DNA of 64,000 nt, taken from contig JAVXUO010000067.1 of NCBI GenBank assembly GCA_033065855.1, positions 62,001 to 126,000 on the forward strand, given 5' to 3'. Position numbers and translations under genes: made by a program. Positions 1 through 64,000 of the stretch are shown piece by piece (positions within the stretch are counted from its first letter, which is position 1; each line of letters begins with the position of its first letter). Under the pieces are notes generated by a model. That model ran no database searches. It was not told where the DNA came from and saw only the letters and a program-made list of their open reading frames with translations. This DNA is from Escallonia rubra. Taxonomy: Eukaryota > Streptophyta > Magnoliopsida > Escalloniales > Escalloniaceae.

Positions 1-414
1 GTTTGGATGTAGTCCGCAGACTCTTACCCAGAAAGGGGATGTGGATAAGTTAACTTCATGGAGAGCAGCTGCAGGTGGCCACGGTTGCAGAACTAGATGT
101 GCTCCCATGATGGACCACGGACGATTGTCCAGCACTCGTTGCAATTCCTGTTCATCACTGAAGGTGAGGAGTAATCTGTTCTCTTGTTCTCTAATTTTGA
201 TGCCATGGGGAGGATTCTAGATTTTGATGATCGTGTTTTTGACTCCATTACGATTAAGGGTCTTGTCGCTGACTAGTTGGCCAACAAGTGTCAGCGTAGT
301 TTGTGGGTTTATGTATGCTGGGTCTGATTCGAGTTCAATGGGTTTTGAGGTGCATTTAAGGCGGTTTGTTTGGGCTATAAGGTCATTAATTGTGTCTTGT
401 GGGTTTTGGTTCAT
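1..414 (-). pseudogene. LINE ORF1-type DUF4283 protein, N-terminal part, runs off the window edge
   Basis: Read on the minus strand, the ATG at 414-412 opens a protein starting MNQNPQDTINDLIAQTNRL, followed by LVGQLVSDKTLNRNGVKNTI, which matches the start of plant DUF4283 domains. The frame continues to position 1 with FSDEQELQRVLDNRPWSIMG and PFWVRVCGLHP, the second half of the domain. Family knowledge: DUF4283 followed by a zinc knuckle is the usual ORF1 of plant L1-like LINEs and may bind nucleic acid. An in-frame TAG at 217-219 sits where family members usually have Trp, so this copy is probably dead. The frame is open further upstream to about 558, but residue 49 fits the family start best. 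The rest lies outside the window. A host zinc-knuckle gene is a less likely alternative. Confidence 0.8.
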
Positions 415-450
415 GATTTGAGGTAGGTGGATTGAATAAGTGTATTGAAT

Positions 451-706
451 GATTTTTGGCTGGTATTGAGAAGTGGGTGTAAGAAAGAGCAAATGGCTGG
501 TAGTGGTTTTCCAGGTGGGCAAGGTTACTGTAGAATCTGCTTGGGTAAGAGTGAGCAAGAGTGGTTCAAGAGGTGATTTTTGGCTGGTAGTGATATGTGG
601 GTGTTGGAAAGAGTAGGTTGTTTTCGTTCTTGCTGGTACTTGTTTACCAGGTAGAAGGATACTATAGAATCAGATTGGTGAAGGTGAACCAGAGTGGTTC
701 AAGAGG
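451..706 (-). repeat. Two tandem monomers upstream of the LINE ORF1
   Basis: Two diverged head-to-tail copies lie at 451-574 and 575-706, about 124 and 132 bp. Both begin GATTTTTGGCTGGTA and end near AGAGTGGTTCAAGAGG. On the minus strand they sit directly upstream of the ORF1 start at 414, in the 5' UTR position. Tandem 5' UTR monomers are known promoters in some animal L1 elements. A promoter role here is inference. Confidence 0.75.
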
Positions 707-1640
707 GGACGCAAACTCAGGGGGTAGGTTTTTTCTTGGAGTAACTTTTTACTTGTTTTTTATATGGAAGAAGACTCTTATTAGCATATTTTACTCCATA
801 GTGATCCGTACCCCTTCGAGCTTACCATTGTCTAGAATCTTCTCCAAAAAGAGCAAAATGGAAAAACTGTTCTGAAGGAAAGTTTCCTCTATTGCATCAA
901 GTTATTCCAAATGGCTTGATGCCTAAACTGCTTTTTATCGGGACTAATTTTATTTTCAAAACACACACACACACACACACACAGCAGATCCACAGCTACA
1001 GGTGGAGATCTCCACCACTCTGTCTAACTGATACTCTTTATAACAATTAGGCTTGTCCCCCTATTTCGCTGAATTCCTTCGCTATTTATGATACCCTCGG
1101 CCCGAGTGGGTCCCTAACCGCTACTTAGTGTAGCGGTTAGTGTACAAAATATTCAATTTGAGCCGTCCACAAGCTCTAGTGGACGGCCAGATCACCTGTG
1201 CAGTAGATGTGAACACACACACAGACACACAAAGGCTTTGCCGATAGGGCTTGCCTCTATCATTAGTCTAACTAACAAATCAAATAGTATGCACGCAACT
1301 CGCATGGAGGATCTGACATATTAGAAAATATTTTTTTTCTGCTTATGTTGCTATTAATTGGAGAAAGATTTTGGCCGCAACCTTGAAAATAAGAATAACT
1401 TACAGCCTCACGTATAATGATTATTAAATGTTGCTAAAATTGCTAGTGACATTTTTGTAGACATGCATAGCGACAGTCTTGATCGAACAGCATAAGCAAT
1501 CATTATTTGTCGTCATATGAAGGTTGTATGCTCTTCCAGCAGCCAACATTTTTTCATTAATTAAAATTGTGCATTTGGTTACTTAAATGTGTTTTTTTTA
1601 AGCAACTCGTAATATATTAAAAAAGGAGGGTTACAAAGAA
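707..1640. other. No gene recognised
   Basis: AT-rich sequence with a CA microsatellite at 961-983 and a second short CA-rich tract near 1213-1230. I see no coding similarity on either strand. Confidence 0.6.
961..983. repeat. (AC)n microsatellite
   Basis: About eleven uninterrupted AC dinucleotides. Confidence 0.95.
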
Positions 1641-1771
1641 CTAGTTCCTTACTTCTTCCATAGACAAAAATGGGAAGGTGGATGAAGGAAGAACTAGGCC
1701 AAAAAATTTATTTACATCAGCCCATCTAGCCAAATTATGTGCCCATATGTTTTCAAATCTAGAAACCTTAG
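1641..1771 (-). pseudogene. RNase H-like (RVT_3) domain, C-terminal part, beside the copia insertion
   Basis: On the minus strand this piece reads VSRFENIWAHNLARWADVNK and continues to a stop at 1641. The pattern R-N-x-x-A-H-x-L-A-x-x-A is the end of plant RVT_3 RNase H domains, found at the C-terminus of LINE ORF2 and in some host genes. The matching N-terminal part is at 6954-7274, beyond the copia element. Both pieces abut copies of the target duplication CTTAG, so one continuous RNase H frame was evidently split by the insertion. I cannot tell whether it was a LINE tail or a host gene. Confidence 0.75.
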
Positions 1772-2117
1772 TGTTAACCCTACGGTTATTTAACATAGGA
1801 TTATATTTGATTTTGATGATAACTAACATTGATGATTATGTTGTCTAACATGCATTGAGTTGATGAAGCAATAGGAACAATCTCATACTCATGCAAACGG
1901 ATTATTAGACGAGCAACACGATCAAAGACTCTCAACGGAACGCATCAAAGAGGAAATTTGTCGATTGAAGTTTTCATGCTTTTATTTCCGTCTTTGTAAA
2001 CTAGACATAGAGAGATGATCGTTACGATGACTGTATACCTAGAACTTGCCCACAGGTTTCCCTTGCATGCATAAAAGTTTTTCATGCTTTAAAAATAGGA
2101 AACTGCATTTTCAGGAA

Positions 2118-2361
2118 TGCAGTCGACTGCATTGGAATGCAGTCGACTGCAAGTTGGGCAGTAGGGTATTACAGTCGACTGCAAGTTGGGCAGTAGGGTA
2201 TTACAGTCGACTGCATTGAAATGCAGTCGACTGCAATACTTCCAGTAGCCTATTACAGTCGACTGCAATGGATTACAGTCGACTGCAAGTTGGAAATTTG
2301 AATTTCCAACGACTACTTTTTGGGTTACAGTCGACTGCAATGGGCATTGCAGTCGACTGTA
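2118..2361. promoter_or_regulatory. Array of nine 14-bp palindromes in copia U3 (5' LTR)
   Basis: The perfect palindrome TGCAGTCGACTGCA, or a close variant with TTACAGTCGACTGCA context, occurs nine times in about 245 bp, spaced roughly 15-50 bp. The array ends about 65 bp upstream of the TATA box, where enhancers sit in copia LTRs. Enhancer function is inference. Sireviruses are known, as I recall, for conserved palindromic LTR motifs, which fits the lineage call. Confidence 0.8.
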
Positions 2362-2364
2362 TTT

Positions 2365-2405
2365 ACCGTTTGGCGCATTTAATGCCCCACCTAACCCCAA
2401 ACGGT
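2365..2405. promoter_or_regulatory. Inverted repeat just upstream of the LTR TATA box
   Basis: ACCGTTTGG at 2365-2373 pairs with CCAAACGGT at 2397-2405. It is conserved in the 3' LTR. TATAAATA follows at 2424-2431. Confidence 0.7.
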
Positions 2406-2423
2406 CATATTTATTTCCACCTC

Positions 2424-2431
2424 TATAAATA
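2424..2431 (+). promoter_or_regulatory. TATA box of the copia 5' LTR
   Basis: TATAAATA, conserved at 6298-6305 in the 3' LTR. The transcript would start about 30 bp downstream, marking the U3/R border. Confidence 0.75.
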
Positions 2432-3082
2432 CTCATCTTGGGCATTGTTTTCATTCATCAATTGCATTCAAAGCTCTCCTATCTTTCATATTCTCAAAGA
2501 TCAAAGTAATTGTTCAAATCTATCTTGTTTTCATTGATTTCTCATCCTTTTCAAGAGAGCATTTATTGTGAGCTTACATTAGAGAGAGATACACTTTCAT
2601 AAGTCATCATACACTCATCTCTCTTGTTCTAGTACTTCAACTTGTACTCATCTACTTCTTAAGAGTGAAATCTTTACACATTTCTTCATTGAAAGGTTCT
2701 TGTATCAAAGCTTGGGGTTGTCAAGCTTTGGAGCTTTGGGTTTATCAAAGCTTGTTCTTGATGTGGGCATAGCATCAATGGATTGTAAGAGGTTCGATCT
2801 TGACCAGTAAGGAAGATCATACTAGTGGATTCTAGGGCCTTTCAAGGGACTTCCTCGAAGGGGTGGACGTAGGCTTGTGGGTATATCAAGCCGAACCATT
2901 TAATTCTCCTTGTCAAGTATCTCTAAACCCTTCTCTCTTTACTTTATCATTTTACATTTGTGTTGAGATTGGTTGCTTGTTTATTTGAGTTTTTGAGATT
3001 GAGGTTTGTTGGTTGATTATTTTTAAAGTAGTCTTAAAACCCTATTCACCCCCCCCTCTAGGGTTATTTTATTGGTTTCAAG

Positions 3083-3094
3083 TGGTATCAGAGC
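3083..3094 (+). other. Primer binding site (initiator tRNA-Met type)
   Basis: TGGTATCAGAGC lies 2 bp after the 5' LTR end and is complementary to the 3' end of plant initiator tRNA-Met, the usual copia primer. Confidence 0.9.
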
Positions 3095-3295
3095 AGGTCA
3101 CAGGTTCGAGTCCCCCAGGGTGTATCTGGGGGAGGGATTGTTGGCAGATCGGAGGTTGGCCGCGTCCATCTACTCCCTCGTGTACTCGACTGTGTGCGCT
3201 GGCTGTTGGGCCAATAGTATAAGGAAATAAAGTTGCGCCCTTACTAACATCAATTGTTTTTGGTGCAGTGGTAAGCGCTTGTTAATGTAGATGAC

Positions 3296-4522
3296 ATGGA
3301 TAATGACTTGAGAACTTTGGACATAAGTGAAACACTACAAGGCAACCCCAAAGAAATTGATCAAGGGGAGCAACAATCAAGTTCTCAAGGGAGAAACGAT
3401 GAAGCAATCAATTATGCTTCAAACTTGGACAACTCTCAAGAATTACCAAAAGACTGGACTTACAAAAAGGATCATCCAAGCGATCAAATCTTAGGTAATC
3501 CTTCGAGTGGGGTAAGAACTCGACGCTCTCTTCAACAACAAGTTAATATAGCGTTTCTTTCCCAAATTGAACCGAAGAAATTTTCCGATGCTCTACATCA
3601 TGAATCTTGGATGCTTGCTATGCAAGAACAGCTAGTTCAATTTGAAAGAAATCAAGTTTGGACCCTTGTGCCTAAACCTCAAAACTTTAGGATTATAGGC
3701 TCAAAATGAATTTTTAAAAACAAACTTAATGAATCCGGAGCCGTGGTTAGAAACAAGGCTAGATTAGTGGCCCAAGGTTATAACCAAGAGGAAGGAATTG
3801 ATTTTGATGAAACTTATGCACCGGTAGCTAGACTTGAATCGATTAGAATGCTTTTAGCTTTTGCTTGCTATAGAGACTTTAAACTCTTTCAAATGGATGT
3901 CAAGAGTGCCTTTCTAAATGCTTTTATTTCGGAGGAGGTCTATGTGGCTCAACCTCCCGACTTTGAACATGAAAAATTTCCAAACCATGTTTTCCGACTT
4001 AGCAAAGCTCTTTATGGTTTAAAACAAGCTCCTAGAGCTTGGTATGAAAGGCTAAGTAGTTTTCTTTTAGAAAATGGTTTTTCAAGAGGAAAACTTGACA
4101 CCACTCTTTTTATAAAATCTAAGGGCAATGACTTATTGTTGGTGCAAATTTATGTTGATGATATTATATTTGGTGCTACTAATGGATCCTTGTGCGAAAA
4201 GTTTGCTTCTTGTATGAGTAAGGAGTTTGGAATGAGCATGATGGGAGAACTCACCTTCTTCCTTGGATTGCAAATCAAACAAAGCAAGGATGGAATCTTT
4301 ATCAACCAAGCCAAATACACCAAAGAGCTACTCAAGAGATTTGACATGGAAGCATCAAATGCTTTTGACACTCCAATGAGCTCTTCATTAAAGCTTGATA
4401 AAGATGAAAAGGGTAAGGATGTTGATATTAAGCGCTATCGAGGTATGATCGGATCACTCCTTTACCTTACCGCAAGTAGATCCGATATAATGTTTAGTGT
4501 TTGTTTATGTGCTAGATTTTAA
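3296..4522 (+). pseudogene. Copia pol: integrase-RT linker and reverse transcriptase part
   Basis: From about 3540 the translation matches the region just before copia RT (KFSDALHHESWMLAMQEQL). RT follows with FQMDVKSAFLNAFISEEVYV, ALYGLKQAPRAWYERL and the catalytic YVDDIIFGAT near 4155-4180, then FFLGLQIKQSKDGIF and YRGMIGSLLYLTASRSDI. This order is diagnostic of Ty1/copia. The first about 80 codons (3296-3540) are charged and not recognised. It is part of the broken element and not one intact frame. Confidence 0.88.
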
Positions 4523-4543
4523 GCTTGTCCTAAGGAATCTCAT

Positions 4544-5098
4544 TTGATTGCCGTCAAGAGAATCCTCAGATATCTTAAGGGCACTCACGATTTAGGGTTA
4601 TGGTTTCCTAGAAACACTTCATTTTTTGACCTAATTGGTTACTCCGACGCCGACTATGCCGGTTGTAAAACTGAGCGGAAAAGTACTAGTGGAGTATGCC
4701 AATTCCTAGGTCACTCTCTTGTTTCTTGGAGTTCCAAAAAGCAAAATTCGGTTGCACTCTCTACCACCGAAGCCGAATATATGGCGGTTGGTGCTTGTTG
4801 TGCACAAATTCTTTGGATGAAACAAACCCTTTTGGATTTTGGACTCAAGTATGATCACATACCTATCTTATGCGATAATACTAGTGCCATTGACTTGACA
4901 AAAAATCCCATCCAACATTCACGCACAAAGCACATAGAAATCAAACACCATTTTATCCGTGATCATGTGCAAAAAGGTGATATTGTTCTAGATTTCGTGG
5001 ACACAAATCACCAATTAGCGGATATCTTCACTAAACCTTTAGATTCGAAGAGGTTTACCGCTCTTAGAAGAGAACTTGGCATGTCTTCACCTATGTGA
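4544..5098 (+). pseudogene. Copia pol: RNase H part
   Basis: Contains GYSDADYAGCKTERKSTSGV, ALSTTEAEYMAVGACCAQIL, CDNTSAIDLTKNPIQHSRTK and the closing HQLADIFTKPL, the standard copia RNase H series with its acidic catalytic positions visible. It ends about 580 bp before the 3' LTR. The intervening AT-rich stretch has no recognised ORF, although sireviruses often carry an extra ORF there. Confidence 0.9.
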
Positions 5099-5509
5099 CT
5101 AAATGTTATATCTCTTGTGCTAATCATGCTAGTTGCACTTCTCATGCTTGAACATTATTTAATATGCTTAAAGCATGCTTTGGTTGATGTTTCTCTTTTC
5201 AAACTTATTGATTTTGTTGATATTCATTCAATCTCATTTGATTTGCACACACTCATATTTCTAAATCATTTACACTTCCTATTTGTGCTATCTTTGTAAC
5301 AAGTGCTTGGTACACCTTTTGATGGGTATTCAAGTACTTATGTTTTTATTGTTTAAATGCCCTTGTTGGCAATATTGATTATGCATGGATGGATACATAA
5401 GTTGATCACTTTCACACACACCCTTGACCTTTTTCAATGATGTCAAAAGGGGAAGAAAATATTGTTGATTCATATTTGTGTGAACTTGATATGAGCATAT
5501 ATTGCTTAA

Positions 5510-5677
5510 GTTAGGGGGAGCCCTATATTGCTTAAAAAAGGGGGAGCTTTTTGTCATGATTTCTTCTCATGACCCCTTCTGGTTTATAATTGAGATTGTT
5601 ATGCTTCTTCGGCTTTATTATCTTATATATCTCAAATTATTTGAATCAATGTTTGCCATCATAAAAAAGGGAGAGAT
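5510..5677 (+). other. Repeated polypurine tracts before the 3' LTR
   Basis: GGGGGAGCC, AAAAAAGGGGGAGC and finally AAAAAAGGGAGAGATT, which abuts the 3' LTR at 5678. The last is the likely plus-strand primer. Multiple tracts are reported for sirevirus-type elements. Confidence 0.75.
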
Positions 5678-6953
5678 TGTTAACCCTACGGTTATTTAAC
5701 CTAGGATTATATTTGATTTTGATGATAACTAACATTGATGATTATGCTGTCTAACATGCATTGAGTTGATGAAGCAATAGGAACAATCTCATACTCATGC
5801 AAACGGATTATTAGACGAGCAACACGATCAAAGACTCTCAACGGAACGCATTAAAGAGGAAATTCGTCGATTGAAGTTTTCATGCTTTTATTTCCGTTTT
5901 TGTAAACTAGACATAGAGAGATGATCGTTACGATGACTGTATACCTAGAACTTGGCCATAGGTTTCCCTTGCATGCATAAAAGTTTTTCATGCTTTAAAA
6001 ATAGGAAACTGCATTTTCAGAAATGCAGTCGACTGCATTGGAATGCAGTCGACTGCAAGTTGGGTAGTAGGGTATTACAGTCGACTGCATTGGAAAGCAG
6101 TCCACTGAGATACTTTCAGTAGCCTATTACAGTCGACTGTAATGGATTACAGTAGACTGCAAGTTGGAAATTTGAATTTCCAACGGCTACTTTTTGGGTT
6201 ACAGTCGACTGCAATGGGCATTGCAGTCGACTGCATTTACCGTTTGGCGCATTTAATGCCCCACCTAACCCCAAACGGTCATATTTATTACCACCTCTAT
6301 AAATACTCATCTTAGGCATTGTTTTCATTCATCAATTACATTCAAAGCTCTCATATCTTTCATATTCTCAAAGATCAAAGCAATTGTTCAAATCTATCTT
6401 TTTTTCATTGATTTCTCATCCTTTTCAAGAGAGCATTTATTGTGAGCTTACATTAGAGAGAGATACACTTTCATAAGTCATCATACACTCATCTCTCTTG
6501 TTCTAGTACTTCAACTTGTACTCATCTACTTCTTAAGAGTGAAATCTTGTACACATTTCTTCATTGAAAGGTTCCTGTATCAAAGCTTGGGGTTGTCAAG
6601 CTTTGGAGCTTTGGGTTTGTCAAAGCTTGTTCTTGATTTGGGCATAGCATCAAGGGATTGTAAGAGGTTCGATCTTGACCCATAAGGAAGATCATACTAG
6701 TGGATTCTAGGGCCTTTCAAGGGACTTCCTTGAAGGGGTGGACGTAGGCTTGTGGGTATATCAAGCCGAACCATTTAATTCTCCTTGTCAAGTATCTCTA
6801 AACCCTTCTCTCTTTACTTTATCGTTTTACATTTGTGTTGAGATTGGTTGCTTGTTTATTTGAGTTTTTGAGATTGAGGTTTGTTGGTTGATTATTTTTA
6901 AAGTAGTCTTAAAACCCTATTCGCCCCCCTCTAGGGTTATTTTATTGGTTTCA
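5678..6953 (+). repeat. 3' LTR of the copia element
   Basis: Same sequence as 1772-3080 with about 3% difference. It carries its own palindrome array at 6024-6235 (eight positions, several degenerate), the inverted repeat and TATAAATA at 6298-6305. Confidence 0.95.
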
Positions 6954-7274
6954 CTTAGCAAAGGTCCAGCACTCAAGATATTTCAGTTTCTCCTTTGTTT
7001 CTTCAACGACAGCAAAGCTAGTCCAGCTTGCGGTAGAATTTGTGTTCTTCATCCAATCAATGATCATTGCTACATCTCCTTCAAATATTACATGAGAACA
7101 TTTCATTTGAATTGCCAGTTTGACAGCTAGGAAAGCTGCTATAGCTTCGGCCATTTCTACAGTCATTGGTGCGGTTGCCTGAGTGCTTGCAACAATAATT
7201 GTTCCGTTATTGTCACTAATGGTCACCGCTTGGATGGATTTGTCTTCTCTTAAATCAAAGTCATAAACTTGTGT
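6954..7274 (-). pseudogene. RNase H-like (RVT_3) domain, N-terminal part, beside the copia insertion
   Basis: The minus strand is open from 7274 to the copia border and reads VYDFDLREDKSIQAVTISDN, then PMTVEMAEAIAAFLAVKLAI and CSHVIFEGDVAMIIDWM. These match the first Asp, the Glu of MAEA and the Asp of EGD in plant RNase H (RVT_3) domains. No start Met is obvious and TAA lies at 7277-7275, so it is a fragment. The C-terminal part lies at 1641-1771 across the copia element. It could be a LINE ORF2 tail or a host RVT_3 gene. Confidence 0.75.
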
Positions 7275-10200
7275 TTAGGGTAATAAGGTTAAAGAACTCA
7301 TTCAAGCAAAGAAATGCATTGGGTAATTAAGTCAAATATTATCCGTAATATTCATTTACATATAAGTGTTGCAAGCAGAAAGCTTGAAAATAGCTAATCT
7401 AGTGGGTAAATGAAATAGCTGGAATGAGGTGCACTGCTTTAGCTTAGTAATGCTTAGTTGAACTGCATCAGTGCCTTGTATTTGACGAATCAAATTCGTG
7501 TGGAAATTTACTCCATAAAGCTTAATATTAAATTGACAGATGCCATCGTCCGGTAATTTTCAAGTCAGTGCATTTTTTTGGAGTCAAGAATCTCAATCAT
7601 TGACTTGTTGCATAATTATTTGAGAACTGGATTGGAACTAAATTAGTCAAGGGACCCGCTACAATTCCATCAATGATTGCCTCGATGCTGGTTAAGTATG
7701 TGGGTTGAGGTGACTCCTAATATTGGTTAAGTAGTAGAAAGTGCATTCGAAGTGCCTTTACAAAATAGCTATCGTTTGATATCGTAGTATTCGATGCTCT
7801 TTTGCGTGATGGGAGACCGCACCAGAAATTATTCCAAAAGTAAGACTCCATGAGTCAAGTTTTGTGCGTAGGACAGGCGCAAGACGCCTTGGATGCATTT
7901 TCACAGGCCTCGCCAAGCTAGCCCCGTCCACGACGGCTAATCCCACCTTATCCAACACACTATTCGTTGCACCACCAATCCTACCTCGTCTAACACCACT
8001 CCCTTCAAACACTGCACTAATCCCGTCCACCACCACCAATCATGCCCACCACCAACTCAGCCCCACCGAACATCAATAGTCACTCCCAACACCAACCCAG
8101 ACCCAACTCCACTTGTCACTATCATCATCATTACTCGTGCCTAACACCGACCTATCCCTATCCAACACTGCAACTCACTTTTTCCACCGCATTTACGCCC
8201 ACCATTGTCCAACATCGCCATCCACTTCCACCATCAACCTAGTCCCATCCACCACCGCTCATGCCCACCTAGGCCATATTTGGTTTGATTGTTGCAATGG
8301 CATATTCGATTATTACAAATCTATGCCATGATAAGATTTGGTTTCCTGGGATGGTAAAGTCCATGGGTTGCTCGATGATTTTTGTTGAATGTTAGGGTGT
8401 TGGGACGATGATGTTGTGGAGCACAAATTTGTAAGGCGTAAGCTGGAAACTTTCTCTTATTTGTTACAATATAAAAAATGCAACACAATTAGTACCACAG
8501 GGGATCATTTCTGAAAAATAGAACCAGATGTGCCTCTTTCCAACTCGCTCAAACCACAAGGGCTCTATTGAAAATTTCTTTAAAATAAAACAATCAATTG
8601 GGTGTCAAAAAGCTATTGGCTACTTGAGTATTTAATTTTTCAAAATTCTAACATCGTTATAAAAAAAGTGGTAACTGGATTTGCTTTTTCTTGATTCTCT
8701 CTCCCTATCCCTCTTCCCCTATTTCTAACAACCATTAACCACCAATGGTCTAGCCATGGGCTGCCTTATTCCTGAGAAGACTAATCGTAACACCACCATT
8801 GACCTGAGGCAACATTGTCGACTTGCGAGCATATATTATGAGTTTTTCATCTTCGTGCCATAACCAGATCCTAGGAAATTAATGCGTCCCAAGTTTTTGT
8901 CTAACTGGCTAAAGACCTTAAGGGTTCCAACCCTCATGTGATAACGATGATCCACCATGGATTTGAGATGCGAAATCACCTTATTGGCCTCAACCTTGTC
9001 GGGCAACTCCATTACTTGCCACTTAGATTCCCCCTGGGAGCTCTGTGGTGCGGATTTGGTTAAAGGTTTTATCAACGCAGGTGAGGTGGAACTGGCATTC
9101 GTGGATGGTGAGGAATGAGAACCATTTATGAATTAAGAACCTAGGTTAGGGTTTGTCTATGATGGAGAGTAGTAGATGGAGGTGATGAAAAATGAGTGAG
9201 TCAACAAGTTATTTTTTAGTCTAGGATTTCTTCAGGCTTTTTTGTTTGTTGCAGAAGTTATCATTATAAAAGGCAAATTGGGCAAGTTTGGACTTTAGCA
9301 ATTGATTGCAGATGGTCAATTAGGCATGCAGGTCGGTGATGGTGCTTTAAGGTGGTGGTGCAATGGTTTCAGACAGTTGTTGATTCACTAAATTGTCTTT
9401 TGATATTTAATAGTTGTTTGACTTAAATAACCCTACAAAAGAGTCATATTGTTGGCACGTTGTTACACAACTATGGAAATACCCATGCCGAATATACTTA
9501 TGGGGCTCCCAAAGCCTTTTCCTAATAGATTTTCTCAATGTTTGGCGATGTTCGGGTCGGGGTGAAGCCAAATGCATATGTCTGCTGAATTACACCCCAG
9601 ACCCGTTGCTTAGTCCAACGCATATCCCCATGCGCACCCCTGTGCTAGCACCTTTACAATGAGTCCGTGAAAACATGCTCACGTCAAAATTAGGACCACG
9701 CTCCAACTTAAGAACGTTATAGGCTATTAGCTTAATTTGAAACTTTAGAGTATTATTTAATTTGTCAAACAAGATAAACCATAAGCGGTTAATGCTATTT
9801 AGCCTACTAAAAATTTCAAAGGTTTGTTGTGGACGTGCCCAGGATTAGATGATCATTGCTTTCTCATACAATATTTTTTAAGACAGTGTGTATCATGGTA
9901 TTGTCAATATAGCCTTCAAGGCTGAAGTAATCCTTATTCATCTGGGTTGATTCCCCACAGATCTTAATCTCAATTCTTGTACATCTTCTTTTGTTTTTAT
10001 TTTTTATTTTTCACCCTTCCTGTTTCACCTATTTCAGCATGACTGTCATCTATTAACAATTTTGTTAAGTATACATGTTGATTGGGTTTGATACCTTGTG
10101 GGCTTGTCTTACTCTTAAGCGTGCTTTTGGGTTCGACACCAGGCTTTAGTACATTATCAAACCTTGGCCCTGCCGGAGGCCTATGGTTTTCAGGTCCTTG

Positions 10201-10385
10201 CTTCATAATCTACACTATTTGTGAGGGTCTACTTTACTCAGATTGAGGCTTGGGATCATCTCATATTTCACGATATACACGTGAGGGCGAATGTTAATGT
10301 CCCATATCGATTATACCTGGTGGGTTTTTCCTCATCTTGATCATGCTTTTCGATTGTACACCAGACTTTATAATTTGACCCATCG
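7275..10385. other. No gene recognised; CCACC-rich patch and unplaced short ORF
   Basis: Mostly AT-rich. A low-complexity CCAC/CACC-rich patch lies at about 7920-8270. A minus-strand open stretch at 8836-9075 (contains KWQVMELPDKVEANKVISHL) matches nothing I know. Two weakly similar direct repeats lie near 10077-10157 and 10308-10384, just before the TRIM. Confidence 0.5.
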
Positions 10386-10887
10386 TGTGATATCCCAGAT
10401 CAGATGTCGGATAGTGTGAGATTGCCCTTATAAACACCTTCCCTATAATATTAGAAGTACCTGTTAGTAGCTCTTTTGGGGGAGGCAATGCCCCATTGTG
10501 GGGCAGTAGACTGAGTTGTTATAGATGGTATCAGAACCAACTCTTGAAAGCTTAAGCTGGAGTATCCAGTCGAGTTGCAGATTTTTGGGGGAAACAAATG
10601 TAAGTATGAACATAGCCCACATCAAGATGATAGTTGGGGCAATAAAGGGTGAGAAACGCAATCAAAAGTCCCACATTGGCTTGAGAGGAAGACTTTGTAT
10701 TACGTGGGATCGAGCCTTAGCGAGGACGATAAGGCATAAGGAGGGGAGATCATGATATCCCACATGGAATGTCAGATAGTATGAGATTACCTTTATAAGA
10801 TCATGTCTATAACGACATAGTACTTATTGGCTAGCACTTTTGAGGGGGGCAACACACTGTGATGGGGCCGAGGACTGGGACGTTACA
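10386..10887 (+). mobile_element. TRIM (miniature LTR retroelement), about 0.5 kb
   Basis: Two short diverged LTRs of about 138 bp (about 10386-10523 and 10751-10887) share GATATCCCA, TTATAA, a GGGGGAGGC-like motif and the closing GAGTTGTTATA or GGGACGTTACA. A primer site TGGTATCAGAAC follows the first LTR after 2 bp, and a purine tract AGGAGGGGAGAT precedes the second. Flanks CATCG and CATCA suggest a 5-bp target duplication. There is no coding capacity, as expected for a TRIM. LTR divergence is high by eye, so it is old. Confidence 0.8.
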
Positions 10888-11820
10888 CATCAATTGAGCT
10901 TTCTTACTAACACGGCAAAGCCTACCTACAACCTGTGGGTAAACCAGCCGGGGGCCAAAAACACTAAGTATGGGAATTCATGTCGTCTACATGAAAGTTT
11001 GTAAGTTTACCGTAACCGCACAGGTTGGCTAAGAGCAGCTCATGCATGGGCATACATGTGGTTAAAATGCTTAGATGATGAGAATACGCTTTTTGAAAAG
11101 TTTAAGCTCTACAAGGATGATATAATTGAAAAGATAGAGCAAGGTGCAAGTTATGCAACATTTAAACATACTCCACACGTTCTTGTGGAAATTTGAATTT
11201 GACAATGCATCTTGAATGCTAATCGGCAAATATGAACCATTTGAAGTGTCATTTCATCTTTAAGGTTTGGTTTTACATAGGAGCGTGTCTACTTTTTTCT
11301 GTTACAGATTGTGTTTCTATTTATGGTGTGGATGATGTTTAAGACTAATTTTGTTTTATTTTGGTGAAGTAGGTTCTATAATACTTTTTCAAAATCTAAG
11401 GTGTCTAAATATTGTTAGTTGAAAACGTCATCTTTAAAGCTTGAGGTTATAAAAGATTTTAAGTAATACAGGTGAAAGTTACTATTTGTGTTGTTTTGTA
11501 TAACGCGTCTAAGAAATTTCTAGGAAAATCTTACCCGTACTCGTCAGACTCCATCCATCAGAACTCTAGATGTCACCCATCGTCTGGCTTAAACAATGAA
11601 TTGGACTAGATCTCAAGTCATTGGTATATCAGGTGGTCTAGACGGGTACATGGTTTAGAATTCTCAAAAATCCAGTAGAGAGAGAAAGGGGATAGAGAGA
11701 GAAAAGCCAGGGAAAATAGATGGAGTTGTACTCTGTAATGAAAAAAGTAGGCTTCTATGTTGCAAAAACTGTAATGATTTTTGTTAAAACTATGCATGCT
11801 TTAAAATGATTGCACTTCAT
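10888..11820. other. No gene recognised
   Basis: AT-rich sequence between the TRIM and the CACTA element. No coding similarity seen. Confidence 0.5.
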
Positions 11821-11832
11821 ATACACCACAAC

Positions 11833-12272
11833 CAATGTTATTAAAGGCGCAGGCGCACCTAAGGCGCAAAAGGTTCCTGGAGCCTGGGCGCAAGGCGCAG
11901 GCGCGCGCCTTTTCGAAGTAAGGCGCAAAATTAATACAAATATAGATAAATAAATAATAGTGCATTAAAACAATAAAATTACGTTAAAAAAAATATAAAT
12001 GACAATTAAGAAACTTTCAAACACTAGGAAAAAATTTCAAATTCCATAACATTATATTTAACAAGCTTCCAACATTAGAAACATTTTAAATCAACTGAAA
12101 AATAACAAATCACTAAGTGAACATAACACCACCATATGTCATGTGAAATTGCAAGAACAATATTAGAAGAAAAAAATATAACAAGGCATAACATTTAAAG
12201 TTAATGTACATAAAAATTTGGAGTTTACAGGCGGGTGGACTGTCACAGTCAAGGGTGGGAAAATCATCAAAT

Positions 12273-12309
<37 letters not shown>

Positions 12310-12808
12310 GGACTGTGGACCGTTGAGTGAAGTAGCTTCAATTCGAACAGCCAAGGAGCAGCAGCAGATAAGATTAGCAGCGAGGTCGCGACGGTGACGG
12401 CGAACGGAGCAATAGACGGCCGACGCGAGAGAGAGGCGATGGTGGCGGCCAGCGGCGATAAGGGCGATGGTGGCCGGAGCAAGGGAAGAGATCAGGTGAG
12501 GGTTCAGAGTCGTGACTTTGTGATACTGATTTAGATTCAGGAGCTCGGATTTTGATTTAGGGATTTTGGACATAAAACCACACAGGCAGATGAAGATCCA
12601 ACGGTTCACCTAAAACCACACAGGCAAATCCAACGGCCAGACTTCGTGCGCCTTAGTGAGCGCCTCCACCGCCGCTCTGCGCCTTGCGCCTTGGCGCCTA
12701 GGTGCACGAGGCGCGCGCCTTATTGAACGCGCTGCGCCTGGGCCTAGGCGAGGCGCAATATGTGAGCCTGGGTGCGCCTTGCTCCTAAGCGCGCTTTTAA
12801 TAACACTG
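11833..12808. mobile_element. Non-autonomous hAT element inside the CACTA terminus
   Basis: 976 bp with terminal inverted repeats CAATGTTATTAAAGGCGC (left) and CAGTGTTATTAAAAGCGC (right, reversed), flanked by a perfect 8-bp duplication ACCACAAC (11825-11832 and 12809-12816), the hAT signature. Many GGCGCA/GCGCCT subterminal motifs occur at both ends. A (GA)n tract lies at 12274-12307. The GC-richer interior (12310-12650) is open on the minus strand but resembles no protein I know. No transposase. Confidence 0.92.
12274..12307. repeat. (GA)n microsatellite in the hAT element
   Basis: About 17 GA dinucleotides. Reading through it gives the meaningless SLSLSL stretch of minus-strand ORFs. Confidence 0.95.
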
Positions 12809-12816
12809 ACCACAAC

Positions 12817-13330
12817 GAAAAGGATTTTTAGCGACGAACAATTCCGTCACTAAAAGTCATTATTCCATCACCAAATTTTTAGCGATGGATACCCCGTCAC
12901 TAAAAGTCTTTATTCCGTCGCAAAAACTTTTAGTGATGGACACCCCCTGTTACTAAAAGTCCGTCGCTAATAACCGCATTGCTAAAAGTTTGGTGACGGA
13001 TTTTAAAAATCCGTTCGTTAAAAGTCCAACTTTTGACGATGGACACTAGATTGGTTTAGCGACGGAATTTCCGTCACTAAATAATGATTTCCGCATTTGA
13101 AATTAATTTTTTTTTGGTTTAGCGACGGAATATTTTGTTGCTAAATATTTTTTTTTCAAATTAATAATTTTCGTCCCAAAAAATCGTCGTTAAAAATAAT
13201 GGACCTTTAGCGACGGACTGCCCATCGCTAAAGCTTTGTCGGAAAACCTTTAGCAACGAAAATTTTCGCCGCTAAAGGATTTTCACAACACTATCCTTGT
13301 AGACATTTGGCGACGGGAAAAAATCCGTTG
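12817..13330. repeat. CACTA left subterminal repeats
   Basis: More than a dozen direct and inverted copies of a TTTAGCGACGGA-like motif, for example TTAGCGACGAA and CCGTCACTAAAAG. Such arrays bind the TNPA-type protein in En/Spm elements. Confidence 0.85.
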
Positions 13331-13469
13331 CTAAACATAATATTTTTAAATTTTTTTATACCCAAACCTGTAATCCTAATCCAATTATACAATCCCAACC
13401 AATCCACATCCATCAACAAACAATTCCCAATTCAGAACAATGGAGCTCCAGATTTTCAGACTGTTACGT

Positions 13470-13650
13470 TAGTGTTCCCTATGGTTAAAATTAGGGTTAA
13501 TTAGGATTTAATTAGGATTACTTAGGGTTAAGTTGGACTTATTAGGGTTAAATTAACATTAATCAGGGTTAATTAGGATTTAATTATAGTTAATTAAACC
13601 TAATTAGGGTTAATTAGAGACAATTAGAGTTAATTAGGATTAATCATGAT
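13470..13650. repeat. Degenerate TTAGGGTTAA-like repeats
   Basis: Imperfect repeats of TTAGGGTTAATTAGG type inside the CACTA interior. They resemble the plant telomere unit TTTAGGG only loosely. Confidence 0.6.
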
Positions 13651-14104
13651 TAATTAGCATTTAAGTTTTTTTTTTCTTAACTATCAATACAATTCTAACA
13701 TATCTTTAATACAATTAAAACACATTATATAACAAATAAATTAAATAAAACATATTATAAGTATTTAGAAATAAAAAGCTTATAAGCGGTTGACAGCCGG
13801 CAAGGTCACTGTGGACGGTGGCGATGAGCATTGGGCCAGAGCTGCGATGGGACGGCGCTGGGGCAGAGGGGCGTTGGGGCGGCGCCACTCCAGAGGAGAG
13901 ACGGTGGGACGGCGCTACAACAGAGGGACGATAGAGGCCAAGGGCGTTAGGGTGGTGCTGCGGCAGAGAAGGGACAGTCGGACGGGATCAGCGTAGGAGG
14001 TAGGGGCGAAAGGAGATCGTCGGTGAGATTAAATGGTCGGAAGGAAAAGAGAGAAGAGAAAGAAGCAACGATGAGAAAGAAAAAAAAGGAAATAGGGTTT
14101 TGAC

Positions 14105-14560
14105 TAAGGGACTTTTAGCGACGAACGTTGCCCATCGCTAAAGGTCCGTCGTTAAAAGTCTTGTTATCAAAATTTTTAAAATGATTTTTTAGCGACTAAT
14201 AATCCGTCACTAAAAGTCCATTTTCAAATTAGTTAATGACTTTAGTAACGGCTTTTTATGTTCGTCGCCAAAAGTCATTAAAATATTACAAATAATACTT
14301 TTAGTGACAGTTTATATTTCGGCAGAAAATATTTTCCAAAATTTGACCGAAAATAGAAAATTGGGAAAAAGAATTTAGGGACAGATACTCCTCCGGTATA
14401 AGTCTGTCGATAAAGATCCGTCGTTAAAGGGTTTTAATGACTAATAGTTCCGTCGGTGAAAACCTTTACCAACAGATATTTACCGATGGATTTTTCTGAC
14501 ACTAAAGGTGACTTTTAGTGACAAATTTTGTTCCGTCGCTAAAAAACCATTAGTAAGGAC
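14105..14560. repeat. CACTA right subterminal repeats
   Basis: Repeated TTTTAGCGACGAA, CCGTCACTAAAAG and related motifs in both orientations up to the right terminus. Confidence 0.85.
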
Positions 14561-14579
14561 TGCTTTTCTTGTACTGATA

Positions 14580-15059
14580 TTCAAGGCTGCATATTGCTTT
14601 AGCAAAACTACATGTGCATAGTAGAAAGTGAGTAATTTTTGCTTCAAGCATGATGTTATGAAGGTCAATTTTTTATGGACGTTAAGAACGTTCAATTTTG
14701 TCTAGTTGACTGACACAAGTAAGGTTTTACCAAGTAGTCTTTTTGAATTACCTCTGAACTTAGAGGAAGCTCTTGATACTATCCCTTAGACATATTAGGT
14801 GCTCGGGAAACAACATACATCGAGTTGCCCCGGTGCTTGAGCGCGAATTCCATGGCGATTCCCCTCCTTTCTATAAAAAGACATCAAAAAGGTTTGTCAT
14901 CTCCGAATTCGAGCCATACTTTGAGCTTGGTTGTGCAGTTCGCGCCAGTTCAATCAAGCCATTAAGACTAAGGGGCCACCTTTGAGGACGAAAAAGCTCC
15001 AATATAGTCGATTACAGTTAGTAAAATCCATGTAACACATACTTTTTCTTTCCCATGCT
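14580..15059. other. 3' flank of the peroxidase gene, nothing else recognised
   Basis: Lies between the peroxidase stop and the CACTA end and should hold the minus-strand 3' UTR. I see no clear poly(A) signal or other feature. Confidence 0.4.
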
Positions 15060-15474
15060 TCATCCATTGATCACCGAACAAGATTGTCTAATTTCACCTT
15101 CACCACCCGTCTTGACTCCAACACTACCGAGTTTCACAAAAGACCGACTCCAGCTCTCAAAAAAATTGTCTTGGTTATTAGCAAAATTCACCACTTTGTT
15201 CATTGTTCTGGCATGATTAAGCAAGACGGAATCAGATTGAAAGAGACCCTTGTGAGCCAAGAGATCATTGTAGTACTGGTTGTCAAAAATCGTGGGCGTC
15301 TGGGGATCGTTGTTTACTATTACGGACACACTTGCTCTTACTGGGCACGTTTTAGTGAGCATTGCTGCATAGACTTTGTCCAGGGATGCGTCAATGAGGC
15401 GAGTTTTCCAGTTGAATCGTTGTGAAATCGCTCGCTGAATGCACTACAATGAGCTGATCCAATAGTGTGAGCTC
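15060..15474 (-). CDS. Peroxidase exon 4: proximal His, C-terminus
   Basis: Acceptor TTGTAG at 15480-15475, then GA completing Gly and [20 protein letters not shown] with the proximal heme-ligand His and a conserved Cys. After an apparent one-base loss near 15399-15407 the frame continues with [60 protein letters not shown] and [13 protein letters not shown], then TGA at 15062-15060. The final Cys and all usual C-terminal motifs are present. There is no vacuolar-type C-terminal extension, which suggests secretion. Confidence 0.9.
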
Positions 15475-16282
15475 CTACAATCATCAAGCATGCCACTTCA
15501 TGTAAATATAGTGCATATAGCTTCAGCTATAATATTTAGAACCTGGGTAATTAAGGTTTACATTCCAATAAGTATAAACAACAGGTTAGTATGATCAAAA
15601 TTTGAGTACTATCCCGATTGTAGGAAGATAACTATAACCCTCTACATCGCGATAATGAATGGTCGTTAAATATCTTCATTGACTTTTATTTAGTGATGCT
15701 AAAAAACTATTACTAAAAATTGTCACTGAAATGTAACTAACTGTACTAATGACAATTAATTGTTGCTATATGAGTAATTGTACCTATCTTTCTACTACCC
15801 GGATAGCAGTAGAAAAAATTCTTATAAATAAGAGTCTTTATATTAGAACATAGGAAAAAATTTGGCTGCTACCCCGGTTGGATGAATCTTCCTCCTACTC
15901 CCTATATAGTAACAATCAATCGTCTCTAAATGTTTCTAGTGGCTTTTATTTAGTGACGCTAAAAAAGTGCTGCTAATAATTGTCACTAAAAGTGTTAGAA
16001 GAAAAATCACTAAAAATATTTAGTGACTATTAATTGTCACTATACACGGGGTTGGAGGGAGATTCCTACAACCGGAGTAGGAGCCAAAGTTTGTTCTAGA
16101 ACATAATGTAATTCTCAGCACTAATTTGGCCCCTGCTACACTTTTTAGTTTCAGATATATAACGTTGAAAGTCTAAAAAGCATTCTTAAATGGTAGACTC
16201 TAATGTTTTAGTGTAGAATGATTCCCATATCTTTCTGAAAAATTCACATATCAATTGTCAGTAATAGTTAATTGCCACTAAG

Positions 16283-16338
<56 letters not shown>

Positions 16339-19300
16339 GCAACAATAGGAGCTTGTCAGCCAACTATCATATATTAGTACATACATTAATAAATGATATT
16401 TATAACTAACCACTTAACACCACTCAATTATTGGGACTATTAGCAACAAATTGATCTCACTACACTAATAATTGTCCACTGGGTGTGACAAAAAAATTCA
16501 TTAATAATATATACCGACAAATGTTTCCCCTGAATGGCGTTTGCAAGAAAACTTTTGAATAACATTACTTATTTTAACCATAGTTTTGGGCTGAAAAAAA
16601 TATAACATACGTTCTCGTACATGTCAATGTTTGGTGTCCTTATCATTTCCGGTTCTCTTTGTAGATATCGACCCAATGAATTGTTAATAAGGGATCCAAT
16701 GAAAAGTGGCACTAACCATACAAAAGTGCCTTATTATTATTATTTTTGTTTTGCTACATGGATCACATAAACAATTGAATTAATGTTACGTGACTTAAGC
16801 CGAAAATGTCTCATATGTTTTTTTTTTCAAGAATATAAATATATACTAAGGATAAATGAAAGATACACCATGTCTAAAGGCAAGTAACAAGATTCACGGA
16901 TAACATCCTCATCCGATAGGAATCGTAATAAAAGGGCAATATAGATATTTTGATTTTTTTTTTCTTTTTTTGAGATATACACTAACTAGTTAAACAACAA
17001 GATAAAACCAACTACAAACTAGAAATTACTAGCTAAATTGGATAAAAACTAACTAAAACAAGATAACTATAACCTAAATTAAACATGATAAGGACTAAAT
17101 AAAACAATCAATCAACAAACACCAAAATACTGTCTGCCACTGACCCAACTCCAGACACGTGTCCCATCTCTGCAACGTGTCCTTGATACCCGTGCACCAC
17201 GCCGGCACTGGAAAAACCCATCTTCTCCGACCAGCACACTGCTGCAGCCACTAAAGCAAAACACAAATGGGAGCTCCATCGGAATCGCCGCTGTCTCACA
17301 ACCAGATCTCAGACTGGATAAAGATCTTAGCACCCTGACCCAAAATCGCCACTGACCACCATTAGAAACCAACCAAAACCACCATAGCCTTGCACCTACA
17401 CCGCAAGTTGCACTGAAGCATCATCACCACCACCAAATTCAAGCCAATATGACCTTTCTGGAACAAAGGAGGGGAGGGGGAATCAACTGGGATGAGGGGG
17501 GAAGACAAACCCCAGAAGTTAAAAGCCTATGACCCGGACTCACCATCTTTGACCCACAAACACTAGGTAAAGTAACCACACAGCAACCGTTTTCCAACCC
17601 ATGCCAACACTTGAATCACGACCCCGACAGCAAAATCACCTTCACATTTGTCACCACAACCTAACCATGGAGTATTCCAAGGACCAACAGCTTAACCAGC
17701 TTCCAACTCTAACCATCACCGGTGCCGGAAAAACAATGGCTCACCACATCGAACCGATGGTCATCCGTCATGACGACAATGACAACCGTCCGGCTCGCCA
17801 AACTCACCAAGATCCCAAAAGAGAAAACGAAATCAGACGAAAATCTATACTACCACATCACCACCCACCGGGAAACTGACGATGATGATGGAGACAGAAG
17901 TTGAAGAGAAAGAGAGGTTTGGCTTTTGTCTTCTCTCGTAGAGAGAGAAAATGGTGATCTTTTGATTCTGACGTCTTCCAAGCACTTACTTGAAATAATG
18001 GGATATGGATCCCCTGTTGTAACCATGGGTTACAACAGGGTGCTGTACTCAGCAATGTGAGAGGGGGAAGAGAGAGACATGAAAGAGAGAGTAACCATGG
18101 TTTGAATCCCCTTTTCTCTATCTCTCTCTTCCCCCTCTCACATTGCTGGGTACCGCACCCTGCTGTAACCCATGGTTACAGTAGGGAATCACAATCCGAA
18201 ATAATGATACTTGTTCTTTTCTTGCATTAGGGCATTAAATCGTTCTACTATTGATTTACCAAGGTCTTTAAAGATTACCAACATGGCTAAATATAATACT
18301 GATACGGTAGCATTCCTGAAACCTACTAGCTTTTGCAATGTATAGGTTAGATTTATTTTCATATATCAAAATATTTGCACAAAAGATCTTCATTCTATTT
18401 GACATCTAAATAAATCATAATGTCTAACTTATGCTTATAAATCTCAAATCCGATATATTGGGTTATTTATGTATAGGACATTGCTTTCATAAGGAGAGGT
18501 GTTCTCAAGGATGTATGATATTACAAACTTAGTCCAGATACTTCGTTCTTTTCTATATAGAACAAACTTTGGCTCCTACCCAGGTTGTAGGAATCTTCCT
18601 CTAATCCCATGTATAGTGACAATTAATAGTAGCTAAATATTTCTAGTGGCTTTTCTTTTAACACTTTTAGCCAGGGACGGATCCAGAAAGTTTAATCGAA
18701 GGGGGCCAAAAAGACATTAAAATTTTGATGGCTAACGTAAAAGTATTGCTCAATTTGACTACTAATCATTTAATTTTGCTTCTCATAATGATTTATTTAA
18801 CTTGGTAAGGTTAATCAAGAACGAATTACTAATCTTGCATGAAAAAACTTAACTCTTACTCTATAGATAAATTACTAATGTGATTATTAACTGTATGAGT
18901 ACAATAGTCACGTATAAGTTAACATATTATAAGAATTTAAACTTCCAAAAAATACTAACCTTGATCAATTCGTGTTTTTTCGTGATCAGGATATTTGAAA
19001 CATAGAATTTGGAAGAACGGAGATGGAGCAAAAAATGAGAAAGAAGAAGACTATGACGACCGCTGACATAAAGAATAAAAAATACAACAAAACGAAACGA
19101 AACCCTAATTAATAAACGTTACGAGATAATGTCATTTGTGTAATTATGAAAAAAAATTCCAAAAGCTGGGGGGTGCCGTGGGCCCCCCTGGTCATGCAAG
19201 AGATCCACCCATGCTTTTAGCGACAATTATTAGCAGCACTTTTTTCGCGTCACTAAATAGAAGTCACTAGAAACATTTAGAGACGATTGTTTGTCGCTAT

Positions 19301-22300
19301 ATAGGGAGTAAAATGAAGATTCCTCCAACCGGGGTAGCATCCAAAAATTTTCTTCTATATAAGGGTACTAACTAACTTGTTACTCTAGCGATTTAACTAA
19401 GTCTAAGGAGGCCTTTTACCACTAAAAGAAATGGTGGGCAGTATTTGTTTAAATCATGCAAGGTACGACTTACCACTAGTTCATGTTGTAATTACATGAT
19501 TGATGTGCCACTAGATTGCTATAATTATGTGCCATTAGTTCGCCGATGACCTCACAATGAACAATTAGTCAGCTATGACCATGGATAAATAGTGGTGGTT
19601 GTGGCAGTTAGAACTGCAAGCAAATCGAGCTTTCTGTGAACAAAGTTCACGTTCGTTCACAAAATAAACGAATCGAACATGAACACAATTTTAGAGCTCG
19701 TATAATAAGCGAATCGAACACGAAGACGAAATTTTGTTCATGAAAGCGTTCGTGAGCAATTCATTTATCTATTCATGTTTATTCATGTATATAGATATAC
19801 ATTCATTATACATATTTAAACATCATTAAATGTAAAAGTCAAATATAAAATATTTCAAACCTTAACTAACAGGTTTTTTGACTCACTCTCTTCCAAGAGT
19901 CGGGCAACGAACCTCATCAACCGCAGAAACATTTAAGGAAGGTTCTTCTTCTTCTCTCTCTCTTCTATATCTCCATCTCCCTATTTCTAGCTATCACCGT
20001 CCACCACCACTTATAATCAAACAAGTTCTTTCTCCTTAAAAAGTCAGCATTCACCCCTTTGTCTCTTTCCACTTAAAGAATTCAGCCTTCACCCATTCCC
20101 ATTAGAGTCGAAAGAGAAGAAGGCTGAATTCTATCCCCCATTCCCATTAGAGTCGAAAGAGAAGAAGGCTGAATTCTATCTCTATCTATTTCACAATCTA
20201 TATTTATTTTCCATGGTTTGATTTGCTGATCTGGTACTGCACGTCTAGATCTGGTACTCACTTCTCCATTGATCAATGTTTAGTCTTCTTCGTCTTCATC
20301 ATAGATCTTGCATATCCGTTCTCTTTGATTTGTTGCATACGAGCCGAGTCGAGCTAAGCTTGTGATCGATTAACGATCCCAAGTTTGACCACAGATTCTT
20401 GGCTCGTCAGGTGTACGAGTCGAGCTCAAGCATCCCTTAAAATTAGCCGAACCGAGTTTGAACAACTCCTAACGAGCCAATCGAGTACTCGTTCGATCGA
20501 ACATGAACAAAATATTAGAGCTCATTTATTAAACGAGTCGAGCATGAACATTTCAAAGTATTCACGAATGTGTTTGTGAACAGCTCTTCTGGATAATAAC
20601 TTCATTATAATATGTTCAAAACTCAAAAGTCATATAACTTAATTATAGTATAAATTAGTTTAAACTTAAAAGCCCTAAAATCACTTAGACAATTGGATCA
20701 AGTAAGGTGTAGTTCTAGTTTGGAGTAATTATTTTGAACGAGAACACAAGTTTTCAAGTTCGAGTTCGATTCGTACAAATAAACGAATGAATTCGAGCCG
20801 AACACGAGTTTTGTTAAACGAACCGCGAACGCGTTCAAACAAGATTTTGAAGATTAAACGAACACGAACACGAACATGAACATGGCCTGAAACTAAACAA
20901 ACGAGTTTGAACATACCTTTGTTCGGCTCGAACTCGATTCGTATACAGCCCTACCAATGATAGTGGTTGCTATGAGATGAAGTCATGTTGATATAGTGGT
21001 GATGCCAGGCTGTCCATGTGGGATTGTATGGTTTTGGACCATCCACTCAAAACAAATTGGACCGTTGAATTTGTGGGGTAAGGAAGCGGCTGGGGGGACT
21101 GATGTAAAAGAAGCAAGGACAAAAATATAGTATATTTAACGGTTCTTAATAGTCAAAACTAATGGTGCGAAACCAGTAATGTTGTTTTAGGGAGATCGAC
21201 ATGGAGGTAAAGGCATGAAGGCATTTCAAGAGGGTGGAGCAGAGGTATAAGATCTGGGGTCTTCATACACATGAAATGAACTTAGCTAAAGATGTTGGAG
21301 TATTTTAACACAAAAAATATCTTTTTCATAAATGAGAATGGTTTGGAAAAGTATTAGAATTTTGAGAAAACTCGTGAGAGAAAAAATGTGCTTTTCTTAC
21401 ACATTAAAAACCTTTTGAGGAGTCTGAGATTCGAATTTGGTTTCGTCAATATTCCCAGATCATATTGCTTCAAGCATTTTTAAGTCATCGCCTTTCTTTT
21501 GCTAAATATAAGGACAAACTGATATTGGATCTCACATAGGCTTATCATTTCTCAGTAAAACCTGCCTACCTTTTCCTGCACAAAGAAAAGTAAATCACGC
21601 CTTGAACAAAGCGAGAACTCTAAGTGTGTGTTGAATCAATTTCTTTGTATGTTTTGAAGAAACTTTGATCCTCACCTATCCCTCATAAGCTTATGGTCTT
21701 CCTTTGGCATGCTCTCTGGGACTCTTTACCTCTTAAATCCGCCCTCTTTTTAGTTTAATATTATGGAAATAATGATGTTAGCCCCTTTTGTTTGGCCCAC
21801 ACTAAGACAGTGGGACACTTTCCATCGAATGCACTGTACAAGACTTGTGTGATTTGGTCTTTTCCCTGTCTTATATTCACCGTTATTGACAACTCCTTTT
21901 CGAAAATGGCTGGTAGCCTGGATTCGTAGCTCGAGCTCCCGCAATAAGACACAATCCAAAGTCATTCACTAAATCTTATCAATCTTGTGGTATGCTTGGT
22001 CACATCAAAATGTGATCATATGCTCTGATGCACATTTGACGCTCACCATATTATTTAGCCAGCCACCTTTTTGGTCAACCAACTTGAGAAGTTAGCACTT
22101 TAAGTTACTCGTAGTACTTGTAAATCTCTCGCTCATCCCTTTTTTCATGCATTACCTTGTTCAACCAAGGCCAATAGAGCTTTGTATGTCTCCCGACTAT
22201 GTGCTCTTATTAATTCTTGGGTGTTCTTTTATCATGTATCACTTATCGCTGGCACGGGGTTGGTGATCACTCTTACTTCTATGAGAATCCTTTTGAGGTT

Positions 22301-25300
22301 GGCCCAAACTTTCACGTCCATAAAGCATCGTAATGCTTAGGCTACAGTATCCTTTTAGGGTGTCGAGGATCAAATGTTGGACAATGTAGGAGAAGCAAAT
22401 GTGCAATGGTGAAAACAGACCTTCGATCTGACTATGTTATGCATAATGTTAAGTGAAGTTTCATTACCTAGAAGAAGTCTTATCCTCACCAAACTTTGAA
22501 TTTTGGAGAGAAGCCATAAGTGATACAGTAGAGTCTCTAATGGTAATTGAACATGGAAGTTAGTTGACTTACCTTCAGATTGTAAACCCAAATGTTGTAA
22601 TTGGAGTCCAAGGAAAAAGTTTAAGCAAGATAGTGCAATTGACAAGTTTAAAGCATGGTTGACATTTTCAACAAAGAGAGGACATTGACATTTTCAATAC
22701 CTTCTTGCATATTGCTAAAATAACATAATTTATATAACAACAATCCATCATTTAAAGTCGCCAAATGGATGTTAAAAATGCCTTCCTATGTAGAGAATTC
22801 GAAAGAAAGATATGAACCAACCAGAAGGTTTGTGCAACAGAAGCATGAGAGTTAGGTGTGTAACCTCTATATGGGTTGAAACACGCTCTTAAACAATGAC
22901 ATGAAAAATTTGACCAATGTGTTCTCGGTAATAGTTTTAAAGCAAATGAAAGCGATAAATGAATTTACAGTAAACCTGAAAAATGGTGAGGATTTTATCA
23001 TTTGCTTGTATGTGAATGATCGTTTAATTTTTGGCACTAGCATGAACATGATTCAGTTAACCAAATCTTTGTTGAAAAAGAATTTTAAAATGAAAGATTA
23101 GGACGAGCAAACATCATTGTAGGCACGGAAATTACTAGAACTCGTGATGAAATATTTATTAATGAAGCTCATTATGTGGAGAAAATTTTATGTAAATGCA
23201 AATAATTTGATTGCAAATCTACATGCACTCCTTTTTATCCTCAAATTCCTTTACCATAATGTTCTTGAACATGATGTTGTCAATGAAAAGGATATGCATG
23301 TATAATGGATAGTCTTAAACATGCCATCGATTGCACAAGGCCTAATATTACATATTTAGTTGGTGTTTTTAGTACATTTACATGTAGACCAAATCAACAT
23401 TGAAATGAAATGTATCGTGTTATGAGCTGTCTTAAAAGAACTATTAACTGCAGTTTGATGTACCAAGGCAACCATCTGTTATTGAAGGTTTTAGTAATGC
23501 AGATTGGATTTCTCAATATGAAGATACCATGTCAACAACAGGCTAATATTAGGTGGTGAAGCTATGTGTTGGATATCTAAAAAGTAACAAATTATTGTGA
23601 AATCCACCACGAAAGCTGAAATTATCGCCTTGGCTTTGGCAAGCGAAGAAGTAGGTTGGCTACGTGATATATTGTTCGAAATGTCTATGTTGAAGAACCA
23701 GTGCCATCTATCTTAATCCATTGTGATAGTAATCGCATAAATTTGTAGATTGGAAAAAAATATCATAATGGCATATTTCGATCAGTGAGAAGATAACAGT
23801 AGCGTGAGATCTTATCTTAGCAATGTGCAATCAACATTGATTATGTAAGGTTAGCCGATAATTTTGTTGATCCACTGACTAAAGCTTTAGCTAGAGAAAA
23901 TATTTGGAGCACATCGAGGTGGATGAGACTTAAACCCAAAGTTATGAAAGTCACCTATAAGGATACAACCTCCTAAGAACTAGAGATCCCAAGTACTGGG
24001 ACCAATGAATTGTAAAGTGCTTGAGTTTTCATACGTGTAGTATTCTTGTTATATGACATAATGTTCATTCGCACAGTGTATTTACATGCTTCTTGTAACA
24101 ATATTGGAGGTCGAGATTCATCTTATTTCTTAATGTTTCTATTGCCAATACATGTGTGATGCATTAGTTACAAAAACATAATTGATAGGCTCACCTCTAT
24201 GAGAGTGGAAGTGGGGCCATTTGCTTTAAGAATTGGGCTAATTCTCTAACACACTCATGAAAACTAGGATAAAGCACATGGCTATAACGTGCTGGCTTTC
24301 GAAGTTTGTTATAGGATACAATCAGTCTCATGTGTGTGATGTGTTTCTACGTATCCTCAAGTAGACATTGTTTTAAGGTTGAGTCTACTTTGCCTCTGAC
24401 ATTGGTAGATTGAAACACTAAGTGACGGTTTCAAGGCAGAACTTGAACAAAGCATGACATTCTCACCTTTGCCCACAATCTAAGTTATTTTTTTTAGTAA
24501 CATAAGCGGGGCAGTTTTGAAAAAACTTTAACAAAGCATTCTCCCTTTCATAAACAAGAATGGTTTTCAGAAAACATGAGAGTGTTTGTGGGTGAGAAGA
24601 TGTGCTTTTCTCACATACTAAACATTTGAGAAACAATTATCGCACACTCGATTTTAAAAGAAACTTTAAAGATCGTATAAGAGAATACTCAATGGTCTCT
24701 TAATAAAAAGTGCCCAAGTCTTGGAATCACACGCGCACTTTAACTACCCTAGTCTACATTCCCACTACAAGACAATGTTTCTACAAAAGGCTAGCCAAGT
24801 AAATACTAATGAATTCCTTAGCAAAGTCTTATAAGGCCATTCACATAGTATCCCGTATCCAAATGTGGGATATCGCATTCTCCCTTGTTATACCTTAGCG
24901 CCACGCTAAACCCATTTTCAACCTTTCACACATAGCTCAAAATCTTATTCTCTAGTCATTGTTGAGGCAAGCCAATTGGATTGGCCCGATTGCAGCATGC
25001 CTTCATGTCCCAAACTCTGCCTACCGATTGGATAACCCAGTCACATACTCCACAGGCTACCCCTGTTAATGTTAATTTTTATTATCATTATTTTCACTGA
25101 TTTCTAGTTTTATTACCTAGTGTCATATTTTTTACTACAGCATTTTATACCAAAATTAATCTCTTTGTAACAAATTTCAAGCATCTACTTTTACACTGCA
25201 CATTTGACCTCTAGCTCTCCTTGTCTCAAACTTTTTCGACACACCAACTTAAGCTTTCTTTCTTTGACTTTTTGATTTCCTATACACTTGTGAGAATTTT

Positions 25301-28300
25301 GGTATGGTATCAGGTGAAGCTTTTGCCTCATTTCTTTGTACAAAAATACGAGTGAAGTAACAGTAAAAGTTGTGACGTTCTAATCTGAAGGCTGTACCGG
25401 TAATAATCTGAAGGGAGCTAATTGTCTTAAGAGAGTGATGTAGTACCCACCTTATCACGCTACTTTCTACTTGTATTTCAGAAGTTTGTACCTGCATTTC
25501 TTGTAATACTTCAAACTTGTTCCCAACCTATTCTGGTCGTACCCAAAGGCTCACTGCGGTCCCATTTTGCATGACACATCCGCACAAGCAACAGTCATTT
25601 TCAACGCTCACAACCGGTCAAAGCATGCACGCTCAAGTCACGTGCACTTCTTACTTTCGTCACGTTACTTCGTCACTAAGAAGCTCATTTTCGCACGAAG
25701 CCTTGTCACGTTTCGACCGTCGCACTTCGCCCGTCGCCCGTCGATGCGCCACGGCACTTGCCCAAGGAGGTTGGCCTTGGCCTCCCCCATGGGATCGGCC
25801 TCGGCCTTGGCCTTCCCCTTGGGGTCGGCCTCGGCCTCACCATTGGGGTCGGCCTCGGCCTGGTAATTGGGGTCGGCCTTGGCCTCCCCATGAGGTTGGC
25901 CTTGGCCTTCCCCGAAGGGTTGGCCTCTGGCCTCCATCCTTAGCACATTCACTTGTCTTCAAGGGACCATACACAACTCCGCGACCCCGGTCTCCCGGAC
26001 ACAACTCTGCGACCCCGGTCGCCCGGACACAACTCCGCGACCCGGTTGCCGGGACACAACCCCGCGACCCCCGTCGCCCGGACACAACTCCGCGACCCCG
26101 TCGTCGGCGTCTGGGCGTCGCACTTCAACACTTCGCTGCACCCGTGCGCCGCGCCGCTGATATAGCCGTGCCCCCAGGCTCTCTGTCACACTACTGTGCC
26201 GCCGGCACCATACGCACTATGTCGCGCCCATGCACCACCATTGACACAAATGTGCCCCCGGCACCTTACGTACTCCGTCGCACCCATGCGCCTCGCCATT
26301 GACACAGACGTGCCCCCGACACCTTACTCACTTCATCGCACCCATGCACCACAATCATGTCATCATGCCCCCGGGCACCACACTCATTCATCACACCATG
26401 CGCACCTTGCCTTGGTCATGGAACATGCTTCAACTCACTCTCCGGAGTGTACATCATCCGCGGGGATAGGCGACTCTTCCGGGACACTATCTCTGCCAGG
26501 GAGCTCTTCAACTCCCCTTCCGCCAGGTAGACGGCTCCTCCGGGATGCTACCTCGGCCAGTCGGGTAGACGGCTCCTCCGGGATGCTACCTTGACATGCT
26601 CCGAGTGCTCCGGCACAAGGACTCACCCGCGGGGATAGGCGACTCCTCTGGGACACTATCTCTGCCAGGGAGCTCTTCAACTCCCCTTCCGCTAGGTAGA
26701 CGGCTCCTTCGGGATGCTACCTCGGCCAGTCGGGTAGACGGCTCCTCCGGGATGCTACCTTGACTCGCTCCGAGTGCTCCGGCATAAGGACTCACCCATG
26801 GGGATAGGCGACTCCTTCGGGACACTATCTCTGGCAAGAAGCTCTTCAACTCCCTTTCCGCCAGGTAGACGGCTCTTCCGGGATGTTACCTCGGCCAGTC
26901 GGGTAGACGGCTCCTCCGGGATGCTACCTTGACTCGCTCTAAGTGCTCCGGCACAAGGACTCACCCGCGGGGATAGGCGACTCCTTCGGGACACTATCTT
27001 TACTAGGGAGCTCTAAGTGCTCTGGCACGAAGACTCTCTTTCTGCCAGGTAGATGGCTCCTCCGGGATGCTACCTTGGCCGGCCAGGTAGACGGCTCCTC
27101 CGGGATGCTACCTCGGCCTGCGGAATATGCGACTCCTCTGGGACACTATCTCCGTCAGGGTGCCTGCGTGACTGGGCTACGTGCTCCGGCACTGGGGGCT
27201 TGCGTCGGCACCTCTAGGGACTATGACCCCCGGGTCACTCCGAGACGGGAGCAGGTCTTCGGAGGGCATCGCGCCTAGTTCACCTTGCAGTTGGGCGTCG
27301 GGTCTTCCCCACCGCTGCCAGGCCTGTGGGACTCTGCAAGGGCTTGGATTGGAGGCTAGATCAAGGGGTTCTCTGGCCACACCGACGCTGTGGGACCCAG
27401 TCTTTCCTGACAGACGGAGCGACGCTGTGCGGGGCAGGCCGGGTGAATATGCGATCTGACAGTCCATGGAGCACCGGCACCCGTGGGCCCCCTGGTGACG
27501 TGTCACTTCCGGGGAGCGCCATGTGTCGGTTTATGACATCATTATCTCAATCTCTATAAATAGATGTCTTGAGAATTCATTAGGATGACTTCTTCTTCAC
27601 TCTCACATTTTCACTTTCTCATTCTAGAATCCTAGAGAGAGAAACAGACATGACCTTGACTCTGGACCTAAGCATCAGACTGTGACTGTCATCGTGTATT
27701 CATCCCGTGTCATCACCCTCGCAGCACTGCCACCCTCAGGCTCTGTCTGGGAAGTCCCTGGTCTCTGCCCTTGTTCCACCCTTGCTGTGTCTCACATCAA
27801 CATACTTGGAAGCTGACTCGGACTGCAGCCTTTGTGGCACCTCCACGTAAGTACGAACCCACTTTCCTTGGCATCAAAACTGAAACTTTGCGAGCTTCAA
27901 TCTTATTACTTGAGGTTTATATTGAGGAAGCAGATCTAGGGCTCACTTTCAAAACAAATCATGTATCATATCCCAGTTCAATCCTTTGACAGCAATGACT
28001 TCCATACTTGAATAAAGTACAAACCATAAGGAGCCACATTAGTTGAGATGCAAAAAAAAAGAAAAAAAAAAAAAGTATAGATTCGAGATGAGTGCACTAA
28101 CGGAGTCAGCAATTTATATTAGGAGGGACAAAATACGTGTCAAGGTAAAAACAGTTTTTCAAATATTTGCAAACATCCTTCAGGTGAGAAAATGGTAAAA
28201 ATACTTGAACAAAAAAAGAAAAAGAAAAAGAAAGTAGTATAATGTGTGCAATCAACTTGAAATTTTGTTGAAAAATATTAGTTAAAGTTAATTAATCCTT

Positions 28301-28557
28301 GATGAATGACGAGTTAGTTTTGATGTTAGTTTAAGTTTTATTTATACGTCAGTTTTTGCAAAATTTTAACTGAATGAACTGCTCATAGCTTAGACTACTT
28401 GAATAATGCTAATACAGAAGGCAAAAAATAAAGTGATCAAAAGAGAGAAGAAAAATGTTGGAGTGGCCATGGCCATCCTATGCCAGTGTGGCCCGGTCAC
28501 TTAACAACTGAACTGGTTTTGACTTGAAACGTATATTAATGATACAAGTCATACCTA

Positions 28558-28612
<55 letters not shown>

Positions 28613-30021
28613 CTGAAGAGAGAGAATGGGTCAAAAGAAGGTTAAATGTGCAGTGAGGAATTAAATAAAATAAAATTAAAGAGAGTAAACTTGAAAAACT
28701 CATCAAATTTTTTTTCCCCGACGGAACGAATACTTTTAAAACCTCCATCTTATATCTCCACGAATTGATGATGCCATATATACGTACAATAGGGCGTTGC
28801 AGAATTTATGCGGACTGCGATGCATACATTTAATATACGCATGTCTTCATTAAATAGAAAGCTGCTGCAGTCATAATTTTTCATGCCTATCCGTGTGGAC
28901 TTGAAGCCATGGACACCGTTATGATGGCCCTTTGGCGTACAGTTGTTTCAAGTAGATTATCACTACAGTTGTTTGGAGACAAGTTACATACCTGAGAGTG
29001 CAACAAGGTCATCCACAGATAACCCTTTGGCTGAGAAGATCTGAATCATCTTGTCCAGTGTAAAACTTGTATCTACAATGTTTTGTCTCACGTTTGAGGC
29101 TGCCGAAATCCTCCCATCCCTCCTTCCCGTCGGAATTTGAACCGCTGGTCCACCGGTCTGCATGGATTACGCTTAATGAATACCATTTTACGCACAGAAA
29201 ATCACGCAACAAATGCAACGGCTTGATATCATAGTAATGTCCCCCGAGCTACTGCATACTCTTTACATTGTTTACTAAGGTAGCAAAAAGTTGTTAGAAC
29301 CACAGCGTAACAAGATGCTCGCCAATGTGTGCGATAGTTTGGGGGATATTTTTGCAACTCATGCAAGAAAAAGATTGTGCGCATACAATTTCAACTGCGT
29401 CTCTAGCCGCCAGAGCAACAATGTCCGCGCAAGAAACTGTTCCGGGACAAAAGAGTTCAGCTACTCTTTTTATTGAATCTATCACTGAAAATCCATCTAG
29501 GGATGTGTTTGCCGGGTCGCTTCTTTCGGTCCCATTTCCTTGTATCAAAATGGATGCATCACAACCCTGGACAGATCAAAGGACAGAAAAGAAGCCACTA
29601 GCATTATAGATTATACACTGCTGGTTTCTTTTGTCGCTAAAGCTAAAATTCTGCTACTATATTTGGTCTCAGCGACTCTAAAACTCAATGCGGAAGATCT
29701 ATTTCTGAAAATGGAAAAACTTGGTCCAACGAATGACATGAAATGACTAATAAAAAATAAAAATAAAAAAATTCACAGTGACCTTGTAGTATAAATGTTC
29801 ACAAGATAACTTCCCAACTGCCACTAAACATAGCGAGCAACAAATATTTATTTCAAACGGGGTTTGTATAGCCTCTTTGCTAGAGCCAAAGTTTTTCCAA
29901 AATCTCACTCATCGTTTGACGACTCCACTTAATTAATTAATAAGTTGCCCTTCTTCAAAATTATTTGTTTGGAAATAAAAAGACAGTCGTATTTTTTAAT
30001 ATAATGTGTTGAGAGTGCCTC

Positions 30022-30052
<31 letters not shown>

Positions 30053-30291
30053 ATTTACCTCAACAAAGCAGTCATGGAAGAGCAAGCGAAGAAGTTTTCC
30101 AGGCAATGTAGGGTCCAAGGAGGAAGCTGATCTCACTGTGTTTTCACCATCATCTCAGCGGATGGGCATGAAAGTGCGTAGAAATCAAGGGAGAGATTGG
30201 AGGAAGAAGGAAAAGCAGAGATTAACAGTGTCACGACAATGAAGAGGCCATGCAGACGAAATGTTGGATAAAAAGATGGTGTTTTCTCCAT
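15060..30291 (-). CDS. Class III peroxidase gene, four exons, 13.5-kb third intron, two apparent frameshifts
   Basis: Secreted heme peroxidase (donor:H2O2 oxidoreductase) of the plant class III family, acting in the cell wall or vacuole. Exons are 30291-30059, 29566-29387, 29157-28992 and 15474-15060, with introns of 492, 229 and 13517 bp, all GT-AG. Phases fit: the first two introns fall between codons and the third splits the Gly codon of SG-AHTIG. Exon 3 has the 166 bp typical of this family. About 332 residues are expected, a normal length. Visible residues: signal peptide, distal Arg and His in [10 protein letters not shown], eight conserved Cys, proximal His in GAHTIG. Two one-base losses relative to the family, in exon 1 near 30140 and in exon 4 near 15400, shift the frame. 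This is either a recent pseudogene or sequencing error. The third intron carries many transposons. Confidence 0.88.
15597..15822. mobile_element. MITE copy A (diverged) in peroxidase intron 3
   Basis: Starts AAAATTTGAGTACTATCCCG and ends with its inverted partner CCGGATAGCAGTAGAAAAAATT. The interior has TTTAGTGATGCTAAAAA and TTGTCACT motifs shared with copies B and C. Superfamily not assigned. Confidence 0.6.
15850..16096. mobile_element. MITE copy B in peroxidase intron 3
   Basis: Long terminal inverted repeats: TTTGGCTGCTACCCCGGTTG on the left and, reversed, TTTGGCTCCTACTCCGGTTG on the right. The interior has TTTAGTGACGCTAAAAAAG. It lies about 30 bp from copy A. No clear target duplication found. 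Confidence 0.75.
16284..16335. repeat. (TA)n microsatellite
   Basis: About 26 TA dinucleotides in peroxidase intron 3. Confidence 0.95.
16340..17990. other. Intron sequence, no gene recognised
   Basis: AT-rich to 17100, then a more GC-rich stretch to 17940 with short open frames on both strands (for example [20 protein letters not shown] on the minus strand). These look like untranslated repeat sequence and match no family I know. Confidence 0.4.
18001..18197. mobile_element. Foldback MULE-like element in peroxidase intron 3
   Basis: 197 bp, almost wholly two inverted arms of about 85 bp: TGTAACCATGGGTTACA and CAGCAATGTGAGAGGGGGAA on the left return reversed on the right. Ends GGATATGGATCCC and GGATTGTGATTCCC. 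A perfect 9-bp duplication GAAATAATG flanks it (17992-18000 and 18198-18206), the Mutator-type size. Each arm also holds the small palindrome GTAACCATGGGTTAC. No coding capacity. Confidence 0.85.
18552..19361. mobile_element. MITE copy C, interrupted by a hAT element
   Basis: Left end TATAGAACAAACTTTGGCTC and inverted partner on the right (CCGGGGTAGCATCCAAAAAT, then TTCTTCTATATA), same family as copies A and B. The interior is split by the hAT at 18672-19213. Confidence 0.8.
18672..19213. mobile_element. Small non-autonomous hAT inside MITE copy C
   Basis: 542 bp with inverted ends CAGGGACGGATCCAG and, reversed, CATGGGTGGATCTCT. A perfect 8-bp duplication CTTTTAGC lies at 18664-18671 and 19214-19221. 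Plant hAT MITEs with CAGGGGCGGATCC ends are common. No transposase. Confidence 0.9.
19609..20953. mobile_element. Non-autonomous DNA element rich in GTTCGTT/GAACGAA motifs
   Basis: Left end TAGAACTGCAAGCAAATCGAG and reversed right end TAGGGCTGTATACGAATCGA are similar over at least 22 bp. The interior is full of CGAACACGAAC and GTTCGTTC motifs in both orientations. Two internal stretches (about 19680-19850 and 20500-20680) resemble each other, so it may be two nested copies. Ends starting TAGGGCTGTA are typical of plant hAT-type elements, but no 8-bp duplication was found, so superfamily is uncertain. Confidence 0.6.
20092..20181. repeat. Two exact-looking 45-bp tandem repeats
   Basis: Two head-to-tail copies beginning CCCATTCCCATTAGAGTCGA at 20092 and 20137. 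Confidence 0.9.
20954..22735. other. Intron sequence with a possible worn LTR, no gene recognised
   Basis: AT-rich, inside peroxidase intron 3. A stretch near 21310-21415 resembles 24540-24640 and may be the 5' LTR of the copia relic. No coding match was found in 21500-22700. Confidence 0.4.
21305..24645 (+). repeat. Pair of diverged direct repeats, candidate LTRs of the copia relic
   Basis: The stretch near 21310-21415 (TTTTTCATAAATGAGAATGG, then AAATGTGCTTTTCTTACACA) is similar to about 24540-24640 (CTTTCATAAACAAGAATGGT, then AGATGTGCTTTTCTCACATA). They flank the copia relic in direct orientation. Borders and target duplication are not visible, so this is tentative. Confidence 0.4.
22736..23975 (+). 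mobile_element. Old Ty1/copia relic: RT and RNase H parts
   Basis: Weak copia pol signals in order: a LYGLKQ-like stretch near 22870, [20 protein letters not shown] near 22990 (the YVDD region), FINEAHYVE near 23160, and near 23870 [19 protein letters not shown], the usual end of copia RNase H. It is heavily broken, with many breaks, and clearly much older than the element at 1772-6953. It lies in the sense direction opposite to the peroxidase gene. Confidence 0.8.
24737..24874 (-). mobile_element. TRIM-type LTR, related to 10386-10887
   Basis: On the minus strand it starts TGCGATATCCCACATTTGG and carries GGCCTTATAAGACTTTGC and TTGGCTAGCCTTTTG, aligning with the LTR of the TRIM at 10386. The bases just outside (TAAGGTATAACAAGGGAGAA) resemble that element's purine tract. 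A second LTR was not found, so it is a partial copy. Confidence 0.6.
25758..25930. repeat. Minisatellite of GGTCGGCCTCGGCCTTGG type
   Basis: About eight imperfect units of 18-24 bp mixing GGCCTCGGCCTTGGCC and CCCCATTGGGGTCGGC. Some alternate with CCCATGAGGTTGGCC. Confidence 0.8.
25981..26100. repeat. 28-bp minisatellite
   Basis: Four units beginning GCGACCCCGG and ending CGGACACAACTCC, starting at 25981, 26009, 26037 and about 26064. Confidence 0.9.
26168..26400. repeat. Imperfect repeats of about 60 bp
   Basis: Three to four units sharing TGCCCCCGGCACC, CGTCGCACCCATGC and CATTGACACA. Confidence 0.7.
26461..27150. repeat. 169-bp tandem repeat with internal subrepeats
   Basis: GGGGATAGGCGACTC recurs at 26461, 26630, 26799 and 26968, exactly 169 bp apart. 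Each unit contains two copies of a 35-bp subunit with GTAGACGGCTCCTCCGGGAT. After 27000 the array decays into shorter units. Confidence 0.92.
27555..27562 (+). promoter_or_regulatory. Candidate TATA box after the minisatellite block
   Basis: TATAAATA within TCTCTATAAATAGATG, then a CT-rich leader-like stretch. It may be the promoter of an LTR or of a lost element. It points away from the peroxidase gene. Confidence 0.45.
27851..28985. other. Intron sequence next to exon 3, no gene recognised
   Basis: AT-rich with A-rich tracts near 28050-28075 and 28205-28235 and a (GA)n at 28561-28609. It runs to the splice donor of intron 3. Confidence 0.5.
28561..28609. repeat. (AG)n microsatellite
   Basis: About 24 AG dinucleotides, 0.4 kb inside intron 3. 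Confidence 0.95.
28992..29157 (-). CDS. Peroxidase exon 3
   Basis: 166 bp after TGCAG, reading [20 protein letters not shown], then [20 protein letters not shown] and [15 protein letters not shown] plus one base of a Gly codon. GGPxxxxPxGRRDG is the family motif. The donor G|GTATGT matches the plant consensus. The next exon must begin with two bases completing Gly and then AHTIG. The only such exon seen is at 15474, 13.5 kb away on the same strand. Confidence 0.93.
29387..29566 (-). CDS. Peroxidase exon 2
   Basis: 180 bp, open, beginning after CCAG. It reads [40 protein letters not shown] and [24 protein letters not shown] holds calcium ligands and a conserved Cys. CPGxVSCADI-AARDAV is a signature of class III peroxidases. 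Donor ATT|GTATGC. Size and borders match the usual second exon of the family. Confidence 0.93.
30018..30051. repeat. (GT)n(GA)n microsatellite in peroxidase intron 1
   Basis: GT repeats followed by GA repeats, a few bases from the exon 1 donor (30058). Confidence 0.9.
30059..30291 (-). CDS. Peroxidase exon 1: signal peptide, distal Arg/His site
   Basis: ATG at 30291-30289 opens [20 protein letters not shown] and [15 protein letters not shown], a basic start then a hydrophobic core, giving a clear signal peptide cleaved around residues 28-31. Then [14 protein letters not shown] (first conserved Cys) and, after a one-base shift in an A run near 30140-30144, [20 protein letters not shown] and FHDCFVE with the distal catalytic Arg and His and the Asp that binds calcium. 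The donor is GAG|GTAAAT at 30059/30058. The start was chosen because it is the only in-frame Met before the hydrophobic stretch. Confidence 0.87.
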
Positions 30292-32242
30292 ATGGGTCGA
30301 ACCACAAAGAATGTATCAAGCTGAAATGGACGGTATGACTTTGAAAAGAAAGAGGGATAGAAAGAAGACTATGTTTACATATTTAAGGCTTGCATTTATT
30401 GGTTAGGTGATGGCAGAAGGTTGATGTGCTCACCCGCAGAAAGTATTGCGAGCGACTCAAAATTATGGTTGTGAAAGTAAGCCATATAAGAGTTGTGATC
30501 TTGAATGATAGTGATCATTGATTTTGAAGCGTGTAACATTTTCTATACTTCGAACAGTTGGCGTTCAAAAAATAGTAAGAAAAAGGGAGAAAAGATGAAG
30601 TAGAATTCTTGAAGTTGATTATTTTTTTGGACGAAGTTAATTATTTGGTGCAAGTCTTTATTGATCTATTGTTTCACGCTCAAACATATTTTTTAGTATA
30701 TTAGTATTCTTGGCTTAATATATTCTTAACGACTGATGAGAATGATCACGACCTAGTTTCAAAAGTTGCTTCTTGTAACGACGTGTCTCAATTTAGCCTT
30801 AGTACTGCTGCTTAAAAATTCTTTAACATTATTATGCCATTCAAATTTGAAATAGTCACTATAGCGTAATTAGGGATTCAACTTTTAGAACTCTACTAAA
30901 GTTCGTATCCTATGATCATTCTTTCTTGTTTCCCATGGAGAAAAACTTGTATAGTTGCTACTTAGAAGATACAAATAATTTCATTGTACATTTGTACCGA
31001 AGAGTTTGAAGCAATTTGACAAGAGTTTCTTATAACACAATGGAAATCATTTTTTGCGTTCCTTGAAAAAAGGTTTGTTTGAGTCCCCATCTTGAATTCC
31101 AGATGAATCAAACTGCTAGTTCACTCCAGCGGTTGGCTTCTTACTTTTTTTCCCCTAATTTCTTTTGTTATCACTTAATTTTAAGTAAAATGTTCAAAAG
31201 TTATTGAACAAAATTTTACTTAAATATAATAATTACCACCATTATGCGGCACAATTAATTTCCTGACAACAACACCCTACCACACTAGAGTGATCACCAC
31301 TACAATTATCGTGTCCCTTTTGTCGCTACCATAGTTACCACTACCTAGTCGGAACTACCGCCATTGCACCACTATGGCCACCGCCAACACCATCACTATC
31401 ATGAGGATACCGGCACCTCTACCACATTACACCATCGCCGCCACCAACCCCCCCCCCCCCCCCCCAGTTCTCCAAAATCATCTCTATATCCACCACACTA
31501 CCGTCACATTTCTACCACCATCGTCACCATTGCTCAACCACCACTATGGGGATATGCATCCCAAAAAATCTAGTTGTTGAGATAGCCATCTAATTTTTAG
31601 AGTTAATCTCAGATGATCAACAGTAGGAATATGAAAATCCTAAAATTGACTCTAGATCACCAATCAAGCCATCTAAGAACCCCCAGATACAGATTTGGGG
31701 AGTAATTTATTTCACACCCCTAAAGAGGTCTCTACTTGTTTTTATTGACTTTGGATGATTTTTTATTTAAAAGTAAGTACAAACCCTGATTTCACCTTCT
31801 ATTGATTTGAACTCAACAACTAGAGCTGAGTAGCCAACTTACTCGAGTGGACTAATCGAGATCAAAACCTTGTGTTCCAACCCTAGGGGAGGAGACATAA
31901 ACTCTGCTCGTGGGTTTTTTGAAAATAGTTATGCAACTATATTCTATCAAATTGAGTACTGGAAAACTATTTTTTTTCCCAAGGACCAGAATTTGACTAT
32001 TCAGGGAGGGACTTAATATACTCTAGTTACAAAAGTAGAGAAGTTATAACTTTAATCTGGATTGCCTAGCTGTCGGTTGGATTTATCCACGATGTAAGAG
32101 AGTTGTAAGTAAAAGTGGATGAATACATTTATATGGGGAAGTGGATCGCAATATATTATCTCTCTAGATGCAAGAACCTCATGGAATAATGATAGCCTTT
32201 AAGGGATTTTATTTTTTTAATGTGTATAGGGCTGTCTAAGGG
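30292..32242. other. Peroxidase 5' flank and unassigned sequence
   Basis: 30292 onward is the minus-strand promoter side. A CCAAT motif lies near 30400 on that strand, but no convincing TATA box was found. A CCACC-rich patch around 31260-31470 includes a run of about 19 C at 31448-31466. No other gene seen. Confidence 0.45.
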
Positions 32243-34270
32243 TAGAGGTGTTAAATGGGCCAGGGGCCCTGGGCCAGCACCATTCAGCCCAAAAAAAGCC
32301 CAGACCGGTCCGATTGTTGGATGAATAATGCAGGCCCAGATCCAAAGGGCTTAGGGCCTTGACCGGGGCTACGCTTCATTTTTCCTCAAAAACGGCCTGA
32401 CCTGACCCGACCTGTAATTCAGCCTGCAACCCGACCCTTCTTATTCCAAGCCCGGTCAAAGCTCAGGCCATGCCCGACTCGGCCCTCTAAAATTCAAAGT
32501 ATTCAAATTCCCCCTCAACATCTAGATTTTTTGAAAATTATAGTTTTACCCTCCAACAGCTATATAACGACTAGTTTGAGGGATATTTCTGTCCAACCTT
32601 ATTCCAACAACTCCCTTTATACACTTTTACCTAGTTACCCTCTCAACAACTATAAACAACAGCTAGTTTTATGGGCATTGTAGTTTTTTGTGAAGTTTGA
32701 AAAATCTATAAATTGATTCATTCTTTTCACATTTTTACCTCGATTCACAACTCTTTTTTTTCTACATTCTACAAGCTTTCTGTACATTCTTATTTGTTAC
32801 TAAGTACTAACCCTCTCAATTTTTCAGTTACAAGCATTCTTCAATTATTAGTCAATATATTTTGGCTAAACGGTAATATGCAGTACTTTTATTCTTTTAA
32901 TGTTTAATTAGTCTTCCTAATTTTTTTTCTATTACTCTCAAACATTTCAACAAATATGTTTAGTTCAAGAGGATCAAAATCATGTAGCCAAAAACATCCA
33001 CCACCGCGAGCATATTTTTTGGCTTTTAACCAAAATATTCCCGATTCTCAATACACACCTTCACAAGATCAACAATATTTTAGTCAAGAACGCAGCTCAG
33101 TTGGTGACATGAATACTCTTACGTCCATCTTTTACCCGATGAGGGCTCATGGAGAGGAAGGACCAAGCAATCTTGCCTCAAGTCTGCTCAAGTCCAAAAG
33201 GCAATAGAAAGCTCAAAGATAAGTGTTGGGAGCATTTTAAAAGGGTTATTATGGTTGATGGCGTACCCAAAGCTCAATGTAAGTATTGTCTAAAATTCAT
33301 ATCTTAATAGGCATTACATGCCATGTGCATCTTCATAAGGCCATCATGATGAGAACCAATTGTAATTATCTTTTGACAGTAAGTTATTTATTTATAATCA
33401 ACAAGAAAAAAAAGGCGTTATTGCTAAATTTGTTGTGCACCATGAAGAATCTTTTAATTTTGTCGAATAATAAAAAGTAGACTAGATATATGAATACTTA
33501 TGTGCAACCTTTGTATAAAAAGGTTCATAGAAATTCTACTAGGCCTGATGCACTTAAACAATATTATGCTGCTAAACAATGCTTAATTGATTATTTGAAA
33601 TTTTTTGATTGTAAAGTTAGTCTTATGTCTGATGTTTGGAGATCTCCTTATACTATGCATAATTATTCTTGTCTAACGACACATTGTATTGATTCTGATT
33701 GGGTTATGCACAAGAAAATGATTTCTTTTGTAATCTTTCCAATCTATATGATGCATCTCATGTGGCAGACATTATAATATGAGTATGTAACACCTTTAAT
33801 ATGATTGACAAGATAATGAGTATTAGTTTTGATAATGCTTCCAATAATAAAATTGTTGTTGAATTGCTAAAGACAAACCTCAAATATGTACTAAATGGAA
33901 AAAAAATATATCATGTTCAATGTGCTTGCCATATAATTGATTTAGTTGTTCATGATGGTTTATCTACTGCTGCACTAATTATTTCCGAATAAGGGGCATG
34001 GCTATGTTTGTGAATTCTTCATGCCCGAGAATACAAGAATTTAAAAGGTTTGTGTACTCAAAATAATCTGCCTCATAAGAAATATATTACAGATGTCCGG
34101 CGCAGGTGGAACTCCACATATCATATGCTTTTACAATTTATGCATGGTATACAAATAAATTTATATTCACTGTCTACTAACAAAGTTGATGTCATAAAGC
34201 ATAAAGGACAGGAGCTGGAATATTCAAGCCCTACACTCTCAGAAACCACTGCAAATTTTACTTGAACTTA
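32243..34270 (+). mobile_element. hAT transposon relic with left terminus and transposase
   Basis: The left end TAGAGGTGTTAAATGGGCC is a standard plant hAT terminus, followed by a GGGCC/CCCGACC-rich subterminal zone typical of these elements. The transposase follows from 32956. No right terminus or hAT dimerisation region is recognised. The sequence changes at about 34270 into a LINE 5' region, so the element looks 3'-truncated. Confidence 0.8.
32956..34265 (+). pseudogene. hAT transposase (BED finger, RICESLEEPER-like), broken
   Basis: ATG at 32956 opens MFSSRGSKSCSQKHPPPRAY. Near 33190-33290 the pattern CWEHFKRV, then AQCKYC is a BED zinc finger. 33490-33777 reads STRPDALKQYYAAKQCLIDY and VSLMSDVWRSPYTMHNYSCL, the start of the hAT RNase H-like core (the SDVW Asp is catalytic). 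33801-33992 has ISFDNASNNKIVVELLKTNL and HVQCACHIIDLVVHDGLS. 34090-34130 has DVRRRWNSTYHMLLQ. Several frame changes and stops separate these parts, so it is inactive. The C-terminal dimerisation domain is missing. Confidence 0.88.
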
Positions 34271-34287
34271 GAGATTACTATATCAAT

Positions 34288-34713
34288 AAATGCATAGAGA
34301 TCCATATATACAAGAGGTACATGATGAGACCAATTTGGCCCAAAACTTAATGCAACATACTATCTCTCTCTCTCTCTCTCCCATGTGGATCAGTTTCACC
34401 AATTTTCTTTCTCCATGTTTTGCTGTAGCATCTTTCCCTCCTCCATGATGAGACTCATTTGGCTTAAAACTTTGCAAAGCCCAAATCATCAGCTATGGGT
34501 TTTGATAACATAATACATGTATAAGATACCATGGAAAGTCCGTGTGCAGCATGGAGATCAAAATATACAAGATGTACATGATGAGACTAATTTGGCTCAA
34601 AACATAATGCAACATACTATATGCTCTCTCTCTCTCTCTCTGTCTCTCCCCTATGGATCAGTTTCACCAATTTTCTTTCTCCATGCTTTGCTGTAGCATC
34701 TTTCCCTCCTCCA
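34288..34713 (+). repeat. Three tandem monomers upstream of a LINE ORF1
   Basis: ATGATGAGACNNATTTGGC recurs at 34321, 34444 and 34578, about 123 and 134 bp apart. Two units share a (CT)n tract and GGATCAGTTTCACCAATTTT, and two share GTAGCATCTTTCCCTCCTCC. They precede the ORF1 at 34939, in the 5' UTR position. Confidence 0.75.
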
Positions 34714-34938
34714 CACCTACTAAGCTCCACTGAAACCCTCCCATCAATAACCCCATCTACTTTCATCCTGTTTGATCCAACCTCAGGTCCTTTGCTCTCT
34801 TCCTCTACGTTCTATTGTCAATCACACCAAAGCAGTCTTGATAAGGACCACAAACCCTTTGTCTCCCCCAACAACCTTTGCCAGAGTCTTGGCTTTAAAT
34901 CCCCACTTTATTTCTCTTTCAGTACCCACCTGCTACAC

Positions 34939-35690
34939 ATGGATGACCATTTTCAACATGACAGAAACATAGTCGAAGACATTAATCTGAATATGAGATC
35001 GTATATGTTCCCCCTTAACGAGCAGATAGTCAGAAACACACGTGCTAGTATGGGAAAAACTCTTCTTAGCAGGTTCCAAGACTCCCGTGTCTTTTCGGAA
35101 CAAAAAATTCAGTAAAGAATTAACCAATGCTGGTTTCTCCAAGGACCTATAACAGTCACCAAGGTACCCTCACTCATCATTTTCCAATTCATTGATAGCT
35201 TGGCTACCAACCTGGTTTTAAAAATGGCCCGTGGAATTTTCTTTGGTGCACTCTTGCTTCTAAAAGCCTGGTATCCACATGTTATTTATGCCTCGGTGTC
35301 CTTCCAAACTGAGGATTTGTGGATTTGGGTGACCAAAATCCCTAGTGATTGATATTACTATTATTTGGCAGAAATGATGGGTATAGCTGCTGGTATTCTC
35401 ATGAAAATCGACTGGTCTGAAGAACGCCAATAAAACTAGAGACTATTTTTGCATAAAAATGCGAATCCTCCCTGATGCACCACTACTTCCTGGGGTGTTT
35501 ATCCACCTCCTTGACAACCAGTGTACCCAACTTCTTCGCTGTAAATATGAACGCATATTCACTGCTTGCTTTTGATATAGACGAATTGGCCACGAAAATA
35601 CTAACTGCAAGGTACCATTACAAAAATTTGTAGAAATGCTTCCCCGCAGGACTGCGCATATGCCTGCAATCAACATTTATGCAACCTTTT
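34939..35690 (+). pseudogene. LINE ORF1-type DUF4283 / zinc-knuckle protein, broken
   Basis: ATG at 34939 opens MDDHFQHDRNIVEDINLNMR, then MGKTLLSRFQDSRVFSEQ, followed after a stop near 35113 by NQCWFLQGPITVTKVPSLI, FGALLLLKAWYPHVIYASVS and FQTEDLWIWVTKIPSD, which together cover the DUF4283 domain. Near 35530-35620 a degenerate zinc knuckle reads FTACF, then RRIGHENTNCK (one Cys position changed). This is the usual ORF1 order of plant L1-like LINEs. Multiple stops make it inactive. No ORF2 follows: the gypsy element is inserted about 420 bp downstream. Confidence 0.75.
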
Positions 35691-36101
35691 TCTAGTAAAA
35701 TTATCTGGTGTTTGCTGAATCCCTACTCGCATTTCCACTAGAACCGAACCTCTCATATTTCCATCATCTGACATACTGAGGGTCCACATCTAAACCACAT
35801 GTTGGATGCCTTCTCCCCTTACCCCTCCCATGCGATGAGTGATGATGAAACTTTCGCTACTGCTCAAGACTTATTAAGCTCTAGCTTTGCCAAAAACATG
35901 GATGATGAAAAATCCGTGCCAATAGGGCAAATAGTCCTACTGAGATAGATGTTCTTGGGGCTGACGTGGTGGAAATGAACCTACAAAACGCACCAATAGT
36001 CAATGACTTACCTGAAAATATGATTCCTAACAGGAAAATCGTGGGATAAATGATAAAGCCCAAGATGGTAACGAGGAAAACGACGATCAATTTGCGATTT
36101 A
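35691..36101. other. Probable tail of the LINE ORF1, not recognisable
   Basis: No conserved domain seen. Variable C-terminal ORF1 sequence is expected here. It ends at the gypsy target duplication (36102-36106). Confidence 0.4.
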
Positions 36102-36106
36102 CCACC

Positions 36107-36581
36107 TAATATAGCTAAAAATACGCCTCCAATTTACGGATGACACGTGGCAGTTATGACACGTAGTCCATGCTGACTTATTACTGATTTGGCACTTGCC
36201 ATATAAATCACCAAGCAGAATCCTAAAAGGGCTCTAACTATATCAGGCAGAATCATAAAAGGGCTCTAACTCTATCAGCTAAGATTGACATGAGATCCTC
36301 TAGGATCTTAATTCAATTCTGATTGGAGTTGTGCAAAACCTAATTCTACTAGGGCTCTCCTTCCTACTATTATATAAAGGGGTCTAACCCCTCAGGTATG
36401 GACAAGCTCACACATATACACATTGTGTCCTTATTGCTTATCAGAGTTCTACATTGTTATCCATCTCTGACTTAAGCATCTGAGCGTTCCCCCGCCGGAA
36501 CCCCACCCGACGGTCACTCCGTGTTCTCTTTTGCAGGCCTACTTTCTGGTGTGGTTCCTGATCCAGTTTTTAGCTGCAACA
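36107..36581 (+). repeat. 5' LTR of the gypsy element
   Basis: 475 bp with a TATATAAA box at 36371-36378 and the end CTGCAACA. It is longer than the 3' LTR, mainly by a short internal duplication around GGGCTCTAAC. Confidence 0.93.
36371..36378 (+). promoter_or_regulatory. TATA box of the gypsy 5' LTR
   Basis: TATATAAA, conserved at 50576-50583 in the 3' LTR. Confidence 0.7.
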
Positions 36582-36583
36582 AA

Positions 36584-36602
36584 TTGGCGCCATCCGTGGG
36601 AC
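36584..36602 (+). other. Primer binding site of the gypsy element
   Basis: TGGCGCCATCCGTGGGACC starts 2-3 bp after the 5' LTR. TGGCGCC matches tRNA 3' ends used by plant gypsy elements (tRNA-Asp type). The rest matches less well. Confidence 0.65.
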
Positions 36603-36615
36603 CACGATAAGGAAC

Positions 36616-38170
36616 ATGGCCAATCATTGTTCTTCTAATGACTCTTCACACAGTCAATCCCAGAACCGTCGCGCATGGACTAGTAGCTCTCATCGACCTA
36701 GTCATTCTCATGACCAACACTCGATCCCTTTGCGCCGTCGTCGCGCCAGTTCTTTTGAAGATGTATACGTTAACGTAACATCTGCTACTCCCGAATCAGA
36801 AACCAGACCTCGGAGAAACCGATCTCCAACGTCTACTCTAAAAAACGGTGACCTTCGTCATGGCCTAAACCGCCAGCTCTTCAAAACACCCCATGCCGAC
36901 CTTACAAAAGAAATCCACAAACCGAAGGATGTCGTGAACACTCTTCAATGAAAGCTCGACACGGCGATGGCTCCATCGTCCACTCACCATTCACATCTTG
37001 ACCCTAGCAACCTTCGTCTTCGTCTCACCTCCAGATCAAGCTACGGCCGTAAATACAGGTCAGCGGCCGATCCGACTTTCGATCCTAAAGAGAAGAGGGG
37101 ATAGCACATGACCAGGAGTGGATCATGCTATCGACGTGATCCATTAGTCGAAGATAGTAACAACTCCTCTCCTGAACAGGTCGCAAGAGCTGAGACCCCT
37201 CGAAGATCTATCCACAGAAAGAGGAGGCCTGAGTTTCCTTCTTGAGAACGGGACTCCTGGAAAATGGTCCCTAGATATCATTCTCCAGAATGATCTCCCC
37301 CAAGGGAAGAATCTGGATAACCGTTATCCAAGGCCATCGAGAAGGCAAAGCTACATCCCAATTTTTGAATGCCTCAATGTGACCTCTACGACGGGACTGG
37401 GGATCTAGGAGAACATGTTTACCAGTTTGAAACAAACATGCTACTCCTCCAGCTCTCAGATGCTGTCATGTGCAGAGCCTTTCCTACCACTCTAAGGAAG
37501 GCTGTACATGCATGGTTCAAATCTCTACAACCAAGATCCATCTACGCTTTCGGCCAATTATCAGATCTCTTTCAGAAACACTTTGTAAGCAGTCGCTCCC
37601 GAAAAAAGAACTCGACGAGTCTGCTAAACATTGTGCAAGAGAAAAATGAGTCTTTGGCATGCTTCCTCGGACGATTCAACGCAGCCACTTTGGAAATTGA
37701 TAACTTGGACGAATCCGTGAATTATACTGCCTTCCTCCGAGGCCTTCGATCAACATCCAAGTTTGCGTTCTTTGTTAACAAAAGTCCTCCGGGTAATATG
37801 AAAGCCCTTCTCAAGAAGGCTAACAAATATATTTAAGCTGAAAAATACTTGGAGACACACAGAGGACGACGTGGAGAAGGGAAGGAAGAACATGAGAAAC
37901 GATCTTGAGAGTTAACTCCTCAAGGAGGAAAGTCAGCAAAGTGTTCTAAGCGTGACGAACACCGTCCTAGAGACCCGTTTGCCTTGGAAAATCTGACACC
38001 CCTCAATGCCAAACTATCACAGATACTTCACGAGATCAAAGAAAATAAAGCTCTCCAGTGGCCAGACAAAATGAGATCCTGGCCGAATAAAAGGAACAAA
38101 GATTTATGGTGTCACTTTCACAACGATCATGGCCATACAACTGACAATTACGGGTCACTCAAATAAGCAA
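36616..38170 (+). pseudogene. Gypsy gag part
   Basis: An Arg/Ser-rich N-terminus (36616-36951) is followed by a retrotransposon gag domain at about 37369-37836 with LYDGTGDLGEHVYQFETNML, VHAWFKSLQPRSIYAFGQLS and VQEKNESLACFLGRFNAATL. Near 38110-38165 CHFHNDHGHTTDN is the Tat-type nucleocapsid motif. It forms the virus-like core in active relatives. Confidence 0.85.
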
Positions 38171-38247
38171 TCGAGGCCCTTATCAAGCGTGGCCAGTAGA
38201 GAAAGTTTGTAGCTCATAAAGATAGACGACAACAGACACCTCCGGCC

Positions 38248-38757
38248 ATGGAAGAAAGAGAAGATCGGGAAGAGAATGCGGGTACGATCAACACCATATC
38301 TAGGGGATTAGCCACAGGAGGTTCATCAGGACAGGCTCGAAAAGCATACGCCAGAGAAGTGTGCATAACGAGCCAACCCCCAAATAAGAAACAGAAGACT
38401 GTACCCGTAGCTACAATCACCTTTTCCGATGAAGATTCAAAAGATGTAAAGACTTCTCATGATGGCACATTAGTCATCACAATCAAAGCTGGGAACTTCG
38501 AGGTAAAGCGTGTTTTGGTTGATAACGGGAGTTCCACAAAAGTTTTATTTTACGATGCGTTCAAGAAGATGAACATTCCGACGGACCGTCTTCGAAAGAT
38601 GGATACACCATTTTATGGATTCTCCAATCATCCAGTTGCAGTCGAAGGTATTATCGCACTCCCGGTTGTGATAGGTACACCTCCGACACAAGCCAACTTC
38701 ATGCTTGATTTTGTGGTGGTAAAGGTCCCATCTACATTCGATGCCATATTGGGATGA
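38248..38757 (+). pseudogene. Gypsy protease part
   Basis: TITFSDEDSKDVKTSHDGTL, then KRVLVDNGSSTKVLFYDAFK (the D-N-G-S active-site region of Tat proteases) and GTPPTQANFMLDFVVV. It sits between gag and RT as in other gypsy pol genes. Confidence 0.85.
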
Positions 38758-38859
38758 CCAGCATTCAATCAATTACAGGTTGTGGTGTCGACTTACCACC
38801 TCAAAATGAAGTTCCCCACGGAACACGGGATTGGGGAGGTGAAAGGAGACCAGACTACA

Positions 38860-39740
38860 GCTCGTCAGTGCTACATGACCTCTTGTCGAACAAGGAAGCA
38901 CTTATTATCAAAAACGTCCGAGAGGATACAAAGATGCAAAGAGGTGAACCAGTGGAAGATCTTGTAAGCATTGAAGTATATCCCGGAAAAGAAAACAAGA
39001 CAGTTCGGATAGGTTCGAACCTTAACGAAGACACCAAGCTCGAGCTGGTAAAATTATTAAGAACCTATGCAAATGTCTTCGCGTGGACAGCTGTAGACAT
39101 GCCTGGAATTGATCCCGAGGTCATTACCCACAGGCTGAATGTCGATCCATCATAGAAACCTGTCAAGCAGAAGAAGAGAACCTTTGCACCAGAAAGACAT
39201 GAGGAAATTGAAGAAGAAGTAGATAAACTCTTAACTGCAAACTTTATTGAAGAAATCTACTACCCTGATTGGATCGCGAATGTTGTCATGGTTCCTAAAC
39301 TGGGCGGCAGATGGAGAATTTGTATCGATTACACAGATCTCAACAAAGCATGCCCGAAAGACAACTACCCCTTCCAAGGATCAACCTTCTTATTGATGCC
39401 ACTTCGAGCCACGAACTGCTCAGTTTTATGGATGCATATTCTGATTATAACCAGATCATGATGCATGAAGATGATGTCCCCAAAACTTTATTTATCATGG
39501 ATAGAGGGTTATACTGCTATAAAGTAATGCCCTTTGGACTCAAGAACGCCGGGGCAACTTACCAACGCCTGGTGAACATGGTCTTTCGAGAAACCCATCT
39601 ATTACGTCAGCGCTGTTTCAGTCAGAGAGGAGGATGGAGTCCAGAAACCCATCTATTACATCAACAAAGTCTTACAAGATGTAGAGACAAGATATCCAAA
39701 GATCGACAAGATTGCACTAGCCCTTATCATATCAGCTAGG
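38860..39740 (+). pseudogene. Gypsy reverse transcriptase part
   Basis: Linker motifs LVKLLRTYANVFAWTAVDMP and GIDPEVITHRLNVDPS lead into RT sequence IANVVMVPKLGGRWRICIDY, TDLNKACPKDNYP, FMDAYSDYNQIMMHEDDVPK and YCYKVMPFGLKNAGATYQRL, all standard for Tat gypsy elements. It is part of the broken pol region. Confidence 0.85.
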
Positions 39741-39832
39741 CGTCTTCGACCGTATTTCCAGTCTCATACCATTGTCGTTCTGACAGACCAACCACTAAGA
39801 AAGGTTTTACTGAGCCTCAAGCATCAGGAAGA

Positions 39833-40345
39833 TTGGTAAAGTGGTTCGTCGAGCTGGGGGAATTCGAAATCCAATATAAACCTTGCACTGTAATTAAAGC
39901 TCAAGCCCTATCAGACTTTATTGTCGAGTGTACGTTACCTGAAGACCCCCCTCAGTTAATGATTTCTGAGGTTACAGATCCTTGGAATCTTTATGAAGAC
40001 GGTTCTTCAGCTGTTGGTGGTAGTGGAGCCGGAATCATTCTTATAAATCCAGAAGGTTTTACTATTGAGTACGCGCTTTGCCTTGGATTTCAAGCCTCAA
40101 ATAACGTAGCAGAATATGAGGCTCTTCTCGCGGGGATAAGGCTAGCACATGCTTTAAAGGTGGACTCGCTATCAGTTCATAGTGATTCCCAACTGGTGGT
40201 CAATCATGTCTTAGGAGATTACGAGGCCAGAGACGAAAGAATGGCTCAATATCTCCAGTTAGTTAAAACTTCACCATTCGTCAAATCCCCCGAGATCAGA
40301 ATACTCAGGCGGATACATTATCAAGGCTCGCTTTCGCCGAAGTAA
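39833..40345 (+). pseudogene. Gypsy RNase H part (first copy)
   Basis: VKWFVELGEFEIQYKPCTVI, then WNLYEDGSSAVGGSGAGIIL, QASNNVAEYEALLAGIRLAH and SLSVHSDSQLVVNHVLGDYE give the D, E and D positions of a plant-type RNase H as used by Tat elements. The triplicated segment begins at 39976, just before YEDGSS. Confidence 0.88.
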
Positions 40346-40538
40346 CATATGTCCGACGCTCGGTTTACCTTGAATTCCTCAAGGATCGTAATATCAGTTC
40401 TCAAACTAAAATTGGAATAATAGATCAGGAACCCTGTTGGATGGACATGATCATCAAATACTTGTCTACAGGTGAATTACCAAGTGAAAGAAATGAGGCG
40501 GGGAACCTTCGTGTAAAAAATGCTCGGTATATACATTA

Positions 40539-41675
40539 GTGGAAGGAATTCTATACAAGAAATCCTTCAGCCTTCCTTACCTCAGATGCTTACGCCCATC
40601 AGAATCCTTATGCGCATTACAAGAAGTACATGAAGAGATATGTGACCAACATCTTGGAGGGAGGACATTGGCTCAGAAAATCTTAAGGCAAGGATATTAT
40701 TGGCCTACGATACAGAGAGACGCCATCGAATTCACACGAAGATGCGATAAGTGTCAGAAGTTTGCTCCAGTTTCTCATACACCAGTTGCTTCTTTAACTT
40801 CAATTGTTTCTCTGATTTCCTTTGCTATATGGGGAATGGATCTGCTAGGCCATTTTCCCATGGCGTCTGGACAACGACGATTTGTGATTGTGGCAATAGA
40901 CTACTTCACCAAATGGACTGAAGCAGAATCTCTGGCAACCATTACTTTAGCCAAATGTGAAGATTTCTTCTGAAAAAATGTGGTCTGCCGTTTTGGAGTT
41001 CCAAGAGCTCTGGTCATTGAGAACGGAAAGCAGTTTGACAACAATAACTTTCGAACCTTTTACACGAATCTTTTGATCGATTTGAGATTCATTTCTGTAG
41101 CTCATCCACAATCCAATGGCCAGACTGAAAACATGAACCGAAGCATCTTACAAGGGTTAAAAAAGAAGATGGATGAAGCTAAAGGCGCATGGGTGGATGA
41201 ACTCTCCAAGGTGTTGTGGGCTTATCGAACAAATCCACATTCGGTCGCAGGGGAAACACCTTTCTTACTCTGCTATGGAACGAAAGCAATGCTGCCAGTT
41301 GAGGTAGGAGTTCCAACAATACGGGCCTTGCACTTCAACGAAGTAAACAACGAAGTTCGACTCCGAGCAAATCTTGATTTGGTAGAAGAAGCTAGAACTC
41401 AAGCCCATGAAGGATCCGTTGTTATAAAACAACGGGTCAGGCGTTATTACAATCAGAGAGTTCGGTCCAAGCAGTTTAACGAAGGAGATTTGGTCCTTCG
41501 CAAATTAGAAGTCTCCGATCCAAAGGCAGCGACGGGAAAGTTATCTCCAAATTGGGATGGACCTTACCGTGTTATAAAGGTGCTCAAACCGGGTGCCTAC
41601 ACACTCGGAACACTTTCGGGAGAACCCATCCCTCGTACTTGGAATACTGAGAACTTGCGCAGATACTACCAGTAG
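40539..41675 (+). pseudogene. Gypsy integrase part (copy 1)
   Basis: The zinc-binding region has HLGGRTLAQKILRQGYYWPT and RRCDKCQKFAPVSH (H2C2). The catalytic core has WGMDLLGHFPMASGQRRFVI, VAIDYFTKWTEAESLATITL and HPQSNGQTENMNRSILQGLK. The C-terminal region has GDLVLRKLEVSDPKAATGKL and NWDGPYRVIKVLKPGAYTL. It is the standard Tat integrase order. The same part recurs in units 2 and 3. Confidence 0.9.
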
Positions 41676-41878
41676 CATCTTGCCCCGAGGCAAGACCCTT
41701 CTTTTTTGGGGGGACAAGGGGCCCAGACCTTATCAAAACCCCAATCTCTTAGAAATTGTCTTTAGAATATTTTTTTTCAAATAAATGGGTTGTTAAGCAA
41801 TCCAGTGTAAACTTTATCTTTTGCTCGAGCAATAAACTTATTTTTCTAAGCATTGTTGTAATGTAAACTTAGCCAATT

Positions 41879-41991
41879 ATTCTGCCCGAGCAGAATATCC
41901 ACCGAACACTCTGCCCGAACAGAGTGCTAAACTTAGGCAAAACATTCTATCCGAACAGAATGATGGCCGAACACTCTGCCTGAGCAGGGTG
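41879..41991. repeat. Cluster of four short hairpins (unit 1)
   Basis: Four successive stem-loops with a CCGA- or CTGA-type loop: ATTCTGCCCGAGCAGAAT, CACTCTGCCCGAACAGAGTG, ATTCTATCCGAACAGAAT and CACTCTGCCTGAGCAGGGTG. Both strands of the stems change together between units. The cluster recurs near 44254 and 46629. Confidence 0.85.
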
Positions 41992-42350
41992 TATAACTCT
42001 TTGTTTTTATAAAAATACAAGAATATGCCAAACGGATTAGCTGCAGATCTAAGTCCGTGAAGAAATAAAAGTTCATGGGGGCATCATCACTCTACCAAAG
42101 CTTTTGCTTCTTCGAAGTTTAGGCCGAGCGAGGGTGCTCGACTTCTTTGCCAACTCTTTACGTGACGAATAAAGGGTTTGATTCAAAGTAAAAATAAATA
42201 ATACTGTGTGAATGGTAAACATAAACCACGAGAAACACATAGTATCATGAAATAAAAAAGATAGAGTTTTACAAAAGCCCTCGAAGGGGCATCAAAATAA
42301 CTCGGCCTAAGAACAAAAGAGCCCTGATGCTAAAGACTAAGTCTTTATGA

Positions 42351-44725
42351 AGATCCTTGGAATCTTTATGAAGACGGTTCTTCAGCTGTTGGTGGTAGTG
42401 GAGCCGGAATCATTCTTATAAATCCAGAAGGTTTTACTATTGAGTACGCGCTTTGCCTTGGATTTCAAGCCTCAAATAACGTAGCAGAATATGAGGCTCT
42501 TCTCGCGGGGATAAGGCTAGCACATGCTTTAAAGGTGGACTCGCTATCAGTTCATAGTGATTCCCAACTGGTGGTCAATCATGTCTTAGGAGATTACGAG
42601 GCCAGAGACGAAAGAATGGCTCAATATCTCCAGTTAGTTAAAACTTCACCATTCGTCAAATCCCCCGAGATCAGAATACTCAGGCGGATACATTATCAAG
42701 GCTCGCTTTCGCCGAAGTAACATATGTCCGACGCTCGATTTACCTTGAATTCCTCAAGGATCGTAATATCAGTTCTCAAACTAAAATTGGAATAATAGAT
42801 CAGGAACCCTGTTGGATGGACATGATCATCAAATACTTGTCTACAGGTGAATTACCAAGTGAAAGAAATGAGGCGGGGAACCTTCGTGTCAAAAATGCTC
42901 GGTATATACATTAGTGGAAGGAATTCTATACAAGAAATCCTTCAGCCTTCCTTACCTCAGATGCTTACGCCCATCAGAATCCTTATGCGCATTACAAGAA
43001 GTACATGAAGAGATATGTGACCAACATCTTGGAGGGAGGACATTGGCTCAGAAAATCTTAAGGCAAGGATATTATTGGCCTACGATACAGAGAGACGCCA
43101 TCGAATTCACACGAAGATGCGATAAGTGTCAGAAGTTTGCTCCAGTTTCTCATACACCAGTTGCTTCTTTAACTTCAATTGTTTCTCTGATTTCCTTTGC
43201 TATATGGGGAATGGATCTGCTAGGCCATTTTCCCATGGCGTCTGGACAACGACGATTTGTGATTGTGGCAATAGACTACTTCACCAAATGGACTGAAGCA
43301 GAATCTCTGGCAACCATTACTTTAGCCAAATGTGAAGATTTCTTCTGAAAAAATGTGGTCTGACGTTTTTGAGTTCCAAGAGCTCTGGTCATTGAGAACG
43401 GAAAGCAGTTTGACAACAATAACTTTCGAACCTTTTACACGAATCTTTTGATCGATTTGAGATTCATTTCTGTAGCTCATCCACAATCCAATGGCCAGAC
43501 TGAAAACATGAACCGAAGCATCTTACAAGGGTTAAAAAAGAAGATGGATGAAGCTAAAGGCGCATGGGTGGATGAACTCTCCAAAATGTTGTGGGCTTAT
43601 CGAACAAATCCACATTCGGTCACAGGGGAAACACCTTTCTTACTCTGCTATGGAACGAAAGCAATGCTGCCAGTTGAGGTAGGAGTTCCAACAATACGGG
43701 CCTTGCACTTCAACGAAGTAAACAACGAAGTTGGACTCCGAGCAAGTCTTGATTTAGTAGAAGAAGCTAGAACTCAAGCCCATGAAGGATCCGTTGTTAT
43801 AAAACAACGGGTCAGGCGGTATTACAATCAGAGAGTTCGGTCCAAGCAGTTTAACGAAGGAGATTTGGTCCTTCGCAAATTAGAAGTCTCCGATCCAAAG
43901 GCAGCGACGGGAAAGTTATCTCCAAATTGGGATGGACCTTACCGTGTTATAAAGGTGCTCAAACCGGGTGCCTACACACTCGGAACACTTTCGGGAGAAC
44001 CCATCCCTCGTACTTGGAATACTGAGAACTTGCGCAGATACTACCAGTAGCATCTTGCCCCGAGGCAAGACCCTTCTTTTTTGGGGGGACAAGGGGCCCA
44101 GACCTTATCAAAACCCCAATCTCTTAGAAATTGTCTTTAGAATATTTTTTTTCAAATAAATGGGTTGTTAAGCAATCCAGTGTAAACTTTATCTTTTGCT
44201 CGAGCAATAAACTTATTTTTTTAAGCATTGTTGTAATGTAAACTTAGCCAATTATTCTGCCCGAGCAGAATATCCACCGAACACTCTGCCCGAACAGAGT
44301 GCTAAACTTAGGCAAAACATTCTATCCGAACAGAATGATGGCCGAACACTCTGCCTGAGCAGGGTGTATAACTCTTTGTTTTTATAAAAATACAAGAATA
44401 TGCCAAACGGATTAGCTTCAGATCTAAGTCCGTGAAGAAATAAAAGTTCATGGGGGCATCATCACTCTACCAAAGCTTTTGCTTCTTCGAAGTTTAGGCC
44501 GAGCGAGGGTGCTCGACTTCTTTGCCAACTCTTTACGTGACGAATAAAGGGTTTGATTCAAAGTAAAAATAAATAATACTGTGTGAATGGTAAACATAAA
44601 CCACGAGAAACACATAGTATCATGAAATAAAAAAGATAGAGTTTTACAAAAGCCCTCGAAGGGGCATCAAAATAACTCGGCCTAAGAACAAAAGAGCCCT
44701 GATGCTAAAGACTAAGTCTTTATGA
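42351..44725 (+). repeat. Tandem unit 2 of 2375 bp
   Basis: Nearly identical to units 1 and 3, at an exact 2375-bp offset. It shares several variants with unit 3 against unit 1, in the integrase and the 3' region. Contains RNase H, integrase (about 42914-44050) and the hairpin cluster (about 44254-44366). Confidence 0.96.
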
Positions 44726-47094
44726 AGATCCTTGGAATCTTTATGAAGACGGTTCTTCAGCTGTTGGTGGTAGTGGAGCCGGAATCATTCTTATAAATCC
44801 AGAAGGTTTTACTATTGAGTACGCGCTTTGCCTTGGATTTCAAGCCTCAAATAACGTAGCAGAATATGAGGCTCTTCTCGCGGGGATAAGGCTAGCACAT
44901 GCTTTAAAGGTGGACTCGCTATCAGTTCATAGTGATTCCCAACTGGTGGTCAATCATGTCTTAGGAGATTACGAGGCCAGAGACGAAAGAATGGCTCAAT
45001 ATCTCCAGTTAGTTAAAACTTCACCATTCGTCAAATCCCCCGAGATCAGAATACTCAGGCGGATACATTATCAAGGCTCGCTTTCGCCGAAGTAACATAT
45101 GTCCGACGCTCGGTTTACCTTGAATTCCTCAAGGATCGTAATATCAGTTCTCAAACTAAAATTGGAATAATAGATCAGGAACCCTGTTGGATGGACATGA
45201 TCATCAAATACTTGTCTACAGGTGAATTACCAAGTGAAAGAAATGAGGCGGGGAACCTTCGTGTCAAAAATGCTCGGTATATACATTAGTGGAAGGAATT
45301 CTATACAAGAAATCCTTCAGCCTTCCTTACCTCAGATGCTTACGCCCATCAGAATCCTTATGCGCATTACAAGAAGTACATGAAGAGATATGTGACCAAC
45401 ATCTTGGAGGGAGGACATTGGCTCAGAAAATCTTAAGGCAAGGATATTATTGGCCTACGATACAGAGAGACGCCATCGAATTCACACGAAGATGCGATAA
45501 GTGTCAGAAGTTTGCTCCAGTTTCTCATACACCAGTTGCTTCTTTAACTTCAATTGTTTCTCTGATTTCCTTTGCTATATGGGGAATGGATCTGCTAGGC
45601 CATTTTCCCATGGCGTCTGGACAACGACGATTTGTGATTGTGGCAATAGACTACTTCACCAAATGGACTGAAGCAGAATCTCTGGCAACCATTACTTTAG
45701 CCAAATGTGAAGATTTCTTCTGAAAAAATGTGGTCTGCCGTTTTGGAGTTCCAAGAGCTCTGGTCATTGAGAACGGAAAGCAGTTTGACAACAATAACTT
45801 TCGAACCTTTTACACGAATCTTTTGATCGATTTGAGATTCATTTCTGTAGCTCATCCACAATCCAATGGCCAGACTGAAAACATGAACCGAAGCATCTTA
45901 CAAGGGTTAAAAAAGAAGATGGATGAAGCTAAAGGCGCATGGGTGGATGAACTCTCCAAAATGTTGTGGGCTTATCGAACAAATCCACATTCGGTCACAG
46001 GGGAAACACCTTTCTTACTCTGCTATGGAACGAAAGCAATGCTGCCAGTTGAGGTAGGAGTTCCAACAATACGGGCCTTGCACTTCAACGAAGTAAACAA
46101 CGAAGTTCGACTCCGAGCAAATCTTGATTTGGTAGAAGAAGCTAGAACTCAAGCCCATGAAGGATCCGTTGTTATAAAACAACGGGTCAGGCGGTATTAC
46201 AATCAGAGAGTTCGGTCCAAGCAGTTTAACGAAGGAGATTTGGTCCTTCGCAAATTAGAAGTCTCCGATCCAAAGGCAGCGACGGGAAAGTTATCTCCAA
46301 ATTGGGATGGACCTTACCGTGTTATAAAGGTGCTCAAACCGGGTGCCTACACACTCGGAACACTTTCGGGAGAACCCATCCCTCGTACTTGGAATACTGA
46401 GAACTTGCGCAGATACTACCAGTAGCATCTTGCCCCGAGGCAAGACCCTTCTTTTTTGGGGGGACAAGGGGCCCAGACCTTATCAAAACCCCAATCTCTT
46501 AGAAATTGTCTTTAGAATATTTTTTTTCAAATAAATGGGTTGTTAAGCAATCCAGTGTAAACTTTATCTTTTGCTCGAGCAATAAACTTATTTTTTTAAG
46601 CATTGTTGTAATGTAAACTTAGCCAATTATTCTGCCCGAGCAGAATATCCACCGAACACTCTGCCCGAACAGAGTGCTAAACTTAGGCAAAACATTCTAT
46701 CCGAACAGAATGATGACCGAATACTCTGCCTGAGCAGGGTGTATAACTCTTTGTTTTTATAAAAATACAAGAATATGCCAAACGGATTAGCTGCAGATCT
46801 AAGTCCGTGAAGAAATAAAAGTTCATGGGGGCATCATCACTCTACCAAAGCTTTTGCTTCTTCGAAGTTTAGGCCGAGCGAGGGTGCTCGACTTCTTTGC
46901 CAACTCTTTACGTGACGAATAAAGGGTTTGATTCAAAGTAAAAATAAATAATACTGTGTGAATGGTAAACATAAACCACGAGAAACACATAGTATCATGA
47001 AATAAAAAAGATAGAGTTTTACAAAAGCCGTCAAAGGGGCATCAAAATAACTCGGCCTAAGAACAAAAGAGCCCTGATGCTAAAGACTAAGTCT
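44726..47094 (+). repeat. Tandem unit 3, about 2369 bp
   Basis: Third copy, ending at AAGTCT just before single-copy 3' sequence. Contains RNase H, integrase (about 45289-46425) and the hairpin cluster (about 46629-46741). Confidence 0.96.
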
Positions 47095-49032
47095 AAGGCT
47101 TGGGGGCATGGCCAGAAGGACCCTCCTCAGGAGGATGGGAAGCTGCGGCATCACCTGCCTCTAAAGGCATGACCGTTTCCCCTGATGGAGACACGACTAC
47201 AGGCATAACAAAGTCATCCAAAGGAATGTCAGGGAAGCGCTCAGCGAATATCTCCTTGGCCTTCATGAAGCCCATCTCGTAGATCTCCAAGCCATCATCC
47301 ATTCACTTCTTCAGCCATTCTTCCCCCGCATTCCCATCAAGGAAGTCGCGAATGCCTTGATCTCGAGCCTTCTTCACCTCTTCTGCCACCTTCCTCTTTG
47401 CCCGCTCCAATCTCTTCTCCAAAGTCTCAATCTGAGCAAGGTAGTCTGCTTCTTGCTTGCTCAGCTCTTCAGCATGACGGGTGGCTTCCTCTGCCTCCTT
47501 AATGGCATCCCTCTTCTGCTGAGCCTCCTCCGCGGCCACCTACCTTGCCATCTCAAATCGAGAAAGCATTGCAAGCCCACTAGCATACATCTAAAATAAA
47601 GATTGGAGCAATAAGCCGAATGGAGGTGGAAGGAAGAAATAAAAGATCATTTAGAAGAAAGAACATTACCGTGTATACAGCCTGAGCAAAAGAATAGGCG
47701 AACGTCTCATGGGTCTGGTTTTGCAACAGTTCCTTGTCACGAGGAAGAACTCCATGAACTAGATGCTGCTCCAAAATATGGTTGTCTGGCATCCCGATAT
47801 CATCATGCCTAAGTGTCCATCTGGGACGGAAAATAGGATCATCATCAATGGACATTCGGTCAACAATTTGCGGAGAGCGATCGGGAGGAGTAACCCTCAT
47901 CTTCTTCGGAGTGGGGGGCAACTCCACACTTGGCTATTTTTCTTTCCTCTTTCCCTTGGCTTTTTGGAGAACGCCAAGAAAGCCTCCTTGTGGCTATTTT
48001 CCACTTCCGCTAGTCATTTCTGCAATGAAGAAAAGAATCAATACAAGAATAAACATTGAAACCAATGACTTATATAAAGCACACCTAGAGGAACGGTCTC
48101 AGCGGATGACATGTTAGGAATAGCAGGAGGAAGAGGATGAACGAAAGACCAGCTGGAATGGGCTTGCGAGGAATAATCTTCCCTCACTCTAATTGCTCCT
48201 CCGAAAGAGGCTCCGCAATGAAAAGACCACCTTGAAGCTTAATATGACTAAGGATGTGCTTAGTAAGGTTGTTAGGAGAGGGCTTGCCTGGGTTCTCAAA
48301 ATCCTTACAGCAAGGATTCCAGTCTCTATCAAACGGAATCTCCCCTTTGTCGAGGCGACCGACAAAAAAGTATCTAGAGTGCCAACCCTTATTCGACTTT
48401 GGTCCTTCCTTCAGAATTCGTTGCCTACTATGAATGTAATACCATCCCGGGCAGTTGGCGACTCCTTTGACGAAATAGATTTTGAAGAACACTCTCATAA
48501 AATCTGTTACATCTGGTTTGTAGCCTGAAGTCTGAACCAAATATATAAGCTCGACAAGCTTCCTCCAACCATTTGGAACAAGCTGCCCGGGAGCCATGCG
48601 ATAATGCTCGAAGAAACGAAGAGCAAAAGTGTGAAAAGGAAGCCTATACCCAGACTTCACCTGCTCTTCGTAGATCCCAGTTTCAAACTTGGTTCCATAA
48701 TTAGCTGGTTCTTACAAACTAGGAAGACGGGCATACCAACCTTCGGGAAGAGGATATTCCAGAATCAACTCCAACAAATCTTCGGTAGACATCTTATTTG
48801 ACTTCTCATCAGCAGTATACTAAGGCTTAGGATTAGCCTTATCCTCAGCTTGATTCTTCACATCTCCTAAGGCATTCTTGGCAGGCAAAGACTATGAAGG
48901 CGGAGAAGTTGAAGGCTGTGGAGGTTGAGAGGATGAAGGTGGTAATGGTTGTGAAGTCAAAGGTTGTGGAAGTCGTGGATTTATATCTATATTCTCTTCG
49001 GAAGAAGAAACAAACACTGAAGTTTCGGACAT
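47093..49032 (-). pseudogene. Antisense ORF of the Tat element, in several pieces
   Basis: ATG at 49032 on the minus strand opens MSETSVFVSSSEENIDINPR, then a Pro/Ser-rich part. 48660-48184 reads MKSGYRLPFHTFALRFFEHY, LVPNGWRKLVELIYLVQTSG and KIYFVKGVANCPGWYYIHSR, a conserved plant transposon-protein domain. 47927-47700 and 47539-47093 continue with acidic, Lys/Glu-rich coiled-coil-like sequence (ATRHAEELSKQEADYLAQIE). Tat elements such as Grande are known to carry an antisense gene here, which may be spliced. Its role is unknown. This copy is broken. Confidence 0.75.
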
Positions 49033-49309
49033 GTTTTCTATTAAACTAGGAAACTACGAAAAACTTGAAGTGCTGAACATAAAGAGGAAAGGAAAATAGA
49101 CTTATTTGAAGAGTAGTATGCTTCCAAATGATTCGAGTGAGGAAAAAAATGAAGTGAAGATCTCTTTTTATAGAGAAATCTCCAAGTAATTGTCTCTTGG
49201 GGTACCCAACGGTTCATCTACCCTTTATGTGTCACAAGCTATGAGAAGAGAAGTTTGAAACTTGAAAATTTCCCGCTCAAAGGCATTAATGGCAAAAGGG
49301 ACACGTGGA

Positions 49310-50220
49310 AATGAACCGAACATAATTCTACCCGAGCAGAATCCTGTCCGAGCACTCTGTCAAAACAGAGTGACTTTGGCCCAGCAGAATTCTGCCAGAG
49401 CAGAATCCAGTCTGAACACTCTGTCAAAATGGATTGACCTTAGTCGAACAGAATACTGCCCGAGTAGAATCCTGTCCGAGCACTCTGTCAAAACGGAGTG
49501 ACCTTGGCCAAACAGAATTCTACCCGAGCAGAATCCTATCCGAGCACTCTGTCAAAACGAAAGGACTTTGGCCGAACAGAATTCTGCCCGAGCAGAATGC
49601 CTCTTGGCTGAGCACAATTTTGTTCGAGCAAAATGGTGCCCGAGCAGAATGCTATTTGGCCGAGCACAATTATGTCTGAGCAGAATCCTGCCCGAGCACT
49701 CTACGCGAGCAGAATGCTCTTTGGCCGAGCACAATTCTGTCCGAGCAGAATCCTGCCTGAGCACTCTGCGCGAGCAGAATGGTCTTTGGCCAAGCACAAT
49801 TCTGTCCGAGCAGAATGGTGCCCGAGCACTCTGCCCGCGCAGAATGATCTTTGGCCGAGCAGAATTTTGTCCGAACATTCTACCCAAGCAGAATGCTCTT
49901 TGGCCGAGCACAATTCTGTTCGAGCAGAATTGTGCCCGAGCACTCTGCCTGAGCAGAATGCTCTTTGGCCGAGCAGAATTATGTCCGAGTAGAATTGTGC
50001 CCGAGCACTCTGCCCGAGTAGAATGCCTCTTGGCCGAGCACAATCTTGTCCGACCAGAATGTACCCGAGCACTCTGCATGAGCAGAATGATCTTTGGCCG
50101 AGCAGAATTTCTTCCGAACACTTTGCCCGAGTAGAATGCTCTTTGCCCGAGCATAATCATGCCCGAGCAGGACGCTCCTAAGCCGAGCACAATTATGCCC
50201 GAGCAGAATCGTGTTCAAGC
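49310..50220. repeat. Minisatellite of GAGCAGAATNCTGCCCGAGCA type
   Basis: About 0.9 kb of units mixing CCGAGCAGAAT, CCGAGCACTCTG and CTTTGGCCGAGCA, with higher-order spacing of roughly 65-100 bp. Early units keep the hairpins CACTCTGTCAAAACAGAGTG. The core motif is the same as in the hairpin clusters of the 2375-bp units. It lies upstream of the antisense ORF start and just before the 3' LTR. Confidence 0.88.
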
Positions 50221-50349
50221 ATAACTGTCTTTGGATATTTGCAATGTCAGACAAATGGATTCGATTCTGTTTTGGCATATTTCGCTATCACCAGTGGAAA
50301 AAGTGTGCTTGCACCCGCTTCATTAACGCTGGTAAAAGCAGGGGGCATA

Positions 50350-50787
50350 TGATATAGCTAAAAATACGCCTCCAATCTACGGATGACATGTGGTAGTTAT
50401 GACACGTAGTCCATGCTGGCTTATTACTGATTTGGCACTTGCCATATCAATCACCAGGCAGAATCCTAATAGGGATCTAACTCTATCAGCTAAGATTGAC
50501 ATGAGATCCTCTAGGATCTTAATTCGATTCTGATTGGAGTTGTGCAAAACCTAAAAGGGCTCTCCTTCTTACTACTATATAAAGGGGTCTAACCCCTCAG
50601 GTATGGACAAGCTCACACACATACACATTGTGTCTTTATTGCTTCTCAGAGTTCTACATTGTTAGCCATCTCTGACTTAAGCATCAGAGCGTTCCCCCGC
50701 TAGAAACCCCACCCGGCGGTCACTCCGTGTTCGTTTTTGCAGGCCTATTTTCTGGTGTGGTTCCCGATCCAATTTTTAGCTGCAACA
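50350..50787 (+). repeat. 3' LTR of the gypsy element
   Basis: TGATATAGCTAAAAATACG to CTGCAACA, preceded by the purine tract AAAAGCAGGGGGCATA. It differs by about 5-6% from the 5' LTR. Confidence 0.93.
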
Positions 50788-50792
50788 CCACC

Positions 50793-50933
50793 AATTGAAG
50801 ACCTGCTTGCTAATCTTGCAAACCTACAAGAGGAAAACCCCATGGAAGTGGAGGAGGAACAACTGAATGAGTTTAGCTCTACCGATGATGATAAGGAGCT
50901 TGAGGAAATTTTATGGTCTGGAGACTCTGGTGG
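50793..50933 (+). other. Unidentified acidic coding-like fragment between gypsy and CACTA
   Basis: Reads IEDLLANLANLQEENPMEVE, then FSSTDDDKELEEILWSGDSG without a stop up to the CACTA insertion. The sequence resumes after 55307 (VLEKVLALESKLKVEVNWDF). It is strongly acidic and might be a retroelement or LINE ORF end. I do not recognise the family. Confidence 0.4.
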
Positions 50934-50954
50934 TGGCACTACAAGAAAAAAAGG

Positions 50955-51285
50955 TATTTAGCAACGGACGAGAATCCGTCGCTAAAAGGCACTTTCAGCG
51001 ACGAGAAAACCCGTCGATAAACATCCGTCGGTAAAACGTTTTACCGACGGGTACAGCCGTTGGTAAAAACCTTTACCGACAGATTTTTATCGACGGTGTT
51101 TTAGCGATGGATTATTCGTCGCTAAACTATTTTAAAATTTTCCTATTTTTGGGCATCTTTTTTTAATTTTGTAAAAACTTTTTAGCGACGGAAACTCTCC
51201 GTCGTTAAAAATTTCGTCGCTAAAACGAGCCTTTTGCGACGGAAGCTTCCGTCTCTAAAACATCCGTCGCTAAAAGGCTTGAATT
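50955..51285. repeat. CACTA left subterminal repeats
   Basis: Many copies of TTTAGCGACGG and CCGTCGCTAAA in both orientations. Several form adjacent inverted pairs. Confidence 0.88.
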
Positions 51286-51444
51286 TTGAGTTTGAGTTTG
51301 AATTTATGCATGTGAGTATGAGTTTGAATTTAATTTTACCTTAATTGTGGTTAATTGAAGTTAATTTTTTGTAATGTATAGTGTAATTTTACCCTAATTG
51401 TATATTGTTACATGTTGTAAATTTAATTAACACTAATTAAAATC

Positions 51445-52466
51445 GAAGTAACTTTTGTAGCCAATATTTTGGGCCTAATGTTGATACAAGATTAAATCAA
51501 CTAGGCCGAAATGAGCCCGGAGCCAACACACATTTGGAAGGGCAATTGTCAATATTCAAGCAGTCAGGTAGTCCGTTCGGACAAACTCGGTGGCTAACGG
51601 ATGTAGAGTACAATGCTGCAACAATATATGCCTTTCTAAATTGTGATGAAGTTTCAGCATTCGTTGAGTAAGTTTTTGTCTTCAAATAATTATTGTACAT
51701 AATTGAAAAGGTGCGATCAGTGGGTTAACTCTCTTGATTTACAGTGAGTTCGATGCAGAATCTTTAATCACTGATCCTATTGGACTTGAATCTCATCGGA
51801 AATCACAATTGGTAGAATAGTTCAGAAGACGTTTAAGTCTTTAACCAAAATATACTATGTGTTATATACAGCTATGTGGTTTATTAACTTTCACCGCCTT
51901 CTATAATATGTTCAGTCGGTCGATGCTCCAGTAGCCTCCTTGTTGAAATTACTAGCTCAAGGCCCTAGTGAACAAGCAGCCTGTCATGGAGGTTATATCA
52001 TCAATGGGTTTAGGTTTAACGTAAAAGATGATGACCGAACAGTGGAGTCTTGGTCAACAACGACAGTTATGACGAGAATTGCATGGACTTTTATGGAGAG
52101 CTAGATGAGATTGTTTAGCTAACATATTTGTGTTCCCAAAACCGTCTGGTAATATTCAAGTGTACATGGTTTGATGTCACATGCAGTAGAGGAATTCGTG
52201 TTAGCTCGCAAGGAATTGTAGATGTCAATGTTAAGTCAAGACTTGCATCAGACGAGCCGTTTGTGTTTGCTAGTCAAGCTGCACAAGTCTTTTTTACGCA
52301 GAGGACGTTGCAAATCTCAAATCTCAAATCTTATTGGTATACAGTTATCAAGTCCAAGAAATTGCCCGTGGCATATGACAGTGAGGCAAACACCTTTCAA
52401 GCCGACCAAGCACCTATCTTGGTACCTGTTGAGATGAACAACGAGGAGGACGATCTTCCTCTTTAA
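51445..52466 (+). pseudogene. CACTA TNPD-type transposase, C-terminal exons (DUF4218/DUF4216-like)
   Basis: Exon-like pieces: to about 51669 with HLEGQLSIFKQSGSPFGQTR and IYAFLNCDEVSAFVE followed by GTAAGT, then an exon after TTTACAG (51745), then after TTCAG (51916) LLKLLAQGPSEQAACHGGYI and INGFRFNVKDDDRTVESW. 52128-52466 reads FKCTWFDVTCSRGIRVSSQG, EPFVFASQAAQVFFTQRTL and an acidic end. These match the C-terminal regions of plant En/Spm transposases. The first two thirds, with the catalytic domain, are missing, and stops interrupt some pieces. Confidence 0.8.
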
Positions 52467-52825
52467 CCAACACTTGATGTAGGAGAAGAAGTCGTAGATA
52501 ATGACGGGCAAGATGTAAAAAGTGTTGAAGATGGTGAGGCTGAGTTTACTAACGAAGATGAAGAATTACTCGATGAAGAGGACAACGAGTCCCAGGAAGA
52601 AGTGGATGACAAGTCTGACGATGATGATGGCGATGATTCCCAAAATGAAGATGATTGACTTCTATTGTTATAACATGCATTCTTTTAGTACTCGGATGAT
52701 ATAGTGTTTTTGTACTCGGTTCATATATATACTCGGCTCATTTATATAGTGTTGTAATATGTTGTCGACTAGACATTGTTTTTAATGTGTTAATTTCTTA
52801 GGACTTGTTGTACAAGAAATCAGAC

Positions 52826-54344
52826 ATGGATATATTACAGGCCATTCGTTGTCGCGGTGGACGCCGAGCTGCGTTCACCTCAGTGGCTCCTGCCTCGTCA
52901 TTGCCCACTGATGATGAGGCACATAGTGCTCACATCTAGCAGGTGGGGATCCAGCCCCAGCCCTAAGCCGATTCCTCCCACACGCGCGCTGGTTCTTTTT
53001 CTATTGTGGGTTCTACCTCAGGTATATTTGATAACATCGTTTGGTCTGGTCATAATGCTAGACTTATATTTAAATTATATTTGGTATGTATTAATGTTGG
53101 TATTTTTTAGGATCTCGACGAGCCCATGGACCGACACGCGGAGTGCGCATCAACCTCCAATATAAACAGAGAGTTACTCTCACCCAGTAGGGCCCGTAAA
53201 TAAAAAAATTACATAATGTAGTACTTACAATCTTCAATTCTAATATTTATTACGGTGCACTTATTTAATGTATTTGATGTTTGTTTCTTTATTCGGATCC
53301 TAGAGACTCCGGTGAAGACGAAGATCGGCGTGCTTATGAAGGGCCGATTCTTTGAGCCACGGCTATACTGGAAGGATTGGGATGCCGCGACGAGGGAGTC
53401 CTTATGGGAGGAGTGGCTGGTAAGGTTTTCCTTTTTGTCAGTCATTATTTGTTTAATTAGAACATTTTTTAAAATTAATCGTATTGATTGTGTAATTGGA
53501 TGCCTTCCAGAAGGGGTTCGAGTTTGAGATGCCTGAGCAGCAGACGTTGGGGCGGTATGATTTGTTTTTTGCCTACATCGGCAAAATTACTGGCAATGGC
53601 TGCACGACACACGGAAGCGGGTGAGGAAGATGACGCTTGATAGGGCCCCGATGGAGGAGTGGAAGGGATTTCCCCCTCATTGGATATCTCCATCTGTACG
53701 GGATAGATGGTTGATAAGTGGAGGACTAATCCATCTTGGGAGGCCAAGAGTAGGAGTGGGAGTGAGAACAGACACAAGAAAGATCCCACGCACACGCGAG
53801 GGGGGGGGGGGGTTCGGTGGCTCACGACATCCTCCGACATAAGAATGCGGTTGAGTACCTGAACCTGGCGGTGGATGAGGTCGTAGCTTTGACGTACTGT
53901 CAGACGCACTTGAGGAAGAAGGATAAGGACGATGCACACCTGGCGGGGGACTTTGTTTTAGATATTTCCCAGCAGATCGATGTAAGTTACGAATTAATTT
54001 TTTTAGTTTGTTAAATTTTTGACTTGGTATTCGATGTTTGTCGCCTTAATGTTTTGAATGTCAAATCATTGTTTTGCAGTCCGGACAGCCATCAACGTCC
54101 ACGAGTACGAGCACGAGTACTGGGGGATTGAAGTGATGGCCGTCTACACCAGGGGTCGTTAGTAGGCCGAAAGGCCGCGTACACGGCCTCCCCAATACAA
54201 CTGTACATGCCTTGATAGGAGCATCCCTACCCCCGATGCCCCTCCACCGACGCAGACACAGACCGTGGAGCGACCGTCATTACAAGAGAGCGAGATTCGT
54301 CGCATTGCTACAGAGGTGTATAAGATGATCACGGCGAATAATTA
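52826..54344 (+). pseudogene. CACTA second gene, Transposase_24 (Ptta/En/Spm)-like, multi-exon
   Basis: Starts at ATG 52826 (MDILQAIRCRGGRRAAFTSV) and continues in exon-like pieces: GVLMKGRFFEPRLYWKDWDA with donor GTAAGG near 53422, FEFEMPEQQTLGRYDLFFAY after a CAG near 53510, and NLAVDEVVALTYCQTHLRKK near 53860. The last piece ends near 54344 (RRIATEVYKMITANN). Weak similarity to the plant Transposase_24 family is my reading. Such a second gene is common in plant CACTA elements and may encode the DNA-binding partner. A run of about 14 G at 53800 and frame changes suggest it is broken. Confidence 0.6.
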
Positions 54345-54698
54345 GGTACAACCACTATATACATTTAGTAAACACTATATACGATTGCTATCGAGATTAA
54401 TGGGTTCGTGCCTTTACATGCAGGGCACTGCTGCTCGACATGCCGAGCTGGATCCGGATCACAGTGCCCTGTTGACGAAGACGATCAGCAGGATCCAGAT
54501 CCGGGACTCGCTGACCCCTGATCAGCCCTTCCCCTCCTAGCTACTTGTATCCTGCTCCCGTGCCCCCTGACTTGTACTCCCCTCCCTGCCCCTACTCTAT
54601 TGTACCCCGCTCCCGTACCCTCCTAACCTTTGTATACATTTTATTTTTCAATTAGTATAGAATCCATTCTTTATCTATATGTGTGTTGTGTCTGTTTA

Positions 54699-54740
54699 AG
54701 GGTTAAATAATTGCTGATGGATCAGCAATTATTTAACCCT
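54699..54740. repeat. Perfect 20-bp inverted repeat with 2-bp centre
   Basis: AGGGTTAAATAATTGCTGAT is followed by GG and then by its exact reverse complement. It lies about 0.35 kb downstream of the second CACTA gene and would fold into a stable hairpin in RNA. Confidence 0.95.
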
Positions 54741-54849
54741 AATGTGCATTGAGAAATATTTGCTAGATTGAGAATGATTGTTGAGAATTTGTAATTACAT
54801 GTTTGGGTATTAAAAAAATAAAAAATATATTTTAAAAGTTAGTTTCACT

Positions 54850-55290
54850 ATTAGCGACGGAATAAAATCCATAGCTAAAAGTCTTACTTATTGTGTGAAT
54901 AAATGACTTTTAAGTTTTATACAACAGACTTTTAGTGACGGATATTCCGTCGCTAAAAGTCTTCAATTTTTTAATAAATTTTAGCGACGGATAATCCATC
55001 GCTAAATGTCTGTTGTTAAAATTTTTTACGACGAACTGTTTTCGTCGCTAAATATTTTACGTAATAAATTATTTTTTAGAAAAGAAAATAAATTAAAATA
55101 TGAAAAATATATTTAGCTACGGATATTTCGTCGCTAATTGTATTAGTACGTCCGTCGCTCAAAGTCGACTTTAGGCGACGGATTTTAAAAATCTGTCGCA
55201 AAACTTTTAGCAACGGGGTGTCCGTTGCTAAAAGTCTTTGGCGATGGATTTAGGGCTTTTAGCGACGGAATTGTCCGTCGCTAAAAGTCA
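54850..55290. repeat. CACTA right subterminal repeats
   Basis: Many TTTTAGCGACGGA and CCGTCGCTAAAAG copies in both orientations up to the right terminus. Confidence 0.88.
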
Positions 55291-55307
55291 TTTTTCTTGT
55301 AGTGTGG

Positions 55308-56600
55308 GTATAGAGCCCGTTGCTCCCTTACTGTCTAAGGCATGCACCTGTTGGCTTTGGACCTGGTCCTGGAAAAGGTGTTAGCTTTGGAAAGCAAATT
55401 AAAAGTGGAGGTGAATTGGGACTTCCCAAGTGCTTGTGAAATAAGATCTATGGAGCAAGCCAAATAGGAAGCCCGTGCTGCTATTGAATTAGGCTCGGAG
55501 GTGTCTAAGCTTGGCAAGTATCCTTAGAGTAGAGTGCAAAGTTTCCATCGTCCTTAGGCAGAAGGCGAAGTTCGGGTCACTTGGATTAGACGGTCTTGGA
55601 TCGGCTCCCAAATGTTTGAGGAAAAATTTGATGTTGATGGGAATCCAATACAGTCTTCACACATGGATGAACCCCAACGAAACCCCTCCTTATTGCTTTA
55701 GGAGAAACCGTCGAAGAGAAATACGAAAATCAAAGCTACTCGGAATCGGGAGGCTAACATGGATGCTTATCTTGAGGGTCTGTTTGATCAGAAAGGTAAT
55801 AAAGGCAAAGGGAAATAGGATTAGGGACCAGCTTTTCAGGTAGAAGAGTTGAAGGATGTCATTCCAGCGTCTCAAAGGCCAGCCTACAAGAAGGATATGC
55901 AGACATGGATGTCCGTCATAAGTGACGAAGACAGTCCAGCTATGAAGAAGATGAAAATGATTGATGGATATCCCATAGTTGCTAATACGACATAGAATTT
56001 TCTCTTTGCCCTAACTGTTGCCTAGGCCTCCATTTATAGGGTTTTCGTCCTAGCGGGCACTTTTATTTCTTCTAGCATTTTTTTTATTTTTCTTTTACCC
56101 TGACTTTTGCCTAGGCCGCCCTTTACAGGGTTTTCAGCCAAGCCGACATTTTTATTTTTCTCAGGAATGTAGTAAGTGTTTTAGCCAGTGGGATAAAAGA
56201 ATTTTATCATTAAAATTTGATCGCAACCAAGATAACCTTACGAGCGGCCTACGTACCTCCATCTACTTGTTATATCAATTTGTGTGCTGGAATATATTCT
56301 TAATGAGGATCAGGTCATTCGGAGTTCAACTACAAAATTCGCTCAAGCATTATATTTCTTTAGTCGATCTAGATTGACTAATTGTAGTATTTCAATTCTG
56401 TCTAAATCGACTAACAACACTGCACCCCCAGTCATGATTTGCTTAATCATATAGGACCTGACCAATTAGGTTCAAATTTTTCTTGCGGCTTCCAAATTTG
56501 TCCATCTTCTAGCGTCAACTCCTCAAATTTGTGTCTCACTTAGTTTTCCTTAGCTATTTGGTTCTTCAATAGTACTCTAAGAGAGTTAACTTCCAATTCT
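55308..56600. other. Unrecognised retroelement-like flank with a 90-bp duplication
   Basis: Plus-strand coding-like fragments (EVNWDFPSACEIRSMEQAK near 55410, IGSQMFEEKFDVDGNPIQSS near 55600, PAYKKDMQTWMSVISDEDSP near 55880) continue the acidic fragment at 50793 and are not identified. Two related units at 56009 and 56098 share TTGCCTAGGCC and AGGGTTTTC, about 90 bp apart. The stretch probably belongs to the 3' side of the minus-strand gypsy relic. Confidence 0.4.
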
Positions 56601-56659
56601 ACCGGGAATACGACCCCTATGCCGTAGACTAATGAATATGGGGTAGCCCTAGTCAAGGT

Positions 56660-57275
56660 TCTCACTGATGTCCTATAGCCCTATAGTGCGTAGGGGAGCT
56701 TATCCAACCAACTCCTACAAAATTCGTCATTTTACTCGGCATGCTCTTGGTGTTCTTATTGGCAGCTTTGACAACCCCATTGGTATGTGGTCGATATAGT
56801 GATGAGTGGTGTGGATGATACCATACTCTTTGGCTAGGTCTATAAATTCTCCTTCGAAACGTAACTCGTTGTCTGAGATTAATTCCCAGGGTACACCTTA
56901 TCGGCAAATGGTGTAGAGGCAGATAAATTGAGCCACCTTCCTAACAATGAGCACGGCATAGGAAGCGGCTTCCACCCACTTCATGACGTAATCTATGGCT
57001 ATATGAATTCATGTCCATTTAAGGCCTTGGGACTGATCTTCCCTATCACATCTATTCCCAAATTGAGAATTGCCAAGGGGAGGTCACGTCAGATAACTCT
57101 CGGGTAGGAAAATGTTGTAAGTTGGCACACCTGACATTTGTTACACTTCTTCACATACTCGACACAGTCTTGCTCCATAGTACTCCAGTAGTATCCCTGT
57201 CGGAGGACTTTCTTCGTCGGCATTCGCCCGCTCAATTGTGGTCCACACTCTCGTGCATATATATCCTCCATGACC
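56660..57275 (-). pseudogene. Gypsy relic: integrase part
   Basis: GPQLSGRMPTKKVLRQGYYW and YVKKCNKCQVCQL are the H2C2 zinc region, and a worn NGVVKAANKN near 56740 marks the end of the core. Confidence 0.75.
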
Positions 57276-57699
57276 TTGCTACTCTCTCTCAGTTATACCA
57301 CAACATGTGTTCTCCATTGTAATGTCTCTTATATAATCTTTGGTCACACTTGATAAATTGTGACGCCCATCTTCTCAAAGCTACTCGGTCTATCATAGAG
57401 CACCCCTCAGGATATTTTCCGTCTTAGATAAGATTATGTATATTAGTGTACCAAGGCTCGGCCACTTCGTCTTCTTCTACGAGCGCTATTATGAAGCAAT
57501 AAGCTGGTCTATCATTCTTCTATATTACAAATAATTCTACCTCAGGTCCTTCAGACATATCAATCACCGAAGCAAGGGTGGCTAGGACATCGGCAAGATT
57601 GTTTTTGACTCAAAGTAGGTATTGAAAATTTACATCTTCAAACTAGTTTACAACTTTCTCTAAATAAGCATGGTATGCTTGTAGACGCCCATCTTTGAT

Positions 57700-59190
57700 C
57701 ATCTACATACCCTAGATCTGGTATATGGTCAATACTGAATCCCCATACACTGTGATCTCTCGAACTCCTAGGTTTAGGGCCATCTCTAGACCGATGATAC
57801 AATCTTTGTATTGGGAAATTTTATCAGTACCGTCGAAAGTCAGCTTCATGGCTATGGGTGAATGGGCTCCGTCTGGCGAGATTAATAATATCTCTACTCC
57901 AAAACCTTATTGTTCACTGATGCGTCAAAGTACAACTGCCACCTCATTTCTGATTCAACAACGCATACACCTTCATTTGGGAACCTCGCTTTGCATCGAC
58001 TAGTATCCTCCATTGGACAATCAGCTAACAAGTCGGTCACAGTCTTCCCCTTGATCGACTTTTGCATAACACAAATGATATCAAATTCCGACAATAACAA
58101 AAGCCATTTGGCTGTGTGATTAGATAGGATGGGCTTTTTAAACAAGTACTTCATATGATCCATTCTAGCCAACAATCTGATGAGGTACGGCAAAACATAA
58201 TGTCTTAAGCTTTATGTTACCGAAACAAAAGATACGCATGTCTTCTCTAGGGCAAAATAGTTCACCTCCCCTTGAGTTGACTTCTTAGTAACATAGTATA
58301 TGGCTCTCTCAACCAATGAATTCTCCAATTATTTGGCTAACATGGCTTTAGTTGTGGTATCGGTCACTACCAAGTATCAGAAGGCTTAGGTCTGGAGGGT
58401 TGCTAAGGTACTGTTTGATTTTGTCGAAGGCTTCTTGGCACAAGAGGTTCCACTCTTTGCTCGAATCCTTCTTCAAAAGTTTGAACACATGCTCATAGAT
58501 CATGGTCTGTTAGGATATAAATCGGCTAATGTATTAGATTCTACCCAAGAACTCTTTGATTTCCTTCTCAATTTTGGGTGGAGGCATCTCGACTAGGGCT
58601 TTTATTTTGGTGGGGTCCACCTATATCCCCTGTTTGCTCACTAAAACACCCAGTAATTTCCCAGTAGTGACTCCGAACACACACTTCTGTGGGTCACTCT
58701 ATAACAAAAGGTATCCTCAGGGGTTGTGAATGTTGTCTTCTCTTGGTCCTAAGGAGCAATTTTATTTGGTTATATCCCGCAAAACAATCTACAAACGACA
58801 CGAACTGATGTTCGGCTATGTTTGTCTATTTATGATGGGTAAATGGAAGTCATCTTTAGAAGAAGCTCGGTTTAGGTCTCAGTAGTCAAGACACATCTTG
58901 ACTTGACCAGAAGGTAGGAGAATGGGTACGATGTTGGCTAGCCAGGTAGGGTACTCTATTACTCAGATAATTCCAATATGGAGTAACTTTATCACCTCCT
59001 CCTTAACCTTGAGAGACCACTCTGGTCCCAACTTCCAGAGTTTTTGCTTGACAGGTTTGGCTTCAGGTAGGACAGGTAGGTGGTGTTCCACGATGGAGGA
59101 GTCTATACCTGGCATGTCATTATATGACTAAGCAAATATATTGATAACTTCCCTAAAGCGTTCAGTGATTTCTTCTTTTAGTAACCAAGT
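57700..59190 (-). pseudogene. Gypsy relic: RT and RNase H parts
   Basis: From about 59000 downward, EYPTWLANIVPILLPSGQVK, then DLNRASSKDDFHLPII mark RT. KIKALVEMPPPKIEKEIKEF near 58590 is the connection region. MRWQLYFDASVNNKVLE near 57900-57950 is the start of RNase H. Confidence 0.75.
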
Positions 59191-60009
59191 GATACTCGAA
59201 ATTAATCATATTACAAGCAAGTAGTCTAGAAATACTTAGTAGGTAAGGAAATTTAGATTGGCTAAGGTGACATGAGCATCCAAGTCTTTCGGCTCCGAAG
59301 CATCTTTGGCAGTAGGACTTCCTTCGGGTTCCTCTCTCACAGTCAGCGGTCCATACTTGATTGTCCAATTATGTATGTCGCTCTATGCTAGAGTGATTAG
59401 GTATGTTGGATCCACGATCTGGTTATCCACTTCACATATAAGCACTGAGATAAACATACCAGTGAAGCATTCTGTCATTATTTCTGGCTCTATCAAATCC
59501 ATCCAATCTAAGACTCATTCGATACCCGGCTTGGTCTGTATAGGCGGTTCCTCGTCTGCTACCCACTCTCAGTCGTAGAATATCTCACATCCTTTATCCT
59601 GCTTCTCGGTCTCAATGCCGTAAACTGGCTCAGAAAATTCATAGAACTGCACATTATCTTTTTCTTAAATAAAGCATCCATTCATGGTATGGATCTTGAT
59701 CATGCTCATGCGCTACTCTTTTTCCTTATTTTTTATGGCTTGGATGAGCTTCAGGATAGCTTTCTTCTTCACCTTTTTGGTTGGCTTATATCCTAAGCCG
59801 AACTGGTCTTTTTTGTTCTCCATATCTAGGACGCTGGGAATTCCTTGACAGTTTCAGCCTAAGCCTTTTTTGGGAAAGAAGTAGAATTTCCTTAACATGA
59901 CAAGCACAGTCGTACAGCTGTAAGGTACAAAGGTGTGGAAGTTCTCACCGGGACAAACTATCTCATACCCAAGACACTGAACCAAGTGATCCAACTGGAA
60001 TCCACTTAG

Positions 60010-60555
60010 CTAAATATTCAAAGAGTCATGCGACACTTGAACAATGTCCTTTTCGACCTGCCCGATCTGTGGCAACTGTAAATCTCCCATTATGGTGAAA
60101 ACAACATCATTCAACACAACCTTGACCTTTTGATGTAATGTACAGGGGATTGCATCCACATAGTGTATCCAATGTCTTCCCAACAGAAGGTTGAAGGCGG
60201 CAGGTATATCCGACACTTGAAATTCAACATTAAAACTAGCAGTACCCACAGTCATCGGGAGCTTTACTTTACCAATCACCTCCCTTCGGGTGTTATCTTA
60301 GGCTCGGACACCTAGGTTAGAAGGGGTGAATTCCCAAGGGTCAATGCCGATGGATTGAACAATGTGGAGAGGACAAACATTTAGAGCGGAACCGTTGTCT
60401 ATGAGGTTGTCTATGAGTATTAATGGAACCCTCTTATCAAGTGCTCTCATAGTGATATGGGGTAGGTTGTTGTGGCTTGCTCCTGATTTGGGCAGATCTG
60501 ACTCGAAAAAAGTGAGGACATTTCTGTAATGTATAGCCCCTAGCACTTGGGACAA
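60010..60555 (-). pseudogene. Gypsy relic: protease part
   Basis: DKRVPLILIDNLIDNGSALN with VCPLHIV, then KVKLPMTVGTASFNVEFQVS and AFNLLLGRHWIHYVDAIPCT. LIDNGSALN is the protease active-site region and LLGRHWIH the closing motif seen in Tat/Ogre proteases. Confidence 0.82.
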
Positions 60556-61029
60556 GTCTTCATGCTGGACCTGGATTGGTATCTGGGCTTTGCTGAGTAG
60601 TTTGATGAGGCTTGACGGTGAGAGTATGAGACTTGACGGCGGGAGTATGAGGCAGATAGTAATCCATATATGGAAATATTGGCTTGGTTGTTCTTCAACT
60701 GTCTAAGGACTTCATCATCGGGAGGGTCTTGGGAGAATAATGGGTCAAATGTGGCTGGCTATGGTGAGGTCTAGTACACTCGGCCTGATCGGGTTAGGTT
60801 GGATACCTCGGCATTAGGTCAGAACATAAACTCAGTTTCTTCTTCATATTTTTCCTCAACACTGAAGGCCTCGCCTTCCATCAACTCTTCCCAAGTAATC
60901 ACATCGTAAAATTATGGTAGAGAATCATATGTTGACACTGACTTACACACTAGTGGGCTGGCTGGAGCAATGAGAGTGGTTTGATCCATGACTGTCTGGC
61001 TATCATCAATGCAATGGGGGTGGCAAAGT

Positions 61030-61260
61030 CTCTTTTTGGATATTCGGCCTAACATGAGGGGAAACAAAGCCCTTGTCGATGAGGTCTTGGATGACCTGTC
61101 GCGAGAAGATTCATCTATCTGTGGAGTGACCCTTTCCTTGGTGATAATCACAAAAGGATTGCATATCATATCCCTCAGGCATCACTGTCGGCATAAAGGT
61201 AGGCGGTAACTTAGACATCATTCTTTTCCTCAACTTCAGTAGTTCAGGATTGTTGCTCGG
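61030..61260 (-). pseudogene. Gypsy relic: gag nucleocapsid part
   Basis: A motif close to C-x-Y-H-x-x-x-G-H-S-T-D-R followed by a QVIQDLIDKG stretch, the Tat/Ogre gag zinc motif, is readable near 61090-61200. Confidence 0.65.
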
Positions 61261-61529
61261 TTAGAGTTGTGAAATCATTCTGAAGATCCTTTTGAAGTTC
61301 CCTGATAATACATACCAAATCGGAGACATGTGGAAATTTCTTGGCCATTGGGGTTCGTGAAAGCTTTTGGGACAAGTCTCGATACCAACGGCACTTAGCC
61401 TTAACTTTATAGGGAAAATTGTCAAAAATTTAATCATACATACCACATATATAGAGCTGGCTGGCTCATACCCTAACATGGGTGAAGGGAATTTTTTTGA
61501 TTTTTAAGGTGTTTTTTCAGACTTTTGGA

Positions 61530-61950
61530 AAGAGGACTGACTAACCATCCAGTTATCCATTAGGAAAACCGGTCGATTGGTCAGTACGGTTAGGGCTTCG
61601 TTCTGGGGATTTTTCTGGGAATTTTTGGAGGGTGAAGTTTCTGACTAACCGTGCGGTCATCCTGACGGATAACCAGTCAGTGTGGTTAGGGTTTTTTCTG
61701 GGAATTTTCTGGAGGATGAGGTTTCTGACTAACCGTCTGGTCGTCCAGATGGATAATCGGCCTTAATCTAGGTTTTTTCTGGGAATTTTCTAGAGGATGA
61801 GTTTTCTGACTAACCATCTGATCATCAGACGGATAACCGGCCGGTTGGTCAGTGGGTTGGATCAAGGTATGAACAAGCCAGTTTCGGATTTTTTTCAAGT
61901 AATGCACATACAGACTAACTGTCCGGTTGGGAGACCTGTTAACTGGCCGG
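61530..61950. repeat. Tandem repeats with CTGACTAACC and TTTTTCTGGGAATTTTC
   Basis: CTGACTAACC recurs at 61537, 61641, 61725 and 61806 (spacings 104, 84, 81). Units also share GGATAACCGG-type motifs. The array lies between the primer site and gag of the minus-strand relic. Confidence 0.85.
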
Positions 61951-62460
61951 TTAGTCAAAGTCTCTCTTCTTTTGTGAAATTACCAGTTTAGCGTACATAA
62001 TGCTGGCGATTTCCCTGCCAACATTCCGTAGGCCAATACAAGTATTCTCCTCACAAAGGACAGAACCCTGAAGGGTCCGGGTTTGAAGTTTCTCCTTATA
62101 AAATTGGTGTAAAGGTCACTCCTATCGGCTCGACTGTACGATATACCTCTGCCCGTAACTAGGAAGTACGCATGCAAGTCATTTGATATATAAGAAGACT
62201 AAGAGGAATCTTTAGTACAAGGTCATGGAGTTGAAAGATTAATCAAAAGATCGCCTTGAGTACAGAAGAACCAATGGCTTCAACTGTCACTTTCAAATCG
62301 GTAGGTCTGGGTAAGACATGCGCATGTGTGAGGTATGTAAATAAAAGATTAAATACCACAGTTTTGTCATATTGTACATGCCATGAAATACAAAGGAAAG
62401 TACAACAAGGCCAAAAATCAAAAACTTTTCAAGTCTAGTCCTCTTAGTGTTTTCCTTTTG

Positions 62461-62478
62461 TCCCTAGTGGAATCGCCA
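62461..62478 (-). other. Primer binding site of the minus-strand gypsy relic
   Basis: The reverse complement reads TGGCGATTCCACTAGGGA, close to the TGGCGACTCCNCTGGGGA primer sites of Tat/Ogre elements (tRNA-Arg type as I recall). Confidence 0.7.
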
Positions 62479-64000
62479 CTATGGCGCACCATCTCAGAAA
62501 AAATCTCATCGAAAAAAGAATTTTAAATGGAGTCGCCTTCTTATTTAATTAAAGGAAGGGAAAATAAAAAAAGACCTAAAATTACTCTAAAAGTGTCCAA
62601 TAGGACGACTGATCTTATCAAAACCAAAAGAGGAGTCCAGGGAGTATGTTACACAACGGGAAGGTGTTAGGCACCCACCGCGCCTTTTCAGTCTTTACTT
62701 CGTTTTTAAAGAATTTTAACCTTAAGAACACATGACATCTAAAATATGATTAAAACACATCCTAAGTTAATTTTTAGATTTTTGGCTTGAGCTGAACAAT
62801 ATGGGTCGAATTGCCTATGTATCCCATCAGACAATCATAATTAAAACTTCCGTGATTCGACTCTGGTCCTTCGGGAAATAATCTACATTTCGAACTTGGA
62901 CTTTAGACAAAGAAAATGTAAAAAGACTATTTTTGTTATTTTTGAAATGAAATGAGATCACATGGAAGAAGACAATCTATATGATTTCTACCCCAGAAAA
63001 GTTAGTGAATATTACCTCGCAATGTAGCTTGTTTGGATGACTCGAGGATATTCTCCGTAGAATCCACGATGCAAAGAGCAAAAAGACGTTTTGAGAATGA
63101 TTTAAAGGGCTTGAATTCTCGAGAGAGATATTATGTCCTTTCCATGAAGAAATGGCACACAAGCTCCAAGGAGAATAAGCTTCCTTACTTAAAACCTAAG
63201 ACCCCTAAAAATGAAGACAAAGGGCCTTAATCATAGTGTTTAGGGTCGCAGAATCTGATAAGATTGACAATACCAATATGTAATGCTGGAAATAAGTCAT
63301 AATAAGTAATAAAATCATAGATTGACAATAGTCAACTAACCGCCCGGTTAGTCGAATATTGGCCGGTTCACCCCATTAATTAAAAATATTTTCTCCCAAT
63401 TTCGAGACATTATCTGCCCTTATTTTTGGTAATTATCTCTAATATCACATATGTGATGTACCAGATTCGGGATAAGTCATTTCCTAACCAAAAAATAAAT
63501 TGATTTGATTTTTATATCAAGGATAAATCATGGATAATTTTTTCAAAATATCTAGACAAACTATATTAATTAGAATAATCTAGATCTTGGAACGGACTTG
63601 ACACAAATGGACATGACTAATGCAATTAGACTGGATTGATGGACCAGACTTGGACTAGACATGCCACTTGACTGGACTAGACTAAATTAATTAACTAAAT
63701 AACATTTTTAAGCCTAGACTTAATAATACACACTCTCATTAATAATAAAGCTCATTACTTGTTTAATTGAAAATGCCTACAATAATGGGGTGCTTACATG
63801 TACTTTTCATAATTAATGATAGCAACTTTGTAAGATTGTTAGTTAGTTTTGAGCTGATTTCTTTATCCAACTATGCTGTCAATAATCAACATAAAGTTGC
63901 ACTTTGTTGTAATTTGAGAGACTATTCGTTGTATCCAGTTTTTGCACTAAGTTTATCAAAGCTGTAAATTATTTTAATGAAAACGATTCAACTTTTGGCG
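62479..64000. other. Probable remains of the relic's 5' LTR; no gene recognised
   Basis: On the minus strand GGTGCCTAACACCTTCCCG near 62660-62680 is typical of the downstream end of plant gypsy LTRs. AACCGCCCGGTTAG near 63338 echoes the 61530-61950 repeats. The AT-rich remainder shows nothing identifiable and the LTR start cannot be fixed. Confidence 0.45.

Follow-up and report, generated by a model that had tools for sequence, protein, structure and literature searches.

The class III peroxidase gene on the minus strand of the DNA analysed here (64,000 nucleotides of Escallonia rubra, hereafter the window; C1511:62001-126000 in an assembly of 566 Mb and 3,222 contigs) carries a third intron of 13,517 bp, in agreement with the 13.5 kb given for it in a first-pass annotation. 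We consider it quite probable that this is an ordinary transposon-inflated intron, inherited from an ancestral gene and spliced for most of its history, that now lies in a recently broken copy.

The window gene and its sister

The gene consists of four exons in the right order, and a tblastn search with the protein of a sister gene, described below, gave one match per exon in the window, with exons 1 and 4 each in two frame-split pieces. The same strand and order had been proposed in the first-pass annotation for exons 1-3 and exon 4, and the exon borders are here refined to 30291-30059, 29566-29387, 29157-28992 and 15474-15060. The features of the gene outside intron 3 are as follows.

30059-30291, minus strand: exon 1, 233 bp (234 bp in the sister gene), with the leader and the distal R..FHDC motif; 1-nt deletion at 30145/30144
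29567-30058, minus strand: intron 1; 2 mismatches from the sister gene among 239 sites of the 3' half (99.2% identity)
29387-29566, minus strand: exon 2, 180 bp, 1 difference from the sister gene, within a presumed gene-conversion tract (about 29920-29381)
29158-29386, minus strand: intron 2, 229 bp
28992-29157, minus strand: exon 3, 166 bp, open, its final base being the first base of a split Gly codon
15060-15474, minus strand: exon 4, 415 bp (416 bp in the sister gene), with AHTIG and the final three structural Cys; one nucleotide deleted at 15399/15398
11823-14616, no strand: insertion 3' of exon 4, missing in the sister gene and in at least four of five degenerate exon-4 copies (those other than L013)

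This peroxidase may resemble AtPRX46, and the histidine of AHTIG in exon 4 is the proximal heme ligand. As assembled, the window copy lacks the open reading frame of a class III peroxidase: translation from the ATG ends after 52 codons at an in-frame TGA in exon 1, and the frame is broken a second time in exon 4. These two frame-breaking 1-nt deletions were absent from the first-pass annotation.

The sister gene was found by genome search on the same contig, about 112 kb away (exon 4 at C1511:193702-194117, exons 1-3 within 202557-204085), with a second allele on contig C1226. The two alleles are 99.4-99.6% identical in two long aligned pieces. Each has four exons (234, 180, 166 and 416 bp) that together give an open frame of 331 codons; one synonymous change separates the two coding sequences, and intron 3 measures 8,531 bp in one allele and 8,153 bp in the other. 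The sister protein matches the whole of PF00141 (1-237 of 237, E 1.2e-80) as well as solved class III peroxidases, the best PDB match being royal palm peroxidase (3hdl). It carries R..FHDC from residue 69, AHTIG at 195, and cysteines at 42, 75, 80, 118, 124, 203, 237 and 326, presumably the eight conserved Cys of the class, plus Cys 8 and 29.

The earlier remark that the exons have no further visible copies holds inside the window but fails genome-wide: besides the full sister gene in two alleles, the genome holds five degenerate exon-4 copies and two short exon-4 fragments, and contig C2620 carries exon-2-like and exon-3-like pieces. The window gene is one member of a small class III peroxidase gene cluster. 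When exon 4 and the stretch 28900-30400 were queried against the assembly for a second allele of the window copy, none was found: the window itself was returned at 100% and all other long matches were at or below 91% (short simple-repeat matches set aside); between C1226:1-20000 and the window just two matches of at least 300 bp were obtained (79% and 85%). A search of 14000-31500 for RNA families gave no hit at the gathering score.

Origin and content of intron 3

The donor CAG/GTATGT and the acceptor TTGTAG/GA are identical in the window copy and in both sister alleles, so that the GTATGT...TTGTAG borders noted earlier at the split Gly codon are common to all three. The borders are thus canonical and conserved, in the same phase, as expected of a spliceosomal intron. 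The intron and its contents are listed below.

15475-28991, minus strand: intron 3, 13,517 bp, GTATGT...TTGTAG
25518-27876, plus strand: solo LTR, 2,359 bp, with TG...CA ends, between two copies of the 5-bp repeat AGTTT; no counterpart in the sister intron
22387-24588, plus strand (antisense to the gene): Copia (Ty1) relic, from the reverse transcriptase to the start of the 3' LTR; also in the sister gene
20498-20953, no strand: MITE-like repeat, about 455 bp, in a block missing from the sister intron
18672-19213, no strand: hAT-type element, 542 bp, with imperfect terminal inverted repeats and a perfect 8-bp target site duplication, GCTAAAAG
16814-18391, no strand: window-only block, 1,578 bp, no match in the sister intron

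The solo LTR has at least 39 further copies, 16 of which cover nearly the full query, and its relatives occur as same-strand pairs on contigs C819 and C1207; a Retrotrans_gag protein is encoded between the pair on C819 (E 1.8e-11). With its TG...CA ends, its short target duplication and these paired copies around gag, the element has the marks of a solo LTR. The 1.7 kb of GC-rich minisatellites reported earlier are present, not as a separate feature but inside this 2.36-kb element. No Pfam match at 0.001 was obtained for an open frame of 287 aa at 25439-26299, most of which falls within the LTR, and for these reasons it was not treated as a gene.

For the Copia relic, 29 of the 40 scored candidates span 22387-24588 at 75-78% identity, and short LTR-like pieces lie near it at 21293-21370 and 25283-25369. 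One relative, L056, has an open frame with RVT_2 (9.8e-78) and rve integrase (4.5e-11). The protein it encodes is matched at 22468-23940 in the window intron (E 2.6e-84) and again in the sister intron (E 7.6e-53), which identifies a reverse transcriptase of the Copia type and bears out the copia relic proposed at first sight. The nested hAT had likewise been recognised correctly: the element has the 8-bp duplication and short inverted repeats of its class and sits inside another repeat (18558-18670 plus 19214-19352), of which an uninterrupted inverted copy is found at 15854-16098. A search with this feature gave 15 further copies, some of them partial, among 40 scored candidates. Three MITEs had been counted; one MITE-like repeat (20498-20953) stands by copy number, 22 of 40 scored candidates being dispersed copies at 89-93%. 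For the stretch 16818-17921, the 40 candidates scored include one relative at 81% and a second that is partial.

Intron 3 of the window gene and that of the sister align in largely collinear homologous blocks of 77-85% identity, which account for about 6,050 bp of the 13,517-bp window intron and for about 5,955 bp of the 8,531-bp sister intron, the blocks having been trimmed by hand and a few short out-of-order repeat matches dropped. The window-only blocks (27884-25517, 21098-19464, 19357-18490 and 18391-16814) sum to about 6.4 kb, and the sister-only blocks measure about 1.0 and 1.1 kb. A degenerate copy on contig C186 retains, in a span of about 2.4 kb, parts of the intron backbone that lie between 22485 and exon 4. 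Since the homology includes the Copia relic, which is older than the duplication because both genes contain it, the intron was long and transposon-laden before the duplication: the common ancestor had an intron 3 of several kb, with the relic in place. Its length comes from transposon insertion (the solo LTR, hAT and MITE-like repeat in the window copy only, the Copia relic in both), and we regard intron 3 as a true, inherited, transposon-inflated intron.

Such a length is unusual within this genome. Exon-pair distances were taken from the profile matches listed, with 150 of 223 candidates scored; the distances are approximate, some matches extending into introns, and single matches that ran over both exon 3 and exon 4 were not used. 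Among the matches listed, 17 of 18 exon-3/exon-4 pairs lie 29-2,145 bp apart, and the 18th (C1395, 11,979) was judged a mispairing across neighbouring genes. Of the listed exon-2/exon-4 pairs, 26 of 32 fall within 1,275 bp and six exceed 4.5 kb, namely the window gene, the two sister alleles, and pairs on C2725, C2787 and C3195, the last of which (7,128) is a probable mispairing across neighbouring genes. C2725 and C2787, which are 97% and 99% identical in two outer pieces, carry another peroxidase gene with exons 3 and 4 about 3.7 kb apart on the former and 10.2 kb on the latter. This gene and the window lineage together indicate that at least two peroxidase genes of this genome have an intron 3 that is large and varies in length. 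Most class III peroxidase genes of peach are reported to have four exons, some with several long introns (PMC10780707); compared with these four-exon genes, the intron 3 described here reaches 8-13.5 kb, against 29-2,145 bp in the 17 listed pairs of its own genome and with one further long case.

Selection, splicing and the state of the window copy

Between the window and sister genes dN/dS is 0.215 overall; in exon 4, with 24 synonymous and 15 nonsynonymous differences, dS is 0.33 and dN/dS 0.146. Polarised with the five degenerate exon-4 copies as outgroups, themselves pseudogenes, 37 of these 39 changes could be placed: 12 synonymous and 8 nonsynonymous on the window branch (p = 2.5e-4) and 11 and 6 on the sister branch (p = 1.8e-4), in both cases against a neutral expectation of 78% nonsynonymous. 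Exon 4 was thus under purifying selection on both branches since the duplication, as an average over each branch that gives no date for loss of function; part of the constraint could have passed between the copies by gene conversion. Because exon 4, with its proximal heme ligand, would be constrained only if joined in frame to exons 1-3, we infer that splicing of the pre-mRNA joined 28992 to 15474 through most of the history of the window copy. The open frame of the sister, together with the selection on exon 4, argues that the lineage worked with a long intron 3 and that it was not killed by the size of the intron alone.

The window gene may still be alive, its two deletions being errors of the consensus and its 13.5-kb intron functional, but we consider this a minor possibility. 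The intact splice sites and the constraint on the window branch would fit such a gene, as would the position of one deletion in an A-run, a usual site of consensus error. The other deletion, however, lies outside any homopolymer, and both fall within 994 bp of coding sequence, whereas the two sister alleles are separated by nine indels over about 19.4 kb of alignment (leaving aside some 0.4 kb that falls unaligned between the two aligned pieces), just two of them single-base and both of those in homopolymers; two chance errors within one coding sequence of 994 bp are unlikely. Nor are other exon-4 matches cut short in this way: among those listed, beyond which further frame-broken pieces may exist, 50 of 51 start at profile position 131-147, and that of the window starts at 160. 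The deletion in exon 4 is derived, the base being kept in all five degenerate copies. We conclude that the two deletions are probably real and not assembly noise, and that the window copy most likely became a pseudogene recently.

Far less probable is a gene that was split by its transposons and died of it, with exon 4 long disconnected. The intron is large for its genome, and the five exon-4-only copies demonstrate that detachment of exon 4 does occur. But all five of these have lost the original acceptor AG and have a broken frame (in four, another AG lies within a few bases of the lost one, making loss of acceptor function uncertain there), whereas both full genes keep the acceptor, the window copy shows constraint, and the sister, with a related 8-kb intron, has an open frame. 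The two outcomes offered in the first-pass annotation, successful splicing over an inflated intron and a split, dead gene, are each partly right, at different times: the lineage apparently used its long intron, and the window copy is dead as assembled, through two exon frameshifts and not through splitting. A misassembly that placed exon 4 of another copy behind exons 1-3, in a region with several partial duplications of the 3' part, is hardly credible, as the sister shows the same arrangement on two separate contigs, and the homologous blocks of its intron follow one another in largely collinear order between exons 3 and 4.

Gene conversion and the fate of the duplicates

Identity between the window and sister genes varies along their length. 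Upstream it is 88%; exon 1 has 93%, the 5' half of intron 1 has 89%, the 3' half of that intron and exon 2 both have 99%, intron 2 has 94%, exon 3 has 98% and the start of intron 3 has 92%, and further into intron 3 the blocks are at 77-85%. The longest mismatch-free run, 189 of 2,317 sites, was reached in none of 5,000 shuffles made without coding constraint. Synonymous differences number 3 in about 86 sites for exons 2 and 3 together versus 24 in about 90 for exon 4 (Fisher p = 1.4e-5); exon 1, with 7 in about 56, is less clear (p = 0.06 against exon 4). Exons 2-3 look as if they had been homogenised by gene conversion, and exon 4 not, with regional differences in rate as the alternative to conversion. 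We suggest tentatively that the long insertion-laden intron may itself act as a barrier to conversion, the 5' block being homogenised and exon 4 left to diverge; intron inflation would then uncouple the two ends of a duplicated gene.

The course of events that we favour, leading to an inherited intron in a recently broken copy, begins with the duplication of an ancestor with a multi-kb intron 3 and its Copia relic into the window gene and its sister. Additional blocks in either gene now set the introns apart, at 13.5 kb in the window and at 8.5 and 8.2 kb in the sister alleles, and splicing of exon 3 to exon 4 would have continued under selection until two 1-nt deletions later broke the window copy. 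Conversion in one short tract may have kept exons 2-3 near-identical, with exon 4, past the non-homologous insertions of the intron, free to diverge.

Long transposon-filled introns are an already known kind in plants. In grapevine, 2,697 introns of 3-100 kb with over 80% repeats have been described (Jiang and Goertzen 2011, PMC3058033), and the same study reports insertion polymorphism between alleles and the misannotation of such genes as several genes. ESTs stand behind these grapevine introns (PMC3058033), whereas the peroxidase intron is described here from the genome sequence and its window copy is frame-broken. In Arabidopsis, genes with heterochromatic introns such as IBM1 are reported to be read through with IBM2/EDM2/AIPP1 (PMC11265718); the present gene is alike, as far as a comparison by sequence goes, in that a full-length transcript would need passage through a long repeat-bearing intron. 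The present gene was not named in the literature searched by topic, and not by organism, on long introns, transposons and gene conversion in class III peroxidases, on IBM2, and on intron expansion by LTR elements.

The three-way comparison available here, between a sister with an open frame in two alleles, a recently broken copy and detached exon-4 copies, bears on the question of whether a transposon-filled intron harms its gene. It provides evidence that a long intron persisted in this lineage across a duplication while selection acted, and that the failure was a later event, due to small deletions in the coding sequence. If the intron is indeed a barrier to conversion, it would offer a concrete way for intron size to shape the fate of duplicates.

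Allelic length difference in intron 3 of the sister gene

The two alleles of the sister peroxidase gene differ in intron 3 by a stretch of about 0.4 kb (C1511:194890-195298), which is present in the allele on contig C1511 and missing from the allele on contig C1226. Because part of this stretch aligns with intron 3 of the window copy (16813-16326), the C1226 allele appears to have lost it by deletion.

Degenerate exon-4 copies and the 3' flank

The 3' flank of the gene, up to the part at window 11822-10819, is present in four of the five degenerate exon-4 copies listed here, and a further repeat of this flank was found at C1511:138377-140258.

Degenerate exon-4 copies of the peroxidase gene
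L012, C1511:144633-145042, frame broken
L013, C186:60600, frame broken
L014, C1892:155710, frame broken
L015, C28:85233, frame broken
L016, C1225:97201, frame broken

Retroelement sequences in the window

At window 3710-5095, a 270-aa open frame was identified as a Copia reverse transcriptase (RVT_2, E 1.2e-68), and behind it lies a second frame of 191 aa, for which the Pfam search gave no match. A retroelement contains, at 39976-47094, a tandem array of three units, each about 2,370 bp long and 99.5% identical to one another; one frame of 225-233 aa occurs three times across this region, with RVT_3 close by. The threefold arrangement may be a real triplication or an assembly effect.

Other peroxidase relatives in the genome

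Contig C2620 carries a further relative at 44218-48640, with an exon-2-like piece (82%) and an exon-3-like piece (77% with flank) about 4 kb apart (L022, L023); the genome search that gave these two pieces found no other exon of this relative. Another class III peroxidase is located at C2725:6093-11541 (L051) and C2787:143903-155839 (L052, L053). The distance from exon 3 to exon 4 is about 3.7 kb on C2725 and 10.2 kb on the closely similar C2787, an apparent intron-length polymorphism or recent duplicate.
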